A program made the position numbers and the translations under genes. From Subtercola sp. PAMC28395 (lineage in GTDB: Bacteria; Actinomycetota; Actinomycetes; Actinomycetales; Microbacteriaceae), in contig NZ_CP076547.1 of NCBI RefSeq assembly GCF_018889995.1, forward strand, positions 1,736,001-1,800,000: 64,000 bases of DNA, read 5' to 3'. This document shows, piece by piece, positions 1 to 64,000 of this stretch. The stretch's first letter is position 1; every line of letters begins with the position of its first letter. The notes beneath the pieces were generated by a model. The model did not search any database. It was not told the origin of the DNA and was given only the letters and a program-made list of their open reading frames with translations.

Positions 1-1
1 C

Positions 2-931
2 GTTCTGGCCGAGCAGGACGGGTTCAGCGGTGTGATGGCAGCAGACCACTTTCAGCCATGGGTGCCGCAGCAGGGCCAGAGTTCGTTCGTCTGGAACGTT
101 CTGGCCGCCGTCGGTGAGCGCACGAAGGGTGACTTCGGCCCGGGAGTGACGGCCCCCACGTTCCGCTGGCACCCCGCGATGATCGCGCAGGCCTCGGCGA
201 CGATGGCCGCGATGTACCCGGGCCGTCACTGGCTCGGGCTGGGTTCGGGGGAAGCCCTGAACGAGCACATCGTCGGCCAGTACTGGCCGGAGACGCCCGA
301 GAGAATCAACCGGATGTTCGAAGCCATCGACATCATCAACAAACTCTTCACTGCCTCCCTCGCTGGCAAAGACGTCAAGCATCGCGGCGAGTTCTACAAG
401 CTCGAGTCCACCCGGCTCTGGACCATGCCGGAAGTCGCCCCCGAGATCCTCGTGGCCACCGCAGGTCCCGTGACCGCCAAGCGAGCCGGTCGACACACCG
501 ACGGGCTCATCACCGTCGGCGCTCCGCTGGAGAAGATCGCTGGCCTGTTCGCCAGGTTCGGCGAGGGTGCGCGCGACGCGGGCAGAGACCCCGACTCGAT
601 GCCCAAGGTTCTTCAGCTGCACCTGTCGTGGGCACCAGACGAGAAGGATGCCCTGACGAACGCGATGGTCGAGTGGCCGAACGGCGGCATGAGGTTCCCG
701 AAGGCCGATATCCGTTCTCCGTTCGAGTTCGAACAGATGGCAAAGCTCGTTCGCCCCGAGGACTTCGAGGGACGCATGGTCATCTCGAGTGACCCCGACG
801 TGCACCGTGCGCACATCCAGCGGTTCGTCGATCTCGGGTTCGATCGCATCTACCTGCACAACGTCGGCCGCAACCAGGCCGAGTGGATCGAGGTCTTCGG
901 CCGCGACGTTCTGCCGAAGCTGAAGTGCTAG
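2..931 (+). CDS. F420-dependent LLM-class oxidoreductase, glucose-6-phosphate dehydrogenase-like (5' end outside window)
   Basis: The reading frame is open from base 2 with no start before the window edge, so the 5' end is missing; a GTG at 32 lies inside the conserved N-terminal block ending ADHFQPW and is unlikely to be the true start. The protein has the TIM-barrel LLM pattern: ADHF.PW, then [11 protein letters not shown], then [18 protein letters not shown]. These are hallmarks of the FGD family, which oxidises a sugar phosphate or related alcohol with coenzyme F420 in the cytoplasm. The stop is one base before the cofE start, so it is probably co-transcribed with F420 biosynthesis genes. 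The family is clear; the substrate is inferred and may not be glucose-6-phosphate. Confidence 0.85.
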
Positions 932-932
932 C

Positions 933-1829
933 GTGGGCACCCCAGCGTTCTTCGCGGTGTATGCCGTTGAAGGCATACCCGAGGTAGTGGCGGGCGATGA
1001 CCTCGCCGAACTCATCGGCAGTGCAATGGATTCCAGCGAACTGGTGCCCGAAGCCGGCGACATCCTGGTCGTCACGAGCAAGATCGTCTCCAAGGCCGAA
1101 GGTCGCAGTGTGCTGGCGGATGACCGTGAGGCTGCCATCACGGCCGAAACCGTTCGCGTGGTCGCCACCCGCGCGCACCCCGGTGGCGTGACGAGAATCG
1201 TCGAGAACCGGCAGGGGATCGTGCAGGCCGCAGCCGGGGTCGACTCCAGCAATACTCCCGCCGGTACGGTGCTCCTGCTGCCCGTCGACCCTGACGCGTC
1301 AGCACGAGCCATCGCAACCGCCCTCCGATCGCGATTCGGAGTCGAACTCGGGGTCGTCATCTCTGACACTCTCGGGCGGGCCTGGCGCGAGGGCCAGACC
1401 GACGCGGCGATCGGCTCTGCCGGTGTTCGCGTGCTCGACGACCTGCGTGGGGGCACCGACACCTTCGGGCAGCCCCTGATCGTCACCCAGATCGCGGTCG
1501 CCGACGAACTCGCTGCAGCTGGCGACCTGATCAAGGGCAAGGCGAGCGGCGTACCCGTGGCACTCGTCCGCGGGCTCTCGCACTACGTGACACCGTCGCT
1601 GGACACGCCCGCTCGCGCCCTGAACCGCACAGGGCCAGGCGACATGTTCCGGCTCGGCACCGATGAAGCGATCGACGAGGGATTCCAGAAGGGTCGTGCA
1701 GAGGGATTCGACGCGGCGTTCGCCGAGGGATTCGCCGCTGGCCGGGCCGCGGGACTCCGGGAGGAGCATGTCTCCGGGCGTACCACCGGGTCGACCGCGA
1801 ACGCAGGCGACGGAGCCACGGTCTCGTGA
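933..1829 (+). CDS. cofE: Coenzyme F420:L-glutamate ligase (CofE domain)
   Basis: This enzyme adds glutamate residues to F420-0 using GTP. The 298-residue product starts at a GTG right after the preceding stop. It shows the CofE blocks [15 protein letters not shown] (about residues 43-57), [21 protein letters not shown] (about 140-160) and [14 protein letters not shown] (about 197-210). It lacks the nitroreductase-like C-terminal domain fused to CofE in mycobacterial FbiB. Instead it ends in a Gly/Ala/Glu-rich tail with repeated [21 protein letters not shown] units (about 245-275). Its stop overlaps the cofC start by 4 bp, giving a tight cofE-cofC pair. Confidence 0.92.
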
Positions 1830-2482
1830 CGGGCTGGGTCGTGGTCGTACCCGTCAAGGGGTCGACGGAATCGAAGACCAGGCTTGCAGCCGCGTGGACC
1901 ATGGAGGCAGGCTTCAGCGGCGAGCAGCGCCGCGAGCTCGCGCTTGCTTTCGCCCTCGATGCGGTCACGGCCATCGCTGCCGCGGCAGAAGTGCGCGAGG
2001 TGATCGTCGTGACCGGGGATGCCGTCGCCGCAGTGGCGTTGGCTGGCCTGGGCGCGATTCTCGTGGACGATCCGCGCGCCGGGCTCAACGGGGCGATAAC
2101 CGCCGGAATCGCTGAAGCCCGCCTCCGTCACCCCGATGCGATGGTCGCCGCCATGACGGCAGACTTGCCCGCGCTGACCACCGCCGACGTCGAGGATGTG
2201 CTCGAGGCGGCAGCCGGGCATCCACTCGCCTTCGTGGCCGACGAACAGGGAACAGGCACGACGACCATCACCGCGAAGCCCGGAGTGACGGTGGTGCCGC
2301 GCTTCGGGCAGCATTCTGCGCACGCGCATGCCGACAGCGGCATGGTTCGACTCGTTGTGCGCTCGGGCTCCACGGCGAGACAGGATGTCGACACTCCTGA
2401 GGACCTGCATCGGCTGCGGGGGAGCTTCGGTCCCCATACGAGCCAGCTTCTTGCGCTTCAGAGTGCACCCCACTCTGGTTGA
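1826..2482 (+). CDS. cofC: 2-phospho-L-lactate/phosphoenolpyruvate guanylyltransferase (CofC/FbiD)
   Basis: CofC activates phospholactate or phosphoenolpyruvate with GTP to make the side-chain precursor of F420. The 218-residue protein begins [17 protein letters not shown], the N-terminal nucleotide-binding pattern of this family. It also carries MTADLPALT (about residues 110-118) and the late [14 protein letters not shown] block. The GTG start overlaps the cofE stop as GTGA, indicating translational coupling. Homologues act with CofD, encoded about 4 kb away on the other strand. The 3' end is convergent with the gene at 2609-3373. Confidence 0.9.
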
Positions 2483-2608
2483 AGGGCGCGCTGGAGCCGG
2501 TGGCGAGCGTGCGGTGGATGCCCAGTGCGACGCCGGCGCCGATGAAGCCGTGCTTCAGCGGTAGGGCCATCGAGCTGTATCGAAAACCCCGCGGCCTACT
2601 TTCCGAGG

Positions 2609-3373
2609 TCAGAGGCGTCGGATCTCGCGGTTCGGAGCCAGCGGTGAGCGTGGGGGCAGTTCGTGGGCGACTGCGTTGTAGCGAAGCCGGGGAGGTTCGG
2701 CGGTGACGGAGGCGAGCCAGCCCTCGGTTGTCGCGGCGACCGGAAACGCGGTGATGAGCCGCAGCCGCCCGCCGAGCAGAACGCCGTAGACGACGGCACT
2801 CGAGCCCGCGATCCCCGCGACGTAGACCGCACGGAACACCTCTTCGCGCTCGTCGGGCGCGAACTCATCGACGACACACCGTGCGCGGGCTCGGCCTTCG
2901 AGTGTCTCCGGATTCTGCAGAATCGGTACAAGCGCCCCCGTCACCTCCTGCAGCCATCCGGACCCGCCGGAGCTGCTCACGAAGCTCGACGATCGCCCCA
3001 CGGCACTGCTCAACTCATCGGTGACCCAGCGCTCGCGTTTGAGGCCATATGGAGTCGTGATCGACGAGAGCAGGTAGCCGTAGAGATGCAGAACGCCCGC
3101 ATTGCCGACCGGCCATTCGGCGCTCAGCCCGGCCAGCGAGTGCAGGGTCTCGAAGAGAGTGCGCCCCACGACGGGCGCGTGGAGGTTTTCGTCGATCACC
3201 GTCGAGAGGCCCCAGTGAGCGAACGAGCCAGCCGCCCGGTCTGCAGCGAGCTTCGCGAGGAGAAGGGGTGTGTCGTCCTGCAGGATTCTCTGCACGGCGG
3301 TGTCTGAATCGGTGGAGACCAGCGCCATGGATGCCCGATGGAGCTCTTCTGCGAAGGAGACAGGAGCCGTCAT
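2609..3373 (-). CDS. Conserved-looking hypothetical protein, function not recognised
   Basis: I do not recognise this 254-residue product. The start at 3373 (MTAPVSF) is preferred over a GTG-type start 27 bases upstream because the extra residues look non-coding. There is no signal peptide and no convincing membrane segment. Recognisable blocks include DDTPLLLAKLAADRAAGSFAHWG, WPVGNAGVLHLYGYLL and TPYGLKRERW, which look like a conserved soluble fold rather than a chance ORF. The gene is divergent from padR (about 90 bp apart) and convergent with cofC. Confidence 0.65.
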   Translation of the reverse strand: MTAPVSFAEELHRASMALVSTDSDTAVQRILQDDTPLLLAKLAADRAAGSFAHWGLSTVIDENLHAPVVGRTLFETLHSLAGLSAEWPVGNAGVLHLYGYLLSSITTPYGLKRERWVTDELSSAVGRSSSFVSSSGGSGWLQEVTGALVPILQNPETLEGRARARCVVDEFAPDEREEVFRAVYVAGIAGSSAVVYGVLLGGRLRLITAFPVAATTEGWLASVTAEPPRLRYNAVAHELPPRSPLAPNREIRRL

Positions 3374-3460
3374 CCACCCATCGTACGAGCCGGGGCACAC
3401 ATCGTCACCTGCGCGTCCGCTGATCTTGACGCGCAGAACTAGTCATGCGAGAGTAGTCGC

Positions 3461-4069
3461 ATGTCATCGATCCGGCTCTTCATTCTGGGGTCCCTCTCCC
3501 AGCACGGCGAGCTGCACGGTCACCAGCTCCGCCTGCTCGCCGAACAGGAGCGCGTGCACATGTGGACCGACATCAGTGTCGGCGCGATCTACGGTGCCAT
3601 CAAGCGGCTGGCGGCCGACGGCCTGATCGACGTGGTGCGCACCGAACGCGAGGGCGGTTACCCCGAACGCCAGGTCTACGCGATCAGCGCGACGGGCAGG
3701 GTGGCGCTCGACGAAGAGCGCCGCGAGGGCCTGGAGCAGGTGCACATCAAGCCCGACCCCTTCGACCTGGCACTCACCCGTCTGGACCGAACCCGGTTGG
3801 ATGACCTGCAGCCCGTTCTCGAGGGCCGCCTGGTCGCTCTCACTGACGTGCTGGCCGACGCTCTCGTCGCGCACCAGCGTGCTGCGCCCCACATCACGGT
3901 GAGCGAATCGTGGGCGCTGGAGCACCGCACGCACCGCATTCGCGCCGAGATCAGCTGGCTTGAAACGCTGCTCGGCGGGCTGCCTGAGCTCATCGCCGAC
4001 GAGCGCGCACGGCACGGCAACCCCGACCCCCTCCCCGAATCCTCTCCCCGCTCGCCGAGCACCGGCTAG
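3461..4069 (+). CDS. PadR-family transcriptional regulator
   Basis: The 202-residue protein starts MSSIRLFILGSLSQHGELHGHQL, the N-terminal winged-helix pattern of PadR regulators. GAIYGAIKRLAADGLIDVVRTE follows at about residues 45-65 and the wing at about 66-80. The C-terminal half (about 100-190) is helical, like the PadR dimerisation domain. It lies directly upstream of an MFS exporter on the same strand, a common arrangement in which PadR represses the pump and is relieved by its substrate. The divergent gene at 2609-3373 may share the control region. Regulation of the pump is inferred. Confidence 0.88.
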   Translation: MSSIRLFILGSLSQHGELHGHQLRLLAEQERVHMWTDISVGAIYGAIKRLAADGLIDVVRTEREGGYPERQVYAISATGRVALDEERREGLEQVHIKPDPFDLALTRLDRTRLDDLQPVLEGRLVALTDVLADALVAHQRAAPHITVSESWALEHRTHRIRAEISWLETLLGGLPELIADERARHGNPDPLPESSPRSPSTG

Positions 4070-4101
4070 TCACACCAGCGGTCGGCCAAGAGTTCGGCCG
4101 A

Positions 4102-4191
4102 CCAGAACCCCGCCCGCCAGAACCCCTCCCGCCAGAACCCCTCTCGCCAGAACCCCACCTCCCAGAATCTCTCCCACCAGAACAACGCTCA
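4102..4191 (+). repeat. Six tandem 15-bp units between padR and the MFS gene
   Basis: Six consecutive 15-base units begin at 4102, 4117, 4132, 4147, 4162 and 4177. They share CCAGAACCCC followed by a variable CNCCC-type pentamer; the first three are nearly identical and the last two are decayed. Because 15 is a multiple of three, several frames stay open across the array. In the MFS frame it would encode TPPAR/TPLAR-type pentapeptides upstream of the likely ATG. It lies in the intergenic gap of 172 bp. Confidence 0.9.
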
Positions 4192-4241
4192 TCACCACCC
4201 ATCCGGCTGAACCACAGTCGGGTACGAAAGGCCGATCCATC

Positions 4242-5864
4242 ATGACTTCACCAACGTCCCGCGCCGGCACCTCCGCGGCGTACGCCCCGCCGGCTGTGCC
4301 ACGTCAGGCCTGGCAGGCGCTCATCGTGCTGCTTGCGGGCATGTTCATGGCATTGCTCGACACCACGATCGTCAACGTCGCCCTCCCCACGATCCGCACG
4401 AGCCTCAATGCCTCGGAGTCGACCCTGTCGTGGATCATCTCGGGCTACGCTCTCGCGTTCGGTCTGGCGCTCATTCCGGCGGGCCGCGTGGGCGACCGCA
4501 TCGGTCACAAGTGGGTGTTCTTCACCGGGCTGGCCCTGTTCACCGCAGCAAGCGTTGCGTGCGGAATCGCCCAGAACGACACGCAGCTCGTCGTCGCGCG
4601 GGTCGTGCAGGGCTTGGCCGGCGGTATCTTCGTGCCGGCCGTGACGGCTTTCATCCAGACCCTCTTCCCGGGCCAGGCGCGCGGAAAAGCCTTCGCGATC
4701 ATGGGCGCCGTGATCGGTGTGTCGTCAGCCCTGGGGCCGATTGTGGGCGGGCTGATCATCCAGGCCTTCGGCAATGAGAACGGCTGGCGCCTCGTGTTCT
4801 GGGTGAACCTGCCGATCGGTGTGGCGACGCTCATCGCGGCCGCCATCCTGCTGCCCAGCCGAGAAACTGCCGACGCCGTCTCGCGGCAGGCCGCGGGTGC
4901 CTCGCACCCGGCTTCGCTGAAGACCGGTTCCGCCGCACCGTCGACCACTTCCGGTGCTGCGCGACCCGCCAACTCGGGAATCGACTGGATCGGGCTTGTG
5001 CTGATCTCCGGTGGGCTCGTTGCGCTTCTCGTTCCGCTCATCCAAGGGCAGGACGCGGGGTGGCCGCTCTGGACCTACCTCACCATCGCGCTCGGCATCG
5101 TGCTCATCGCTGCATTCGGGTTCTGGGAGGTCGCCTACACGAAGCGCGGCAACAGCCCGCTTGTCCCGCCCCGACTGTTCGCCCACCCCGCTTTCACCGG
5201 TGGCGTGATTCTGGCACTCGTCTACTTCGCGGCATTCACCAGCATCTTCTTCACGATCTCGATCCTGTGGCAGGCCGGGCTCGGCCACAGTGCTCTTGAG
5301 TCCGGGGTCGTCTCGTTGCCGTTTGCGATCGGCAGCATCGTGGGTTCTTCCCAGAGCAACCGCCTGACCCAGCGCCTCGGTCGAACCGTGCTGCTGATCG
5401 GCACCGTGCTGGTTGCCGTCGGGCTCATCTGGCTCTGGCTGGTTCTGCTGCTGACGAAGGGGCCCGACCTCTCGGTGTGGCAGCTCGTGCTGCCGTTGCT
5501 CATTGCGGGCGTCGGTAACGGTCTCTTCATCGCCCCGAACGCGCAGTTCATCGTCGCGACGGTCGACCGCGCTGAGGCTGGTGCGGCCAGCGGCGTGATC
5601 AGCGCGATCCAGCGCATCGGCAGCGCGGTCGGCATCGCCGTCATCGGCAGTGTGCTGTTCGGTTCGATCACCATCACCGGCCACACTCCCGCCGATGTCG
5701 CCACCGGGTTCGGCTCGGCGGCAGCGTCGGCCATGCTCGTCAGCGCGATCTTCGCCGTGGTCGCGGTGCTTCTCGTCTTCGCGCTACCGAAGCGCGTGCA
5801 GCAGCCCGGCCGGCCGCCGGCAGCCGCAGGAGCGGCGCCTGCAGGGGCGAAGCACTCGGCCTAG
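4242..5864 (+). CDS. MFS drug exporter, DHA2 (EmrB/QacA-like) family
   Basis: This 540-residue membrane protein probably exports drugs or toxic compounds by proton antiport. The ATG at 4242 (MTSPTSRAG) is chosen because the DHA2 N-terminus QAWQALIVLLAGMFMALLDTTIVNVALPTI follows shortly; the frame stays open far upstream only through padR and the 15-bp repeats. Motif A-like GRVGDRIGHK occurs at about residues 82-92 and motif C-like GAVIGVSSALGPIVGG at about 154-170. About 14 hydrophobic segments are visible, with a hydrophilic central loop rich in Ala/Ser (about 205-245). It is probably controlled by the upstream PadR regulator. Confidence 0.9.
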   Translation: MTSPTSRAGTSAAYAPPAVPRQAWQALIVLLAGMFMALLDTTIVNVALPTIRTSLNASESTLSWIISGYALAFGLALIPAGRVGDRIGHKWVFFTGLALFTAASVACGIAQNDTQLVVARVVQGLAGGIFVPAVTAFIQTLFPGQARGKAFAIMGAVIGVSSALGPIVGGLIIQAFGNENGWRLVFWVNLPIGVATLIAAAILLPSRETADAVSRQAAGASHPASLKTGSAAPSTTSGAARPANSGIDWIGLVLISGGLVALLVPLIQGQDAGWPLWTYLTIALGIVLIAAFGFWEVAYTKRGNSPLVPPRLFAHPAFTGGVILALVYFAAFTSIFFTISILWQAGLGHSALESGVVSLPFAIGSIVGSSQSNRLTQRLGRTVLLIGTVLVAVGLIWLWLVLLLTKGPDLSVWQLVLPLLIAGVGNGLFIAPNAQFIVATVDRAEAGAASGVISAIQRIGSAVGIAVIGSVLFGSITITGHTPADVATGFGSAAASAMLVSAIFAVVAVLLVFALPKRVQQPGRPPAAAGAAPAGAKHSA

Positions 5865-5911
5865 TACGCGACCCGGCGCTGACCCGAGGCTGACCCAGCG
5901 CTGGCCCAGCG

Positions 5912-5982
5912 CGAGAACGGGCGGAGATTCGAGCAGGCGAGCCCTCTGAGGCGGCGCCGTGCCGAATCTCCGCCCGTTCTCG
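5912..5982. terminator. 20-bp perfect inverted repeat between convergent genes
   Basis: CGAGAACGGGCGGAGATTCG at 5912-5931 is the exact reverse complement of 5963-5982, separated by 31 bases. It lies between the convergent MFS and cofD genes, so a bidirectional transcription terminator is the simplest reading. There is no clear T-run on either side. A mobile palindromic (REP-like) element is the alternative. Confidence 0.6.
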
Positions 5983-6110
5983 TGTTGCGCTGCCGCGCGC
6001 GGGTTGCGGCAGAATCGTCGGAGAAACCCGCCACGTAGCCGCTATGCAGCGCCGCTGCTCGCGAAGCTCCAACGATTTTGCGCGCGGGAGAGGCAGCCAG
6101 GCGCGACGCG

Positions 6111-7211
6111 TCAGCCGCGGGGCGGGAGCGTGCGGGCGGTGGCGCGGGCCGTGGCGAGTGCCGTCGCCGCGATGGCCGCCGTGTGCGCGACCGAGTTCAT
6201 CCACAGCGGGGTCGTCGTAACCGAGACGCCCGCGGCCTCGACCACGGCAGCCAGCGCGGCATCGGTGTCGTCGATGAGCCAGGCGTCGAGCACGCCTCCG
6301 CCTCGCCGGGCGCCGTAGTGGAAGGCCACAGCATCCGCCGCCGTTTCGACCCCGATCGCGCTGAGACAGGCGTGCGCCATACCCCGAACAGCCGCCCCGG
6401 AGATGATCGGCGAGACGCCGACGACCGGTGCCGCCGTTGCCTGAAGGGCGTCACGGATGCCCGGCACGGCCAGGATCGTATCGATCGAGACCACGGGGTT
6501 CGACGGCGCGAAGAGCACCACGTCGGCACCGGTGATGGCCTCGACCACTCCGGGAGCGGCGAGGGCGCTCTCGATGCCGTGCTGCTCGAAGCGCAGCGCG
6601 GGGAGAGTGGCGCGGTAGCGCACCCACCACTCCTCGAAGTGCATGGTACGTGTGCGGATTCCCGCATCAGCACCAGCGCCGGCAGCGGAGTCAGTGCCAC
6701 AGCCAGTGCCACCGCCAGTGCCTGTGCCAATCCCTGCGTCGGAATCGTCGGCGACCACGACGTGGGTCTCGACGGGCTGGTCGCTCATCGGCAGCAGCCG
6801 CACGCCGAGGTCCCAGCGGGCCGTGATCTGCGCCGTCGCCTCACTGAGAGTCAGACCCTCGCGCAGCAGGTGCGAGCGGGTGATGTGCGTGCCGAGGTCG
6901 AGGTCGCCGAGGGTGAACCACGGCCAGCCGACGCCGTAGGCCGTCAGCTCGGCACTGACGCGCTCAGACTCGCCGAGCCGGCCCCAGCCCCGTGTCTCGT
7001 CATTCGCGCCGCCGAGGGTGTACATGATCGAGTCGAGGTCGGGGCAGACCCGCAATCCCGTGAGCCACAGGTCGTCACCGGTGTTGACGACCACGGTGAC
7101 CTCAGCGGTGGTTCCGCCCACCCCGTCGGGCAGCGTCTCCCTGAGGTGTTCGCGCAGCCCCCGCAGAAACCTCGCCCCGCCAACGCCGCCAGCCAAAACC
7201 GTGATCTTCAC
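6111..7211 (-). CDS. cofD: 2-phospho-L-lactate transferase (CofD/FbiA)
   Basis: CofD transfers the phospholactyl or phosphoenolpyruvyl moiety to Fo, giving F420-0 (or dehydro-F420-0). The 366-residue product begins MKITVLAGGVGGARFLRGL, the family's nucleotide-binding start, followed by VVNTGDDLWLTGLRVCPDLD (about residues 41-60). Later blocks are FAPSNPVVSID and VGVSPIISG. A low-complexity Gly/Thr/Ala insert at about residues 157-186 interrupts the domain just before HFEEWW and is probably a surface loop expansion. It is 57 bp downstream of an LLM oxidoreductase on the same strand, so both are likely co-transcribed. Confidence 0.92.
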   Translation of the reverse strand: MKITVLAGGVGGARFLRGLREHLRETLPDGVGGTTAEVTVVVNTGDDLWLTGLRVCPDLDSIMYTLGGANDETRGWGRLGESERVSAELTAYGVGWPWFTLGDLDLGTHITRSHLLREGLTLSEATAQITARWDLGVRLLPMSDQPVETHVVVADDSDAGIGTGTGGGTGCGTDSAAGAGADAGIRTRTMHFEEWWVRYRATLPALRFEQHGIESALAAPGVVEAITGADVVLFAPSNPVVSIDTILAVPGIRDALQATAAPVVGVSPIISGAAVRGMAHACLSAIGVETAADAVAFHYGARRGGGVLDAWLIDDTDAALAAVVEAAGVSVTTTPLWMNSVAHTAAIAATALATARATARTLPPRG

Positions 7212-7268
7212 TGGTCAATCCTGACACTGTTTCGCTGCCGGGCCGTCTCCCGCGATCAGGCGCGTGAA

Positions 7269-8195
7269 TCACACCAGGCGCGACGCGACCTCGATGAGCA
7301 CGTCTTCGCGGCCCGCGTAGATGCCGTCTGCCCGCGGCCAGTGGCTGATCACGTCGGTGAAACCGAGATCGGATGCCCGGCCCACCAGATCCTCGAACAC
7401 CGCCACGCTTTCGAGCGAGAACCGCCCGCCCGAGTCGAGAGACAGGTACCGGTCGATAGTGGCTGGGTCGCGCCCGGCCCTCCCTGCGGCGTCGTCGAGG
7501 CGCAGTCCCAGCTCCCGCACCGCCGACCACCACTCCTCGCCAACCGCGCCGTCAGCGCCGGTTGTCACCCACCCCTGGCCGTGCTCCGCAACGAGTGCCA
7601 GGCCCTTCGGGCCATTGGCCGCGAGCACGAATGGCACCCGTGGCTGCTGCGCCGGAGTGCCGACCATCCGAGCCTCGTGGGCGGTGAACCACGAGCCGGT
7701 GAAGCTGATGCCTGCGCCCGCTTCGTTGCCCGTGTCCGTCCCACTATCCGCGCCGCCGACACTCGAATCCGGATGCTCGAACCGCAGCAGCGCGTCGAGA
7801 CCCCCCACGAACTCGGCGAACCTCTCGTGCCGTTCACGCGGCGTCAGCGCGGGCTGGCCCAGCACGAAGGCGTCGAAACCCGTTCCTCCGGAGCCGATGC
7901 CCACGAGCATCCGGCCGCCTGAGATGTCGTCGAGTGTGGTGAGCTCTTTTGCGAACGGCACCGGGTGGCGAAAGTTCGGCGACGAGACGAAAGTGCCGAG
8001 CCGGATGCGTTCGGTGACGACCGCTGCGGCGGTGAGTGTCGGTACGGTTGCGCCCCAGGGCTCGTCGGCGAGGCTGCGCCACGAGAGGTGATCGTACGTC
8101 CACGCGTGGTCGAAGCCGAATTCATCGGCGAGCATCCACTTGCGGCGGGCCTCCGGCCAGGGGTCCTGGGGCAGGATGACGATTCCTAATCGCAT
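7269..8195 (-). CDS. LLM-class (F420-dependent-type) oxidoreductase
   Basis: The start at 8195 (MRLGIVILPQDPW) is chosen over a start 27 bases upstream because an SD-like CTGGAG precedes it and the family begins there. The 308-residue product has the luciferase-like TIM-barrel features: WTYDHLSWR (about residues 37-45), RIRLGTFVSSPNFRHPVPFAKEL (about 68-90), SGGRMLVGIGSGG (about 97-110) and PFVLAANGPKGLALVAEHGQGW. Such proteins are hydride-transferring F420 enzymes or flavin monooxygenases. Its position upstream of cofD favours F420. The substrate is unknown. Confidence 0.85.
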   Translation of the reverse strand: MRLGIVILPQDPWPEARRKWMLADEFGFDHAWTYDHLSWRSLADEPWGATVPTLTAAAVVTERIRLGTFVSSPNFRHPVPFAKELTTLDDISGGRMLVGIGSGGTGFDAFVLGQPALTPRERHERFAEFVGGLDALLRFEHPDSSVGGADSGTDTGNEAGAGISFTGSWFTAHEARMVGTPAQQPRVPFVLAANGPKGLALVAEHGQGWVTTGADGAVGEEWWSAVRELGLRLDDAAGRAGRDPATIDRYLSLDSGGRFSLESVAVFEDLVGRASDLGFTDVISHWPRADGIYAGREDVLIEVASRLV

Positions 8196-8502
8196 CGCTC
8201 CAGCGTACCCAGCCCTCTGCACAGTGCCCAGGAAGTAACACCATTCCGCGTCTCAAGAGCTGGGCTCGGCAGTCTGAAGCGTCGCCTGGATTGGGGTGGT
8301 GGCAGAGCGCTGACCTTCCAGGAGACAGCCGATTTGTGGTGGAGGCGTGCCGTGAGAGCTCGCCCGCCAACTTACCCCCCCCGTTATGGGGTCCATTTAG
8401 TGGATTCCTTGCCTGGATCGAGGTACGGTTCACGTGGAGAAGAAAGGTGAAGGAGCCCTCCTGACACCTCAGTGTCTTCTCGTATGAATACGGGGGTGTG
8501 CG
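8196..8502. other. Intergenic region upstream of the DUF3494 gene, with a hairpin
   Basis: No coding sequence is evident in these 307 bases, which lie between two divergent genes and so must carry both promoters. A short hairpin at 8446-8468 is built on AGGAG-CC-CTCCT flanked by GGTG and CACC, about 35 bases before the DUF3494 start. No convincing -35/-10 pair was identified. Confidence 0.5.
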
Positions 8503-9753
8503 GTGACTCGACTTTCATCAAACCGGCGAGCGGGGTTGGTGGCAGCTGGCGCATTGCTGGCTGCTACTGCGATGATTCTGACGGCGGGCCCGGCGCAAGC
8601 CGCGACGACCCTCTCGGGGCCGGTCGATCTGGGGACCGCTGGAACCTATGGTGTCCTCGGCGCAAGCGCGGTGACGAATACTGGCCCGACTGTTGTCACT
8701 GGTGATGTCGGGGTGAGCCCCGGAACGTCGATAACTGGCTTCAGCGGCGCACCCAACGGGACATACACGGGAAGTCTGCATCAAACCGATCCTGCTGCAG
8801 CTCAAGCCCAGAACGATCTGACGACAGCGTTCAACGCTGCCGCCGGGCTCACCCCGACAACGTCGGGACTCAGCGAGATGAACGGGCTGTCGTTGACACC
8901 AGGGGTGTACTCCGGGGGTGCACTTTCGCTGGCGAACAACGGCACCCTCACTCTTGCTGGTAGCGCAAGCTCGGTGTGGGTGTTCCAGGCAGCCAGCACG
9001 CTGACCATCGGTTCGGGTACCCACATCCTGATCACGGGAGGTGCGTCCGGATGCAACGTGTTCTGGGAGGTAGGCAGCTCTGCAACACTGGGGACCAGCG
9101 CCCAATTCCAAGGCACCGTGCTCGCCGCCCAGTCCATCACCGCGACCACTGGTGCAACGATCGTCGGCCGGCTCCTCGCCGCCAACGCAGCCGTAACCTT
9201 GGACACGAACACCATCACCGTGCCAACCGGCTGTCCGGCCGCTGGCACACCGACCAGCAGCCCCAGCCCAGAGATCACGTCCGGAACGCCACCGACTGCA
9301 ACAGAAGGCACCCCCTACACCTTCACTGTCACCGCAACTGGGACACCAGCCCCCGTCTTCACGGTCACGGCCGGGTCGCTCCCGGCCGGGCTCACCCTCA
9401 ACGGAACAACAGGCCAGATCACCGGAACACCGACGACCCCAGGCTCGTCAACAGTGACACTCACAGCCAGCAACGGCATCACGCCGAACACATCCGCGAT
9501 CTACACCATCCAGACACAAGCCGCTGCGACACCGACACCGACGCCAACAGCAACCACACCTGCTGCGACACCGACGCCGACCGTTGCTGCCATCACCATC
9601 GCTTCGAACAGTGGCGGCAGCAGTGGCTCAGCCGAGCACCTCGCTGCCACCGGGATGGATGTGGCGCTGCCTATCGGCGTCGGAATCGCTCTGGCACTGA
9701 TCGGCACGACCATACTGCTCCTTCGCCGTCGCAGTGCGCGAACGCACTCGTAG
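8503..9753 (+). CDS. Secreted ice-binding-like (DUF3494) protein with Ig-like domain and LAATG sorting signal
   Basis: The 416-residue protein starts at a GTG and has a Sec signal peptide (residues 1-33, ending PAQA-A). Residues about 36-245 match the DUF3494 ice-binding fold by eye: LGTAGTYGVLGASAVTNTG, GDVGVSPGTSITGF, LTPGVYSGGAL, VFQAASTLTIGSG and NVFWEVGSSATLGTSAQFQGTVLA. A putative Ig domain (about 255-345; ATGTPAPVFTVTAGSLPAGLTLN) and a Thr/Pro/Ala linker follow. It ends with LAATG at about 380, a transmembrane helix and an RRRS tail, as in LAXTG sortase-E substrates. It is probably displayed on the cell wall and may bind ice or act as an adhesin. Confidence 0.85.
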   Translation: MTRLSSNRRAGLVAAGALLAATAMILTAGPAQAATTLSGPVDLGTAGTYGVLGASAVTNTGPTVVTGDVGVSPGTSITGFSGAPNGTYTGSLHQTDPAAAQAQNDLTTAFNAAAGLTPTTSGLSEMNGLSLTPGVYSGGALSLANNGTLTLAGSASSVWVFQAASTLTIGSGTHILITGGASGCNVFWEVGSSATLGTSAQFQGTVLAAQSITATTGATIVGRLLAANAAVTLDTNTITVPTGCPAAGTPTSSPSPEITSGTPPTATEGTPYTFTVTATGTPAPVFTVTAGSLPAGLTLNGTTGQITGTPTTPGSSTVTLTASNGITPNTSAIYTIQTQAAATPTPTPTATTPAATPTPTVAAITIASNSGGSSGSAEHLAATGMDVALPIGVGIALALIGTTILLLRRRSARTHS

Positions 9754-10012
9754 CTGCCACCGACTGATCAACACGGGCAGAGACGCTTTCACCCTGCATC
9801 AGGCCCCAGAGCTAGGAGCCATCTCACAAGAGATTTCATCCAAGATGGTCCCGTCTCTCATCACGACGCCAAGCGATCACAGAGCACCGCCTCACACCGA
9901 TCACCCTGACGAGTGAGGCCTCGGGTCTGCGAGCAAGAGTGGGCCGCTGATCCATCCGTCTCTGCTCCACCAGCCACCGGCCCCACTGCCCACAGGGTTC
10001 GCTGAATCGCGA

Positions 10013-11365
10013 TCAGGCGCGGGTCGCGCTCGCGAGGTGGGTCGCGATGTCGTCGAACTCACCCTTCACCAGGCCCGCCGTGACCCGAACGTGCTCACCC
10101 GCAGCCAGGCCCGCCGGCGCGGTGAAGGAGCTCGCCAAGAACGGGGTCCCGGCAGCGACGCGGATCCCGCTCGCCGCGAGTGAGACGATCGCCGCCTTCT
10201 CATCGGAGACGGGCAGCCAGAGGTTGATGCCGTCTGCGATGTCCAACTCCACGCCGTGCCGGGCCAACGCAGCACCGAGTTCGACCTGACGCAGCTGGTA
10301 CGTGCGCCGGGCCGCCGACACCTGCGCAACAGACTCGCGCGCCGTGAGGAGCTCGTAGAGAATGACCTGCAGCATTCTCGACGTCCAGCCCGGCCCGAGC
10401 ATCCGTCTCGCCACAATGCGGTCGATCAGGGCTGTCGGCCCGGCCAGAGCACCGATTCGCAGGTCGGGGCCGTGCGACTTTGCATAGCTGCGAACGTGCA
10501 GGGTGCGGTGGGGCAGCCAGGTGCCGATGCTCGTTGCCGGGGCTCCGCTGATTTCGCCCGAATGGTCGTCTTCGATGATCACAGGGTCGGTCAGGTGCGA
10601 GTGCGACCGCAGCAGGCCCACGAGTTCACGGGCGCGTTCCTCGGTCATCGTGGCGCCGGTCGGGTTCTGGGCCCTCGGCTGCAGGATGATCGCGGCAGGG
10701 TTCGACCGCAGAGCCGCCGCGAACGGGCCGGGCAGCATGCCGTGCCTGTCGATGGGCACAGCGACGCGCTCAGCACCGAGGTGCTCGAGCAGATCGAGAA
10801 AGGGAGGGAAACCGGGTTCTTCGATCACGACCCGGTCTCCGTAGCGGATCACCACCTCCAGTGAACGCGAGATGGCGTCGAGCGCACCGTCGGTGATGGT
10901 GAGCGATTCCGGGCTGTAGGGCCACGACGCCCGGAGGAGTCTCTCGAGCTCCGGCAGCACCCTGACGGTGAGGTAGCTGGTCGTGTCTGCGCGGGTGGGG
11001 AGGTGCTGGAAGGCCGCGGCGAGATCGGGAAGCAACTCCGGATCGGGTGTGCCTGTGGAGAGATCCAGGCGGCTCTGAACGTGCGAGCCGGCCAGCTCGG
11101 CGAAGTGCGTGGGCATCCAGCGGGTGCTCGCCTGGAGCACAAAGCTGCCTGCGCGCCCTCGCGAGGTGATCAGGCCGACGCCGGCCAGCGCCTGCCAGGC
11201 GTTCGAGACCGTAGCGGGGCTCACGCCGAGCTCTGATGCGAGTTCGCGAACCGTGGGGAGCCTGTCGCCTGAGGCGATGCCGCCGGTGCGGATCAGGCGC
11301 GAGACAGCGGCAGCGATACCCTCTGGCGACTTGTTCTCCACAGCCGCGACGATCTGCTCGATCAT
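10013..11365 (-). CDS. MocR/PdxR-type regulator (GntR HTH fused to aminotransferase-like domain)
   Basis: The 450-residue protein starts at the ATG 11365, which has AGAGGTG upstream; a GTG two codons earlier is less likely. Residues about 10-75 form a GntR winged helix (GDRLPTVRELASELGVSPATVSNAWQ). Residues about 95-445 form a fold-type I aminotransferase-like domain with PRAQNPTGATMT and a likely PLP lysine in SYAKSHGPDLRIG (about K295). It is divergent from the beta-ureidopropionase gene with 102 bp between starts, so it probably controls the pyrimidine genes. The effector could be PLP or its adduct with an amino compound such as beta-alanine (inference). Confidence 0.88.
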   Translation of the reverse strand: MIEQIVAAVENKSPEGIAAAVSRLIRTGGIASGDRLPTVRELASELGVSPATVSNAWQALAGVGLITSRGRAGSFVLQASTRWMPTHFAELAGSHVQSRLDLSTGTPDPELLPDLAAAFQHLPTRADTTSYLTVRVLPELERLLRASWPYSPESLTITDGALDAISRSLEVVIRYGDRVVIEEPGFPPFLDLLEHLGAERVAVPIDRHGMLPGPFAAALRSNPAAIILQPRAQNPTGATMTEERARELVGLLRSHSHLTDPVIIEDDHSGEISGAPATSIGTWLPHRTLHVRSYAKSHGPDLRIGALAGPTALIDRIVARRMLGPGWTSRMLQVILYELLTARESVAQVSAARRTYQLRQVELGAALARHGVELDIADGINLWLPVSDEKAAIVSLAASGIRVAAGTPFLASSFTAPAGLAAGEHVRVTAGLVKGEFDDIATHLASATRA

Positions 11366-11400
11366 GCACACCTCTTGACTTATTTACGCTCACGTCACAC

Positions 11401-11426
11401 GCTGAAACACGAGAGAAATGTTCAGC
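11401..11426. promoter_or_regulatory. Inverted repeat in the MocR/pyrimidine-gene control region
   Basis: GCTGAA (11401-11406) and TTCAGC (11421-11426) form 6-bp arms separated by 14 bases in the divergent intergenic region. The region is AT-rich compared with its surroundings (AAATAATAAC just downstream). It is a candidate operator for the adjacent MocR regulator; this is inferred from position and symmetry only. Confidence 0.4.
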
Positions 11427-11467
11427 ACAAATAATAACAAAACCGGGTTTGAAAGGAATATACACAG

Positions 11468-12316
11468 ATGACGGTCATTCGAGCAGCAATTACCCAGACC
11501 ACGTGGACGGGCGACAAAGAGTCGATGATCGCCAAGCACGAGCAGTTCGCCCGCGACGCGGCGGCCGACGGAGCCCAGGTCATCTGCTTCCAGGAGCTCT
11601 TCTACGGCCCCTACTTCGGCATCACCGAAGATGCGAAGTACTACGCCTATGCCGAACCGGCCGACGGCCCGATCGTGCAGAAGTTCGCGGCGCTCGCGAA
11701 AGAACTGAACCTGGTCATGGTGCTGCCCATCTACGAGGAAGACATGCCGGGGGTCTACTACAACACCGCTGTCGTCGTCGACGCAGACGGCACGATTCTC
11801 GGCAAGTACCGCAAGAACCACATTCCGCACGTCGAGAAGTTCTACGAGAAGTTCTACTTTCGTCCGGGCAACCTCGGGTACCCTGTCTTCCAGACCGCGG
11901 TCGGCCCGATCGGCGTCTACATCTGCTACGACAGGCACTTCCCGGAGGGGTGGCGGGAACTCGGTCTGAACGGGGCTCAGATCGTCTTCAACCCGAACGC
12001 CACCAAGCCGGGTCTCTCCAACCGCTTGTGGGAGCTCGAGCAGCCTGCTGCTGCCGGTGCGAACGGTTACTTCGTCGCCGCGCCCAACCGCGTCGGCCTC
12101 GAAGACAACGAGTACGGTGACCTCGCTGTCAACTTCTACGGCAACAGCCAGTTCGCCGATCCGCAGGGCAACATCGTCGGTGAATACGGCAGTGGCGAGA
12201 ACGAGGAGATCGTCATCCGCGACCTCGATCTCGGTCTGGTGCGGGTTGCGCGCGACAACTGGCAGTTCTATCGCGACCGCAGGCCGGAGACGTACACGTC
12301 GATCCCCAAGCCGTAG
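11468..12316 (+). CDS. Nitrilase-superfamily beta-ureidopropionase (N-carbamoyl-beta-alanine amidohydrolase)
   Basis: This enzyme hydrolyses N-carbamoyl-beta-alanine to beta-alanine, CO2 and ammonia, the third step of reductive pyrimidine degradation. The 282-residue protein has the Glu-Lys-Cys triad of carbon-nitrogen hydrolases: E43 in FQELFYGPYF, K116 in YRKNHIP and C153 in YICYDRHFPEGWR. NPNATKPGLSNRLWELEQPAAA follows the nucleophile, typical of this subfamily. An AAAGGA motif lies 11 bases before the ATG. It is followed by dihydropyrimidinase, whose product is its expected substrate. N-carbamoylputrescine amidase is related, but the context points to pyrimidines. Confidence 0.88.
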   Translation: MTVIRAAITQTTWTGDKESMIAKHEQFARDAAADGAQVICFQELFYGPYFGITEDAKYYAYAEPADGPIVQKFAALAKELNLVMVLPIYEEDMPGVYYNTAVVVDADGTILGKYRKNHIPHVEKFYEKFYFRPGNLGYPVFQTAVGPIGVYICYDRHFPEGWRELGLNGAQIVFNPNATKPGLSNRLWELEQPAAAGANGYFVAAPNRVGLEDNEYGDLAVNFYGNSQFADPQGNIVGEYGSGENEEIVIRDLDLGLVRVARDNWQFYRDRRPETYTSIPKP

Positions 12317-12331
12317 ACACCTACCCCCAGT

Positions 12332-12367
12332 CGCTGGTTGAGTAGGCCCGAAGCGCCGTATCGAGAC
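12332..12367 (+). repeat. REP-like dispersed element, copy 1
   Basis: The sequence reads CGCTGGTTGAGTAGG, a CCGAAGCG core, then CCGTATCGAGAC. It shares its two ends with elements at 18959-18996 (opposite orientation) and 62831-62857. All three are short, intergenic and close to gene ends. Confidence 0.65.
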
Positions 12368-12426
12368 TGTGCTCAGCTGAACACGATTTCGACGAGCTCA
12401 TCAGCGACCATCGAAGGAGCAGTGCG

Positions 12427-13866
12427 ATGAAGACCCTCATCACCAACGGAACAGTTGTCAATGCCACGGGAACGGCCACGGCCGACGTGCTGATCGACGG
12501 GGAGACCATCGCTGCCGTGCTCGCGCCCGGCTCCAGGCTCCTGGGTTTCGACCTCGCCGGCAGCGTCGACCGGGTGATCGACGCGCGGGGCAAGTACGTG
12601 ATCCCCGGTGGCATCGATGCGCACACGCACATGCAGATGCCGTTCGGGGGCACAGAGGCCAGCGACACGTTCGAGACCGGCACGCGTGCGGCGGCGTGGG
12701 GCGGTACCACGAGCATCGTCGACTTCGTCGTGCAGTACGCGGGTGAGAACATCCTCGACCAGTACAACCTGTGGCACCAGAAGGCCGCCGGCCAGTGCGC
12801 GATCGACTACGGCTTCCACCAGATCCTGAGCGACGTGCAAGACAGTTCGCTGACGGCGATGGATGAACTGCTGAACGAGGGCGTCTCGAGCTTCAAGCTC
12901 TTCATGGCGTACAAGGGCGTCTTTCTCAGCGACGACGGCCAGATCGTCAAGGCGATGCAGCGTGCAAGCGAGAACGGCAGCCTGATGATGATGCACGCAG
13001 AGAACGGCAGCGTGATCGACCTGCTCGTGCAGCAGTCCATTGCGCGCGGCGACACCGCGCCATACTTCCACGGCACCACCAGGCCATGGCAGGCCGAAGA
13101 AGAGGCCACTCACCGCGCGATCATGCTGGCGAACCTCACCGGCGCACCGCTGTACATCGTGCATGTGAGCGCCAAGCAGGCCGTCGAGCAGATCGCGGTC
13201 GCCCGCGACCGCGGCCAGAACGTCTTCGCCGAAACCTGCCCGCAGTACCTGTACCTTTCGCTCGAAGAGCAACTCGGTGCCAGCAGCGAGCAGTGGGGTG
13301 ACTTCGAGGGTGCGAAGTGGGTGTGCTCGACACCGCTGCGTTCCCGGGCCGAGGGGCACCAGCATCACATGTGGCAGGGACTCCGCACGAACGACCTGCA
13401 GGTGATCTCCACCGACCACTGCCCGTTCTGCATGAAGGGCCAGAAAGACATGGGAATCGGAGACTTTTCGAAGATCCCCAACGGCATCGGTTCGGTCGAG
13501 CACCGCATGGACCTCATCTACCAGGGTGTGGTGATGGGGGAGATCAGCCTTCCACGCTGGGTCGAGCTCACCTCGACCACCCCGGCACGCATGTTCGGCA
13601 TGTACGGCAAGAAGGGCGTCATCCAGCCGGGCGCCGACGGTGACGTCGTCATCTACGACCCCAACGGCCACACCTCCATCGGCATGGGTGAGGGCAAGAA
13701 GAACCATATGAACATGGACTACGCCGCGTGGGAGGGTTTCGAGATCGATGGGCGCGTCGACACCGTGATCTCCCGGGGCAAGGTCATCGTCGACGACAAC
13801 CAGTACCTCGGCACGAAGGGTGACGGCAAGTACTTCAAGCGGGGCCTTTCGCAATACCTGATTTGA
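12427..13866 (+). CDS. hydA: Dihydropyrimidinase (D-hydantoinase)
   Basis: The enzyme opens 5,6-dihydrouracil or dihydrothymine to N-carbamoyl-beta-amino acids. The 479-residue protein has the binuclear-metal signature GGIDAHTHMQ (H66, H68), SSFKLFMAYKGV with the carboxylated lysine expected at K163, MMHAEN (H190), IVHVSAKQ and STDHCPF. The length is typical of the family. The ATG is preceded by GAAGGAG. It sits between beta-ureidopropionase and an LLM oxidoreductase, so three consecutive genes could cover reduction, ring opening and decarbamoylation. Confidence 0.93.
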   Translation: MKTLITNGTVVNATGTATADVLIDGETIAAVLAPGSRLLGFDLAGSVDRVIDARGKYVIPGGIDAHTHMQMPFGGTEASDTFETGTRAAAWGGTTSIVDFVVQYAGENILDQYNLWHQKAAGQCAIDYGFHQILSDVQDSSLTAMDELLNEGVSSFKLFMAYKGVFLSDDGQIVKAMQRASENGSLMMMHAENGSVIDLLVQQSIARGDTAPYFHGTTRPWQAEEEATHRAIMLANLTGAPLYIVHVSAKQAVEQIAVARDRGQNVFAETCPQYLYLSLEEQLGASSEQWGDFEGAKWVCSTPLRSRAEGHQHHMWQGLRTNDLQVISTDHCPFCMKGQKDMGIGDFSKIPNGIGSVEHRMDLIYQGVVMGEISLPRWVELTSTTPARMFGMYGKKGVIQPGADGDVVIYDPNGHTSIGMGEGKKNHMNMDYAAWEGFEIDGRVDTVISRGKVIVDDNQYLGTKGDGKYFKRGLSQYLI

Positions 13867-13873
13867 GCCATAA

Positions 13874-13900
13874 GCGACGCGGGTTCCCGCCCGGCGTCGC
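13874..13900 (+). terminator. Intra-operon hairpin after hydA
   Basis: GCGACGC (13874-13880) and GCGTCGC (13894-13900) are perfect 7-bp arms, with GGG and CCC inside the loop able to extend pairing. The hairpin starts 8 bases after the hydA stop and is not followed by a T-run. It could be an attenuator or mRNA-stabilising structure that sets different expression of hydA and the downstream genes. Confidence 0.5.
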
Positions 13901-13941
13901 GTAGGAAACTCCACCAACCTTCGCCCAACAGAAAGAACCCC

Positions 13942-14958
13942 ATGGAATTCGGAGCAGTTCTCCAGACGCACCCGCCGGCGTCGCGCACGCTTGCGCTGGC
14001 CAAGCTCGCCGAGCAGCACGGATTCGACTACGCCTGGACCTTCGACTCGCACCTGCTCTGGCAGGAACCGTACGTCATCTACAGCCAGATCCTGAACGAG
14101 ACCCACCGCATCAAGGTGGGCCCGATGGTCACGAACCCTGCGACCCGCGACTGGACGGTCACCGCCTCGATCTTCGCCACGCTGAACGAGATGTACGGCA
14201 ACCGCACCATCTGCGGCATCGGCCGCGGCGATTCGGCGGTGCGTGCCACCAATGGCGCACCCACGACGCTCAAGACCCTGCGTGAGTCGATCCATGTCAT
14301 CCGCGAGCTGGCGAACAGCAGGCCTGTCGAATACAACGGAGCCACCGTGCAGTTCCCGTGGAGCCGCGGCTCCGAACTCGAAGTCTGGGTGGCTGCGTAC
14401 GGGCCCCTCGCGCTGAAGCTCACCGGCGAAGTCGGTGACGGCTTCATCCTCCAGCTGGCCGATCTCGACATCGCCGAATGGATGATCGGGGTCGTTCGCA
14501 AGGCGGCCGAGAATGCGGGCCGCGACCCCATGTCGATCAAGTTCTGCGTCGCAGCCCCCATGTACATCGGCGACGACTGGGAGCACATGCGGGAGCAGTG
14601 CCGCTGGTTCGGAGGCATGGTGGGCAACCACGTCGCCGACATCGTCTCGAAGTACGGCACCGATTCGTCTGTACCCACGGCGCTCACCGACTACATCAAG
14701 GCCCGCGAGGGCTACGACTACAATGAACACGGCCAGGCCGGCAACACTCACGCCGCCTTCGTGCCAGACGAGATCGTCGACCGCTTCTGCCTGCTCGGCA
14801 CCGCAGAACAGCACATCGAGAAACTCAAAGCACTCAAAGAACTCGGCGTCGACCAGTTCGCCGGGTATCTCCAGCACGACAACAAAGAAGAGACGCTCCG
14901 CGTCTACGGAGAGACGGTCATCCCGACCCTCAGAGACCACATCACGGCCACCGCATGA
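13942..14958 (+). CDS. LLM-class F420-dependent oxidoreductase in the pyrimidine locus (TIGR03842-like)
   Basis: The 338-residue protein resembles methylene-tetrahydromethanopterin reductase-like LLM enzymes. It has MEFGAVLQT at the N-terminus, DYAWTFDSHLLWQEPYV (about residues 29-45), VGPMVTNPATRDWTVTAS (about 56-73), GIGRGDSAVR (about 92-101) and WVAAYGPLALKLTGEVGDGF. The GRGDSAVR block is typical of the Mer-related branch that uses F420. Its stop overlaps the first transporter permease by 4 bp. No dihydropyrimidine dehydrogenase is encoded nearby, so this enzyme is a candidate for the missing uracil/thymine reduction. That role is inference; the family call is solid. Confidence 0.85.
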   Translation: MEFGAVLQTHPPASRTLALAKLAEQHGFDYAWTFDSHLLWQEPYVIYSQILNETHRIKVGPMVTNPATRDWTVTASIFATLNEMYGNRTICGIGRGDSAVRATNGAPTTLKTLRESIHVIRELANSRPVEYNGATVQFPWSRGSELEVWVAAYGPLALKLTGEVGDGFILQLADLDIAEWMIGVVRKAAENAGRDPMSIKFCVAAPMYIGDDWEHMREQCRWFGGMVGNHVADIVSKYGTDSSVPTALTDYIKAREGYDYNEHGQAGNTHAAFVPDEIVDRFCLLGTAEQHIEKLKALKELGVDQFAGYLQHDNKEETLRVYGETVIPTLRDHITATA

Positions 14959-15863
14959 GCGATCGCACCTCAGGCAGGCCAGAGTCGAGAGGGTCGGCGC
15001 GCATCAGCGCCCTCGTCTGGGGTCTGGTCGGCCTGATCGTGCTCGTCGTGCTGTGGGAGGGGTACAAGGCCTTCGGGCCGGCCTCCGGCGTGCAACTGTT
15101 CGACACGAGCATCCTGCCTCGTACAGACGACCGCTCGATGCCTCACCTGCTCGCGATGGTGCAGCGTGCGCTCGAACCGGTGAACTCCTCTGCCGGGTCA
15201 CAGGCGGTCTGGGTCGCGGTGGTTGCGGCTGCACTGACCAGCCTCGGCGTGGCAGCTGTGGGCTGGGCGATCGGCTCGGTGGTGGGGTTTCTGCTGGCAC
15301 TGCTCATGCAACGCCTGCAGGTCGCTGAACGCGCCGTTCTGCCGTGGCTGATTCTGAGCCAGACCGTGCCGCTGATCGCCCTCGCACCCGTGATCGTGGC
15401 CTGGGGCGGAAAGATCCAGATCGGTGCCTTCTCCTGGGACAGGTGGATGTCGGTGGCCGTCATCGCCTCCTACCTCGCGTTCTTCCCGGTGGCGGTGGGG
15501 GCGCTCCGCGGCCTGCAGTCACCCGACACCATCCACGTCGAGCTGATGCACACGTACAATGCCGGGTGGTTCAAGACCCTGCTTCACCTTCGGCTACCCG
15601 CCAGCGTGCCCTTTCTCCTGCCGGCCCTCCGTCTGGGTGCTGCGAGCGCGATCGTCGGTACGGTCGTCGCCGAGGTCTCCACCGGGTACAAGGGCGGAAT
15701 CGGGCGCATGATCATCGAATTCGCCCAATCTGGCACCTCCGACCCCGCCAAGGCCTACGCCCCGATCGCGGGCGCCGTAATCCTGGGGCTGGCCTCTGCA
15801 GGGCTTGTCGCGCTGCTCGGGCTCGCCCTCAAACGCTTCAACCGCCAGGAGGCGTCATCGTGA
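14955..15863 (+). CDS. ABC transporter permease (NitT/TauT/Thi-type), pyrimidine locus
   Basis: A 302-residue inner-membrane permease with about six hydrophobic helices. The binding-protein-dependent transport motif appears around residues 180-235 (AVGALRGLQSPDTIHVELMH.YNAG.FKTLLHLRLPASVPFLLPALRLGA). The ATG overlaps the preceding stop and its own stop overlaps the ATPase start as GTGA. It pairs with a second, different permease two genes downstream, suggesting a heterodimeric channel. With the THI5-like binding protein at 17664 it probably imports a pyrimidine or related heterocycle. Confidence 0.88.
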   Translation: MSDRTSGRPESRGSARISALVWGLVGLIVLVVLWEGYKAFGPASGVQLFDTSILPRTDDRSMPHLLAMVQRALEPVNSSAGSQAVWVAVVAAALTSLGVAAVGWAIGSVVGFLLALLMQRLQVAERAVLPWLILSQTVPLIALAPVIVAWGGKIQIGAFSWDRWMSVAVIASYLAFFPVAVGALRGLQSPDTIHVELMHTYNAGWFKTLLHLRLPASVPFLLPALRLGAASAIVGTVVAEVSTGYKGGIGRMIIEFAQSGTSDPAKAYAPIAGAVILGLASAGLVALLGLALKRFNRQEASS

Positions 15864-16702
15864 CCGACAGTACCCAGGCCCCGGCCGCACCGATCACCGC
15901 CGAGCCTGCCATCGTCGTCAGCGGGGCCAACAAGATCTTCCAGGTCGCCAAGGGCGCCGAAGTCCGGGCGCTCGACGACATCAACCTCTCCGTCGCTCCC
16001 GGCGAATTCGTCTCGCTGATCGGGCCGTCCGGGTGTGGCAAGAGCACACTGCTCCGCCTGATTGCCGACCTCGACACGGCAACCAGCGGCGACATCAGCG
16101 TGTTCGGCAAGACAGCCCGGCAGGCACGCATCGACCAGGAGTACGGAATCGCGTTCCAGAGCGCCGGGCTGCTTCCCTGGCGCACGGTTCAGGCCAACAT
16201 CGAGTTGCCCCTCGAACTCCACGGCATCGGCAAGGCCGAGCGGGCCGCTCGCGCCGAAGAGCTCATCGAACTCGTCGGCCTCACGGACTTCCGGTCGCGC
16301 TTCCCCGACCAGCTCTCCGGCGGCATGCAGCAGCGAGTCGCCATCGCCCGGTCGCTGGCCGAACGCCCGAAGCTCCTCCTGATGGATGAGCCGTTCGGTG
16401 CGCTCGACGAGATGACCAGGGAGCGCATGCAGCAGGAACTCGTGCGCATCTGCTCCGAAACGGGTGCTGCTGTAGTCTTTGTCACCCACTCGATCCCTGA
16501 GGCGGTCTTCCTCTCCGACCGGGTGGTCGTCATGTCTCCCCGCCCGGGGCGGATCGTCGACATCGTCGACATCGACCTGGGCCCCGGCACCGAGCGCAGC
16601 GAGGTTCTCCGAGATAATCCCGCCTACTACGCCGGCGTCATCGCCGTTCGCGAGGCGCTGCACGGCCGTGCAGCCGCTCCTCTGGGGGCTGATCTCCGAT
16701 GA
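15860..16702 (+). CDS. ABC transporter ATP-binding protein, pyrimidine locus
   Basis: The 280-residue ATPase starts at a GTG overlapping the upstream permease stop. It has Walker A GPSGCGKST (about residues 54-62), a Q-loop in AFQSAGLLPWRT, signature LSGGMQQR (about 150-157), Walker B LLLMDEPFGALD and an H-loop in FVTHSIPEAV. This layout is typical of nitrate/taurine/thiamin-precursor importers. Stop-start overlaps on both sides show a compact transporter operon. Confidence 0.92.
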   Translation: MTDSTQAPAAPITAEPAIVVSGANKIFQVAKGAEVRALDDINLSVAPGEFVSLIGPSGCGKSTLLRLIADLDTATSGDISVFGKTARQARIDQEYGIAFQSAGLLPWRTVQANIELPLELHGIGKAERAARAEELIELVGLTDFRSRFPDQLSGGMQQRVAIARSLAERPKLLLMDEPFGALDEMTRERMQQELVRICSETGAAVVFVTHSIPEAVFLSDRVVVMSPRPGRIVDIVDIDLGPGTERSEVLRDNPAYYAGVIAVREALHGRAAAPLGADLR

Positions 16703-17571
16703 CCAGCGAACGGGTCACGGCCCTGGCCGGGCCTTCTTCGCCTCTGGTCGCGGCGCTTCCCGGCGAATCGGTATCTCCGGTCGCAGCACAGGGCGGTGCC
16801 ACGCGCGGACAAGGAGGCCGGTGGATCGCCAGGTCGATCGTTCCTCCGCTCGTTCTGGGCCTCGCGTTCCTCCTGCTCTGGCAGCTTGCCGTGCTCGCGT
16901 TCGACATCAAGCCCTATCTGCTGCCGAGCCCGACCGACATCGCCGGCCAACTCGTCACTGTCTTTCCGTTGCTCTGGTCGTCGATGCTCGCGACAGGCCT
17001 CAATGCCCTGATTGGAGTCGTCGTCGGCGGCCTGCTCGCGGTCGTGCTGGCACTCCTGGCCTCCCGCCTCACGATCTTGGACCGGATGATCGTGCCGATC
17101 GTGGCGGGAATCGCCGTCGTGCCCATTGTCGCCGTCGCACCCATCCTGAACACGATGTTCGGCTCCACCTCTGACACTCCCAGGCGCATCGTCGTGCTGA
17201 TCGTCGTCTTCGCGCCCATCTTCATCAACACCCTGCGGGGGCTTCGCCAGGTGAGGCCGGTGCACCGCGATCTCATGCGGGCGTACGCGGCATCCGACTG
17301 GCAGCTGACCCGAACAGTCACACTGCCGGGCGCTGTGCCGTTCATCTTCACCGGGCTGCGCATCGCTGCGCCTCTCGGGGTCATCTCCGCCATCGTGGCC
17401 GAATACTTCGGCGGGCTTCAGAACGGCCTCGGTTCGCGCATCACCTCTGCCGCGGCCAACAGCGCCTACCCCCGTGCCTGGGCCTATGTGTTCGGAGCGA
17501 TCGTGCTCGGGCTCGTCTTCTACGGCGCGAGCCTGCTCCTCGAACGGCTCGCCACCCGGCGGCGTGCCTGA
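16699..17571 (+). CDS. Second ABC transporter permease, pyrimidine locus
   Basis: The 290-residue permease overlaps the ATPase gene by 4 bp. After an N-terminal extension of about 45 polar residues it has a transmembrane helix (VLGLAFLLLWQLAVLAF), a further set of helices and the EAA-like loop INTLRGLRQVRPVHRDLMRAYAASDWQ (about residues 175-200). It is clearly distinct from the permease at 14955, so this importer appears to use two different membrane subunits rather than a homodimer. Confidence 0.88.
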   Translation: MTSERVTALAGPSSPLVAALPGESVSPVAAQGGATRGQGGRWIARSIVPPLVLGLAFLLLWQLAVLAFDIKPYLLPSPTDIAGQLVTVFPLLWSSMLATGLNALIGVVVGGLLAVVLALLASRLTILDRMIVPIVAGIAVVPIVAVAPILNTMFGSTSDTPRRIVVLIVVFAPIFINTLRGLRQVRPVHRDLMRAYAASDWQLTRTVTLPGAVPFIFTGLRIAAPLGVISAIVAEYFGGLQNGLGSRITSAAANSAYPRAWAYVFGAIVLGLVFYGASLLLERLATRRRA

Positions 17572-17663
17572 CCTGCATCATCCGCGTGTCGCGCCATCCA
17601 CAGCGCACCCCTGAACCGCAACACCCACAGCACCACTGCACCACCTATCTGATGGAGGAACAG

Positions 17664-18815
17664 ATGAAACACGGCAAACGCATCACCCTCGGCGTGGCGG
17701 CCATCGCCGCGTCGGCAGCACTCGTACTCTCGGGCTGCTCGAGTTCGTCGAGCACCCCGGCACCCTCGGCGACCGCGGGGGCGCTGACGCCAGTGAAACT
17801 GCAATTGCAGTGGTTCACCCAGGCACAGTTCGCCGGGTACTACGCCGCGCTCGACCAGGGCTACTTCAAGGACCAGGGCCTCGACGTCACCATCGTCGAG
17901 GGTGGCACCGACATCGTGCCGCAGACCCAGCTCGCCGATGGCGCAGTCGACTACGCCGTGGCCTGGGTACCCAAGGCGCTGGCCTCCCGAGAGCAGGGCG
18001 CCGGCATCACCGACGTTGCTCAGATCCTCCAGAAATCCGGCACACTGCAGGTCTCCATGGCAGCCAAGAACATCACGACTTCGGCCGATCTCAAGGGCAA
18101 GGTCGTCGGCAACTGGGGCTATGGCAACGAGTTCGAGATGTTCGCCGGTATCACCAAGGCAGGCCTCGACCCGGCGAAAGACGTCTCTCTCGTGCAGCAG
18201 AACTTCGACGAGGCGGGTCTTCTCGACGGTTCCATCGATGCGGCACAGGCGATGACGTACAACGAGTACGCGCAGATCCTCGAGACGATGAACCCGGCAA
18301 CCGGCAAGCTATACCAGCCCAGTGACCTCAACGTCATCAACTGGAACGACGAGGGAACGGCAATGCTCCAGGATGCGATCTGGGCGAACACCGACAAACT
18401 GAAGAACGACCAGGCGTACCAGGCCACGACGGTCAAGTTCCTGACGGCCGCACTGAAAGGCTGGATCTACGCACGCGACAACCCCCAGAAGGCTGCAGAC
18501 ATCGTGGTGGCCAAGGGCTCGCAACTCGGTGCCAGTCACCAGCTGTGGCAGACCAACGAGATCAACAAGCTGATCTGGCCGTCACCCGACGGCATCGGAA
18601 TCATCGACACAGCGGCCTGGAAGCAGACCGTCGACGTTGCAATGACAGCGAAGAACCTCGAAGGAACCACGGTCATCACCAAGGCACCTGACGCAGATGC
18701 GTACGACAACACCTACGTGCAGAAGGCGCTCGACGCACTTAAGGCCGACGGTGTCGACACCACCGGCACGTCATTCAAACCGATCACCGTCACCCTCACC
18801 GAGGGCGGCAAGTAA
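17664..18815 (+). CDS. ABC substrate-binding lipoprotein, NMT1/THI5-like
   Basis: The ATG at 17664 is chosen because GGAGGA lies 5-10 bases upstream and a lipoprotein signal follows (MKHGKR, hydrophobic core, lipobox LSGCS around residues 24-28). The 383-residue lipoprotein has LQLQWFTQAQFAGYYAALDQGYFKDQGLDVTIVEGG, the fingerprint of THI5/ThiY-type proteins that bind pyrimidine-like ligands. It would capture a pyrimidine, or a related compound, outside the membrane and deliver it to the two permeases encoded just upstream. The ligand is inferred from the neighbouring catabolic genes. Confidence 0.9.
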   Translation: MKHGKRITLGVAAIAASAALVLSGCSSSSSTPAPSATAGALTPVKLQLQWFTQAQFAGYYAALDQGYFKDQGLDVTIVEGGTDIVPQTQLADGAVDYAVAWVPKALASREQGAGITDVAQILQKSGTLQVSMAAKNITTSADLKGKVVGNWGYGNEFEMFAGITKAGLDPAKDVSLVQQNFDEAGLLDGSIDAAQAMTYNEYAQILETMNPATGKLYQPSDLNVINWNDEGTAMLQDAIWANTDKLKNDQAYQATTVKFLTAALKGWIYARDNPQKAADIVVAKGSQLGASHQLWQTNEINKLIWPSPDGIGIIDTAAWKQTVDVAMTAKNLEGTTVITKAPDADAYDNTYVQKALDALKADGVDTTGTSFKPITVTLTEGGK

Positions 18816-18816
18816 G

Positions 18817-18918
18817 CGAGCGCGGCGGGGCGGCTTGAACAGCCGCTCCGCTTTTAGCGCGGCGCGTCGAGCGCGGCGGGGTGGCCTGAACGGCCACTCC
18901 GCTTAAAGCGCGGCGCGA
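18817..18918 (+). repeat. Two tandem 51-bp hairpin units with compensatory base changes
   Basis: Unit 1 is 18817-18867 and unit 2 is 18868-18918. Each folds as a stem of about 11 bp around the loop TGAAC. Unit positions 15 and 29 are C/G in unit 1 and T/A in unit 2; positions 19 and 25 are T/A in unit 1 and C/G in unit 2. Both substitutions therefore keep pairing. A short T-run (CTTTTAG) follows the first stem. A tandem terminator behind the transporter operon is the likely role. Confidence 0.75.
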
Positions 18919-18958
18919 GGCGTACGAAACCCGTTCACAGACTGTCGTCCGGCGGGCG

Positions 18959-18996
18959 GGTTTCGATACGCTCCTCTCGGAGCTACTCAACCAGCG
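18959..18996 (-). repeat. REP-like dispersed element, copy 2
   Basis: On the minus strand it reads CCGCTGGTTGAGTAGCTCC, then GAGAGGAGCGTATCGAAACC, with the inner GCTCCGAGAGGAGC able to form a hairpin. It matches the ends of the copy at 12332-12367. It is located 35 bases upstream of the aminotransferase start. Confidence 0.7.
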
Positions 18997-19030
18997 GCAC
19001 CACACCCACGAACAGACAAGGCACCACACC

Positions 19031-20359
19031 GTGAACCTCTCACCCGAAGACGGGCAGCTCGCCTACGAACTCGACCGCGCGCACGTCTTCCACTCCTGGT
19101 CTGCGCAGGCCGCACTCAAGCCCATGGTCATCGCCGGCGGGCTCGGCAGCACCGTCTGGGACTTCGACGGCAACGAACTGCTCGACTTCTCGAGCCAGCT
19201 CGTCAACGTGAACATCGGGCACCAGCATCCGGCAGTGGTCGCCGCCATCCAGGCGCAGGCCGACATTCTGGCCACGGTGGCTCCGGCACACGCCAACCTC
19301 GCCCGCGGGCAGGCGGCCCAGCGCATCCTCGAGCGAGCGGGTAGCGAGTTCAGCAAGGTCTTCTTCACCAACGGGGGAGCCGACGCGAACGAGAACGCCA
19401 TGCGTATGGCGCGCCTGTACACGGGCCGCGACAAAGTGCTCTCGACCTATCGCTCGTACCACGGCAACACCGGTTCGGCCGTCGTCGCCACGGGGGACTG
19501 GCGTCGTGTGCCGAACGAGTACGCCCGCGCACACGTGCACTTCTTCGGCCCGTTCTCGTACCGTTCGGAGTTCTGGTCGACGACCCCCGAAGAAGAGTCG
19601 GCCAGGGCGCTCCATCACCTCGAGCGAGTCATTCAGGCCGAGGGCCCTTCGTCGATCGCGGCGATCCTGATCGAGACGATTCCCGGCACAGCCGGCGTGC
19701 TGGTTCCGCCGCCCGGCTACCTCGCCGGCGTACGCGCTCTTGCCGACAAATACGGCATCGTGCTGATCTTCGATGAAGTGATGTGCGGCTTCGGTCGAAC
19801 CGGCGGCTGGTTCGCGTTCCAGTCGCTCAGCGAGGGGGGCGAGCCGGTGATCCCTGACCTCATCACCTTCGCCAAGGGAGTGAACTCGGGGTACGTGCCG
19901 GTGGGCGGCGTCATCATTCCGCCGTTCATCGCGGATGTCTTCGACGAGCAGGTGTTCCCGGGCGGCCTGACGTACTCCGGGCATCCACTCGCCATGGCGT
20001 CGATCGTCGGTGCACTCGACGCGATGCAGAACGAGGGCATCGTCGACAACGCGGCGCGTGTCGGGGCCGACGTGATCGGGCCGGGCCTCAGGGCGCTCGC
20101 AGAGAAGCACGAGGCGATCGGAGAGGTTCGCGGCCTCGGTGTCTTCTGGGCACTCGACCTCGTGGCCGACCCGGTGACCCGCGAGCCGCTCTCACTGGCC
20201 ACGATCGGCGTTCTGAAGGCGAAACTGCTCTCGCTCGGGCTCCTGCCGTTCTTCGCCGACAATCGCCTCCACGTGGTCCCTCCGTGCGTCGTCACCGACG
20301 CCGAGGTTGCTCGCGCGCTCGCGATCTACGACGAGGCCTTCACCGCCGTGTTCGCGTAG
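19031..20359 (+). CDS. Class-III PLP-dependent aminotransferase (probable beta-alanine/omega-amino acid transaminase)
   Basis: The 442-residue enzyme starts at a GTG. It has the class-III features VWDFDGNELLDFSSQLVNVNIGHQHPAVV, FFTNGGADANENAMRMAR, TYRSYHGNT, LIFDEVMCGFGRTG and the PLP lysine in TFAKGVNSGYVPVGG (about K281). It lies after the pyrimidine transporter on the same strand, so removal of the amino group from beta-alanine to give malonic semialdehyde is the expected role. It may instead act on beta-aminoisobutyrate or another omega-amino acid. The SD is weak. Confidence 0.88.
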   Translation: MNLSPEDGQLAYELDRAHVFHSWSAQAALKPMVIAGGLGSTVWDFDGNELLDFSSQLVNVNIGHQHPAVVAAIQAQADILATVAPAHANLARGQAAQRILERAGSEFSKVFFTNGGADANENAMRMARLYTGRDKVLSTYRSYHGNTGSAVVATGDWRRVPNEYARAHVHFFGPFSYRSEFWSTTPEEESARALHHLERVIQAEGPSSIAAILIETIPGTAGVLVPPPGYLAGVRALADKYGIVLIFDEVMCGFGRTGGWFAFQSLSEGGEPVIPDLITFAKGVNSGYVPVGGVIIPPFIADVFDEQVFPGGLTYSGHPLAMASIVGALDAMQNEGIVDNAARVGADVIGPGLRALAEKHEAIGEVRGLGVFWALDLVADPVTREPLSLATIGVLKAKLLSLGLLPFFADNRLHVVPPCVVTDAEVARALAIYDEAFTAVFA

Positions 20360-20369
20360 CGTGCCGAAA

Positions 20370-20437
20370 CCCCGTCGACTTTCCCGAATGTGCAGCTTTT
20401 TTCGAAATGAGTTGCACAAACGGGAAAGTCGATGGGG
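20370..20437. repeat. Long palindromic hairpin between the aminotransferase and LysR genes
   Basis: CCCCGTCGACTTTCCCG (20370-20386) pairs with 20421-20437 over 17 bp with a single G-U. A second stem inside (TGTGCAGC at 20389-20396 with GTTGCACA at 20411-20418) extends it toward a loop containing six T residues. It begins 10 bases after the aminotransferase stop. It may act as a terminator or be a mobile palindromic element. Confidence 0.7.
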
Positions 20438-20518
20438 GAATCTGCGCGCCGCGCGGGATGCAGAAGAGATGCGCGAGCCCACCAACACAGTGCTGCGCTG
20501 ACGCTGTAGCGTGGCTTC

Positions 20519-21466
20519 ATGGACGTGCGCCGGCTCGAACTGCTTCGTGAGCTCGCCGAGCGTGGCAGCATCACCGAAGTGGCGAAGGCCACCCACCGCA
20601 CCCCCTCCGCTGTCTCGCAGCAACTCCGCGTACTCGAGCGTGAGGCAGGGCTGCCGCTCACCGAGAAGGCGGGCCGCGGTATCGTGCTCACCGATGCCGG
20701 TCGTGCCCTCGCCCGAAGCGCTGCCGACGTGGCCGTAGCGATCGAACGAGCTGATGCACTGTGGGACGAGTTCCGCCACGATCCCACCGGTGAGGTCTCC
20801 CTCGCGACCTTTCCCACCGGTGGCCAGATGCTGCTTCCCGGGGTGCTGCACCGCCTGGCCCGGCAGAGCGGCCTCACACTGCACGCGAGTGATCGCGACC
20901 CCATCTCCGAGGCCTTCCCCGAGCTCACGAACGATTTCGACATCGTGATCGCCCACGCGCCGACCCGGCCGCCGTCGATGTGGCTGGGCAGGGGCCTGAG
21001 CATCGTGCACCTGATGACAGAGCCCCTCGACGTGGCACTGCCGTTCGGGCATCCGCTCGACTCTGCAGCCAGCGTCACGCCGGCCGACCTGATCGGCGAG
21101 CAGTGGATCGGCGTGCCCTGGGGGTACCCGTTCGAGCGCACCCTGTACGACATCTCTGCCGCTGCCGGCGCCCCCGTCAACATCGTGCAGCGTTTCGCTG
21201 ACACCCGCGTGACAGAAGCCCTCGTCTCCGCAGGCCTCGGCGTCGCCATCCTTCCGCGGTACACCGCAGGCGGCGCCTACCTGACCTCCAGCGCCATGTC
21301 GCAGCGCATCTCCCTCAAGCCTCTCTCCGGTGTGCGTGCCGAGCGCCACATCTACGCACTCATGCGACCCGACCGGGCCGAGCGTCTCGCCGTTCGCACG
21401 GTGGTGGATGCCCTGCGAGCCGAATCCGACGCAATCACTGTGGCCAACCCGACGACCGCCCCCTGA
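20519..21466 (+). CDS. LysR-family transcriptional regulator
   Basis: The 315-residue protein begins with a LysR winged helix (MDVRRLELLRELAERGSITEVAKATHRTPSAVSQQLRVLEREAG, residues 1-45). The periplasmic-binding-like effector domain spans about 90-300 (VSLATFPTGGQMLLPGVLHRL; VALPFGHPLDSAASVTPADLIGEQWIG). It follows the aminotransferase on the same strand with 159 bp between them and precedes housekeeping genes. It may regulate the pyrimidine or aminotransferase genes, but no divergent target or operator is visible. Confidence 0.87.
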   Translation: MDVRRLELLRELAERGSITEVAKATHRTPSAVSQQLRVLEREAGLPLTEKAGRGIVLTDAGRALARSAADVAVAIERADALWDEFRHDPTGEVSLATFPTGGQMLLPGVLHRLARQSGLTLHASDRDPISEAFPELTNDFDIVIAHAPTRPPSMWLGRGLSIVHLMTEPLDVALPFGHPLDSAASVTPADLIGEQWIGVPWGYPFERTLYDISAAAGAPVNIVQRFADTRVTEALVSAGLGVAILPRYTAGGAYLTSSAMSQRISLKPLSGVRAERHIYALMRPDRAERLAVRTVVDALRAESDAITVANPTTAP

Positions 21467-21495
21467 GGTGCGATCCGCGGGTAAACTCGTACCCC

Positions 21496-22122
21496 GTGAG
21501 CAAATTCAACATAACTCCGTTCACGCTGAACGTCTGGGACCTCATGCACAAACCCGGCGAGATGCGTGAGCGACAGCTCGACCTCGTCGTTCCTGAGAAG
21601 CTGGGCGAAGGCCTGGTAGCCGTGCAGACAGGCAGTGTTCTCGAGACAGACGTGCGCCTCGAAGCCCTGCACGATGGCATTCTGGTGACCGCTGAGGTCG
21701 CAGGAACCGCCAGTGGAATCTGCGGCAGATGCCTCAAAGACATCGATTTACCCGTTCGAGTCGAGTTTGCGGAGCTTTTCGCGTATTCTCGTGACGAAGC
21801 TTTTGATTTTGAGGTTCAGAACGACCATGTCGATCTTGAACCACTGATCAGGGATGCGGTTGTTCTCGCACTCCCGTTCCAACCGGTTTGTCGGCCGGAT
21901 TGCCCAGGCCTCGACCCCGTAACGGGCGAGCGGCTGGAAGATCTGCCTGACCGGGCGCCGCAGCAGAATCTCGATTCCCGCTGGTCTGCCCTTGCCGGGC
22001 TGCTCGATTCATCAGAATCCGCGGGGTCAGAAGCTTCCACAGACTTGTCGGCCACTGCCGACACGGCCACCGAAGGCGAAACAACGCCCGGCGGCCACGT
22101 ACCTGAGACAGAAAAGAGTTAG
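21496..22122 (+). CDS. yceD: YceD/DUF177 family protein
   Basis: The 208-residue protein starts at a GTG and contains the DUF177 signature GICGRCLKDIDLPV (about residues 73-86). A second Cys pair is in PVCRPDCPGLDP (about 133-144), consistent with a metal- or rRNA-related role. In bacteria this gene is usually directly upstream of rpmF, as here (3 bp gap), and is linked to 23S rRNA maturation. The C-terminus carries an acidic, Ser/Thr-rich tail. Confidence 0.9.
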   Translation: MSKFNITPFTLNVWDLMHKPGEMRERQLDLVVPEKLGEGLVAVQTGSVLETDVRLEALHDGILVTAEVAGTASGICGRCLKDIDLPVRVEFAELFAYSRDEAFDFEVQNDHVDLEPLIRDAVVLALPFQPVCRPDCPGLDPVTGERLEDLPDRAPQQNLDSRWSALAGLLDSSESAGSEASTDLSATADTATEGETTPGGHVPETEKS

Positions 22123-22125
22123 CTG

Positions 22126-22329
22126 ATGGCTGTACCAAAGAGGAAGATGTCGCGGGCTTCCACCCGCATGCGCCGCGCACAGTGGAAGGCCACCGCGCCG
22201 ACCCTGGTCAAGACCGTCGAGAACGGCAAGACCACGTACAGCCTGCCGCACCGCGCCAAGGTTGTCGAAGACTCCGCCGGCACCGCGCTGTTCCTTGAGT
22301 ACAAGGGCCGCAAAGTCGCCGACATTTGA
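22126..22329 (+). CDS. rpmF: 50S ribosomal protein L32
   Basis: The 67-residue protein begins [21 protein letters not shown], the diagnostic L32 start. It has no cysteines, so it is the zinc-independent form of L32 found in many actinobacteria. It follows yceD with a 3-bp gap and precedes rnc and mutM, a standard arrangement in this phylum. It is translated from an ATG. Confidence 0.97.
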
Positions 22330-22425
22330 TCCGACAGTCCGCCCCTGGGGCGGCACGGTGCGAAACTGCACCGGTGGGTTTCGAACTCTGCACGTCCAAT
22401 TGGTGTGGCCGGGTGAGGTGAATCG

Positions 22426-23157
22426 ATGACGAAAGTCACGAAGTCACCCGAGCGGTCGCACCTTTTGGCGACCCTGCAGGTCGAGATTCCCGAGGAGCTG
22501 CTCGATCTGGCGCTCACCCACCGGTCGTGGTCGTACGAGCACGGCGGGGTTCCCACCAATGAGCGCCTCGAGTTCCTCGGTGACTCCATTCTGGGGCAGG
22601 CCGTCACGGTCATGCTCTACAACCGGTACCCCGAGCTCGGCGAGGGCGACCTCGCCAAGCGGCGCGCCAGTCTCGTCTCGACGGTGGCGCTCGCTGGCAT
22701 CGGCAAGTCGATCGGCCTCGGCCCGTTCATCCTTCTCGGTCGCGGCGAAGACCTGACCGGCGGCCGCAGCAAGGCGTCGATTCTCGCCGACACCGTCGAG
22801 GCTCTCATCGGTGCGACCTACCTCGGTGTCGGAGCCGACACCGCCACGGCCCTCGTGCTGCGCCTGGTCGAACCCCTCATCGAGAACCCGAACACCTTCG
22901 GCGAATCGATGGATCCGAAGACCACGCTCCAGGAGCTTGCCGCGTCGCTCGGCGCCGAAGCTCCGGTGTATGAGGTCTCCGAGAGCGGCCCCGACCACCG
23001 TAAGACCTTCGTTGCCACCGTGACCGTCTCAACAGTTGCCGCTGGTACTGGCGCTGTCGACGCCCTCGCCACGGCAACGGGCGAAGGCTCGAGCAAGAAA
23101 CAGGCCGAATCGGCCGCCGCCCGCCTGGCTCAGCAACTGCTGACTCCCGGTGCCTGA
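22426..23157 (+). CDS. rnc: Ribonuclease III
   Basis: RNase III cuts double-stranded RNA, including the processing stems of rRNA precursors. The 243-residue enzyme has the catalytic signature NERLEFLGDSILG (residues 45-57, with acidic E46, E49 and D53) and ADTVEALIGATYLG (about 113-126). A double-stranded RNA-binding domain follows (about 163-240; DPKTTLQELAASLGAEAPVYEV, GEGSSKKQAESAAARLA). Its 3' end overlaps mutM by 8 bp. A matching precursor-rRNA stem is visible around the 23S gene in this window. Confidence 0.97.
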   Translation: MTKVTKSPERSHLLATLQVEIPEELLDLALTHRSWSYEHGGVPTNERLEFLGDSILGQAVTVMLYNRYPELGEGDLAKRRASLVSTVALAGIGKSIGLGPFILLGRGEDLTGGRSKASILADTVEALIGATYLGVGADTATALVLRLVEPLIENPNTFGESMDPKTTLQELAASLGAEAPVYEVSESGPDHRKTFVATVTVSTVAAGTGAVDALATATGEGSSKKQAESAAARLAQQLLTPGA

Positions 23158-24112
23158 ACTCCCTGAAGTCGAAGTCGTTCGGGCCGGGCTCGAACGCGCC
23201 GTCTCCGGCTCGATCGTGACGGGAGTCGAGGTGTTCGAACCGCGCAGCCTGAAACGCCACAGCCCTGTGGCTGGTGCCTTCGAAGAACAGCTCACGGGCC
23301 AGCGGATGCTCGCCGCCGTGCGCCGCGGAAAGTTCCTGTGGTTCCCCCTGTCCTCGGGCCGCGCCCTGGTCACCCACCTCGGCATGAGCGGGCAAGTGTT
23401 GCTGCGCGAGCCGGGGTTCGCCGAAGACGGACTGCTGCGCATCAGGCTGGGGATCGAGCATCCGTCGCTCGGAGAGTTCTGGGTGAACTTCGTCGACCAG
23501 CGCATCTTCGGCTCCATGGCGGTCGACACCATGGTTCCCACCAGTGATGGCTACCCCGCGGGCTTCTCCGGGTTGCCGGGCCCGGCCGCGGGAGTCACGC
23601 CAGGCGTGTCTGGAGCGGGCCGCTCCGAAGCCACTGCCTGGGCGAATCTCATCCCCTCGCAGGTCGCCCACATCGCCCGTGACCCACTCGACCCCGCCTT
23701 CGACGAGTCTGCCTTTCTCGCGAAACTCGCGCGAAAGTCGACGGGAATCAAGCGTGCACTCCTCGACCAGACGCTGGTCAGCGGCATCGGCAACATCTAC
23801 GCCGACGAAGCCCTCTGGGCGGCACGGCTTCACTACGCCCAGCCCACGGCGACGCTCACGAAGCGCCGGGCGCGACTGCTGCTGGCCGAGGTCCGGCTGG
23901 TTCTCACCAAGGCCCTCGCCGAGGGAGGCACGAGCTTCGACGCGCAGTACGTGAACGTCAACGGTGCTTCGGGGTACTTCTCGCACAGTCTCAACGCGTA
24001 CGGCCAGCAGGGCAAGCCGTGCCCGCGGTGTGGGCGGCCGATCATCCGTGAGTCGTTCATGAATCGTTCCTCGCACTTCTGTGCCCACTGCCAGAGACTG
24101 CAATCGGCATAG
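23150..24112 (+). CDS. mutM: Formamidopyrimidine-DNA glycosylase (Fpg/MutM)
   Basis: MutM removes 8-oxoguanine and formamidopyrimidines from DNA. After the GTG start the sequence is PELPEVEVVRAGL, with the catalytic proline and glutamate at positions 2-3. A conserved lysine in RRGKFLWF (about 57), QTLVSGIGNIYADEALW in the helix-two-turn-helix region, and a C-terminal four-Cys zinc finger (CPRCGRP...CAHCQR, about 289-316) complete the family pattern. At 320 residues it is longer than usual because of a Gly/Pro-rich insert at about residues 132-160. The start overlaps rnc. Confidence 0.95.
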   Translation: MPELPEVEVVRAGLERAVSGSIVTGVEVFEPRSLKRHSPVAGAFEEQLTGQRMLAAVRRGKFLWFPLSSGRALVTHLGMSGQVLLREPGFAEDGLLRIRLGIEHPSLGEFWVNFVDQRIFGSMAVDTMVPTSDGYPAGFSGLPGPAAGVTPGVSGAGRSEATAWANLIPSQVAHIARDPLDPAFDESAFLAKLARKSTGIKRALLDQTLVSGIGNIYADEALWAARLHYAQPTATLTKRRARLLLAEVRLVLTKALAEGGTSFDAQYVNVNGASGYFSHSLNAYGQQGKPCPRCGRPIIRESFMNRSSHFCAHCQRLQSA

Positions 24113-24248
24113 CTACCGTTCACCTGCAATTCACGGGGCGTCCATGCGATTCGCGGCCCCCGACGAGGTGCTGCTCGTAGGTTCATCTGACAGGCGCGCG
24201 AGGTCTCGTGCGCGGGGGTGGTCATGGAATGGGATGGGGTGGCAGGCG

Positions 24249-25274
24249 ATGGTGATGGTCGGTACCCGTTCGCGCTCGGCAGTCCAGCTCACCGATCTCG
24301 TCAAGCGGTATCGCTCCGGAAACGTCGCCGTCAATGGCCTGACGCTGTGCGTCGAGCCCGGTGAGATCATCGCACTGCTCGGGCCCGCCGGCGGAGGCAA
24401 GTCCACCGTGCTCCGCGTCATTGCCGGCCGCGAGAGTCCGACCAGTGGTGAAGTCTTGATCGGAGCCGACCCGGCGGACATGGGCGGAACCAGGCGCAGA
24501 GGCGGGCACCAGTGCGAACTGATCACCGACGCCGTCTTCCGTAACACCCGCCTCGCTCCCGAGAGTGCGTGCCGGCACCTGCGCGACGTCATCACACGAG
24601 CCCTGTCGTCAGGGCCTTACGTGATGATGCTCGACGAACCGTTCGGTTCACTGGATGCCCGGACTCGCGTTCTGCTGAGAGAAGAAGTCCGCCGCATCCA
24701 TGTCGAACTCGGCGTCACGATGATTCTCGCCACCCAGCACCACGATGATGCGCTGGCGATTGCCGACAGGGTCGTCGTGATGCGGTCAGGCTCCGTGGAG
24801 CAGATCGGCGCACCCGAAGCGATCTACCGCGAGCCGGCCAACGCCTTCGTCGCCGAATTCGCCGGCCAGGTCAACTGGCTGCCTGGTGAGGTTCGTGGGG
24901 GATTCGTCGAAGTGTATGGAGCGTGGATCCCTCTCCTCAATCCGGTGACGCCGCCGGGGCCTGCCTTCGCGCTGGTCAGGCCGGAAGACATCGTGCTTCT
25001 CCCGTCTGCACACGATGAAGCGGCGCTCACGGGGCCGCCACCCCGAAATGACGCAGTCGTGGACGGCGTTGTCGTCGGATCGAGTTTTCTGGGCTCGGCG
25101 AGACTGACGAGCGTGCTTCTCGTCGACGGAACCCAGGTAACCGTCCAGCATCATCCGGGCACGGTGCCGCAGGCAGGCGATTGCGTGCGGCTCGGATTCA
25201 CCGGCGCGTGCGTCTCCGTCCAGCTGCGGAATCCGCGGCCACAACCGCCCGGCGCGGATTCAGTTCGCGTCTGA
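24249..25274 (+). CDS. Degenerate ABC ATPase lacking the signature motif (CysA/PotA-like)
   Basis: The ATG at 24249 is chosen as the nearest start before the ABC fold; the frame is open upstream. The 341-residue protein has Walker A GPAGGGKST (about residues 48-56), Walker B VMMLDEPFGSLD, an H-loop in LATQHHDDAL and a C-terminal TOBE-like half (about 235-330). Only about 80 residues separate Walker A and B instead of about 115-120, and no LSGGQ-type signature is present; RHLRDVITRAL sits where GQ.QRVA.ARAL is expected. No permease genes adjoin it. It may be a decaying ATPase or have a non-transport role. Confidence 0.7.
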   Translation: MVMVGTRSRSAVQLTDLVKRYRSGNVAVNGLTLCVEPGEIIALLGPAGGGKSTVLRVIAGRESPTSGEVLIGADPADMGGTRRRGGHQCELITDAVFRNTRLAPESACRHLRDVITRALSSGPYVMMLDEPFGSLDARTRVLLREEVRRIHVELGVTMILATQHHDDALAIADRVVVMRSGSVEQIGAPEAIYREPANAFVAEFAGQVNWLPGEVRGGFVEVYGAWIPLLNPVTPPGPAFALVRPEDIVLLPSAHDEAALTGPPPRNDAVVDGVVVGSSFLGSARLTSVLLVDGTQVTVQHHPGTVPQAGDCVRLGFTGACVSVQLRNPRPQPPGADSVRV

Positions 25275-26000
25275 CCCTGCTGTGGCGTGCTGGCGGGCGC
25301 CGACGTGCCCGAGAACAGCGACCGCCACGGTGATGAGCGCAGAGAGCGAGACGCCCCAGCCCAGCCCGAGTCGCAGCAGGAGTGCGCCGACCGCCGCGCC
25401 GAGCGCGATCAGGAAGATCGCCGCCGCACGCCGGAACCAGGGTTGGCCCTTGCCTCCGGCGAGGCGCGAATCCGCCGCGAAACCGGTGATCGTCGACGTC
25501 ACCACGACGGTTGTCACGTCTTTCACGCCGATGTGCCGCGCCGTGCCGGCCTGGATGCCCATGGCGATCGCCAGAAAGAGCGTCACGATGTATTCCTGCG
25601 GCTTCGGCGGTGTGCCGCCGTACAGCAGAAGGGTGATCGCGAGGCCGACCATGATCACGGCAACGGCCGTCAACAGGGAGGTGCTGCGGTGGGTCCACCC
25701 GGCCTTGATCGGGCGGAGGATCCGCCCGGCGATGACAGCGCCCAGCATGAAGCTGAGCAACGCGATGACCGGCCCGACGATCGGCAGGCCATCCGCCCCG
25801 GCCAGGGCCATGCCGAGAATCACGACGTTGCCTGTCATGTTTCCGGTGAAGACCCGGTCGAGCCCGAGGTACCCGACGGCGTCGACCACGCCGGTGGAGA
25901 ACGTGAGGGCGAGCATGAGACCGAGGTGCAGGTTCTCGGGGTTGGCGCTGAGTCGTCGAATCACAAAGGGTCCTCTGCTGTCTGGGTTGAGGGATGGCAT
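25260..26000 (-). CDS. DUF1275 (YoaK-like) membrane protein
   Basis: The 246-residue integral membrane protein has six or so hydrophobic segments. It shows the DUF1275 pattern ALTFSTGVVDAVGYLGLDRVFTGNMTGNVVILGMA (about residues 31-65) and GIQAGTARHIGVKDVTTVVVTSTITG (about 148-173). The function of the family is unknown. Its 3' end overlaps the 3' end of the degenerate ABC gene by 15 bp in convergent orientation. Confidence 0.88.
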   Translation of the reverse strand: MPSLNPDSRGPFVIRRLSANPENLHLGLMLALTFSTGVVDAVGYLGLDRVFTGNMTGNVVILGMALAGADGLPIVGPVIALLSFMLGAVIAGRILRPIKAGWTHRSTSLLTAVAVIMVGLAITLLLYGGTPPKPQEYIVTLFLAIAMGIQAGTARHIGVKDVTTVVVTSTITGFAADSRLAGGKGQPWFRRAAAIFLIALGAAVGALLLRLGLGWGVSLSALITVAVAVLGHVGARQHATAGSDAN

Positions 26001-26118
26001 GTCGGTCAGGGCAGTGCCACGGTCGGGATGGGCAGGTCAGTGGTGCAGCAGGGCAGCTGCCCCGGGGAGGTGTCGCAGGGCGGTACTCTCGAATCGTTGA
26101 CGGAAGGCAGATCCCACG

Positions 26119-27222
26119 ATGATCCTCGAACCACTCCAGCCCGGGAACGGCGCTATCCGTTCACAACACTATCTGCCCGCAACGGGCCGGAATGTGCTCT
26201 GGGGGCGGCTGCCCTGCGCCGCCGATGAGGCCGTGCTCGACATCGAATCGGGTGACGAGGTCACCATCGACACGCTGAGTCACGAGGGCATTCTCGAAGA
26301 CCAGGGTCGCGACCCGCGCCGGTTCTTCGGCGCTCACGGGGTAGACGGCCACTACGTACTCGACGACGCCATCGCCGTCGCGGCCTCCGACTACCCTCGC
26401 GACCGTGCTGTCGACGGGCCCCACGTGGTGACCGGGCCCATCCGCGTGCGGGGGGCGAAGCCCGGCGATCTGCTCAAGATGACCCTGATCGAAGCGCTGC
26501 CGAGAGTGCCCTACGGCGTGATCTCCAACCGCCACACCAAGGGCGCCCTGCCGGGCGAGTATCCCCAGGGGCTCGAGACAGTGAGTGCGTACGCCGAGGT
26601 CGATGAAGACGCCGACGGAATTCGCGTGGGCACTCTGCCTCTCGTGCACGGCGGCCCCAAGCTCGTCAGGTTCCCGCTTGCGCCGTTCCTCGGCATCATG
26701 GGCGTCGCCGTTTCGGGTGACACCCGCCCGCACTCCGTTCCGCCGGGGCCGCATGGTGGCAACATCGACATCAACCTCCTCACCGCCGGCAACTCGCTCT
26801 ACCTTCCGGTCCAGGTCGCCGGCGCCCTGGCCTACGTCGGTGACCCGCACTTCGCCCAGGGCGACGGGGAGGTCGCCCTCACGGCGATGGAGGCCTCGCT
26901 CCGCGTGACCGTGCGCTTCGAGGTCGTTCCCCAGGCGGATGCCCTGCAGCAGTTCGGCCGCCTCATCGGCCCCCTCGCCGAGACCCGTGACTTCCTCGTA
27001 CCCACAGGTATGAGTCTCGACCTCGACGAGGCCGTGCAGCACTGTGTGCGAGCGGCGATCTCGCTGCTGGGCGCCCGTTACGGAATGGACTCACACCTCG
27101 CCTACGCCTACCTCAGCGCGGCCACCGACTTCAACATCTCCCAGGTCGTCGACATCGTCAAGGGCGTGCACGCGCGCATCCGCGTCTCCGACTTCGATGG
27201 AGTCCCGCTGAAACACAGGTGA
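26119..27222 (+). CDS. Acetamidase/formamidase family protein
   Basis: The 367-residue enzyme belongs to the FmdA/AmdA metal-dependent amidases that release ammonia from short amides. Supporting motifs are PATGRNVLWG, HGVDGHYVLD, DRAVDGPHVVTGPIRVRGAKPGDLLKMTL (about residues 95-123), PGPHGGNIDINLLTAGNSLYLPVQV (about 213-237) and GDPHFAQGDGEVALTAMEA (about 245-263). It is the first gene of a run ending with pucG, allC-like and rpiR, so it may recycle formamide or another amide from allantoin-type catabolism. The exact substrate is unresolved. Confidence 0.87.
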   Translation: MILEPLQPGNGAIRSQHYLPATGRNVLWGRLPCAADEAVLDIESGDEVTIDTLSHEGILEDQGRDPRRFFGAHGVDGHYVLDDAIAVAASDYPRDRAVDGPHVVTGPIRVRGAKPGDLLKMTLIEALPRVPYGVISNRHTKGALPGEYPQGLETVSAYAEVDEDADGIRVGTLPLVHGGPKLVRFPLAPFLGIMGVAVSGDTRPHSVPPGPHGGNIDINLLTAGNSLYLPVQVAGALAYVGDPHFAQGDGEVALTAMEASLRVTVRFEVVPQADALQQFGRLIGPLAETRDFLVPTGMSLDLDEAVQHCVRAAISLLGARYGMDSHLAYAYLSAATDFNISQVVDIVKGVHARIRVSDFDGVPLKHR

Positions 27223-27256
27223 AACACTTGTTGCGTATACTGGCATTCTGAAACAC
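27209..27256 (+). promoter_or_regulatory. Promoter and TGAAACAC repeats upstream of the pucG-like gene
   Basis: TGAAACAC occurs three times, at 27209-27216, 27220-27227 and 27249-27256. A -10 candidate TATACT lies at 27236-27241, so the third repeat would cover the transcription start. The RpiR-type regulator encoded at the end of this operon is the likely ligand of such repeats (inference). No strong -35 hexamer is seen, which would suit an activated promoter. Confidence 0.5.
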
Positions 27257-27295
27257 ATGAATCAGACCCACCCGTAGCGCCCCAAGGAGCATCTC

Positions 27296-28582
27296 ATCGC
27301 CAGCCTGCCCATCAACCCGCCGCCCCGCCTGCTGATGGGCCCGGGCCCGATCAACGCCGACCCGCGGGTTCTCCGCGCGATGTCGGCCCAATTGCTGGGT
27401 CAGTATGACCCCGCAATGACGGCCTACATGACCGAGACGATGGGCCTCTACCGCCAGGTCTTCAAGACACAGAACGAGCAGACGCTGCTCGTCGACGGCA
27501 CCTCCCGTGCCGGCATCGAAGCCGCGATGGTGAGCATGATCGAGCCGGGTGACCGCGTGCTCGTGCCGGTCTTCGGGCGTTTCGGCCACCTCCTGCGCGA
27601 GATCGCCGAACGCTGCGGTGCAGAAGTCCACGTGATCGAAGCCGAGTGGGGCACGGTCTTCAGGCCGGAGCAGATCGAGCAGGCCATCATCCAGACCCGG
27701 CCCAAGATCCTCGCGGTCGTGCACGGCGACACCTCCACCACCATGGCGCAGCCCCTCGACGAGCTGGGCGCGATCTGCCGCAAACACGACGTGATCTTCT
27801 ACACCGATGTCACCGCCTCGCTCGCCGGCAACCTGTTCGAAGCCGACGCCTGGGGCCTCGATGCCGTAACCGCCGGCCTGCAGAAGTGCCTCGCCGGCCC
27901 CTCCGGCTCTGCGCCGGCCACCTTCTCCGCGAAGGCCGTCGACCTCATCAATTCACGAAAGAGCATCGAGGCGGGCATCCGGTCAGAGGGCGACGAGGTC
28001 ACCGCGACCCCGATCCGCTCGAACTACTTCGACCTCGCCATGATCTTCGACTACTGGGGTGTCAAGCGCCTCAATCACCACACCGAGGCCACCTCCATGC
28101 TCTACGGCTCGCGGGAGTGCGCGCGCCTGCTCGTCGAAGAGGGTATCGACGAGGCGGTCGAGCGGCACCGGATGCACGGCGGGGCCATGCTCGAAGGCCT
28201 CCGCGGCCTTGGCCTCACCATCTTCGGCGACGAGTCGCACAAGATGAACAACGTGACCGCGGTGTTCATCCCCGAAGGTGTCTCCGGCGACGCCGTGCGG
28301 GGCGAACTGCTGGATGACTTCGGCATCGAGATCGGTACGAGTTTCGGCCCCCTGCACGGCAAGGTCTGGCGCATCGGAACGATGGGGTACAACGCCCGCA
28401 AAGACACCGTGCTCACGACGCTCGCCGCGCTCGAGCAGGTGCTGCGGCGTGCCGGGGCAAACGTCGTCGGAGGTTCTGGCGTCGGTGCCGCGTATGACTT
28501 CTACGCCAGCGAGTCCGTGGTCGACGCGGCTGTTGCCGAGCCGCAGGCCACGCCGACTCTGGCCGAGAGCCTGGCGCTCTAG
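27296..28582 (+). CDS. Alanine-glyoxylate-type aminotransferase, probable (S)-ureidoglycine-glyoxylate transaminase (PucG-like)
   Basis: The enzyme would transfer the amino group of ureidoglycine to glyoxylate. Fold-type I features are LLMGPGPINADPRVLRAMS, LLVDGTSRAGIEAAMVSM, VVHGDTSTTMAQPLDELG, FYTDVTASLAGNLFEAD and a PLP lysine in AGLQKCLAGPSG (about K198). The start is unusual: after an in-frame TAG at 27275 there is AAGGAG (27284-27289) and then, six bases on, ATC at 27296. The first ATG (27335) lies inside the conserved N-terminus. I annotate from the ATC. The stop overlaps the next gene by 1 base. Confidence 0.85.
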   Translation: MASLPINPPPRLLMGPGPINADPRVLRAMSAQLLGQYDPAMTAYMTETMGLYRQVFKTQNEQTLLVDGTSRAGIEAAMVSMIEPGDRVLVPVFGRFGHLLREIAERCGAEVHVIEAEWGTVFRPEQIEQAIIQTRPKILAVVHGDTSTTMAQPLDELGAICRKHDVIFYTDVTASLAGNLFEADAWGLDAVTAGLQKCLAGPSGSAPATFSAKAVDLINSRKSIEAGIRSEGDEVTATPIRSNYFDLAMIFDYWGVKRLNHHTEATSMLYGSRECARLLVEEGIDEAVERHRMHGGAMLEGLRGLGLTIFGDESHKMNNVTAVFIPEGVSGDAVRGELLDDFGIEIGTSFGPLHGKVWRIGTMGYNARKDTVLTTLAALEQVLRRAGANVVGGSGVGAAYDFYASESVVDAAVAEPQATPTLAESLAL

Positions 28583-29856
28583 TGCAGCAGGGCCGGAGTG
28601 CACCCGCACCCTGCGCGGCGATCGACCGCACCAGCGCGCTCTCGATTCTGGCGCGCTGCGACGAGCTGGCCGCCCACAGCACCCTTCCCGGCGGGCTGAT
28701 CAACCGGGTCTACCTCTCGAACGAACACCGGGCGGTCAACGCTCTGGCAGCCCAGTGGATGATCGAGGCAGGCATGCACACCTGGCAGGACGCCGCCGGC
28801 AACCAGTGCGGGCGACTCGAGGGGCACGTTCCGGGCCTGCCTGCGCTTCTCCTCGGCTCGCACCTCGACACCGTTCCCTCGGCCGGTCGCTACGACGGTA
28901 TCCTCGGGGTGCTCATCGCGATCGCCGTGGTCGACCGCCTGCACAGCAGAGGCACAGAGCTGCCCTTCGCCCTCGAGGTGGTGGCGTTCGGCGACGAAGA
29001 AGGCACCCGGTTCGGCCGCGCACTCCTCGGCTCCCGTGCGCTCGCCGGTACCTTCGACCCGGACTGGCTCGACCTCAGCGATGCCGACGGAATCTCCCTC
29101 CGTGATGCCTACCGGGCCTTCGGGCTCGACGCCGCGAAGATCGGCGATGCGGCCAGGGTTGCAGACGATCTCATCGGTTACCTCGAGGCGCACATCGAAC
29201 AGGGCCCGTACCTGGAGGAAGCCGACCACGCACTCGGAATCGTCTCCTCCATCGCCGGAGCCCGGCGCTTCGCCATCACGGTGACGGGCCAGGCCGGCCA
29301 CTCTGGCACACCGTTCGATCGTCGTCACGATGCGCTTGCAGGGGCCAGCGAGATCATCACGCTCATCGAGCGCTCGGCCCGCGATGCCGGTCTCATTGCG
29401 ACAGTCGGGCACCTCGAGGTCTTTCCGAACGCGGTCAACGTCATTCCGGGACGCGTCGAACTGAGTCTCGACCTGCGCGCAGAACTAGATACCGAACGAG
29501 ACGACGTCTTCGATCGGCTGTCTCATGAAGTGACGCAGATCTGTCACTCCCGCGGGCTGACTCTCGACATCCGCCAGACGCACAATGCCCCAGCAGTCGC
29601 CTGCAGCCCCGGCCTGCGCAAAGCCATCGCCGCCGGAATCGCCGCAACCGGCCAAGCTGATGCCCAGCTTCTGCTGAGCCGTGCGGGTCACGACGGAATG
29701 GCTGTCGGCGATCTCACCGAAATCGCGATGCTGTTCATCCGGTGTCGCGGGGGAGTGAGCCATCACCCCGACGAGCACGTCACCGACGTCGACGTCGCCA
29801 GCGCCACCGACGCGTTCGAGTCCGCCGTGCTCGCGCTGGCAGGTGCGACCCCGTGA
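28582..29856 (+). CDS. M20-family amidohydrolase, probable allantoate amidohydrolase (AllC-like)
   Basis: The 424-residue enzyme is a di-metal amidase of the allantoate amidohydrolase / N-carbamoyl-amino acid hydrolase group. Metal-binding motifs are GSHLDTVPSAGRYDGILG (about residues 93-110), FGDEEGTRFGRALLGSRALAG (about 135-155), HIEQGPYLE (about 203-211) and the late SRAGHDGM (about 365-372). It starts at a GTG overlapping the PucG-like stop by one base. In context it would convert allantoate to ureidoglycine for the adjacent transaminase. N-carbamoyl amino acid hydrolase activity is the alternative. Confidence 0.85.
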   Translation: MQQGRSAPAPCAAIDRTSALSILARCDELAAHSTLPGGLINRVYLSNEHRAVNALAAQWMIEAGMHTWQDAAGNQCGRLEGHVPGLPALLLGSHLDTVPSAGRYDGILGVLIAIAVVDRLHSRGTELPFALEVVAFGDEEGTRFGRALLGSRALAGTFDPDWLDLSDADGISLRDAYRAFGLDAAKIGDAARVADDLIGYLEAHIEQGPYLEEADHALGIVSSIAGARRFAITVTGQAGHSGTPFDRRHDALAGASEIITLIERSARDAGLIATVGHLEVFPNAVNVIPGRVELSLDLRAELDTERDDVFDRLSHEVTQICHSRGLTLDIRQTHNAPAVACSPGLRKAIAAGIAATGQADAQLLLSRAGHDGMAVGDLTEIAMLFIRCRGGVSHHPDEHVTDVDVASATDAFESAVLALAGATP

Positions 29857-30734
29857 CCCTGGCCCCCGCCGCACCGATCGGCCAGCGCATCGACGAGTCG
29901 TACGGAGACCTCTCGCCGCAGGAACAGCGCGCAGCGGACTTCATCCTCGATCACCTCGCCGACCTTGCCGTCTACAACGCGTCGGAACTCGCGCGACTCA
30001 GCGGAGTGTCGAAGGCAACGGTCTCCCGACTCTTCCGCAGCCTCGGTTTCAGCGATGCCCAGGAGGTGCGCGACCACGCCAGGGCGCTTCGCAACCAGGG
30101 TGTGCCGATCGGCGGCATCTCGATCGGTGAGCCGGAGACGCGGAGTCTGCCTGACGGTGCCACTGCTGCCCTGCACGCGCACATCGAGCAGGAGCTGTCG
30201 AACATCCGCACCGCACTTCACGCTGTCACCGATGGCAGGGTCACCGAAGCTGCACGCATTCTCGCCGCAGCACGCCGTGTTGTCGTGATCGGCCTGCGAA
30301 ATTCCTATCCGGTGGCACTCCACCTGCGCCAACAGCTCATCCAGGGGCTCGACGACGTTCGGCTCGCGCCCCAGCCCGCGCAGTCGATCGGGGAGGAACT
30401 TGCCGGTCTCGGGCCAGGCGACGCCGTGGTGATCGTAGGCTTCCGGCGCAGGCCCAGCGGATTCGCCCGGGTGGTGGATGCGGTGCGGCACCGCAACGTT
30501 CCCGTGGTGTTGATCGCCGATTCCTCCGCGGCCCGGTTCGCCGACGATGCGAGCGTCTGGCTCGACTGCCCTGTCGACAGTGTGTCGGCCCTCGACAGTT
30601 ACGCGGCGGCGAACAGTCTGGTCGCCCTGTTGGCGAGCGAGACGCTCGGGGTCGCTGCAACAGGCAGTCGAAAGCGCATCTCGTCGATCAACCGGCTCTA
30701 CGGCGACCTGGGGGAGCTCGAGCCGACGGTCTGA
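29853..30734 (+). CDS. RpiR-family transcriptional regulator (HTH + SIS domain)
   Basis: The GTG at 29853 overlaps the amidohydrolase stop as GTGA, giving a 293-residue protein. Residues about 1-80 form the RpiR helix-turn-helix (LSPQEQRAADFILDHLADLAVYNASELARLSGVSKATVSRLFRSLGF). Residues about 125-270 form a SIS domain (RRVVVIGLRNSYPVALHLRQQL). SIS domains bind phosphosugars, but RpiR regulators of allantoin genes also sense purine breakdown products. It most likely regulates its own operon. Confidence 0.9.
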   Translation: MTLAPAAPIGQRIDESYGDLSPQEQRAADFILDHLADLAVYNASELARLSGVSKATVSRLFRSLGFSDAQEVRDHARALRNQGVPIGGISIGEPETRSLPDGATAALHAHIEQELSNIRTALHAVTDGRVTEAARILAAARRVVVIGLRNSYPVALHLRQQLIQGLDDVRLAPQPAQSIGEELAGLGPGDAVVIVGFRRRPSGFARVVDAVRHRNVPVVLIADSSAARFADDASVWLDCPVDSVSALDSYAAANSLVALLASETLGVAATGSRKRISSINRLYGDLGELEPTV

Positions 30735-30885
30735 GTAACCTCTCGCCTTGTGCCCACGGCCCGAATCGGAGTATTTTCTGCCCGCCACGAGTTTTCTTCC
30801 CTCTGTGTCCTTTCGGAGGGGCTCCATTCGTTCCTACAGTAGAGCCAGCCATCCGGGCTGACTCGACCGAACCCCAGGAGTACTC

Positions 30886-31236
30886 ATGCCTCTCTACGCT
30901 GCCATCATCTACTCAGCCGACGTCGACTGGTCGCTGCCCGAATACGCTGACGAGACGAAGGAGTACATGGCCTTCGCTGAAGGCGCTGCCGCGGTCATCC
31001 GGGGCGGCGCTGCGCTCTACCCCACGGCGACGGCGACCACCGTCACGGTCAAGGGAGGCAAAGGCGGGGACGTCGTGCTGAGCGACGGCCCCTACGCCGA
31101 GACCAAAGAGGCGCTCACCGGCTTCTACCTGCTCGAATGCGCAGACCTCGATGAGGCGATCCGCCACGCCGCCGCGATTCCCGGCGCATGGAACGGGGCA
31201 ATCGAAGTCAGGCCGGTACTTCCCCTCATGTCGTGA
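30886..31236 (+). CDS. YCII/DGPF-domain protein
   Basis: The 116-residue protein has the DGPF/YCII fold, with MPLYAAIIYSAD at the start and VVLSDGPYAETKEALTGFYLLECADLDEAIRHAAAIPGA (about residues 64-102) as its signature. Such proteins are encoded next to ECF42-type sigma factors, as here, with a 4-bp overlap. Function is unknown; the DGPYAETKE motif includes conserved acidic residues. CCAGGAG precedes the ATG by about 6 bases. Confidence 0.9.
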   Translation: MPLYAAIIYSADVDWSLPEYADETKEYMAFAEGAAAVIRGGAALYPTATATTVTVKGGKGGDVVLSDGPYAETKEALTGFYLLECADLDEAIRHAAAIPGAWNGAIEVRPVLPLMS

Positions 31237-32540
31237 CGACCGGCGATACCACCCCGAGCGGCGGGTCGGTGACGAGCAGTGCTCCTCTCCGATCCGCCGA
31301 CCTGGCGCTCGCCGAGTTCCTCCGTGGCGAAGGGCGTCGCGTCGTCGCGACCCTCACTCGTCAACTCGGCGACCTCGCGCTGGCCGAAGACGCCGTGCAG
31401 GACGCGTCGCTGCGAGCCTTAGAGGTCTGGGCCCGCGACGGCGTGCCGGAGAACCCGGGCGCCTGGCTGTTCGTTGCAGCGAAGCGACGCGCCATCGACA
31501 TCCTCCGCCGAGAGAGATCCCGTTTCGATAAAGAACGGCAGGCGACCATCATGAGTGCCCTCACGGCTCCGGATGATGCACCCCACGATCTCGAAGACGA
31601 CCAGCTGCGACTCATCTTCACCTGCTGCCACCCCGCCCTCTCGACCGAGGCCCAGGTCGCGCTCAGTCTGCGCGTGCTCTGTGGACTCACCGTTGCCGAA
31701 GTCGCCCGCTCCCTTCTCGCCTCTGAGCAGACGATGGCCAAACGGCTGACGCGTGCGCGCACGAAGATCGCCAAGGCAGGCATTCCCTACGTCGTGCCCC
31801 GCCCCGACGAGCTTCCCGAGAGAGTCGACGGCGTCACGACAACGGTCTATCTCCTCTTCAGCGAGGGGTACGCCTCGCTCTCCGACGGGCCGGCGCTGCG
31901 CAGCGCGCTGGCCGACGAGGCGATCCGTCTCGGCCGCCTGCTCACCGTTCTGTTGCCTGGCTCCCCAGCGGTCGAAGGTCTTCTCGCGACCATGCTCCTC
32001 CAGCACTCGCGTCGAGCATCCCGCTTCGACGCGAACGGAGACGTCGTGCTGCTGGCCGACCAGGATCGCGCGCTCTGGAACACAGCCCTCATCAACGAGG
32101 GGCTGGCGCTGGCCGCCGCCGCCATCACGCACAGCCCTCGTCACCCCGAACGATTCGCCGTGACGGCGGCAATCGCCGGGTGCCACGCTCTGGCTGCAGA
32201 CCCCGCGGAGACCGACTGGCCCGCGATTCTGCGCTGGTATGACGTTCTCGCCACGATCGACCCCAATCCGGTTGTGAAGTTGAACCGGGCAGCAGCCCTG
32301 GCGGAGAGCGGTTCTCCTGGGGAGGCGCTGGCCGATGTCGATGCGCTGGTCGGGCTCGACTCGTACTTCTGGTTCCACGCCACCCGCGCAGAGCTCCTGG
32401 CTCGCCGGGGCGCGGCCGCCGATGCCTCGGTCGCCGCACAGCGGGCTCTCGAGCTCACCGACTCCGAGCCGCAGCGCCGTCTGCTTCGTCGGCGCTATCC
32501 GCCTGTGCCGGGTGCGACCTCGTCGGAAGTCCCGCTGTAG
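31233..32540 (+). CDS. ECF42-like RNA polymerase sigma factor with TPR-like C-terminal extension
   Basis: The GTG at 31233 overlaps the DGPF stop as GTGA. Of 435 residues, about 20-90 form sigma region 2 (LAEDAVQDASLRALEVW, PGAWLFVAAKRRAIDILRRE). About 130-185 form region 4 (LSLRVLCGLTVAEVARSLLASEQTMAKRLTRARTKI). The remaining helical extension of about 230 residues (HSPRHPERFAVTAAIAGCHA, VKLNRAAALAESG) is the trait of group ECF42, usually co-encoded with DGPF proteins. No anti-sigma factor is present. The end overlaps the convergent mocA-like gene by 46 bp, and an 18-bp direct repeat covers the stop codon. Confidence 0.9.
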   Translation: MTTGDTTPSGGSVTSSAPLRSADLALAEFLRGEGRRVVATLTRQLGDLALAEDAVQDASLRALEVWARDGVPENPGAWLFVAAKRRAIDILRRERSRFDKERQATIMSALTAPDDAPHDLEDDQLRLIFTCCHPALSTEAQVALSLRVLCGLTVAEVARSLLASEQTMAKRLTRARTKIAKAGIPYVVPRPDELPERVDGVTTTVYLLFSEGYASLSDGPALRSALADEAIRLGRLLTVLLPGSPAVEGLLATMLLQHSRRASRFDANGDVVLLADQDRALWNTALINEGLALAAAAITHSPRHPERFAVTAAIAGCHALAADPAETDWPAILRWYDVLATIDPNPVVKLNRAAALAESGSPGEALADVDALVGLDSYFWFHATRAELLARRGAAADASVAAQRALELTDSEPQRRLLRRRYPPVPGATSSEVPL

Positions 32541-33169
32541 TCGGAAGTCTCGCTGTAGTCGACGTCGTTCCCGTCCCACAGCTCGCCGCACTCGGCCGCC
32601 ACGGCACCGTGCCCGGCGAGATAGTTCTTCGCACCGGCGTCGCCCGTCAATCCGGCGGCCAGCTCTTCCCAGTGCTTCAGCCCGATGAACACCGGATGCC
32701 CGGGCACACCGGAATACGTAGCCTGAACCAGGGCGCGCTGGGGTTCGCGGGTGTCGAGTGCCCGGGCGATCACGCGCTCGACTGCTTCCGCGGGAAGCCC
32801 TGGCAGGTCCACGAGCGTCACGATCACGCCCGTTTCCACGGCTCCGCAAGAGGCAAGCTCCGCGATACCTGCACGCAACGACACGGCCATACCCGACGCC
32901 CAGTCATCGACCACCACGGTCCGCACGTCCATGTCAGCGCCGAACGCTTCGCCGATCACGGCCTCAGCATCGGCGGCACCGGCACCGACTGCGATGACGA
33001 TGGGTGAGCATCCGGCCGCCTGAAGTGTGCGAACGCTGCGCCCTACCCAGGCCTCGCCGGCGGCGGTGCGAGCGAGCGCTTTGGGGCCCCCGAACCGCCG
33101 GCCTGCGCCGGCCGCGAGAACGAGGCCGGCCACCCGCGCCGAAGCTGATTCGCTTGCTGCTCGGCTCAT
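32495..33169 (-). CDS. NTP transferase, MocA/MobA-like (molybdenum cofactor cytidylyltransferase family)
   Basis: The 224-residue protein has the MobA-like nucleotide-binding start VAGLVLAAGAGRRFGGPKAL (residues about 13-32). MAVSLRAGI (about 93-101) and VTLVDLPGLPAEAV (about 116-129) follow, with GHPVFIG later. Family members attach CMP or GMP to molybdenum cofactor, often for xanthine dehydrogenase maturation, but no such enzyme is encoded in this window. The C-terminal residues DYSETSDYSGTSD derive from an 18-bp duplication in the overlap with the sigma factor gene. Confidence 0.82.
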   Translation of the reverse strand: MSRAASESASARVAGLVLAAGAGRRFGGPKALARTAAGEAWVGRSVRTLQAAGCSPIVIAVGAGAADAEAVIGEAFGADMDVRTVVVDDWASGMAVSLRAGIAELASCGAVETGVIVTLVDLPGLPAEAVERVIARALDTREPQRALVQATYSGVPGHPVFIGLKHWEELAAGLTGDAGAKNYLAGHGAVAAECGELWDGNDVDYSETSDYSGTSDEVAPGTGG

Positions 33170-33199
33170 CGGCTCATCGTATCTGCAGACTCCGCTTCG

Positions 33200-35269
33200 T
33201 CATTCTGGGCTCGCGGCACGCACCGTCAGCACCAGGGCCTGTTGGGGCACGAGCAGAGGCATCGGCAGGCCGACTTCGCTGAGCATCCGGCCGCTGAGCG
33301 TCACGGAGCCGCGAGCGAGCCATGCGGGTGGGGCATCCTGCACGTAGTGCGGGGCAGCGCCGAGATCGAGCGGCTCGACGGTGTACAGAGCATCCGGGTC
33401 CAGGCCGGGAAAGCGTGCCGTCCCCACGAGCGCGCTGCGCGGGGCGGTTTCGACCACCAGCGCAAACACGGCTGTTCTGCGATCCTCGGCGACCACGCCG
33501 TGCACCTGCACCGCAGGGTCCACGGCGTCGGCCCGTACCACCACGCCTGAGTGAAGCAACGCACGGTTCGCCTTGAAGGCAGCGATCCAGGTTGTGATCG
33601 AACGCAGCTCGTCCTCGCTCGCGAGCGTCAGATCCCACTCGATGCCTGCCGAGCAGAAGAACGCGGTGGCGAGCCGGAAGCCGAGCTCCGTCGTGCGCCC
33701 GGTCGTGTGGGCGGTTGCAGCGCCCAGGTGCGAGCCGATCAGCTCAGGCGGCAGCAGTAGCGAGGTGAACCGCTGGATGCCCTGCCGCTGCAGGGGGTCG
33801 TTGGTGTCGCTCGGCCATACGCGGTCGGTGCGCTGCAGCACACCGAGGTCGACACGGCCGCCACCCGACGAGCACGACTCGATCTCCAGCTGCGGGTAGC
33901 GCGCCCGCAGCTCATCCATCAGCCGGTAACTGGCACTCGTCTGCCGGTGCGACGAACCGGCGAGCAGGTCGCGATTCTGGTCCCACTTGAAGAACGCAAT
34001 CGGGTATTCGTCGAGCAGCGCGCACAGCTGGGCGAGAATGTTCGCGAAGGCCGCAGGGTTTCCGAGGTCGAGGGCATACTGGTGTCGCCAGGGTTGCGGC
34101 AGACGACCGGCGCTGTCGCGCAGTACCCAGTCCGGATGCTCGTGGGCGAGGTCGGAGTCGAGGCTCACCATCTCGGGCTCGATCCAGAGCCCGAAGTCCA
34201 TGCCGAGTTCGTGTACGCGGGATACCAGGGGGTGCAGCCCGTTGGGCCACCTCTCTCGGTCGACGGTCCAGTCCCCGAGCGCTCGCCGGTCATCCGTTCT
34301 GCCGGTCATCCAGCCGTCATCGAGCACGAATCGTTCGACGCCGACACGCGCCCCCAGCTCGGCGAGTTCGACGAGGCGGTCGAGACGGTGGTCGAAGTAG
34401 ACGGCCTCCCAGGTGTTGAGCACGACAGGCCGGGCCGAGAGCTGGTGCTGGGCCCGTGATTCGGCGTGGAACTGTGCAGACATCGCATCGAGGCCCTGGG
34501 ACGAGAAGCCCGCGACCAGCCCGGGGGTCGAGTAGCTCTCACCCGAGGCGAGGCGGATTTCGCCAGGCCGCAACAGTTCACCGGCCGACGCGGCACTCTG
34601 GCCAGTCGCCAGGGCCTCGACGGTGACCTCCTGGTCGCCGCTGAAGGCGAGATGGATGCCCCACACCTGGCCATGGCGAAAGCCGAAGCCGGGCGTGCCG
34701 ATGGTGCTCAGCAGCGGGCTGTCATGGCCCGTTCGACCGTGGCGGTTCTGCCGGCTCCAGGAGCCGTGGGCGAGGGCGCGGCGTTGTGGCTGGCGCTCGT
34801 GCGACCAGTAGCCCGAGAAATCGAGCACTTCGCTCGCCCGGTCGGGGAGCGGGAGCGTGAGACGGAGGGAGCCGAGTTCGAACGGCTCCTCGGCGGTGTT
34901 CGTGACCGTCGCCGAGACGTGCAGGAGGGAGTGTTCGCTGAGTCGCAGGGAGATCGAGGCGGCGAGGCCGGTGAGCCGGTCATCCAGATCGATGATCACC
35001 GCGTCGGTATGGGGGCGCCGCACGCCCACAAGGGTGAAGCTCGGTGCCGTCGGTCCGCTTATTCTGTGGCCGGTGAGACCGGGCTGGCCTCCCCAGCCCT
35101 CGCTGGGAAGGGGAAGCAACGAAAGAAGAGGGGGCGCATCGATCGAACTCGGGGCTATGGCCGCGGCTTGCGAGTCGGCCAGGGCCCGGAGCGCGGCATC
35201 GTCGACGACGCCGAGCGCAGCTCCCCAGTGAACGATGTGTGGCACGCCGGCTCCCCGGGCGTCAAGCAC
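33200..35269 (-). CDS. Alpha-galactosidase, glycoside hydrolase family 36
   Basis: The 689-residue enzyme removes terminal alpha-galactose. It has the GH36 motifs RFVLDDGWMTGR, FGLWIEPEMVSLDSDL, AFFKWDQNRDL with the nucleophile Asp (about residue 427) and VWPSDTNDP with the acid/base Asp (about 488). The first canonical start is GTG at 35269, but the frame stays open upstream and encodes SLIHLSSPGVSLVLD, which looks like the normal GH36 N-terminus. An ATA at 35318-35320 overlaps the upstream TAA stop as ATAA, suggesting a lost ATG. It is last in an operon with a sugar ABC transporter. Confidence 0.92.
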   Translation of the reverse strand: MLDARGAGVPHIVHWGAALGVVDDAALRALADSQAAAIAPSSIDAPPLLSLLPLPSEGWGGQPGLTGHRISGPTAPSFTLVGVRRPHTDAVIIDLDDRLTGLAASISLRLSEHSLLHVSATVTNTAEEPFELGSLRLTLPLPDRASEVLDFSGYWSHERQPQRRALAHGSWSRQNRHGRTGHDSPLLSTIGTPGFGFRHGQVWGIHLAFSGDQEVTVEALATGQSAASAGELLRPGEIRLASGESYSTPGLVAGFSSQGLDAMSAQFHAESRAQHQLSARPVVLNTWEAVYFDHRLDRLVELAELGARVGVERFVLDDGWMTGRTDDRRALGDWTVDRERWPNGLHPLVSRVHELGMDFGLWIEPEMVSLDSDLAHEHPDWVLRDSAGRLPQPWRHQYALDLGNPAAFANILAQLCALLDEYPIAFFKWDQNRDLLAGSSHRQTSASYRLMDELRARYPQLEIESCSSGGGRVDLGVLQRTDRVWPSDTNDPLQRQGIQRFTSLLLPPELIGSHLGAATAHTTGRTTELGFRLATAFFCSAGIEWDLTLASEDELRSITTWIAAFKANRALLHSGVVVRADAVDPAVQVHGVVAEDRRTAVFALVVETAPRSALVGTARFPGLDPDALYTVEPLDLGAAPHYVQDAPPAWLARGSVTLSGRMLSEVGLPMPLLVPQQALVLTVRAASPE

Positions 35270-35316
35270 AAGGCTGACACCCGGGGAGCTGAGGTGGATG
35301 AGCGAGTTGATCGGTG

Positions 35317-36651
35317 TTATCCGTTCACTGGAATGGACTGGGCCTTGAGGGCAGCGATGGTCTTGTCCTGCCCGACCTTCAGTGCGTCGTCAAGGGTTCC
35401 GCCGCCGCTCAGCGCCGTGCCGAACCCGTCGGAGACGTCGGTGTACGTCTGCGTCATGGTCGGGCCCCAGGTGAAGTCGGGGTTGACCTGCGCTGCCGCC
35501 GTCTTGAACACATCGTAGATCTTCTGACCGCCGTAGAAGTCCGATCCCGACTGGAACGCCGGCAGGTCGGCGCCGGCCGTCGCTGCCGGGTAGAGCCCGC
35601 CGAGCTTGTTCTCAAGCGCGAGAGCGTCAGGGTCGGTGTTCAGCCACAGAGCGAACTGTGCGGCTTCGTACGGGTGCTTCGATCCGGTGAGCACGGCGGT
35701 GGATGATCCGCCCCAGTCGCCCGCAGCCTTTCCGCCCGACGTCCACTGCGGCATCGGTGCAACGGCCCACTTGCCCGCGGTGTCGGGTGCTCCGCTCGAG
35801 AGGGTGGTTGCACCCCAGACGGCCGAGATCCAGGTCCACTGCTGGCCGGTGTTGAACGAGTTGTTCCACTCGTCCGAGAAGGAGGCGAGCTTCGAGACCT
35901 CGCCGGCAGAGATCAGCTTCTGCCAGTAGTCGGCGACCTGCGTGCTCTTGGCGCTGGTCAGGTCGACGGTCCAGTTGCTGCCGTCGTTCTTGAACCAGTC
36001 GCCACCGTTCTGCCAGACCATTCCGGCGAACCAGTTGACGTCGGACTTCGGGAAGTTCGTGATGTACGAGCCGAGCGCCTTGATCTTCGCGGCATCTGCG
36101 GCGTACTCGTCCCAGGTGGTGGGCACGGGGATGCCGGCCGCGTCGAAGAGATCCTTGCGGTAGTACATCGCGATCGGGCCGGAGTCCTGCGGAATCGCAT
36201 AGACCCCCTTGGCATCTCCGAGGGTGACCTGCTTCCAGGTGAAGTCGATGAACTTGCTCTTCGAGTCAGTGACGTTCGCGCACGACGAGATGTCGACGAG
36301 ACCGTTCTGCACCCGGAAGTTCGGGAGTGCGTCGTACTCGATCTGGCCGAGGTCGGGGGCATTGCCGGCCTTGATCTCGTTGAAGAAGTTCTGGTATGTG
36401 CCGCTGTTTCCGTTGGGCCCGGTCTGCACCGTCACCTGGATGTCGGGGTTCTTCTGGTTCCAGAGGTCGACGACCTTGTCCATTCCGGGAACCCAGGAGG
36501 TGTACGTGAGGTTGACCTTGCCGCCCGAGGGCGCACACGACGACGCTGTCGAAGCGGAATCCGTGCTTGACGATGACGACGAACAACCCGCGAGTGCGAG
36601 AGTCGAGGCAACCGCCACAAGCGTGGCCGCTGCCATGATTTTTCGTTGCAT
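35317..36651 (-). CDS. Extracellular sugar-binding lipoprotein (ABC transporter)
   Basis: The 444-residue protein has a lipoprotein signal (MQRKIMAAATLVAVAS...LALAGCSS, lipobox Cys at about 23) and a Ser-rich linker. The family-1 solute-binding fold follows: KVNLTYTSWVPGMDKVVDLWNQKNPDIQVTVQTG, LPNFRVQNGLVDIS and YAIPQDSGPIAMYYRKDLFD. It binds an oligosaccharide for the permeases encoded upstream in the same operon. Because it lies between GH36 and GH42 genes, galactosides such as raffinose- or lactose-type sugars are the likely ligands. Confidence 0.92.
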   Translation of the reverse strand: MQRKIMAAATLVAVASTLALAGCSSSSSSTDSASTASSCAPSGGKVNLTYTSWVPGMDKVVDLWNQKNPDIQVTVQTGPNGNSGTYQNFFNEIKAGNAPDLGQIEYDALPNFRVQNGLVDISSCANVTDSKSKFIDFTWKQVTLGDAKGVYAIPQDSGPIAMYYRKDLFDAAGIPVPTTWDEYAADAAKIKALGSYITNFPKSDVNWFAGMVWQNGGDWFKNDGSNWTVDLTSAKSTQVADYWQKLISAGEVSKLASFSDEWNNSFNTGQQWTWISAVWGATTLSSGAPDTAGKWAVAPMPQWTSGGKAAGDWGGSSTAVLTGSKHPYEAAQFALWLNTDPDALALENKLGGLYPAATAGADLPAFQSGSDFYGGQKIYDVFKTAAAQVNPDFTWGPTMTQTYTDVSDGFGTALSGGGTLDDALKVGQDKTIAALKAQSIPVNG

Positions 36652-36743
36652 GTGACTTTCCTATCTGTGGTGAATGCAAGAGAGGTGCCGGGATCGGATG
36701 ATCGGGGCGGGTGTTGTGGTGAACGTGCTGTCTTTGGCGTCGC

Positions 36744-37661
36744 CTACTTGACGCTGCCGGCAGCCAGCCCACCGCTCCAGAACCGTTGCAGGCTCAGGAA
36801 GGCGATGATCAATGGCACGATCGAGACGAACGCACCGACGATGACCAGGGAACGCAGCTCGGGAATCTGACTGATCTGGCTGTTCCAGGCATAGAGTCCG
36901 AGGGTCACGGGAAAGAGTGTCTGATCACGGAGCATGATCAGCGGCAGAAAGAAGTTGTTCCAGATGGCCACGAACTGAAAGAGGAAGATCGTCACGAGCG
37001 CGGGGGCCATGAGACGCGCTGCCACCGTGAAGAAGGTGCGCAGTTCCCCTGAGCCGTCGAGTCTCGCGGCTTCGAGCAACTCGTCGGGAACACTCGACGC
37101 AGCGTAGATTCTGGCCAGGTACACCCCGAACGGGCTCACGATGCTCGGCAGGAAGACCGCCCAGAAGGTGTTCGTCAGCTGGATCTTGCTGAAGATGAGA
37201 AACAGCGGGAGGGCGAGTGCCGTCGCCGGCACGAGTACTCCGCTGAGCACGACGTTGAAGACGGCCTCCCGGCCCCTGAACCCGTATTTTGCCAGGGCGT
37301 AGCCGCACATCGAGGCGATGATGGTGCTCACGAATGCCCCAAGACCCGCATACAGAACGCTGTTGACGATCCACTTGATGAAGACGTTGTCGTCGTAGCT
37401 GAACAGTCGCCCGATGTTCGAGATGAAGTTCGGGATCGCCTCCGGGGTGAACCACAACGGTGCCGTCGAGGTGAACTGGTCCTGGGTCTTCGTCGCCGAG
37501 ACGAGGAGCCAGAAGATGGGGATCAGGAAGTACAGGGTGAAGATGCCCATGATGAGCATCGCAGCGGTGCGCGAGAGGATGCTCTCCCGACCAGCTCCTC
37601 GAAGAGTCGGCGTGAGGCCTGCGTCGCGGGGCGATGCCTTTCTTGCTGTTGCAGTACTCAT
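36744..37661 (-). CDS. Carbohydrate ABC transporter permease (MalG-like)
   Basis: The 305-residue permease starts at ATG 37661, overlapping the MalF-like stop by 4 bp; the frame is open further upstream only through the neighbouring gene. It has six predicted helices and the EAA loop motif VPDELLEAARLDGSGELRTFFTVAARLMAPAL (about residues 195-225). The C-terminus QRFWSGGLAAGSVK is typical of MalG-type subunits. It forms the channel with the next gene upstream. No ATPase is encoded in the operon. Confidence 0.92.
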   Translation of the reverse strand: MSTATARKASPRDAGLTPTLRGAGRESILSRTAAMLIMGIFTLYFLIPIFWLLVSATKTQDQFTSTAPLWFTPEAIPNFISNIGRLFSYDDNVFIKWIVNSVLYAGLGAFVSTIIASMCGYALAKYGFRGREAVFNVVLSGVLVPATALALPLFLIFSKIQLTNTFWAVFLPSIVSPFGVYLARIYAASSVPDELLEAARLDGSGELRTFFTVAARLMAPALVTIFLFQFVAIWNNFFLPLIMLRDQTLFPVTLGLYAWNSQISQIPELRSLVIVGAFVSIVPLIIAFLSLQRFWSGGLAAGSVK

Positions 37662-38590
37662 GCGAAGGCTCTCCTCTGGGTGACTTTCAGGAACACGAAT
37701 GAGAGCGCGAAAGTGGCCAGCGCGAGCACCACCGAGAACGCTGCTGCGAGGTTGTAGTTCGGCACCGAAGCGGTCGTATAGACCGCGAGGTTCGGCGTGT
37801 AGGTGCTGCTGATCGCTGAGCTGAAGCTCCGAAGCGTCTGCGGCTCTGCCAACAGCTGCAGTGTGCCGATGATCGAGAAGATCGCCGTCAGGATGATCGC
37901 GGGGATCACCAGCGGAATCTTGATCTGCCACGCAACCTGCCAGTTGTTGGCCCCGTCGAGCTTCGCTGCTTCGTAGATCTCGGTCGGGATCGACAGCAGC
38001 GAAGAGTAGATGATCAGCATGTTGTAGCCGATGTACACCCACGTCACGATGTTGGCGATGGACCAGAGAACAAGATTGCCCGACAGGAACGGTACGGAGC
38101 TGGTCACTGCAGAGAACGGCGACAGCGAGGGGGAGTAGAGGAAGCCCCACATGATGGCGGCGATCACGCCCGGAATCGCGTACGGCATGAAGTATGCGAG
38201 CCGAAAGAACTTCTTGCCCTTCACCAGCGGAGAGTCCAGCAACAGGGCGAACAGCAGAGCGAGCCCGAGCATCACCGGCACCTGCACGATTCCGAAGAGC
38301 AGTACCCGCAGAACCGAGGTCCAGAAGTCGCTGTTCTGAAAGACCTGCACGTACTGCGTCAGGCCCCCGAAGACTTCAGTCGCCTTGCCGTACGTCCCCG
38401 AGCGTTGAACGGTGAGCAGCGACTGGTACACCGCATACAGAATCGGAACGATGTAGAAGAGCACATACAGAATGCCGAATGGGGCAATGAAGACCAGAAT
38501 CGCTCGCCAATGGCGCAGCCCTTTTCGGGGAGCGCCCGGCGTCGTGGGGGCCCCGCGCCGTGCCGGTGCAGGGGGTGACGTCGCTGTCAT
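37658..38590 (-). CDS. Carbohydrate ABC transporter permease (MalF-like)
   Basis: The 310-residue permease has about six transmembrane helices (first at GILYVLFYIVPILYAVYQSL) and the EAA loop IPTEIYEAAKLDGANNWQVAWQIKIPLVIPAI (about residues 200-230). It is 15 bp downstream of the GH42 gene and overlaps the MalG-like permease as ATGA. The operon order is GH42, MalF-like, MalG-like, binding protein, GH36. Confidence 0.92.
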   Translation of the reverse strand: MTATSPPAPARRGAPTTPGAPRKGLRHWRAILVFIAPFGILYVLFYIVPILYAVYQSLLTVQRSGTYGKATEVFGGLTQYVQVFQNSDFWTSVLRVLLFGIVQVPVMLGLALLFALLLDSPLVKGKKFFRLAYFMPYAIPGVIAAIMWGFLYSPSLSPFSAVTSSVPFLSGNLVLWSIANIVTWVYIGYNMLIIYSSLLSIPTEIYEAAKLDGANNWQVAWQIKIPLVIPAIILTAIFSIIGTLQLLAEPQTLRSFSSAISSTYTPNLAVYTTASVPNYNLAAAFSVVLALATFALSFVFLKVTQRRAFA

Positions 38591-38605
38591 GGATCGTGCC
38601 TCTCT

Positions 38606-40675
38606 CTAGCTCACGGTGTCGTAGTTGGGGGAGTGTGCAGTGCGCACGACCCGCACTTCGCCGGGCGGCACCGTGAGTGCGCCGTCGACGGCAGAGGAAT
38701 GAAGCAGTTCAAATCCCTGCGCGGGAAGTTCGGCTTCGGCGTCGCCGTGGTTGATGACGAACACATAGTCATTGTCGTCCGAGCGACGGATGACCACCTC
38801 GACGTCTTCGCCGCGAGTCGGTGCGATCGCGTGAACGCCTGCCTCGGCCACGACCGTCGCCAAGAATTGTGTCAGGCCCTCAGCGTCGAGCTGCGTGCCC
38901 AGGTACCACCCCACGCCCTCGCCGAAGGAGTTGCGTGTGACGGCGGGCCGGCCGGCGAGCGAACCCGACTCGTACGACGCTACGGTCTCGGCGCCGCGGA
39001 GTGAGGTCACCTCTGTCCAGACGTGTCCTCGTGCTCCGCTGCTGAGAGCACGACTCTCGTCACCCGCCAGCGGCTGGAACTCTTCGCTCGAGACACCGAG
39101 AAGCTCACGGAATGCGCCGGGGTAGCCGCCCAGACGCACCCGGTCGTCCTCATCGACGATGCCGCTGAAGAAGGTCACGACGACGTGTCCACCCGAGCTG
39201 GCGTAGTCCTCAATGACCTGGGCTTGGCGATCCGTCACCAGATAGAGGCACGGAACGACGACGAGAGCATAAGCGGAGAGGTCGGCACCGGGCTGCACGA
39301 CGTCGACCGTCACGCCGAGTTCCCAGAGTGCGGTGTAGACGCGGTGAACCTGGTCGATGTAGCGCACGTCCTCCGAGGGGCGGGAATCCAGGTCGGTAGC
39401 CCACCACGCCTCCCAGCTGAAGACCAGCGCGACCTGGGAGACGACCCGCGAACCGCGGATCTCCTTCAGGGCCTGCAGTGCTGCACCCAGTTCGAGCACC
39501 TCGGAGAACTTCTCGCTGCCCTCGCCGGCGTGCGGAAGCATAGCCGAGTGGAATTTCTCGCTTCCCTGGATCGATGCCCGCCATTGGAAGAAGCAGACGC
39601 CGTCGGCCCCGCGTGCCACGTGAGTGAGCGAATTGCGCATCATCTCCCCGGGCACCTTGGCGAGATTGCGCGGCTGCCAGTTCACGGCACCCACCGACTG
39701 TTCCATGAGAATCCACGGCGAACCGAGAGCAAGCCCTCGAGTCGCGTCGGCGGCGAAGCTCAGTTCGTGCAGTGGAGAGGCAAGGCGGTGGTCCAGATAG
39801 TGGTCGTTCGCGACGATGTCGACGTGCGGGGCCCACTGCCAGTAGTCCTGGCTCGTGATGTGGGCAGTGACCATGAAGTTGGTCGTCACCGGTGCGCTCG
39901 AGTGCCGCCGCAGGATCTCGGCCTCGCCGATGTAGTACGAGAGCAATTCGTCTGAACTGAATCGGTCGAAGTCCAGTTGCTGGGTCGGGTTCGAGGTTGA
40001 GAGAGTGAGCCTCGGCGGCAGGATCTCTGACCAATCCGAGTAGCGCTGGCTCCAGAACGCTGTGCCCCACGCCGTGTTCAGCGAATCGAGGGTGGCATAC
40101 CGCGCGATCAGCCAGCGCCGGAATGCGCCGGCAGAGACATCGCAGAAGCAGTACGCGTTGTGACAACCGAGCTCGTTCGACACATGCCAGAGCTTCACAG
40201 CAGGGTGCTGACCGTAACGGATCGCAACTGCCTCGGTCAGGGCGAAGGCATATCGCCGGAACACCGGTGAGCTCGGGCACCAGGCCTGCCGGCCTCCCGG
40301 CCATCGGGTGGTGCCGTCATCGACGACGGGCAGGATCTCCGGATGCTTCGTGCTCAGCCAGGGCGGAGGAGAGGATGTGCCCGTACCGAGGTTCACTCCG
40401 ATGTGGTTCTGGTGAAGCAGTTCGATGATCGCGTCGAGAGCCTCGAAGTCGAATTCGCTCTCCTTCGGCTGAATGCTGGCCCACCCGAAGATGTTGATGG
40501 CGACGAGGTTCACTCCGGCCTCGCGCATGAGTCGCATGTCTTCGGCCCAGACCTCGCGCGGCCACTGCTCGGGGTTGTAGTCGCACCCGAACTCCAGCAA
40601 GGCAGCGTCGTGAGAGCTGCCCACGCTCGTGCGCACATCGTCGGTCTGCACTGTCAACTCTGCCTCGATCGTCAT
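38606..40675 (-). CDS. Beta-galactosidase, glycoside hydrolase family 42
   Basis: The ATG at 40675 (MTIEAEL) is chosen because the codons upstream run through the operator repeats. The 689-residue enzyme has FGCDYNPEQWPREVWAEDMRLMREAGVN (about residues 29-56), the acid/base glutamate in HVSNELGCHNAYCFC (about 168, with the zinc-type Cys cluster) and the nucleophile glutamate in ILMEQSVGAVNW (about 324). It hydrolyses beta-galactosides inside the cell. It is the first gene of the galactoside operon, divergent from a LacI regulator. Confidence 0.93.
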   Translation of the reverse strand: MTIEAELTVQTDDVRTSVGSSHDAALLEFGCDYNPEQWPREVWAEDMRLMREAGVNLVAINIFGWASIQPKESEFDFEALDAIIELLHQNHIGVNLGTGTSSPPPWLSTKHPEILPVVDDGTTRWPGGRQAWCPSSPVFRRYAFALTEAVAIRYGQHPAVKLWHVSNELGCHNAYCFCDVSAGAFRRWLIARYATLDSLNTAWGTAFWSQRYSDWSEILPPRLTLSTSNPTQQLDFDRFSSDELLSYYIGEAEILRRHSSAPVTTNFMVTAHITSQDYWQWAPHVDIVANDHYLDHRLASPLHELSFAADATRGLALGSPWILMEQSVGAVNWQPRNLAKVPGEMMRNSLTHVARGADGVCFFQWRASIQGSEKFHSAMLPHAGEGSEKFSEVLELGAALQALKEIRGSRVVSQVALVFSWEAWWATDLDSRPSEDVRYIDQVHRVYTALWELGVTVDVVQPGADLSAYALVVVPCLYLVTDRQAQVIEDYASSGGHVVVTFFSGIVDEDDRVRLGGYPGAFRELLGVSSEEFQPLAGDESRALSSGARGHVWTEVTSLRGAETVASYESGSLAGRPAVTRNSFGEGVGWYLGTQLDAEGLTQFLATVVAEAGVHAIAPTRGEDVEVVIRRSDDNDYVFVINHGDAEAELPAQGFELLHSSAVDGALTVPPGEVRVVRTAHSPNYDTVS

Positions 40676-40686
40676 TGGTCCGGTTT

Positions 40687-40756
40687 CTGTGAACGTTCCC
40701 AGAGCCGTGGGCCTGTGAACGTTCCCAGAGTAAACACGCTTGCGGTTCGATGTCAA
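40687..40756 (-). promoter_or_regulatory. Galactoside operon promoter with two LacI-type operators
   Basis: CTGTGAACGTTCCCAGAG occurs exactly twice, at 40687-40704 and 40713-40730, a 26-bp period. Each contains the palindrome GAACGTTC inside the near-palindrome TGTGAAC/GTTCCCA, as expected for a LacI-family operator. On the minus strand TTGACA (40756-40751) and TTTACT (40734-40729), 16 bp apart, form the promoter. The upstream operator abuts the -10 box, so repression by the divergent LacI protein is likely. Confidence 0.8.
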
Positions 40757-40835
40757 CTGCTTCATCCGAAACACGCTTTCTCACCTGGGGCGAGGCGCGA
40801 AAGCGAGGCCTCTCGCTGCCGGTACAGTGGGGGGC

Positions 40836-41858
40836 ATGTCTTCGCATGAGGGGCGGTTGCGTCGAGCGACGATCCACGACGTCGCTGCGGAGGCCGGAAT
40901 GTCGCGGGGCACCGTGTCACGGGTGATGAACGGCGAACCCTACGTCTCTGACGAAGCGCGTGCCGTGGTCGAAGCCGCTATCGAGAAAGTCGGTTACGTG
41001 CGGAACACCGCCGCGCGGAATCTCAAGACACAACGATCGCACGCCATCGGTTTGATTGTTCTCGAACCTCATTCGCTCTTTCTTGAAGACCCGAACATCG
41101 GCGCGATCCTCCTGGGCACGAATGCGGTCCTCTCGGCCGCCGACTACCAGCTCGTCTCCCTCGTCATCGATTCCGATCGCGACAGCAGCCGGGTGGCAGA
41201 GTACCTGCGCGGCGGCTTCGTCGACGGCGTCGTCATCATCTCCGCACGGGCCGGGGACCCCATCGCGCGAGCTGTGGCGAAGATGGGGCTTCCCGCATCG
41301 GTTGTCGGGCATCCGATCGATGTCGACGGCATGGCATTCGTCGGCATCGACAACGTCGCGGCAGCGAAGGCGATCACCTCCCGGCTCATGCAGACGGGGA
41401 GGTCCCGCATCGGCATGATCGCCAGTGCTCTTGACCGCGACTCCGGCCAGGACCGCCTCGCCGGGTTCACCCAGGCTCTCGGTCCGGCCTTCGACCCGTC
41501 ACTGGTTGTCGACTTCCCGCTCTACTCGTACGATGCCGGAGTCACTGGCATGCGGCAACTCCTGGAACGGGATCCCGCAATCGACGGAGTGTTCGCTGCG
41601 TCCGACGCCATCGCCGCCGGAGCGCTGTATGCCCTGCGTGAGGCCGGGCGCCGAGTACCCGAAGATGTTGGCGTCGTCGGCTTCGACGACAGCTCCTGGG
41701 CACTCCGCTGCCAGCCACTGCTCTCGACCGTTCGCCAGCCCGCCGAAGCGCTCGGCATGATGGCTGCGCGGAGTGTTCTCTCGCAGCTGGAGGGCTCGGT
41801 GCCATCCCCGCTCGGAAGTCTCCTCGAGACCTCGATTGTCTGGCGAGATTCCGCGTGA
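40836..41858 (+). CDS. LacI-family transcriptional repressor
   Basis: The ATG at 40836 has a G-rich SD (TGGGGGG) upstream; the longer frame would run into the operator region. The 340-residue protein has the LacI helix-turn-helix ATIHDVAAEAGMSRGTVSRVMNGEPYVSDEAR (about residues 11-42), the hinge helix NTAARNLKTQRS and a periplasmic-binding-like sugar domain (about 65-335). PAIDGVFAASDAIAAGALYALREAGRRVPEDVGVVGFDDS is characteristic. It most likely represses the divergent beta-galactosidase operon through the two operators between them. Confidence 0.92.
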   Translation: MSSHEGRLRRATIHDVAAEAGMSRGTVSRVMNGEPYVSDEARAVVEAAIEKVGYVRNTAARNLKTQRSHAIGLIVLEPHSLFLEDPNIGAILLGTNAVLSAADYQLVSLVIDSDRDSSRVAEYLRGGFVDGVVIISARAGDPIARAVAKMGLPASVVGHPIDVDGMAFVGIDNVAAAKAITSRLMQTGRSRIGMIASALDRDSGQDRLAGFTQALGPAFDPSLVVDFPLYSYDAGVTGMRQLLERDPAIDGVFAASDAIAAGALYALREAGRRVPEDVGVVGFDDSSWALRCQPLLSTVRQPAEALGMMAARSVLSQLEGSVPSPLGSLLETSIVWRDSA

Positions 41859-41892
41859 AGTCGGGCCGATCAACTGAAGGTAGGAGGCTTCT

Positions 41893-42444
41893 GTGCTGAA
41901 TCTGCCGCCCGACGAACTCCGCGCCCTACTGCGCAGCTGTCTGAACGTCGATCGATGGGTAGACGACGTTTCGGCGGCGGCGCCGTACGACTCGGAAGAG
42001 CAGTTCCTCGAGGTGGCGAGCATGTCCGCCACTCCCCTCACCGAGTCTGAGATCGACGAAGCTCTCGCCGATCATCCACGAATCGGTGAGAAGCACGCAG
42101 GGCAGGGCGCGGCCCAGGCCTTCTCGAAGTCAGAGCAGTCGTCGGCTGACGCAGAAGATGCCGAGGTCAATGCCGCCGTCGCGCGCGGTAACGCCGTCTA
42201 TGAACAGCGATTCGGTCGCGTCTTCCTGGTCAGAGCCAAAGGTCGCTCCCGCGCCGAGATCCTCGGCGAACTGACCCGTCGCCTCGAGCTCGACCCCGAG
42301 ACTGAAGTCGGCATCGTCGCCAGTGAACTGCGGGACATCACCATGCTTCGGCTCCGGGCGGTCGCAGGCGAGCTGGCAGCAGAGTCGTCACCGAGCCAAG
42401 GGATGCAGAGCCAGGAGATGCAGAGCCAGGAGATGCAGAAATGA
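41893..42444 (+). CDS. uraD: OHCU decarboxylase
   Basis: UraD decarboxylates 2-oxo-4-hydroxy-4-carboxy-5-ureidoimidazoline to (S)-allantoin. The 183-residue protein starts at a GTG preceded by GGAGG. It shows LADHPRIGEKHAGQ (about residues 56-69), the catalytic block with His and Glu, plus YEQRFGRVFLVRAKGRSRAEIL (about 103-124). The extreme C-terminus repeats SQEMQ three times, from a duplicated 15-bp unit (CAGAGCCAGGAGATG). The stop overlaps uraH as ATGA. Confidence 0.92.
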   Translation: MLNLPPDELRALLRSCLNVDRWVDDVSAAAPYDSEEQFLEVASMSATPLTESEIDEALADHPRIGEKHAGQGAAQAFSKSEQSSADAEDAEVNAAVARGNAVYEQRFGRVFLVRAKGRSRAEILGELTRRLELDPETEVGIVASELRDITMLRLRAVAGELAAESSPSQGMQSQEMQSQEMQK

Positions 42445-42785
42445 CCGAACGCAGCCATGTGACCTCTCATGTGCTCGACTCGACCACAGGCAGGCCGGCC
42501 GGGGGAGTAGAGCTGGTTCTCGAATCGCGAACCGACGGCGCGTGGATGCCCGTCGCCTCTGCCATCACCGATGCCGACGGTCGCGCAACCGCGCTCGGCC
42601 CCGTTGCTCTCCCCGCCGGCCTCTACCGGGTGACATTCGACACCGGTGCCTACTTCGGTACGCAGCACAGGGAGACGATGTACCCCGAAGTGACCATCTC
42701 CTTCGAGCTCGCGAACCCGGGCGAGCACTATCACATCCCTCTCCTGCTGAGTCCGTTTGCCTACTCGACCTATCGCGGCAGCTGA
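42441..42785 (+). CDS. uraH: 5-hydroxyisourate hydrolase (transthyretin-like)
   Basis: The enzyme opens 5-hydroxyisourate to OHCU, just before UraD. The 114-residue protein has VTSHVLDSTTGRPAGGVELVLE at the N-terminus (catalytic His), a conserved Arg in the middle and ends HIPLLLSPFAYSTYRGS, the diagnostic YRGS tail. It is translationally coupled with uraD. Uricase, which makes its substrate, lies beyond the rRNA operon on the other strand. Confidence 0.95.
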   Translation: MTERSHVTSHVLDSTTGRPAGGVELVLESRTDGAWMPVASAITDADGRATALGPVALPAGLYRVTFDTGAYFGTQHRETMYPEVTISFELANPGEHYHIPLLLSPFAYSTYRGS

Positions 42786-42882
42786 GACACGCCGGTTGTG
42801 GCGCATGATTCCGGGCGTCAGCCGCTCGATTTGCATCATCGCCGAATCCCCCATAGAGTAACTACTCGTCACCCCAAAGGTG

Positions 42883-42930
42883 CCGGAAAGCCGCAGAGCT
42901 TCCGGGCCTCAAGTGGGGGCCATCCCCCGC
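42883..42930 (+). terminator. Two hairpins downstream of uraH
   Basis: CCGGAA (42883-42888) pairs with TTCCGG (42900-42905), extended inward by GC/GC with a bulged A. Next, GGGGG (42915-42919) and CCCCC (42924-42928) form a tight hairpin with loop CCAT. They lie about 100 bases after uraH and upstream of the rRNA promoter. They may terminate uraDH or fold in a longer leader; no T-run follows. Confidence 0.45.
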
Positions 42931-43335
42931 AAACAAGCAACACATTCCTTAGGGAATCTCTGCTTGCGAGCGTAAGATGTAAAACCACTCCCGCAACAGT
43001 CGGTTCGGGTCTTCTTGGCGACGCTTCAACTGCCTCGAACACTTCGATTTGACAAGATCGCGGCGAGTGATAAGATAGTAAAGTTGCCCCGAGCTGCTTC
43101 TCTCCACGAGAGTCAAGCGTTTGGGAGCGTCCGATCTTTGAGAACTCAACAGCGTGCACATTGTCAAATGCCAAATCCCCGTGGCACCTTTTGGGTGTCC
43201 GGGTTCCTTTGGGAAATGAAATTAGCAGATCACTTTTAGTGGTTTGCGGACAAGCAAGTCAGTAATGATTTGTTCTGTCAGCATCAAACTTGTCATTCGT
43301 TCTTCGATTCCCGTTGAGCGTTTGGCGCGTAAGCA
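42931..43335 (+). other. rRNA operon leader region
   Basis: About 400 non-coding bases precede 16S. They contain the likely promoter (43049-43076) and TTTGAGAACTCAACAGCGTG at 43137-43156. The GAGAACT part of that sequence recurs in the 16S-23S spacer, as expected of leader and antitermination elements in actinobacterial rRNA operons. The region 43157-43335 shows AT-rich stretches consistent with a processed leader. No protein-coding potential is evident. Confidence 0.6.
43049..43076 (+). promoter_or_regulatory. Probable rRNA operon promoter
   Basis: TTGACA at 43049-43054 is a perfect -35 box. TAAGAT at 43071-43076, 16 bases downstream, is the -10 candidate, preceded by TG as an extended -10 (TGATAAGAT). 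It is about 260 bases upstream of 16S. A weaker second candidate is TTGCAT (42831) with TAGAGT (42854). Confidence 0.65.
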
Positions 43336-48473
<5,138 letters not shown>

Positions 48474-48665
48474 ACCACCACCACACCCCCAGCAACGGCA
48501 TGGTGTGGCTGAAAATCTTTGCGCAACAAAAACACTCGCGTCCACTCTGTGGTTCCCGACATACGGTCGGGTCACAACCAAACCCCCAAGGGTTCGGTAC
48601 AACTAAACATGAACGAAGCTAAACACTTCCGAACATTTTTAGACACCCGTAAGGATGTCCCTAAT
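48474..48665 (+). other. 23S-5S spacer with right strand of the pre-23S stem
   Basis: About 190 bases separate 23S and 5S. Positions 48535-48555 pair with 45194-45214 around 23S. No gene is visible in the spacer. Confidence 0.7.
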
Positions 48666-48784
48666 GTTTCGGCGGCCATAGCGCGAGGGAAACGCCCGGC
48701 AACATTCCGAACCCGGAAGCTAAGACTCGCAGCGCCGATGGTACTGCAAGGGAGACCTTGTGGGAGAGTAGGACACCGCCGGAC
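48666..48784 (+). rRNA. rrf: 5S ribosomal RNA
   Basis: It starts GTTTCGGCGGCCATAGCG and ends GGACACCGCCGGAC; the two ends pair. GGGAAACGCCCGG, CATTCCGAACCCGGAAGCTAAG and GCGCCGATGGTACTGC are typical actinobacterial 5S segments. The length is about 119 nt. Confidence 0.96.
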
Positions 48785-48802
48785 TCACTTTAGAAACACG
48801 AC

Positions 48803-48836
48803 AGAGGCCCACCCCACCAGGTGGGCCTCTTCTCGT
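48803..48836 (+). terminator. Rho-independent terminator of the rRNA operon
   Basis: AGAGGCCCACC (48803-48813) and GGTGGGCCTCT (48820-48830) form a perfect 11-bp stem with loop CCACCA, followed by TCTCGTT. It lies 18 bases after 5S. Confidence 0.9.
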
Positions 48837-48875
48837 TAACAGACAACCCCCACAACCGGCACCTAAAGTGACCAG

Positions 48876-49382
48876 GTGAGCGATGAGAAACTGAAGCCGA
48901 GATGGTCCCTTCCTCTGTGGGCGGTGTTTGTGCTCTTGGGCGTGATCTCGGCAGGTGTCCTCTTCTTGGCCGCTGCCGTGGCGCCCGTGCCTGAGCACCT
49001 CCATTCCCACGTCTCCATCACCGTTGATGGAGCGCCGCAGGTAGTACCGGCAAATGTGGGAATCAATGAGAAGACACAGGTGACATTGCCGTTGCACACG
49101 CACGACACCACAGGCATCCTCCACGTCGAATCGCCCACCCAGCGCACATTCGAGCTGGGGGAGTTCTTCGCCGAGTGGGGTGTCCCGCTCGATTCAGAGG
49201 GTGTCGGAGACTTCCGTCAATCGTCGACCGAGTCGTTCAGCGTCTTCGTGAACCAGCGCCCGTTCGAAGGGGACCCGGCAACCATCGCGTTGACCAACAA
49301 GTTGGACATCGATCTCGTTCTGGCCCCGCGAGGAACGACGCCGGCCCCGAGCGCGCCGTTTGCCTGGCCTGCTGAGTACTGA
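48876..49382 (+). CDS. Membrane-anchored protein with a His-rich extracytoplasmic domain, function unknown
   Basis: The 168-residue protein starts at a GTG soon after the rRNA terminator. It has one N-terminal transmembrane helix (LPLWAVFVLLGVISAGVLFLAAAV, about residues 12-35) and an outside domain. The domain contains HLHSHVSITVDGAPQVVPANVGI (about 41-63), LPLHTHDTTGILHVESP (about 71-87) and FELGEFFAEWGVPL. The spacing HxHxH...HTH...H suggests a metal site, perhaps copper. I recall similar domains in other actinobacteria but know no assigned function. It is convergent with uricase. Confidence 0.75.
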   Translation: MSDEKLKPRWSLPLWAVFVLLGVISAGVLFLAAAVAPVPEHLHSHVSITVDGAPQVVPANVGINEKTQVTLPLHTHDTTGILHVESPTQRTFELGEFFAEWGVPLDSEGVGDFRQSSTESFSVFVNQRPFEGDPATIALTNKLDIDLVLAPRGTTPAPSAPFAWPAEY

Positions 49383-49395
49383 GGCGCGTCTGGGG

Positions 49396-50301
49396 TCAGA
49401 CCAGTCCCGTGTAGCTGTCCCAGGCCTCGGGGGCGGGGGGCACATCGTCACGGATGACGGTGGCTTCGATGAGGCCGTAGGGCCGATCATCCGCATTGAA
49501 GACCTCGTTGTTGTTCTCGACGCCGAACGGAGCGAGGTTGTAGAGAAAGTGGTGCTTGTTCGGTGCTGAGAAGCGGATCTCTGCGATGAAATCATAGGTT
49601 TCGAGTACGGCCTTGCCCATTTCGTACAGCGTCTGCTGCAGGGCGAGTGAGTGAAGCGTGGCGAACTTCTCGATGATGATCTTCTTGATTCCGAGGTACG
49701 TCGCCTCCCAATCGACATCGGTCGAGGTGAAGCGCCATTTCGCTACGAGGGAGGTGGCCATCACCCGGTCTGTGGTGGGCTCGAGGAGGGTGTATCCGTC
49801 TTCGAGGAAGCCGGTGAACTCCGATCCGGTCGACTTCAGGATGACCAGGTCTTTGAAGCCTCCGATCACCGTGTTGGTGCGAGCCTCGCCAGAACCGGTG
49901 ACGGTGACAGCGGAAATGCGGGTCTCCTGGCCTTTGCGGACCCAGGTGTGATCGTGCTCCGTGCCATCGACAAGGACACGCTGCCACTCGAATTCCTCCA
50001 CTTCGATACGCGCACTCTGCACGTATTCGACGGTGTCGACGAAATGGGCGCCGAGCTCGAGCGCATAGGTCTCGATCGAAGTCAGACCCCTCTCCTTCGA
50101 GAACGAGTACGCCGTCTGCTTCTGGGTGTCAGTCGGCAGGATCTTTGACTGGTCGCCGACGAGGTAGGCGTCGGCGAATTCGCCTCTCAGCGCACTCGAG
50201 ACGTTGATGTCCCTGATCTCGTGTCGATCGGTGTCGCGATAGATGCGAACGACACGATTCTCTGCTTTGCCGTAACGGTTGGATCCGAGAACTATTGCCA
50301 C
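49396..50301 (-). CDS. pucL: Urate oxidase (uricase)
   Basis: Uricase converts urate to 5-hydroxyisourate with O2 and no cofactor. The GTG at 50301 is chosen because GGAAGAAG precedes it and the product begins MAIVLGSNRYGKAENRVVRIYRD as in the family; the longer frame upstream is not credible. The 301-residue protein has the catalytic Lys in NRYGKAE and Thr in ILPTDTQKQTAY. YLGIKKIIIEKFATLHSLALQQTLYEM and NKHHFLYNL near the C-terminus are also typical. It is 55 bp downstream of allB on the same strand. Confidence 0.95.
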   Translation of the reverse strand: MAIVLGSNRYGKAENRVVRIYRDTDRHEIRDINVSSALRGEFADAYLVGDQSKILPTDTQKQTAYSFSKERGLTSIETYALELGAHFVDTVEYVQSARIEVEEFEWQRVLVDGTEHDHTWVRKGQETRISAVTVTGSGEARTNTVIGGFKDLVILKSTGSEFTGFLEDGYTLLEPTTDRVMATSLVAKWRFTSTDVDWEATYLGIKKIIIEKFATLHSLALQQTLYEMGKAVLETYDFIAEIRFSAPNKHHFLYNLAPFGVENNNEVFNADDRPYGLIEATVIRDDVPPAPEAWDSYTGLV

Positions 50302-50356
50302 GATGCTTCTTCCTGTCTGCGAGGGTTTGGTGGAGCGATGAGGTTCGGGTGAGGGG

Positions 50357-51712
50357 TCAGGTTCGGGTGAGGAGGGTGCCACGAACGCGGCCGTGTTCGA
50401 TGTCGGAGTCGCGCAAGAAAACGGCGCCCCCGGCGAGCCAGGTCGAGTGCACGACGCCGAAGAGGTCACGGCCGTCGAAGGCGGAGAGCTTGTTCTTGTG
50501 CTGCAGCTCCTGTGCGACCACGGTGAACGTCTCCTCTGGCGCGAACGCGACGAAGTCGGCGTCGGCTCCGACAGAGAGCGAACCCTTGGTTGCAAGCCCG
50601 GCCAGTCTCGATGTGGCCACGGCCATCCATTCGATGACGCTGTCGAGGCCGATTCCCTGGGCTCGTGCCGCTGTCCACACGGCAGGCAGGCTCACCTGCA
50701 GGCCCGAGATCCCGCCCCAGGCCAGAGCGAAGTCGCCACCGTGGGCGAACTTGAGTTCTTTGGTGCTGGGTGAGTGGTCAGAGGCGATGAGGTCGATGTC
50801 ACCCGCAACCAACGCCGCCCAGAGCAATTCCCGATTGTGTTCGTCACGGATCGGCGGGCAGCACTTGTACTGCGTCGCCGCATCGGGAATTCCCTCAGCG
50901 GCGAAGCTCAGGTAGTGCGGGCAGGTCTCGACCGTGAGACGGAGGCCCTCGGCTTTCGCTGTGCGGATGGCGGGAAGCGCCCCCGCGGCAGAGAGGTGCA
51001 GAATGTGGGCGCGGGCGCCCGTGGCACGGAGCCCGTCGATCACATGGTCGATCGCGGTCTTCTCTGCGGCCTGCGGGCGACTGGCCACGAACGCCTCGTA
51101 ACCCACGCCGCCGGCGTTCTCGTGTTCTGCCAGAACACCGGGGTCCTCGGCGTGGACGATCAGCAGGCCATCGAATCCAGCCAGTTCGTGCAGGGCCGCA
51201 TGAAGTTGTTCGGTGCTGAGGTGCGGGAATTCGTCGACGCCGGAGGGGGAGAGGAACGCTTTGAATCCGAAGACCCCTGCGCGGTGCAGTGGTTCGAGGT
51301 GCCCGAGGCTGTCGGGAATGGCGCCGCCCCAGAACCCCACGTCGACGGAGGCCTGGGGGCCGGCTGCTTCGCGTTTGAGCTGCAGGGCATCCGGTGTCGT
51401 CGTGGGCGGGATGCTGTTCAGAGGCATATCGAGAATCGTCGTGACGCCTCCTGCGGCGGCGGCACGGGTCGCGCTGGCGAAGCCCTCCCAATCCGTGCGA
51501 CCCGGCTCGTTGACGTGCACGTGGGTGTCGACGATTCCGGGGATCAGCACCTGGGAGTCAGGAAGAGTGATTTCGGTAGCTGCGTCGAACGGCGCATCGA
51601 TGCCGGTTATCGAGACGATCTTTCCCGCGGTCACCGCCAGGGCGACGGACTGGAAGCGCCCGTCGACGTAGGCGTGCTCGGCCCGCACGACCAGGTCGTG
51701 GATTTCAGTCAT
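50357..51712 (-). CDS. allB: Allantoinase
   Basis: Allantoinase opens allantoin to allantoate. The 451-residue metalloenzyme has IPGIVDTHVHVNEPGRTDWEGFASATRAAAAGGVTTILDMPLNSIPPTT (about residues 54-102), with the HxH pair, FGFKAFLSPSGVDEFPH with the carboxylated lysine (about 150), HAEDP, ILHLSAAGALP and IASDHSP. These distinguish it from the dihydropyrimidinase at 12427. It is the first gene of an allB-pucL pair. The divergent MTHFR-like gene is 190 bp away. Confidence 0.95.
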   Translation of the reverse strand: MTEIHDLVVRAEHAYVDGRFQSVALAVTAGKIVSITGIDAPFDAATEITLPDSQVLIPGIVDTHVHVNEPGRTDWEGFASATRAAAAGGVTTILDMPLNSIPPTTTPDALQLKREAAGPQASVDVGFWGGAIPDSLGHLEPLHRAGVFGFKAFLSPSGVDEFPHLSTEQLHAALHELAGFDGLLIVHAEDPGVLAEHENAGGVGYEAFVASRPQAAEKTAIDHVIDGLRATGARAHILHLSAAGALPAIRTAKAEGLRLTVETCPHYLSFAAEGIPDAATQYKCCPPIRDEHNRELLWAALVAGDIDLIASDHSPSTKELKFAHGGDFALAWGGISGLQVSLPAVWTAARAQGIGLDSVIEWMAVATSRLAGLATKGSLSVGADADFVAFAPEETFTVVAQELQHKNKLSAFDGRDLFGVVHSTWLAGGAVFLRDSDIEHGRVRGTLLTRT

Positions 51713-51902
51713 TCGTGGCTCCGTGGGTCGTGCAGATCTGGTTCATCATTCGTTCATTCACCCTAACTTTCTTGGTGGTGCCACCGAGGGAAGGTCGGAA
51801 ATATGCCGGACACAGACGGCCGTTACCCTGAGTGATTGCCGCTGGTACCCGTGCAGAATGGCACGCAGATCGGCCACGACTTTCACACGAAGGATCACGA
51901 AA

Positions 51903-53030
51903 ATGGAACGAGTGCAGGAGGCCGTCTTCAGCTGCCCGAAGAGCATGACGTACGGGCCGTGCGGTGGTGTGGAATTCGACGGCACCTGCGAGGTGTCGGA
52001 GCATCGCTGTGTCTTCGTGGACCGGGAGACGGTGGCCTGGCGAGGTCCCATGCCCGTGCTGCTCGTCGATCGGCCCGCGAGCGACGGCTCGCCTGGGGTG
52101 GTGGCTGTGCCTTCCGACCCCGTTTCGCCTGGGGGAGCCGAGTTCGCCCAGCTGATCCGCTCCCGCCAGGTCGTCGTGGCCGACTTCCCGGCCAAGGCGG
52201 TCGACAGGGTTTCGCTCGCCGAGTGCGCCGACCTCCTGGCCGGCTCGGCCGATGCCACGCTGGCCGGCGATTCCGGTGCGCACCGGGTGCAATTCTCGCC
52301 GAGCTACCGGGCCCAGCTGATCCAGAGCCGTGGTCTTCGGGTGATCGCAGGGTTCAATTGTCGTGACCGGAACCGCGTGGCGATCGAAGGCGAGTTGGCC
52401 GGACTGGCCGATGTGGGCGTTGCGGCGGTGCACTGCGTGACTGGAGACCACACTCTGACCGGCTCGAGGCCCGACGCGAAGCCCGTGTTCGACCTGGACT
52501 CCACGGGGGTCGCGTCGCTCGCCGCCGAGTACGGGCACCTGGTCTCGGTGGGTGAATCGCCCGCGACCCCGCCGGTGGCGCATCGTGCGGAGCGCCTGGT
52601 GGAGAAGCAGCGAGCCGGTGCTGCGCTGGCCTTCGTCAATCATGCCGGCGGCGCTGCGCCGGTCGCTCGATTCATCGCCGAGGTCCGTGAGCGTCAAGTC
52701 GAGCGTGAGCACGGCGAAGCGAGACTGCCGGGGCTGGCGTACATCGCCTGCGTTCCGGTGGTTGTCGATCGTGGCAGTGCCGAACTGCTCCGCTCGTTCA
52801 CGACGTTGGTTCTGCCTGACGGGTACCTCGAGCGAATTCTCGGGGCCCGCGACGTCTACGCCGAGGGAATCGCCGCGGCGATCGACCTGAGCAACGAGCT
52901 GCTCACTCTCGACGGCGTCTCCGGGGTGAATCTCTCTGGTGGGCCCGAAGACGGTCGCGAGAGCTTCTTCGCCGAAGCGCTGGCACGCATCGCCAGCGGA
53001 GTTTCGCTGCGCATTCATGGCGCCGGCTGA
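51903..53030 (+). CDS. Methylenetetrahydrofolate reductase-like protein with fused N-terminal MetV-type Cys domain
   Basis: The ATG at 51903 is chosen because the Cys domain begins right after it. Residues 1-40 hold a four-Cys motif (C11, C20, C29, C36 in SCPKSMTYGPCGGVEF...CEVSEHRCVF) like the MTHFR C-terminal/MetV domain that carries an iron-sulfur or zinc site. Residues about 80-370 resemble a MetF TIM barrel (ADATLAGDSGAHRVQFSP, VAAVHCVTGDHTLTG, ALAFVNHAGGAAPV). The 375-residue product is therefore a MetV-MetF-like fusion. Its electron donor is unknown, and F420H2, NADH or ferredoxin are all possible. Confidence 0.75.
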   Translation: MERVQEAVFSCPKSMTYGPCGGVEFDGTCEVSEHRCVFVDRETVAWRGPMPVLLVDRPASDGSPGVVAVPSDPVSPGGAEFAQLIRSRQVVVADFPAKAVDRVSLAECADLLAGSADATLAGDSGAHRVQFSPSYRAQLIQSRGLRVIAGFNCRDRNRVAIEGELAGLADVGVAAVHCVTGDHTLTGSRPDAKPVFDLDSTGVASLAAEYGHLVSVGESPATPPVAHRAERLVEKQRAGAALAFVNHAGGAAPVARFIAEVRERQVEREHGEARLPGLAYIACVPVVVDRGSAELLRSFTTLVLPDGYLERILGARDVYAEGIAAAIDLSNELLTLDGVSGVNLSGGPEDGRESFFAEALARIASGVSLRIHGAG

Positions 53031-53035
53031 CAGCG

Positions 53036-53629
53036 TCAGCCGGGAAGAACGTTCGACGCCCATGTGCCTTCTGCTTCACGGGTGTACTCCAGGCGCCGGC
53101 TTGCCGTGCCAGGATGCGCGTGCCACAGCGTCACTCGCGTGGGGCGCAGCAGAATGCCTGCCCACGTGGCAGGTGGGAGAAGGGAGTCGGATTCGTGCTC
53201 GCCATCGAATGATCGCCAGGCCTCGATGCGTTCGTCGATGGGCAGTGCGGCCAACTCCGGCGAATTGAGCCAGGCCAGGGTCTTGAGGTAGGGCGAGCGG
53301 TTCCCGTAGGCCCGCTGGGCTTCAGTGGTAGGAGCGGGTTCGGTGTCGCCGAGCACGACGAGCTGCCGACCGAGCTCCGGCCACGCCACAGTGAAGGCCG
53401 CGCGGGGCAGCCTGGTGAGCTGGGCGATCTTGCGGGAACGGGCATCAGTGTGGAAGTAGAAGCCGATCTCATCGAATTCGCTCAGCAGCACGTGCCGAGT
53501 GTCGGGATACCCGTCGGCGGTGATCGTCGACAGGGCCACGAGTGGTCGAACGGGTTCGCTGTTGTCCGGGAGCCAATGCACGAGCTCATCGAAGAACGGC
53601 GCTGCAACGAGCGTGGGTGAGACCGTCAT
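53036..53629 (-). CDS. Pyridoxamine 5'-phosphate oxidase-like flavoprotein
   Basis: The 197-residue protein matches the PdxH FMN-binding fold: TADGYPDTRHVLLSEFDEIGFYFHTDARSRKIAQL (about residues 37-71) and LGRQLVVLGDTEPAPTTEAQRAYGNRSPYLKTLAW. The C-terminal RLHDR signature of true PdxH is replaced by RRLEYTREAEGTW, so substrate use may differ. Its start shares a base with the stop of the FAD oxidase gene (TGATG), and it is the last gene of the eight-gene operon. It ends 5 bp from the convergent MTHFR-like gene. Confidence 0.75.
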   Translation of the reverse strand: MTVSPTLVAAPFFDELVHWLPDNSEPVRPLVALSTITADGYPDTRHVLLSEFDEIGFYFHTDARSRKIAQLTRLPRAAFTVAWPELGRQLVVLGDTEPAPTTEAQRAYGNRSPYLKTLAWLNSPELAALPIDERIEAWRSFDGEHESDSLLPPATWAGILLRPTRVTLWHAHPGTASRRLEYTREAEGTWASNVLPG

Positions 53630-54969
53630 CAGGTGACTTTTCCGGCACCGGCAACCGGGGCGGTGCCGACGATGGGGAGTTTGCCCGGGTTCAGCAGGCC
53701 CTCTGGGTCGGTCACGGCAGAGAGGCGCCGGGTTCGCTCGACCTCGTGGTCGACCTCCCAGTGGTGCGGGTTGTGCGAGCCGACGCCCAGCGCCTCGAGG
53801 GCGGCGAAACCGGCATAGACCTGCTCCGGGCTCTCGTAGATACCGGCGAGCATGCCGATCGGGCGACCGTGCTGCGCCTCGATGTGCAACATGCCTCCGT
53901 TGTAGACCGCGTGGACCTCGTCGATGCGCTCTACCAGGCCGTCACCGGCGACCTCGATGTGGAAGTAGGTGCCAGGGTCACTCTTCTGCAACCACTCGAT
54001 CGGGTGGTTGTACGAGAGCATGCTGATCTTCATCGAGGCCTGCGGGCCTTCGCGAACGTCTTCGATTCGGCCCCCGGCGCTGAAGATCAGCGCAGAGGCC
54101 GCCTCGACAGTTTCGGCGTCGAGAATGGCGCGGAGGCTGGCTCGGTCTTTCGGAATGGCGGGGTCGTCTGGCAGGGCGTTCGCCAGCGTGGGGAGATCGG
54201 CGGAGACGAGCCGCGGCGTGGGCTCGAGCTGGCCGATCTCGCGGATCACCGAGATCGCGTCGGCGAAGGTGTCAAAGCTTGCATAGAGTCCGCGCCAGTT
54301 CTGCAGCGGCTCGAGCGCCAGGGTTGCGCGGGCGATGATGCCGAGTGTGCCGTAGGTGTGAACATAGGGTTCGGCTTCGGCGCCGACGACGTGGATGAGC
54401 CGGGCATCCGGAACCGCGTGCACCACGTCGAGCTCCTTGACGAAGCCGGTGTGGTTGGAGCCGTGCTTGATCGATCCGGTGCCACCGGAACCACCGGAGA
54501 GAAAGCCGCCGATCGTGGACTGGGCAGTGGAGGGGTACATCAGCAATTGCTGCCCGGCGGCGTTCGCGGCCTGCTCGATCATGACCATGGGCGTGCCGGC
54601 CTCGACCGTGATGAAGCCGTCGCCCACCTCGACGATGCCGCGTGCCTTCGACATGTCGAGCACCAGGCCGCCCTGCATCGGGATGCCCTGGCCGTAGTTG
54701 CCCGTTCCCTTGCCGCGCGGCGTGATCGGCACGTGGTAACGCGCGGCTGCGGCGACGACGGCCGCGATCTGCTCGGCGGTCGTGGGAAAGGCGACGATGT
54801 CGGCCAGGCCGAGGGGGAGCTGTTCGGCGAGGATCGGTGACATCCAGGCGCCGTCGAGCGAGGCCTTCTCGCGGGCGCGGAGTTCGACGGTGACGGCCTT
54901 GTCGCCGAGGAGTTCACGGAGCTCGGCTTGCAGGGCGTCGATATCGGGTGTGAGAGCTGTGCTGGTCAT
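53629..54969 (-). CDS. FAD-binding oxidoreductase (VAO/GlcD family)
   Basis: The 446-residue protein has the PCMH-type FAD domain: ADIVAFPTTAEQIAAVVAAAARYHVPITPRGKGTGNYGQ (about residues 56-94), GFITVEAGTPMVMIEQAA and MYPSTAQSTIGGFLSGGSGGTGS. The C-terminal half ends with the typical DPEGLLNPGKL. Such enzymes oxidise hydroxy acids, alcohols or amines. The ATG at 54969 is annotated; a TTG three codons upstream is closer to a GAGAAAG motif and could be used. It is translationally coupled to the PdxH-like gene. Confidence 0.87.
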   Translation of the reverse strand: MTSTALTPDIDALQAELRELLGDKAVTVELRAREKASLDGAWMSPILAEQLPLGLADIVAFPTTAEQIAAVVAAAARYHVPITPRGKGTGNYGQGIPMQGGLVLDMSKARGIVEVGDGFITVEAGTPMVMIEQAANAAGQQLLMYPSTAQSTIGGFLSGGSGGTGSIKHGSNHTGFVKELDVVHAVPDARLIHVVGAEAEPYVHTYGTLGIIARATLALEPLQNWRGLYASFDTFADAISVIREIGQLEPTPRLVSADLPTLANALPDDPAIPKDRASLRAILDAETVEAASALIFSAGGRIEDVREGPQASMKISMLSYNHPIEWLQKSDPGTYFHIEVAGDGLVERIDEVHAVYNGGMLHIEAQHGRPIGMLAGIYESPEQVYAGFAALEALGVGSHNPHHWEVDHEVERTRRLSAVTDPEGLLNPGKLPIVGTAPVAGAGKVT

Positions 54970-55008
54970 GGGCTGCAATACTTTCTCGTGGATTCTCGGT
55001 CGTGCGTA

Positions 55009-55812
55009 TCAGTGGGCGGCGAAGCCGATGCGTTTGGTGCGTGGGCCCGGGGTGAAGGTCGCGATCTCGGCAAGTGCTGCGGCCGACTTCGTGACGTTGT
55101 TCTCGAAATGCGCCTTGCCGAATTCCGCGTTCGCAGTGGTCGGGTCACCGATGACCCCGCTCGCGGCGAAGTCGTTGCTGACCCAGCCGAAGCTCACGGG
55201 CTTGCCGAAACCGACGTACTCGTAGTCCAGGAGCTGTTCGGGCACGCTCCGAACCGCGAGACTCATGTCGACGAGCTCGGGGCGCAGGTGCAGCACCACA
55301 CTCGTTTCGACGTGGCCGCCGTGGATGCCGAGGCCCGACTCGGTCTCGCCGGAGGCAGCACCTCCGTTGGCCGGCATCTGGCCGCCGATCAGAAAGGTCT
55401 GCAGCCCGAACCGGCGACGCAGCTCGCGGCAGGCGACCTGCAACAGGGCAACGTTGCCGCCGTGACCGTTGTAGAAGACCAGCTTGGTGCAGGGCGTCTG
55501 GGCGATGGATGATCCGATCTCCACGATCGTCTCCATCAGGGTTTCCCAGCTCAGCCAGACCGTTCCCGGTGCCCAGTGGTGTTCGTCTGATTTCGTGTAG
55601 GCGAGGCCGGGCAGCAGCCAGGCGTTGACCCCGCTCGCCGCCGCGAGTTCGACGGCGGCCTTCGCGGACTCCTCAGCGACGAGAAAGTCGGTGAAGAGAG
55701 GCAGGTGCGGCCCATGGTGCTCGATGGCACCGGTCGGCAGAACCACGATCGAGTCGCCCCGGAGCGCCTCGACGGCGGCGAGACTTGAGAGTTCGACGAG
55801 GTTGCGGGACAT
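55009..55812 (-). CDS. Creatininase-family amidohydrolase
   Basis: The 267-residue protein has the family's metal-binding residues: VVLPTGAIEHHGPHLPLFTDFLVAEE (about residues 23-48), WAPGTVWLSWETL, VFYNGHGGNVALLQVACRELR (about 112-132) and GLGIHGGHVETSVVLHLRPELVDM (about 160-183). Members hydrolyse cyclic amides such as creatinine or modify peptides (MftE). No mycofactocin genes adjoin it. Its position with an importer and an amidohydrolase suggests ring opening of an imported cyclic amide (inference). Confidence 0.87.
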   Translation of the reverse strand: MSRNLVELSSLAAVEALRGDSIVVLPTGAIEHHGPHLPLFTDFLVAEESAKAAVELAAASGVNAWLLPGLAYTKSDEHHWAPGTVWLSWETLMETIVEIGSSIAQTPCTKLVFYNGHGGNVALLQVACRELRRRFGLQTFLIGGQMPANGGAASGETESGLGIHGGHVETSVVLHLRPELVDMSLAVRSVPEQLLDYEYVGFGKPVSFGWVSNDFAASGVIGDPTTANAEFGKAHFENNVTKSAAALAEIATFTPGPRTKRIGFAAH

Positions 55813-55865
55813 GGTGTGGATCCTTTGTTGAGCTGGTGTGGAGGAGTGGAGATGGAGACGGAGGG

Positions 55866-56627
55866 TCAGTGCATGATCATTCCGCCGGTGACATTGAATG
55901 ACTGCCCGGTGAGGTAGTCGGCGTCACTGGTGGCGAGAAAGGCCGCGACCCCGGCGACATCGTCGGGCTGGGCGAGGCGGCCGAGAGGTGAGTAGCTGCT
56001 CCACTCGGCGATGTCGTCGTCGGTTCTCGTCGCTGCCCCCATCTCGGTGAGCACGTAGCCCGGGCAGATACAGTTGGCCGTGATTCCCGCTGAACCGAGT
56101 TCGAGCGCCGTCACCCGGGTCAGGGCGATGACGGCAGCCTTCGACGCCGCGTAGTGCGCCTGGCCGGCACCGCCGCTCTTGCCCCCCATGCTGGCCATGT
56201 TGATGATCTTGCCCGGGATGCCTCTGCCGATCATCCATCTGGCCGCGACCTGCGTGGTGATCAGCATCGAGCGGGTATTGATGGCAAACATGTCATCCCA
56301 GGCCGAGGCCGTGATGTCGAGCAGCGGGGAGAAGCGCAGGATGCCGGCGTTGTTGACCAGCACGTCGATGCCGCCCAGTTCTTCGATGGCCTGCGTGAGA
56401 ACAGAGCGAGTGCTGGCTTCGTCGGCGAGGTCGACCCGGTGGAACCGGCCGCCGATGGTTTCGGCGGTGGCGAGCCCTGGGTCTTCGAGGAGATCGAGGA
56501 TCGTGACATCGGCTCCTTCAGCCGCACACCGTGCGGCGATGGAGGCACCGATGCCGCGGGCTGCACCGGTGACAACGATGCGACGACCCTTCAGCCGTGC
56601 TGATGTCACCGGTGCAGAGGTGGTCAT
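55866..56627 (-). CDS. Short-chain dehydrogenase/reductase
   Basis: The 253-residue enzyme is a classical SDR with TGAARGIGASIAARCAAEG (NAD(P) binding, about residues 19-37), NNAGILRFSPL (about 91-101), a catalytic Ser/Tyr/Lys set including YAASKAAVIALTRVTALELG (about 158-177) and the end LTGQSFNVTGGMIM. D48-type acidic residue after strand 2 (TILDLLED) favours NAD over NADP. It would oxidise an alcohol intermediate in the operon's pathway. Substrate unknown. Confidence 0.9.
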   Translation of the reverse strand: MTTSAPVTSARLKGRRIVVTGAARGIGASIAARCAAEGADVTILDLLEDPGLATAETIGGRFHRVDLADEASTRSVLTQAIEELGGIDVLVNNAGILRFSPLLDITASAWDDMFAINTRSMLITTQVAARWMIGRGIPGKIINMASMGGKSGGAGQAHYAASKAAVIALTRVTALELGSAGITANCICPGYVLTEMGAATRTDDDIAEWSSYSPLGRLAQPDDVAGVAAFLATSDADYLTGQSFNVTGGMIMH

Positions 56628-56632
56628 GAGAG

Positions 56633-57802
56633 TTACTTCATGCCGATCGAGGTGTCGATGAACTGGTTGGTGAAGATGTCGGCGGCCGTGAGACCCGTCT
56701 TGACCGCTTTACCACCGGCGGCGTAGATGGGGGTGTCGAGGTCGATGATCTTCTGCACCCGCGCTGTGTCCATGTCGCCGAGTGTGGAGTTGTCGCCGTT
56801 GCCGACGAGTCCGGTGTCGACCTGGGTCTTGACCGAGTAGTCGGCCATGCCCTGCGAGTAGACCCAGCCGGTGTTGAACTGGGTGACCAGGTCGAGGATC
56901 AGCTTGTTGACGGCTGCCGGATCCTTGAAGTAGTCGACCTCGGCCTGCTGCAGTACGGGAACCAGCTTGGTGAGGCAGCCCGAGAGCTTTGAGACGTCGG
57001 CGGTCTTGACCGAGACGGCTGACGCGTACACGGGGTAGCCCGCGTCGTTCAGGGTCTGGTAGTTGACCGCTTTGCCCCAGGCCGGCACCTCGTACTGGTA
57101 CTGGTACGGTTCGGCGCTCGCGAAGCCCTGCTGGCCAGCCTTGCCCTGGTCAGCCACGAAGCTCGCGGGCGTGCCGTCGTAACCGCCGTCAACCTGCGAC
57201 TTGCTCAGGATGCCCGCGCTGGTCAGGTACTCCATGTAGGCCGATCCGCCGAAGTAGCGAACGATGGCTCCGGTCTTACCCAGGTCGGCGATCGTCTTCA
57301 CGTTCGGGTAGGTTGCCGGGTCCCACATGATCATCAGCGGCGTCTTGTCGAGGGGAGCGAAGACGGCGGTGGTCGGCTGGTCTGCTGAGAGCTGCACGGC
57401 CTCGTCGGTTGTGACATAGCCGAGGGTGATGGAACTGTCGGCATACATCTGGCTGGTGACGGTCTGGAAGCCGATGGCCGGGCCGCCCGAACGGATCTCG
57501 ACGTTGACGCCGGTCGCTGCGCCGTTGGCGTACAACGGGCCGGAGACCGACTTCTTGTTCGCATCGATGACCGGGTTCGGGCCGAGCAGCTGGTACAGGT
57601 GACCGTGTTCTGCTTCAGGGTTCCAGTCGGTCTGGATGACGACGGTCGCCGGGCAGCCTGCGGCGGCCAGGTCGATTCCGCCGGCGCCGGCGGATGCTGC
57701 GGGGGTGCTCGTGGTCGAGCCTGAGCTACAGGCGGCGAGTGCCACGATGCTCAGTACGGCGAGACCGCTGGCGAAAGCGACTCTCTTGGTGTTCTTGCGC
57801 AT
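56633..57802 (-). CDS. ABC substrate-binding lipoprotein, NMT1/NitT-like
   Basis: The ATG at 57802 is chosen because AAAAGGAG lies about 6 bases upstream and a lipoprotein signal follows (MRKNTKRVAFASGLAVLSIVALAACSS). The 389-residue protein has a binding fold with VVIQTDWNPEAEHGHLYQLLG, AIGFQTVTSQMYADSSITLGYVTTDEAV and GAIVRYFGGSAYMEYLTSAGIL. It differs clearly from the pyrimidine-locus binding protein at 17664. It delivers its ligand to the permease encoded upstream in the same operon. The ligand is probably a small N-heterocycle but is not known. Confidence 0.88.
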   Translation of the reverse strand: MRKNTKRVAFASGLAVLSIVALAACSSGSTTSTPAASAGAGGIDLAAAGCPATVVIQTDWNPEAEHGHLYQLLGPNPVIDANKKSVSGPLYANGAATGVNVEIRSGGPAIGFQTVTSQMYADSSITLGYVTTDEAVQLSADQPTTAVFAPLDKTPLMIMWDPATYPNVKTIADLGKTGAIVRYFGGSAYMEYLTSAGILSKSQVDGGYDGTPASFVADQGKAGQQGFASAEPYQYQYEVPAWGKAVNYQTLNDAGYPVYASAVSVKTADVSKLSGCLTKLVPVLQQAEVDYFKDPAAVNKLILDLVTQFNTGWVYSQGMADYSVKTQVDTGLVGNGDNSTLGDMDTARVQKIIDLDTPIYAAGGKAVKTGLTAADIFTNQFIDTSIGMK

Positions 57803-57934
57803 TACTTCTCCTTTTCGGATGCGTGCAGGGTGCAGTGCTGGGTGTCTCTCGGTGCTGTGGTGCTGAACTGCCTGTTGCTGTGGTGCATTTCGGGTGGTGC
57901 TGTGGAACATCTGTGGGGGGTGGGGCGGCTGGGC

Positions 57935-58822
57935 CTAGGTGAAGTCGTACCACTTACCGACGGCGCGGCGGCCGAGCAGGCCGAAGAGCCAGAAGACGAG
58001 TACGCCGAAGAGCGCTGCGGTGATGATCGATGCGAATAGCTGTTCGCCTTGGAGGCGCGAGCTGTAGTTGCTGATCAGGATTCCGAGGCCTGGCGTACCC
58101 CGGCGGAAGAACTGGTCACCGACGATGGCGCCAACCACCGCGAGCCCTGCGGAGATGCGCATCCCGGCGAAGATGGCCGGAAGCGCGGCGGGCAGCGAGA
58201 GTTTGCCGAGCGTGGTCCAGCGACTGGCGCCTTGCAGCTTGAAGAGCTCCTTGTGACCCTTGTCGACGGATTGCAGACCGAACAGCGTGTTGTTGACCAT
58301 GGGGAAGAGGGCGATCATCACGCAGACGAGAACACGCGAAGGGAACTCGTAACCGAACCAGAAGCCGATCAGTGGCACGAGAGCCAGGATCGGGATGCAT
58401 TGCAGAATCACCGCATAGGGAAACAGGGAGCGTTCCACCCATTTCGCCTGAGACATAGCGATCGCCCAGACAATACCGATGACGATGGCGATCGCGAGAC
58501 CCAGCATCGAGACGATCACCGTCTGGTACAGGGCGACCCAGAGTGCAGTGAACGAAAGCGGGTCAAGGAATCCCTTGAAGAGAATGTCCTGCGGCAGTGG
58601 CAGCAAGAATCGAAGATGCGAGTCGAGTACGAACAGGCTGATCAGGTACCAGATGACAACGATGCCGAGGAACACCAGGAGCGGTGGCAGCCAGCGGGAT
58701 ACACCACGTTTCTGCTTCTTCGACGATGTGGTCGACAGGGTCGCCGGGAGCTCAGGGGTGGGGTGGCCTTCAACGTTGTCGATGCCGTCACCCACTGTCG
58801 TTTCGTTCGAGATTGTGGTCAT
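57935..58822 (-). CDS. ABC transporter permease (NitT/TauT-type), third importer
   Basis: A 295-residue permease with about six helices, first at LPPLLVFLGIVVIWYLISLF (about residues 45-64). The coupling loop MVNNTLFGLQSVDKGHKELFKLQGASRWTTLGKLSLPAALPAIFAGMRI (about 180-228) is typical. Its start overlaps the ATPase stop (ATGA). There is one permease gene here, unlike the two in the pyrimidine locus, so it probably forms a homodimer. A gap of 132 bp separates it from the binding-protein gene. Confidence 0.9.
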   Translation of the reverse strand: MTTISNETTVGDGIDNVEGHPTPELPATLSTTSSKKQKRGVSRWLPPLLVFLGIVVIWYLISLFVLDSHLRFLLPLPQDILFKGFLDPLSFTALWVALYQTVIVSMLGLAIAIVIGIVWAIAMSQAKWVERSLFPYAVILQCIPILALVPLIGFWFGYEFPSRVLVCVMIALFPMVNNTLFGLQSVDKGHKELFKLQGASRWTTLGKLSLPAALPAIFAGMRISAGLAVVGAIVGDQFFRRGTPGLGILISNYSSRLQGEQLFASIITAALFGVLVFWLFGLLGRRAVGKWYDFT

Positions 58823-59604
58823 GAGTTCTCGTGCCCCTTCCGGAGTGCGTGGGAGACCTCTCCCACCAGGGAGGCGAACTCGGCGGTGAAGCGTATCTCT
58901 GGGTCTCGCGAGGGCGGGAAGGGCACATCGAAGGTCTGGACGATCCTTCCTGGGCGACCTGACATCACGACGACCTTGGTTGACATGTAGACCGCCTCTG
59001 AGACGGAGTGCGTGATGAACAGCCCGGCGAACTGCTTGGCGTTGAACAGCCCGATCAGTTCGTCGTTGAGGCGCTCGCGGGTGATCTCATCGAGTGCGCC
59101 GAACGGCTCATCGAACAAAAAGAGCTCGGGATCCAGCGTCAAGGAGCGCGCGAGAGATGCGCGCATCTTCATGCCACCGGATAGTGCCTTGGGCAGGTGT
59201 TTCTCGAACCCGCTGAGGCCGACCAGGTCGATCGCTTCTTTCGCCTTCTCGGCTCGTGCCGCCTTGCTTTCTCCGTGCAGTTCGGCGAGCAGCTCGACGT
59301 TGGCCGTCACAGTGCGCCAGGGAAGGAGCGTCGCATCCTGGAACACATACCCGATGCGGTCGGTTCCCACTGTGGTGACCCCGTTAGAGGCGGTCTCCAG
59401 GCCGGATGCGATCCGCAGCAGGGTGCTCTTGCCGCACCCCGAAGGGCCGACGACGGTGACGAACTCCCCGCGTTTGACGACGAGGTCGACGCCCTGCAGG
59501 GCGATGGTGCCGTCGGGAAAGGTCATCTCGACGTTGGTGAAGTCCAGCAGGACGTCATTCTCGGAAGTACCGGTGCCGGTTGGTGCGGGTGCTGTGACAG
59601 TCAT
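58819..59604 (-). CDS. ABC transporter ATP-binding protein, third importer
   Basis: The 261-residue ATPase has Walker A GPSGCGKST (about residues 54-62), a Q-loop in YVFQDATLLPWRT, signature LSGGMKMRASLARSL (about 141-155), Walker B LFLFDEPFGALDEITRERL and an H-loop FITHSVSEAVYMS. It overlaps the permease by 4 bp and follows the amidohydrolase gene by 7 bp, so transport and catabolism are co-expressed. Confidence 0.92.
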   Translation of the reverse strand: MTVTAPAPTGTGTSENDVLLDFTNVEMTFPDGTIALQGVDLVVKRGEFVTVVGPSGCGKSTLLRIASGLETASNGVTTVGTDRIGYVFQDATLLPWRTVTANVELLAELHGESKAARAEKAKEAIDLVGLSGFEKHLPKALSGGMKMRASLARSLTLDPELFLFDEPFGALDEITRERLNDELIGLFNAKQFAGLFITHSVSEAVYMSTKVVVMSGRPGRIVQTFDVPFPPSRDPEIRFTAEFASLVGEVSHALRKGHENS

Positions 59605-59611
59605 GCCAGCA

Positions 59612-60880
59612 TCACTTCGATTCGACTAGAGACGGTTCGTGCAGGTGGTGGAGGGGTGCTGCGACGGAATATGTCACGGCACTCTGGGCAACGAGGTTGC
59701 CGGCGTGGATCACAAAACGGTCTGCCGAGGCGTTGGCGATGACATCGGATAGCGAGACGCCCCGTACGGCGAGAAGCTCGGCCGCGAAACCGACGCCGAC
59801 GCCGGCTGCCTCCAAGCCCATCACTGAGCGGGCTCCGTCACTGACGGCTACGTACGCTTCGTCGAGTGTGAGGTGTGCGGCTGTGACGAGAAGCGATGCC
59901 GTCTCGAGTGCGTCACTGCGGCCCACGGGGTTGAAAGGATCGCGCACATTGTCGGCACCGGCTCCGAAACGGATGCCCCTGTCGAGAATCGCGCGCACAG
60001 CGGTGAGGCCACGGGGAGTCGACACCGGATGCTCCCACCCCTGGAGGTAGAGATTCGTGATCGGCAGGCTGATGATGCCGACGTCGCTCGCCTGGACTTC
60101 ATCGAGCACTTCGGCAAGGGGAGCCGCGTCGAGGGTTCCGAGTCGTACACAGTGGCCCGCGCTGCGATTTCGGTCTGCAGGCCAGTGCCTGACGCTCGCC
60201 GAAAGCTCACCGAGGGTGAGAGGGCCGTCCAGACCCTCGTCGGTGTGGATGTCGACCCCCACGTGCATCCGTTCGGCCAGGCGCAGCAGTCGCTGCAGGT
60301 CGGCACTCGGGTCGGGAGAAAGATGGGGTGCGCCGCCGACGAGGTCGACCCCGAGGGCGATGGCCGCTTCGATGTCGGCGTCGGGCGCCTCTGAACTGGC
60401 AAGGGCGACGAGTTCGATGTCGACGAGGCCGCGGAGTTCTTCGCGGACCTGCACCAGGGCACGGACACCCCGGAGGGGGTCGTCGCCGAGCAGGATGTCG
60501 ACGTGGCTGCGGATGGCTGTGGTTCCCTGGCGCAGCATGAGAAGGGCGGCCTCACGGGCGCGGTCGGCGATGCTCTCGGTCGTCATCGTGGCGGCATACT
60601 CACGCCAGGCCAGGATCGCCGAGACCAGGTCGCCCATCGGCGGGTCGATGAGATCGAACGAGAGCGCCTTGTCGAGGTGCGCGTGCGGCTCAGCGGGGGC
60701 GGTGAGCACGATGAAGCCGGTCAGGTCGAGTGCCGCGTCAGTGTCGGCGGCGGTGAATGCCGAGTGATCTGGCGCGGTGACTGCGGTCACGTAGCCACCG
60801 TCGATGTGAATGTCGCACAGCTCGCCACTTGGCAACGTGGCGTTGTGCAGCAGGTTCAGAGGTCGAGGCAGGATGCTCAC
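59612..60880 (-). CDS. Cytosine deaminase-like amidohydrolase
   Basis: The 422-residue metal-dependent hydrolase has TAPAEPHAHLDKAL (about residues 57-70, with the HxH metal pair and the HLDK motif of cytosine deaminase-like enzymes), RSHVDI (about 124-129), VDIHTDEGLDG and GADNVRDPFNP (late Asp). It would deaminate or hydrolyse an N-heterocycle. It is the first gene of the eight-gene operon and begins across a 232-bp region from the divergent XRE regulator, which contains palindromes. Confidence 0.87.
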   Translation of the reverse strand: MSILPRPLNLLHNATLPSGELCDIHIDGGYVTAVTAPDHSAFTAADTDAALDLTGFIVLTAPAEPHAHLDKALSFDLIDPPMGDLVSAILAWREYAATMTTESIADRAREAALLMLRQGTTAIRSHVDILLGDDPLRGVRALVQVREELRGLVDIELVALASSEAPDADIEAAIALGVDLVGGAPHLSPDPSADLQRLLRLAERMHVGVDIHTDEGLDGPLTLGELSASVRHWPADRNRSAGHCVRLGTLDAAPLAEVLDEVQASDVGIISLPITNLYLQGWEHPVSTPRGLTAVRAILDRGIRFGAGADNVRDPFNPVGRSDALETASLLVTAAHLTLDEAYVAVSDGARSVMGLEAAGVGVGFAAELLAVRGVSLSDVIANASADRFVIHAGNLVAQSAVTYSVAAPLHHLHEPSLVESK

Positions 60881-60958
60881 GGTTCGTGTTCTCCTCTGGG
60901 AATCGGCCGCGTGGCAACCGATGTGAAGATCATCTCGACGCTGGGGTGATCAGGGCTG

Positions 60959-61018
60959 ATGTTGATGTGTTCAACATGAGCGAATCTACGAGCGGCGCGT
61001 TTCGAACACGTAACGCGC
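60959..61018. promoter_or_regulatory. Two inverted repeats in the divergent control region
   Basis: ATGTTGATGTGTTCAACAT (60959-60977) is a 19-base palindrome with perfect 7-bp arms. GCGCGTT (60995-61001) and AACGCGC (61012-61018) form a second pair of perfect 7-bp arms with a 10-base spacer. They lie between the divergent amidohydrolase operon and the XRE-cupin regulator and are candidate operators for that regulator. Confidence 0.6.
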
Positions 61019-61112
61019 AGATTTCCTCGTGTTAAGAAGGGGCGGCGCCGATTGTGGCATCAGTGGGTTTGGCGATTACTGTCTGACGTGAGGCGTCAAA
61101 AGGAGGTCCGTC

Positions 61113-61856
61113 ATTCCAGCCATCACCGAAGCACTCGATCTGCAGACGCTGCAGTTGGGTGTCACCATCCGCGCAGCACGCCTGTCGCGGGGGCTGACCC
61201 TCGTGGAACTCGCCAAACTCTCTGACCTGTCGCATCCGTTCCTCAGCCAGCTCGAGCGCGGCCACGCCCGACCGAGCATGTCGTCGCTGGAACGGATCGC
61301 GCGGGCGCTCGAGACGAGCCAACTCGACCTTCTGGCCGGCGCTGCTGACGTGTCGCGCATTCGCGAGGTACAGGCTGACGCAGGTGTTCACCCCGACCGC
61401 TGCGGTGCCATCGTCATTCGCTCGACCGAGGGCACAACCGGGCCCTACGCCGAAGGGGAGGGGCGCCTTCTCGTCGACGGTACGGCGAAGTTCCAGCCGA
61501 TGGAGTTCCGCGGGGCAAACGCTTCGTTCGGCGACTACTACCGTCACGCCGAAGACGAATTCGTGACTGTCGTCGACGGCACCATCCTCGTCGACCTGGG
61601 TGAAACCGGCATTCACGAGCTCCGGGCGGGCGATTCGCTCTACTACACCGGGGGCACCTCGCACCGCTGGCGTTCAGGCGACGGGCAGCCGTACCGGCTG
61701 TTCATCGTCAAACAGCGATTCGTACCCGCAGATACGATTTCCCCCGCACGCACAACGGTGTGGAGCACAGAGTCGACTGCAGCGCACTTCAGCGAGACCA
61801 ACGATGTGCCGGTGGCGGCGGTTCTGCCCTCCGTGCTCCCGGCGGGTGCACGATGA
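61113..61856 (+). CDS. XRE-family regulator with C-terminal cupin domain
   Basis: Residues about 14-70 form an XRE helix-turn-helix (TIRAARLSRGLTLVELAKLSDLSHPFLSQLERGHARPSMSSLERIARAL). Residues about 150-215 form a cupin (YYRHAEDEFVTVVDGTILVDLG; LRAGDSLYYTGGTSHRWRSG) that would bind the effector. The start is odd: a perfect AGGAGG (61101-61106) is followed six bases later by ATT (61113), giving IPAITEALDLQTLQLGV; no ATG, GTG or TTG precedes TTG at 61155. I annotate from the ATT (247 residues); the TTG start would give 233. It probably controls the divergent operon. Confidence 0.85.
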   Translation: MPAITEALDLQTLQLGVTIRAARLSRGLTLVELAKLSDLSHPFLSQLERGHARPSMSSLERIARALETSQLDLLAGAADVSRIREVQADAGVHPDRCGAIVIRSTEGTTGPYAEGEGRLLVDGTAKFQPMEFRGANASFGDYYRHAEDEFVTVVDGTILVDLGETGIHELRAGDSLYYTGGTSHRWRSGDGQPYRLFIVKQRFVPADTISPARTTVWSTESTAAHFSETNDVPVAAVLPSVLPAGAR

Positions 61857-62812
61857 CCGTGCATGTTCTCGAGGAATTCGATGCAACAGTAACGGAGCTG
61901 GCCGTGGTCGCCTCCGACGTGCTGCTGGTCACCCTCGAGCGCGCGGATGGCGCGGCCTTTCCGGCCTGGACGCCGGGAGCCCACATCGATCTTGTGCTCT
62001 CTGCCGGCGTCGAGCGACAGTATTCGCTCTGCTCAGACCCAGCAGACACGAACAGGTGGCAGATCGCCGTGCTGCGCGAATCTGCGGGCAGGGGCGGCTC
62101 GGAGTATGTGCACACGGCTCTTTCTGCAGGCCACACACTCAGGGTCCGCGGCCCACTCAACCACTTCGTCTTCGACGAGTCCGAGCGATATGTCTTCGTC
62201 GCGGGGGGCATCGGAATAACGCCATTGCTGCCGATGATCCGGGCTGCAGATGCCGCTGGAGCCGACTGGACGCTCGCCTACGCCGGCCGGTCAGAAGGAG
62301 CAATGGCGTTCGCTCGCGAGCTGCGGGCCGGGCATCCGGAGCGTGTTGACATCTACGCGAGCGACGTGGGCGAACGGCTCGCGCTCGACGCGCTCTTCGA
62401 AGATGTCGACGATTCGACCATGGTGTACTGCTGCGGGCCGACGAGGCTGCTGGATGCTGCGCTCGAGCTTGCGCACGACTGGCCCTCTGGCCGGCTCAGG
62501 GTGGAGCGGTTCGAGGCGCGCGATGTGGGTGCTCCCGTGCGCGAAGAGTCATTCGAGGTGGAGCTTGAGCTCTCTGGACTGACACTGACCGTGCCGCCGG
62601 AGAAGACGATCCTCGAGGTGGTGGAGGAGGCGGGGGTGCTGGTTCTCTCCTCGTGCCGCGAGGGGACCTGCGGAACCTGTGAGACGCCGGTCGTCTCCGG
62701 CGAGGTCGATCACCGCGATTCGGTGCTCACCCCCGAAGAGCAGGCCGACAATGAAGTGATGATGATCTGCGTGTCGCGCGCGGCGTGCCCGCGGCTGGTA
62801 CTCGAGCTGTAG
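61853..62812 (+). CDS. Phthalate dioxygenase reductase/VanB-like flavin reductase with 2Fe-2S domain
   Basis: The 319-residue protein overlaps the regulator by 4 bp. Residues about 1-100 form a flavin-binding barrel (WTPGAHIDLVL, RQYSLCSDPAD). Residues about 105-220 form an NAD(P)-binding domain (FVAGGIGITPLLPMIRAA; VYCCGPTRLLDAAL). A C-terminal plant-type [2Fe-2S] domain follows (SCREGTCGTCETPVVSG, about residues 265-282, with a later Cys). Such reductases feed electrons from NAD(P)H to Rieske oxygenases. No oxygenase gene is present in the window, so its partner is elsewhere or it works alone. Confidence 0.9.
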   Translation: MTVHVLEEFDATVTELAVVASDVLLVTLERADGAAFPAWTPGAHIDLVLSAGVERQYSLCSDPADTNRWQIAVLRESAGRGGSEYVHTALSAGHTLRVRGPLNHFVFDESERYVFVAGGIGITPLLPMIRAADAAGADWTLAYAGRSEGAMAFARELRAGHPERVDIYASDVGERLALDALFEDVDDSTMVYCCGPTRLLDAALELAHDWPSGRLRVERFEARDVGAPVREESFEVELELSGLTLTVPPEKTILEVVEEAGVLVLSSCREGTCGTCETPVVSGEVDHRDSVLTPEEQADNEVMMICVSRAACPRLVLEL

Positions 62813-62830
62813 CCGAACGCTGGTTGAGGC

Positions 62831-62857
62831 TTCGATACGGCCTTCGGCCTACTCAGG
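62831..62857 (-). repeat. REP-like dispersed element, copy 3
   Basis: On the minus strand it reads TGAGTAGGCCGAAGGCC, then GTATCGAA, matching the centre and right end of the copy at 12332-12367. GGCC-GAA-GGCC can form a hairpin. CGCTGGTTGAGG lies just upstream on the plus strand (62818-62829). It overlaps the stop codon of the amidohydrolase at 62853. Confidence 0.6.
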
Positions 62858-64000
62858 CATCGTGACGGCGGGAAGCCAGGAGGTCTTCGAGGGTGAGCGC
62901 GATGGCGCGTTCATCGTGGGCGACCAGGCGGTAGTCGCGAACGACGACCCGACCAGCCACGACGACGTGTTTCGGGCGTCGACCGGGCGAGGCCCACAGC
63001 AACCCGGCGATCGGGTCGGCAACGGCGGCATCTGAGACACCTGAGACATCCCAGACGCAGGCGTCGGCCGCGTCGCCGACGGCGAGTGAGCCGAGCTCCG
63101 GGCGGCCGAGACCCAGCGCGGAGCCCTTGGTCGCCATGCCGATCACCTCGCGCGCGGCCAGCGGTGGGCCCACGAGTGGTGCCACCTGCATAGCCAGGCG
63201 CGCATCGGCCAAGAGATGGCCTGCGTCGTTGCTGCCGCCGCCGCTTGTTCCGAGCCCCACGGCGATGCCCGCCTCCCGCAGGGCGGCGACGGGAGCGATG
63301 CCCCAGCCCATCGGCAGGTCGCAACCCGGCGCATGGGTGGCCGTCACACCGCTCGCGGCCAGGCGCACGATCTCCTCGGTAGTGACGGCGCAGAGGTGAG
63401 CGAGCGTGACGTCAGGTGCGAGCCAGCCCCACTCCTCGAGAAGGTCGAGCGGCCGGCGGCCGTACTTCTCGAGTGCGATGACCACGTCGACCTGCTCATT
63501 GGCCTGCGTGCGCCGGCGGAGTCCGAAGCGTTCGGCGAGTTCACCGAACAGCCGGAACGTCTCCGGGCTGTCGCTGTGCACCCCCGCGGGGCCGATCGCG
63601 AGCTGCAGCATTCCGCCCGAGCCGATGCCGCCGACGGCACCCGGAACCAACGCAGAGATGATGGCTTCGGCCGAGGCCGCTGCCTCCTCCGGGTCGTCCC
63701 TGGCGGAGCCGCGCACAAAGACCAGTCGGCCACCGAGTTCTGCCGCCGCGCTCGCCGTGGCCCGGGCAATGCCGACAGAATCGCAGCCTGACGGCCAGGT
63801 CAGGTGGTGGTCGGCAACGGTCGTGACCCCGCTGAGCAAGCCTTCGGCGACCCCGGCCATGGCGGCGGCGTGGGCCAACTCCGGGTCGATGCCGACGGCA
63901 GCATATGATGCGGCCATCGTCGGCAACCATGTCGCCATCGGTACCCCCCGGGTTCCGTGGAGGGTGCGGAAGGCCGTCTGCAGCAGGTGATGGTGGGCAT
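62853..64000 (-). CDS. Amidohydrolase of the 8-oxoguanine deaminase / chlorohydrolase group (5' end outside window)
   Basis: The frame runs off the right edge with HHHLLQTAFRTL, the NTHHH-type metal-binding block, so the N-terminus lies beyond base 64000 and the ATG at 63938 is internal. Further motifs are SGVTTVADHHLTWPSG, GPAGVHSDSPETFRLFGELAERFG, VTLAHLCAVTTEEI, VTATHAPGCDLPMGWGIAPVAALREAGIAVGLGTSGGGSND and the C-terminal VADPIAGLLWASPGRRPKHVVVAGRVVV. These fit 8-oxoguanine deaminase or TrzN/AtzB-like aminohydrolases. In this purine-rich context conversion of 8-oxoguanine to urate is attractive (inference). Confidence 0.85.
   Translation of the reverse strand, partial: AHHHLLQTAFRTLHGTRGVPMATWLPTMAASYAAVGIDPELAHAAAMAGVAEGLLSGVTTVADHHLTWPSGCDSVGIARATASAAAELGGRLVFVRGSARDDPEEAAASAEAIISALVPGAVGGIGSGGMLQLAIGPAGVHSDSPETFRLFGELAERFGLRRRTQANEQVDVVIALEKYGRRPLDLLEEWGWLAPDVTLAHLCAVTTEEIVRLAASGVTATHAPGCDLPMGWGIAPVAALREAGIAVGLGTSGGGSNDAGHLLADARLAMQVAPLVGPPLAAREVIGMATKGSALGLGRPELGSLAVGDAADACVWDVSGVSDAAVADPIAGLLWASPGRRPKHVVVAGRVVVRDYRLVAHDERAIALTLEDLLASRRHDA

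What the first reader, a model, noticed from the sequence alone, without database searches (positions are those of the whole stretch)
11468..20359. Reductive pyrimidine locus without dihydropyrimidine dehydrogenase; LLM/F420 enzyme may replace it
Beta-ureidopropionase, dihydropyrimidinase, a THI5-like importer and a class-III transaminase cover import and steps 2-4 of reductive pyrimidine degradation. The first step (uracil to dihydrouracil) normally needs a PydA/PreAT-type dehydrogenase, and none is encoded anywhere in the window. Instead a Mer-like LLM oxidoreductase (13942-14958) sits between hydA and the importer, overlapping the permease by 4 bp. F420 biosynthesis genes lie 4-10 kb away. 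An F420H2-dependent uracil/thymine reductase would be a distinct version of the pathway.
Basis: partly seen in the sequence, partly recalled or inferred. Interest (0 to 1): 0.75.

Follow-up and report, generated by a model that had tools for sequence, protein, structure and literature searches.

The report
F420 enzyme starting pyrimidine breakdown
A small enzyme that very probably uses the rare cofactor F420 appears to stand in, in this bacterium and in many others, for the classic enzyme that starts the breakdown of the bases uracil and thymine, which would also help explain why many bacteria make F420.

Summary
Observation confirmed. Window 11468-20359 encodes a beta-ureidopropionase-like hydrolase, dihydropyrimidinase, a TIGR03842 LLM oxidoreductase, an NMT1-type importer and a class-III transaminase. 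The genome's only DHO_dh match looks like PyrD, so no PydA/PreA was found; cofC, cofD and cofE lie 4-11 kb away. Of 296 genomes of the phylum, 62 carry this LLM: 61 have dihydropyrimidinase, 60 cofE, none PreA over cut-off. In Proteobacteria (Leisingera, Paracoccus denitrificans, Halomonas, Marinomonas) it ends cofGHDCE-npdG operons, often beside hydA, NCS1 or N-carbamoyl hydrolase genes. In the genus of a Devosia, LLM and PreA replace each other: of 65 hydA+ genomes 53 have only the LLM, 10 only PreA, 2 both, none neither. Two sister species share a collinear pyd operon differing by 3 kb that holds preT-preA. Best model: an F420H2-dependent dihydropyrimidine dehydrogenase unrelated to PydA. 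No assay exists here; 8 of 39 proteobacterial LLM genomes also keep PreA, and 27 of 89 hydA+ genomes of the phylum have neither. Ten literature searches (lists capped) showed no paper stating this function.

The parts
933..1829 (+). cofE-type F420-0:glutamate ligase
   Evidence: TIGR01916 224.3 bits over cut-off 180.65
1826..2482 (+). cofC-type guanylyltransferase of F420 synthesis
   Evidence: TIGR03552 142 bits over cut-off 105
6111..7211 (-). cofD-type transferase of F420 synthesis
   Evidence: TIGR01819 318.5 bits over cut-off 257.45
10013..11371 (-). MocR-like regulator, divergent from the pyd genes; homologues in 7 of 60 related stretches
11468..12316 (+). nitrilase-superfamily N-carbamoyl hydrolase, probable beta-ureidopropionase (step 3)
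   Evidence: PF00795; TIGR03381 243.6 bits, below its cut-off 410.25; best solved-structure matches N-carbamoylputrescine amidohydrolase 5h8i and CG3027-PA 2vhh, then beta-ureidopropionase 8pt4
12427..13866 (+). dihydropyrimidinase hydA (step 2)
   Evidence: TIGR02033 539.9 bits over cut-off 393.25
13942..14958 (+). TIGR03842 LLM oxidoreductase, proposed F420H2-dependent dihydropyrimidine dehydrogenase (step 1)
   Evidence: 591.9 bits over cut-off 295.45; AlphaFold model pLDDT 86.4, Foldseek ranks 1-8 all Mer; genomic swap with PreA in relatives
14955..15863 (+). ABC permease 1
   Evidence: PF00528
15860..16702 (+). ABC ATPase
   Evidence: PF00005
16699..17571 (+). ABC permease 2
   Evidence: PF00528
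17586..18815 (+). NMT1/THI5-type substrate-binding protein, probable pyrimidine importer
   Evidence: PF09084; tblastn homologues in 8 of the 9 Devosia-genus stretches that hold hydA, PreA-type operons among them
19031..20359 (+). class-III aminotransferase, probable beta-alanine transaminase (step 4)
   Evidence: PRK06062 717.8 bits over cut-off 472; nearest solved structure 6jix, taurine:2-oxoglutarate aminotransferase
20519..21466 (+). LysR-type regulator, membership of the unit not tested
   Evidence: weak NCBIfam match to GltC, 85 of 350 bits

Best explanation
The LLM protein (13942-14958, TIGR03842) is very probably an F420H2-dependent dihydropyrimidine dehydrogenase. It takes hydride from F420H2 and reduces the C5=C6 bond of uracil (probably thymine too) to the dihydropyrimidine. 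HydA then opens the ring, the nitrilase-type hydrolase releases beta-alanine or beta-aminoisobutyrate, and the transaminase with MMSDH enzymes elsewhere in the genome completes breakdown. The ABC importer brings in the base or a precursor. Shown: the gene content, no PydA found in the genome, the linkage, and the reciprocal replacement with PreA in relatives. Inferred: the reaction, the cofactor, the substrate range and the importer's cargo.
For: (1) Own genome: one DHO_dh match, PyrD by its sequence; two MMSDH over cut-off. (2) 296 genomes of the phylum: LLM over cut-off in 62, hydA in 61 of those, cofE in 60, PreA in 0; LLM and hydA lie within 20 kb in 52 of the 54 genomes that have both on one contig, over 14 family codes. 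(3) In 60 fetched stretches (from 50 of the 62 LLM genomes and 4 genomes without it), at 45% identity or more to one representative each: M20 carbamoylase in 19, NCS1 permease in 17, MMSDH in 17; NMT1 binding protein in 17. (4) Proteobacteria: cofGHDCE-npdG-LLM stands divergent to NCS1-hydA-Zn hydrolase-aminotransferase in Leisingera and near NCS1-hydA-M20 in P. denitrificans; of 80 loci 71 have a cof gene in the held flank, 40 a hydA/M20/nitrilase-type gene, 0 preA/preT. (5) Genus of Devosia G324, 68 genomes: of 65 with hydA, 53 LLM only, 10 PreA only, 2 both, 0 neither; Fisher p 3.7e-10, ignoring kinship; at least 6 changes of LLM and 7 of PreA on an rpoB tree of 29, no independent pair going the same way. 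(6) Sisters G508/G534: collinear operon at 86-93% DNA identity, 3.0 kb with preT-preA in one against 60 bp in the other, which has cofE and the LLM on another contig; G541 against G534 agrees. (7) Control G196: hydA-M20-PreA-PreT without the LLM over cut-off. (8) Fold nearest to F420 enzymes: Mer, Adf, FGD2, FGD1 fill Foldseek ranks 1-16.
Against: No biochemical evidence. 8 of 39 proteobacterial genomes with the LLM also carry PreA over cut-off (40 of the 80 loci were given, one not held), and 2 of 56 LLM+ genomes of the Devosia genus do. Of 89 hydA+ genomes of the phylum, 28 lack the LLM and 27 of these lack PreA too, so hydA alone is no marker of pyrimidine breakdown; one fetched example, L091, has BUP and HYD homologues and its genome no LLM over cut-off. 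G194 (LLM+) lacks hydA, and G115 and G232 lack cofE; all three are assemblies of about 190 contigs or more. Genome G519 of the Devosia genus has the LLM and no hydA hit. In the 13 Devosia-type loci the LLM is not near hydA. Of the 80 proteobacterial loci, 9 have no cof gene and 40 no hydA/M20/nitrilase-type gene in the held flank. Independent pairs on supported branches were only 3, too few for significance.
Confidence: 0.88

Rival explanations
1. The LLM acts later in the pathway, for example as an F420-linked reductase or dehydrogenase of malonate semialdehyde (Adf-like), and step 1 is done by an unknown enzyme.
For: F420-dependent alcohol dehydrogenase Adf shares the fold (1rhc, rank 9); aminotransferase or MMSDH genes lie near the LLM in part of the loci.
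Against: In the compared Devosia-genus stretches both states keep hydA, M20, MMSDH and AT; what differs is preT-preA. A later-step enzyme would not be expected to swap with the step-1 enzyme.
Confidence: 0.03
2. A flavin monooxygenase that opens or oxidises the pyrimidine ring, in the manner of RutA.
For: RutA is recalled to be an LLM protein of uracil catabolism; FMN enzymes of the same superfamily appear further down the fold list.
Against: The protein matched 25 NCBIfam families at E up to 0.001, all listed, and RutA is not among them. The loci keep hydA and N-carbamoyl hydrolase, which act on reduced rings, and F420 genes accompany the LLM in 60 of 62 genomes of the phylum and 71 of 80 proteobacterial loci.
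Confidence: 0.02
3. An F420H2 reductase of another cyclic imide or pyrimidine (hydantoin derivative, methylated or halogenated uracil), with uracil or thymine not the main substrate.
For: hydA-family enzymes and NCS1/NMT1 importers serve several cyclic amides (recalled; TIGR02033 bears the name D-hydantoinase); the window enzyme is only 43-44% identical to the two Devosia rows.
Against: The swap with PreA, whose family is named NAD-dependent dihydropyrimidine dehydrogenase, and the linkage to MMSDH and to an AptA-type omega-aminotransferase fit uracil and thymine.
Confidence: 0.07

Closest known systems
PydA/PreTA dihydropyrimidine dehydrogenase
   Same: Same proposed reaction and pathway place; the two replace each other in the genus of Devosia G324.
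   Different: PreA has the DHO_dh fold and a partner PreT, with FMN, Fe-S clusters and NAD(P)H (partly recalled; PMC7332683 abstract in a listing mentions FMN and NAD(P)H sites). The LLM is a single Bac_luciferase-fold protein with no DHO_dh domain and a likely F420H2 donor.
Ferredoxin-dependent PydA of Clostridium chromiireducens (PMC7332683, start of abstract seen in a listing)
   Same: A variant of step 1 with another electron donor.
   Different: Still called a PydA; the LLM has no PydA domain.
Methylenetetrahydromethanopterin reductase Mer
   Same: Nearest characterised relative by sequence and fold; shares 38 of the 78 residues invariant in a 37-row family alignment.
   Different: Scores 143-147 bits against Mer cut-offs of 276-349; position 6, where a Mer E6Q mutant was solved (8qq8), is Val here; family-specific invariant blocks at 222-235 and 255-264.
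Putative F420-dependent yanthine reductase of Chloroflexota uricolytic clusters (PMC12507026, passages read)
   Same: A PF00296 protein proposed to replace a reductase in a reductive nucleobase pathway.
   Different: Purine-derived substrate and another gene set; proposed there from gene neighbourhood. I did not compare sequences.
NpsU / SSGG-03002 of dihydro-uridyl antibiotics (PMC10714638, passages read)
   Same: Putative F420/FMN-dependent oxidoreductase shown by genetics and NMR to be responsible for reducing uracil C5=C6 in mureidomycins.
   Different: Acts in antibiotic biosynthesis; the authors saw no product in vitro. The passages do not tell whether it is an LLM protein, and I did not compare sequences.

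Membership tests
TIGR03842 LLM family | profile score over the curated cut-off | tested here: met
   591.9 against 295.45 bits
F420-dependent LLM enzymes | host carries F420 synthesis genes | tested here: met
   cofE, cofC and cofD over cut-off in the window; cofG/cofH (FbiC) were not searched in the own genome
F420-dependent LLM enzymes | protein binds and uses F420 rather than FMN | not testable with these tools
   only linkage and fold similarity support it
Mer | equivalog cut-off of TIGR03555 or PRK02271 | tested here: not met
   143.2 of 348.7 and 146.7 of 276 bits
PydA/PreA | DHO_dh domain PF01180 | tested here: not met
   only PF00296 found in the LLM protein
RutA | match to a RutA profile | tested here: not met
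   not among the 25 NCBIfam families found at E up to 0.001
reductive pyrimidine degradation pathway | dihydropyrimidinase | tested here: met
   TIGR02033 over cut-off
reductive pyrimidine degradation pathway | beta-ureidopropionase | tested here: inconclusive
   right superfamily, no equivalog cut-off reached
reductive pyrimidine degradation pathway | beta-alanine transaminase and MMSDH | tested here: inconclusive
   PRK06062 aminotransferase in the locus; two MMSDH over cut-off elsewhere in the genome; substrates unproven
dihydropyrimidine dehydrogenase activity | reduces uracil or thymine to the dihydro form | not testable with these tools
   inferred from the PreA swap

The most novel reading that the evidence does not exclude
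TIGR03842 is a new, PydA-unrelated class of dihydropyrimidine dehydrogenase driven by F420H2. Feeding it is a main reason why many Proteobacteria keep F420 biosynthesis. Devosia-type bacteria instead hold a cassette of cofE, Peripla_BP_2, FecCD, ATPase and the LLM that may import an F420 precursor and finish it for this one enzyme.
Probability: 0.35. Interest if true: 0.92.

Novelty: new variant of a known kind. Interest (0 to 1): 0.85.

Why it matters
It gives a testable function to a widespread family that NCBIfam still types as a hypothetical equivalog. It offers the missing first step of pyrimidine breakdown in a phylum where PreA reached its cut-off in only 2 of 296 genomes. It also bears on a question that a 2021 review leaves open, namely why Proteobacteria make F420 (PMC8498797, outlook passage and section 23): P. 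denitrificans, reported there as a trace producer with a possibly niche-specific role, carries the cof-npdG-LLM genes close to hydA and shows no PreA.

Tried and rejected
Rejected readings: a Mer enzyme (below cut-off); a RutA-like monooxygenase (no profile match); a late-step F420 dehydrogenase (operon comparison).

Led nowhere: the first ORF caller gave shadow ORFs in GC-rich DNA, replaced; cluster counts used loose links, so I recounted at 45% identity (M20 fell from 24 to 19 stretches). Two rpoB trees were wrong because loci from the genome search are not turned to the gene's strand; only one search counts, with 29 of 30 genomes (G526 had no rpoB match). One search scanned a 20-residue piece by mistake. 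A class-wide sample of 144 genomes around P. denitrificans held the LLM only in that genome itself, so the family is rare there; PreA was not surveyed on that set. Searching 1.2 of 3.29 Mb of one genome (G530) for cofG/H/D/C found none, but cofE and the LLM lie outside that part too, so it says nothing. No pocket analysis with bound F420 was done. RutA, PreT and FbiC were not searched in the own genome.

Literature: ten searches. TIGR03842 found 0 papers and a four-term query found 0. The others: 12 papers listed, none holding the word dihydropyrimidinase; 3; 1; 15 of 111 listed; 15 of 18 listed; 3; 8 of 100 listed; 3. Only three papers were opened (PMC12507026, PMC10714638, PMC8498797, in passages and one section); the rest I know from titles and abstract starts. 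No preprints and few subscription papers are held, so the function may be in print elsewhere.
Full report
What is there. The window belongs to a single-contig genome of 3,214,492 bp. Its LLM protein is 96% identical to one named for Subtercola vilae, so the organism is probably a Subtercola relative and its phylum Actinomycetota (the rank placement is recalled; the tool does not name it). On the plus strand from 11468 lie a nitrilase-superfamily hydrolase, dihydropyrimidinase, the LLM protein, a four-gene ABC importer with an NMT1/THI5 binding protein, and a class-III aminotransferase. A MocR-like regulator is divergent upstream. The LLM protein scores 591.9 bits on TIGR03842, typed as a hypothetical equivalog, cut-off 295.45. 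F420 genes are close: cofE and cofC at 933-2482 and cofD at 6111-7211.

No classical step 1. A search of the whole genome with PF01180 found one match; I read its sequence as a quinone-type PyrD. The PreA profile gives at best E 2.3e-10 in this genome and is not over its cut-off. The partner PreT was not searched.

Survey of the phylum. In 296 genomes drawn evenly, TIGR03842 is over cut-off in 62, dihydropyrimidinase in 89, cofE in 170 and PreA in 2. Of the 62, 61 have hydA and 60 have cofE; 0 have PreA, by comparing the lists. The Fisher p-values of 4e-40 (hydA) and 1.5e-14 (cofE) ignore kinship; the 62 fall into 14 family codes. Where both genes are on one contig (54 genomes), LLM and hydA are within 20 kb in 52, within 7 kb in 49 and within 300 bp in 22. 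Against the reading: 28 hydA+ genomes lack the LLM over cut-off, and only one of them, G196, has PreA. That one is informative: its operon is hydA, M20 hydrolase, PreA and a PreT-like protein. The other 27 have neither step-1 enzyme, so their hydA may serve other substrates or they use something else again.

Gene content of related loci. Sixty stretches were fetched, from 50 of the 62 LLM genomes and from 4 genomes without the LLM. At 45% identity or more to one representative each, 19 hold an M20 carbamoylase, 17 an NCS1 nucleobase permease and 17 CoA-acylating methylmalonate-semialdehyde dehydrogenase (two of the stretches are overlapping pieces of one genome, and the M20 count includes the PreA control G196); 17 hold the NMT1 binding protein. 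Representatives of the first three pass curated profiles: TIGR01879, TIGR00800 and TIGR01722. These are expected later steps and transporters of uracil and thymine breakdown. The window genome has two MMSDH genes elsewhere.

Proteobacteria. Plasmid records show the pattern most clearly. In Leisingera caerulea and L. aquaemixtae, NCS1 - hydA - Zn hydrolase - aminotransferase - transhydrogenase genes stand divergent to cofG-cofH-cofD-cofC-cofE-npdG-LLM. The L. caerulea aminotransferase scores 749.9 on AptA, cut-off 500. Paracoccus alcaliphilus has cofGHDCE-npdG-LLM followed by an NMT1 importer. A cof gene is within the held flank in 71 of 80, a hydA, M20 or nitrilase-type gene in 40 of 80, and preA or preT in 0 of 80. 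Four LLM proteins from these groups, tested singly, score 481-509 bits on TIGR03842, cut-off 295. npdG is annotated as NADPH-dependent F420 reductase, so NADPH to F420 to pyrimidine is a plausible electron path.

Does it replace PreA? For 40 of the 80 loci I asked for PreA in the whole genome; 39 were held, 8 have PreA over cut-off and 31 do not. The eight include both Leisingera and both Limimaricola genomes searched. So the two enzymes can coexist. The sharper test is within one genus, that of G324 (Devosia sp. by the title of L157). Of 68 genomes, 56 have the LLM, 12 have PreA and 65 have hydA. By comparing the lists, the 65 hydA+ genomes are 53 LLM only, 10 PreA only, 2 both and 0 neither; Fisher p 3.7e-10 without regard to kinship. 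The two genomes with neither enzyme (G526, G539, 2.6 and 2.0 Mb) also lack hydA; G519 has the LLM and no hydA hit. An rpoB tree of 29 of these genomes (10 without and 19 with the LLM, chosen by me) needs at least 6 changes for the LLM and 7 for PreA, and in no independent pair do they go the same way; only 3 pairs rest on well-supported branches, so the sign test cannot reach significance.

A natural exchange. G508 and G534 are sisters on that tree with 100/99 support. Their pyd operons (binding protein, hydA, M20, MMSDH, AT, TetR) align at 86-93% DNA identity. In G508 the stretch between two aligned blocks is 3.0 kb and contains preA (735.9 bits) and preT; in G534 the same gap is 60 bp, and this genome has the LLM with cofE on another contig. 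The far anchor is only 71 bp in G508, near its contig end; the comparison of G541 with G534 gives the same picture with a 1.5 kb anchor at 83% (3.6 kb holding preT-preA against 0.5 kb). The direction of change is not known.

Structure and sequence. The AlphaFold model (pLDDT 86.4, pTM 0.87) matches Mer at Foldseek ranks 1-8, then F420-dependent alcohol dehydrogenase, FGD2 and FGD1, before the first FMN luciferase at rank 17 (TM-scores 0.7-0.8). In a 37-row alignment 78 positions are invariant, of which 38 are shared with Mer of M. jannaschii; invariant blocks that differ from Mer lie at 222-235 and 255-264. These are candidates for the pyrimidine site; I did not model ligands, and part of this region (about 231-270) has modest confidence in the model.

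Known or new. Papers seen in passages: PMC12507026 proposes an F420-dependent luciferase-family protein as yanthine reductase in Chloroflexota uric acid breakdown; PMC10714638 reports that a putative F420/FMN oxidoreductase reduces uracil C5=C6 in mureidomycins, without in vitro activity; PMC8498797 (passages and section 23) says that in bacteria outside the Actinobacteria no F420 reductase or F420-reducing dehydrogenase had been investigated experimentally by 2021, and asks why Proteobacteria make F420. I saw no paper assigning TIGR03842 to pyrimidine breakdown; the ten searches and their capped lists are told in Tried and rejected. Uracil reduction itself is known; the enzyme family and donor would be new, so I class it as a new variant of a known kind.

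Side finding. In 13 of 13 Devosia-type named loci (Devosia, Pelagibacterium and related assemblies) and in one further genome (L211, G534), cofE, a Peripla_BP_2 binding protein, a FecCD permease and an ATPase are clustered with the LLM (order varies: in three loci the LLM comes first), and no cofG, cofH, cofD or cofC is within the held flanks. An F420-precursor importer is a possible reading; whether the other cof genes are elsewhere in these genomes is not settled (one search is uninformative).

Verdict. I put 0.88 on the LLM being an F420H2-dependent dihydropyrimidine dehydrogenase. What is missing is one enzyme assay and one deletion.

Noticed in passing
L157-L167, L170, L174 and L211:5141-9804: cofE, Peripla_BP_2, FecCD and ABC ATPase genes clustered with the LLM in Devosia-type genomes, without the other cof genes in the held flanks: possible import of an F420 precursor.
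   Followed up: partly
window 26119-30734: Formamidase-like protein (weak match), class-V aminotransferase, M20 allantoate amidohydrolase (521.5 bits over cut-off 479) and a regulator-like ORF: a second nitrogen-compound catabolic cluster close by.
   Followed up: no
window 32-931 and 7269-8222 (minus): Two further LLM-family proteins near the cof genes, one over the cut-off of the F420 G6P family (TIGR03557, 257.1 against 210.4 bits), one below all cut-offs listed.
   Followed up: no
L096: Record titled Nocardioides marinus carries a Leisingera-like cof-LLM locus (LLM 98% identical); probably a mislabelled or contaminated assembly.
   Followed up: no
L209, L212, L220: NMT1-type binding protein homologues lie beside hydA in PreA-type operons of the Devosia genus too, so that importer is not confined to the F420 variant.
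   Followed up: partly
G206:C1:2193491-2194476 and G208:C1:121370-122355: The LLM match is split into two neighbouring pieces in two genomes, which suggests a frameshift or an assembly error.
   Followed up: no
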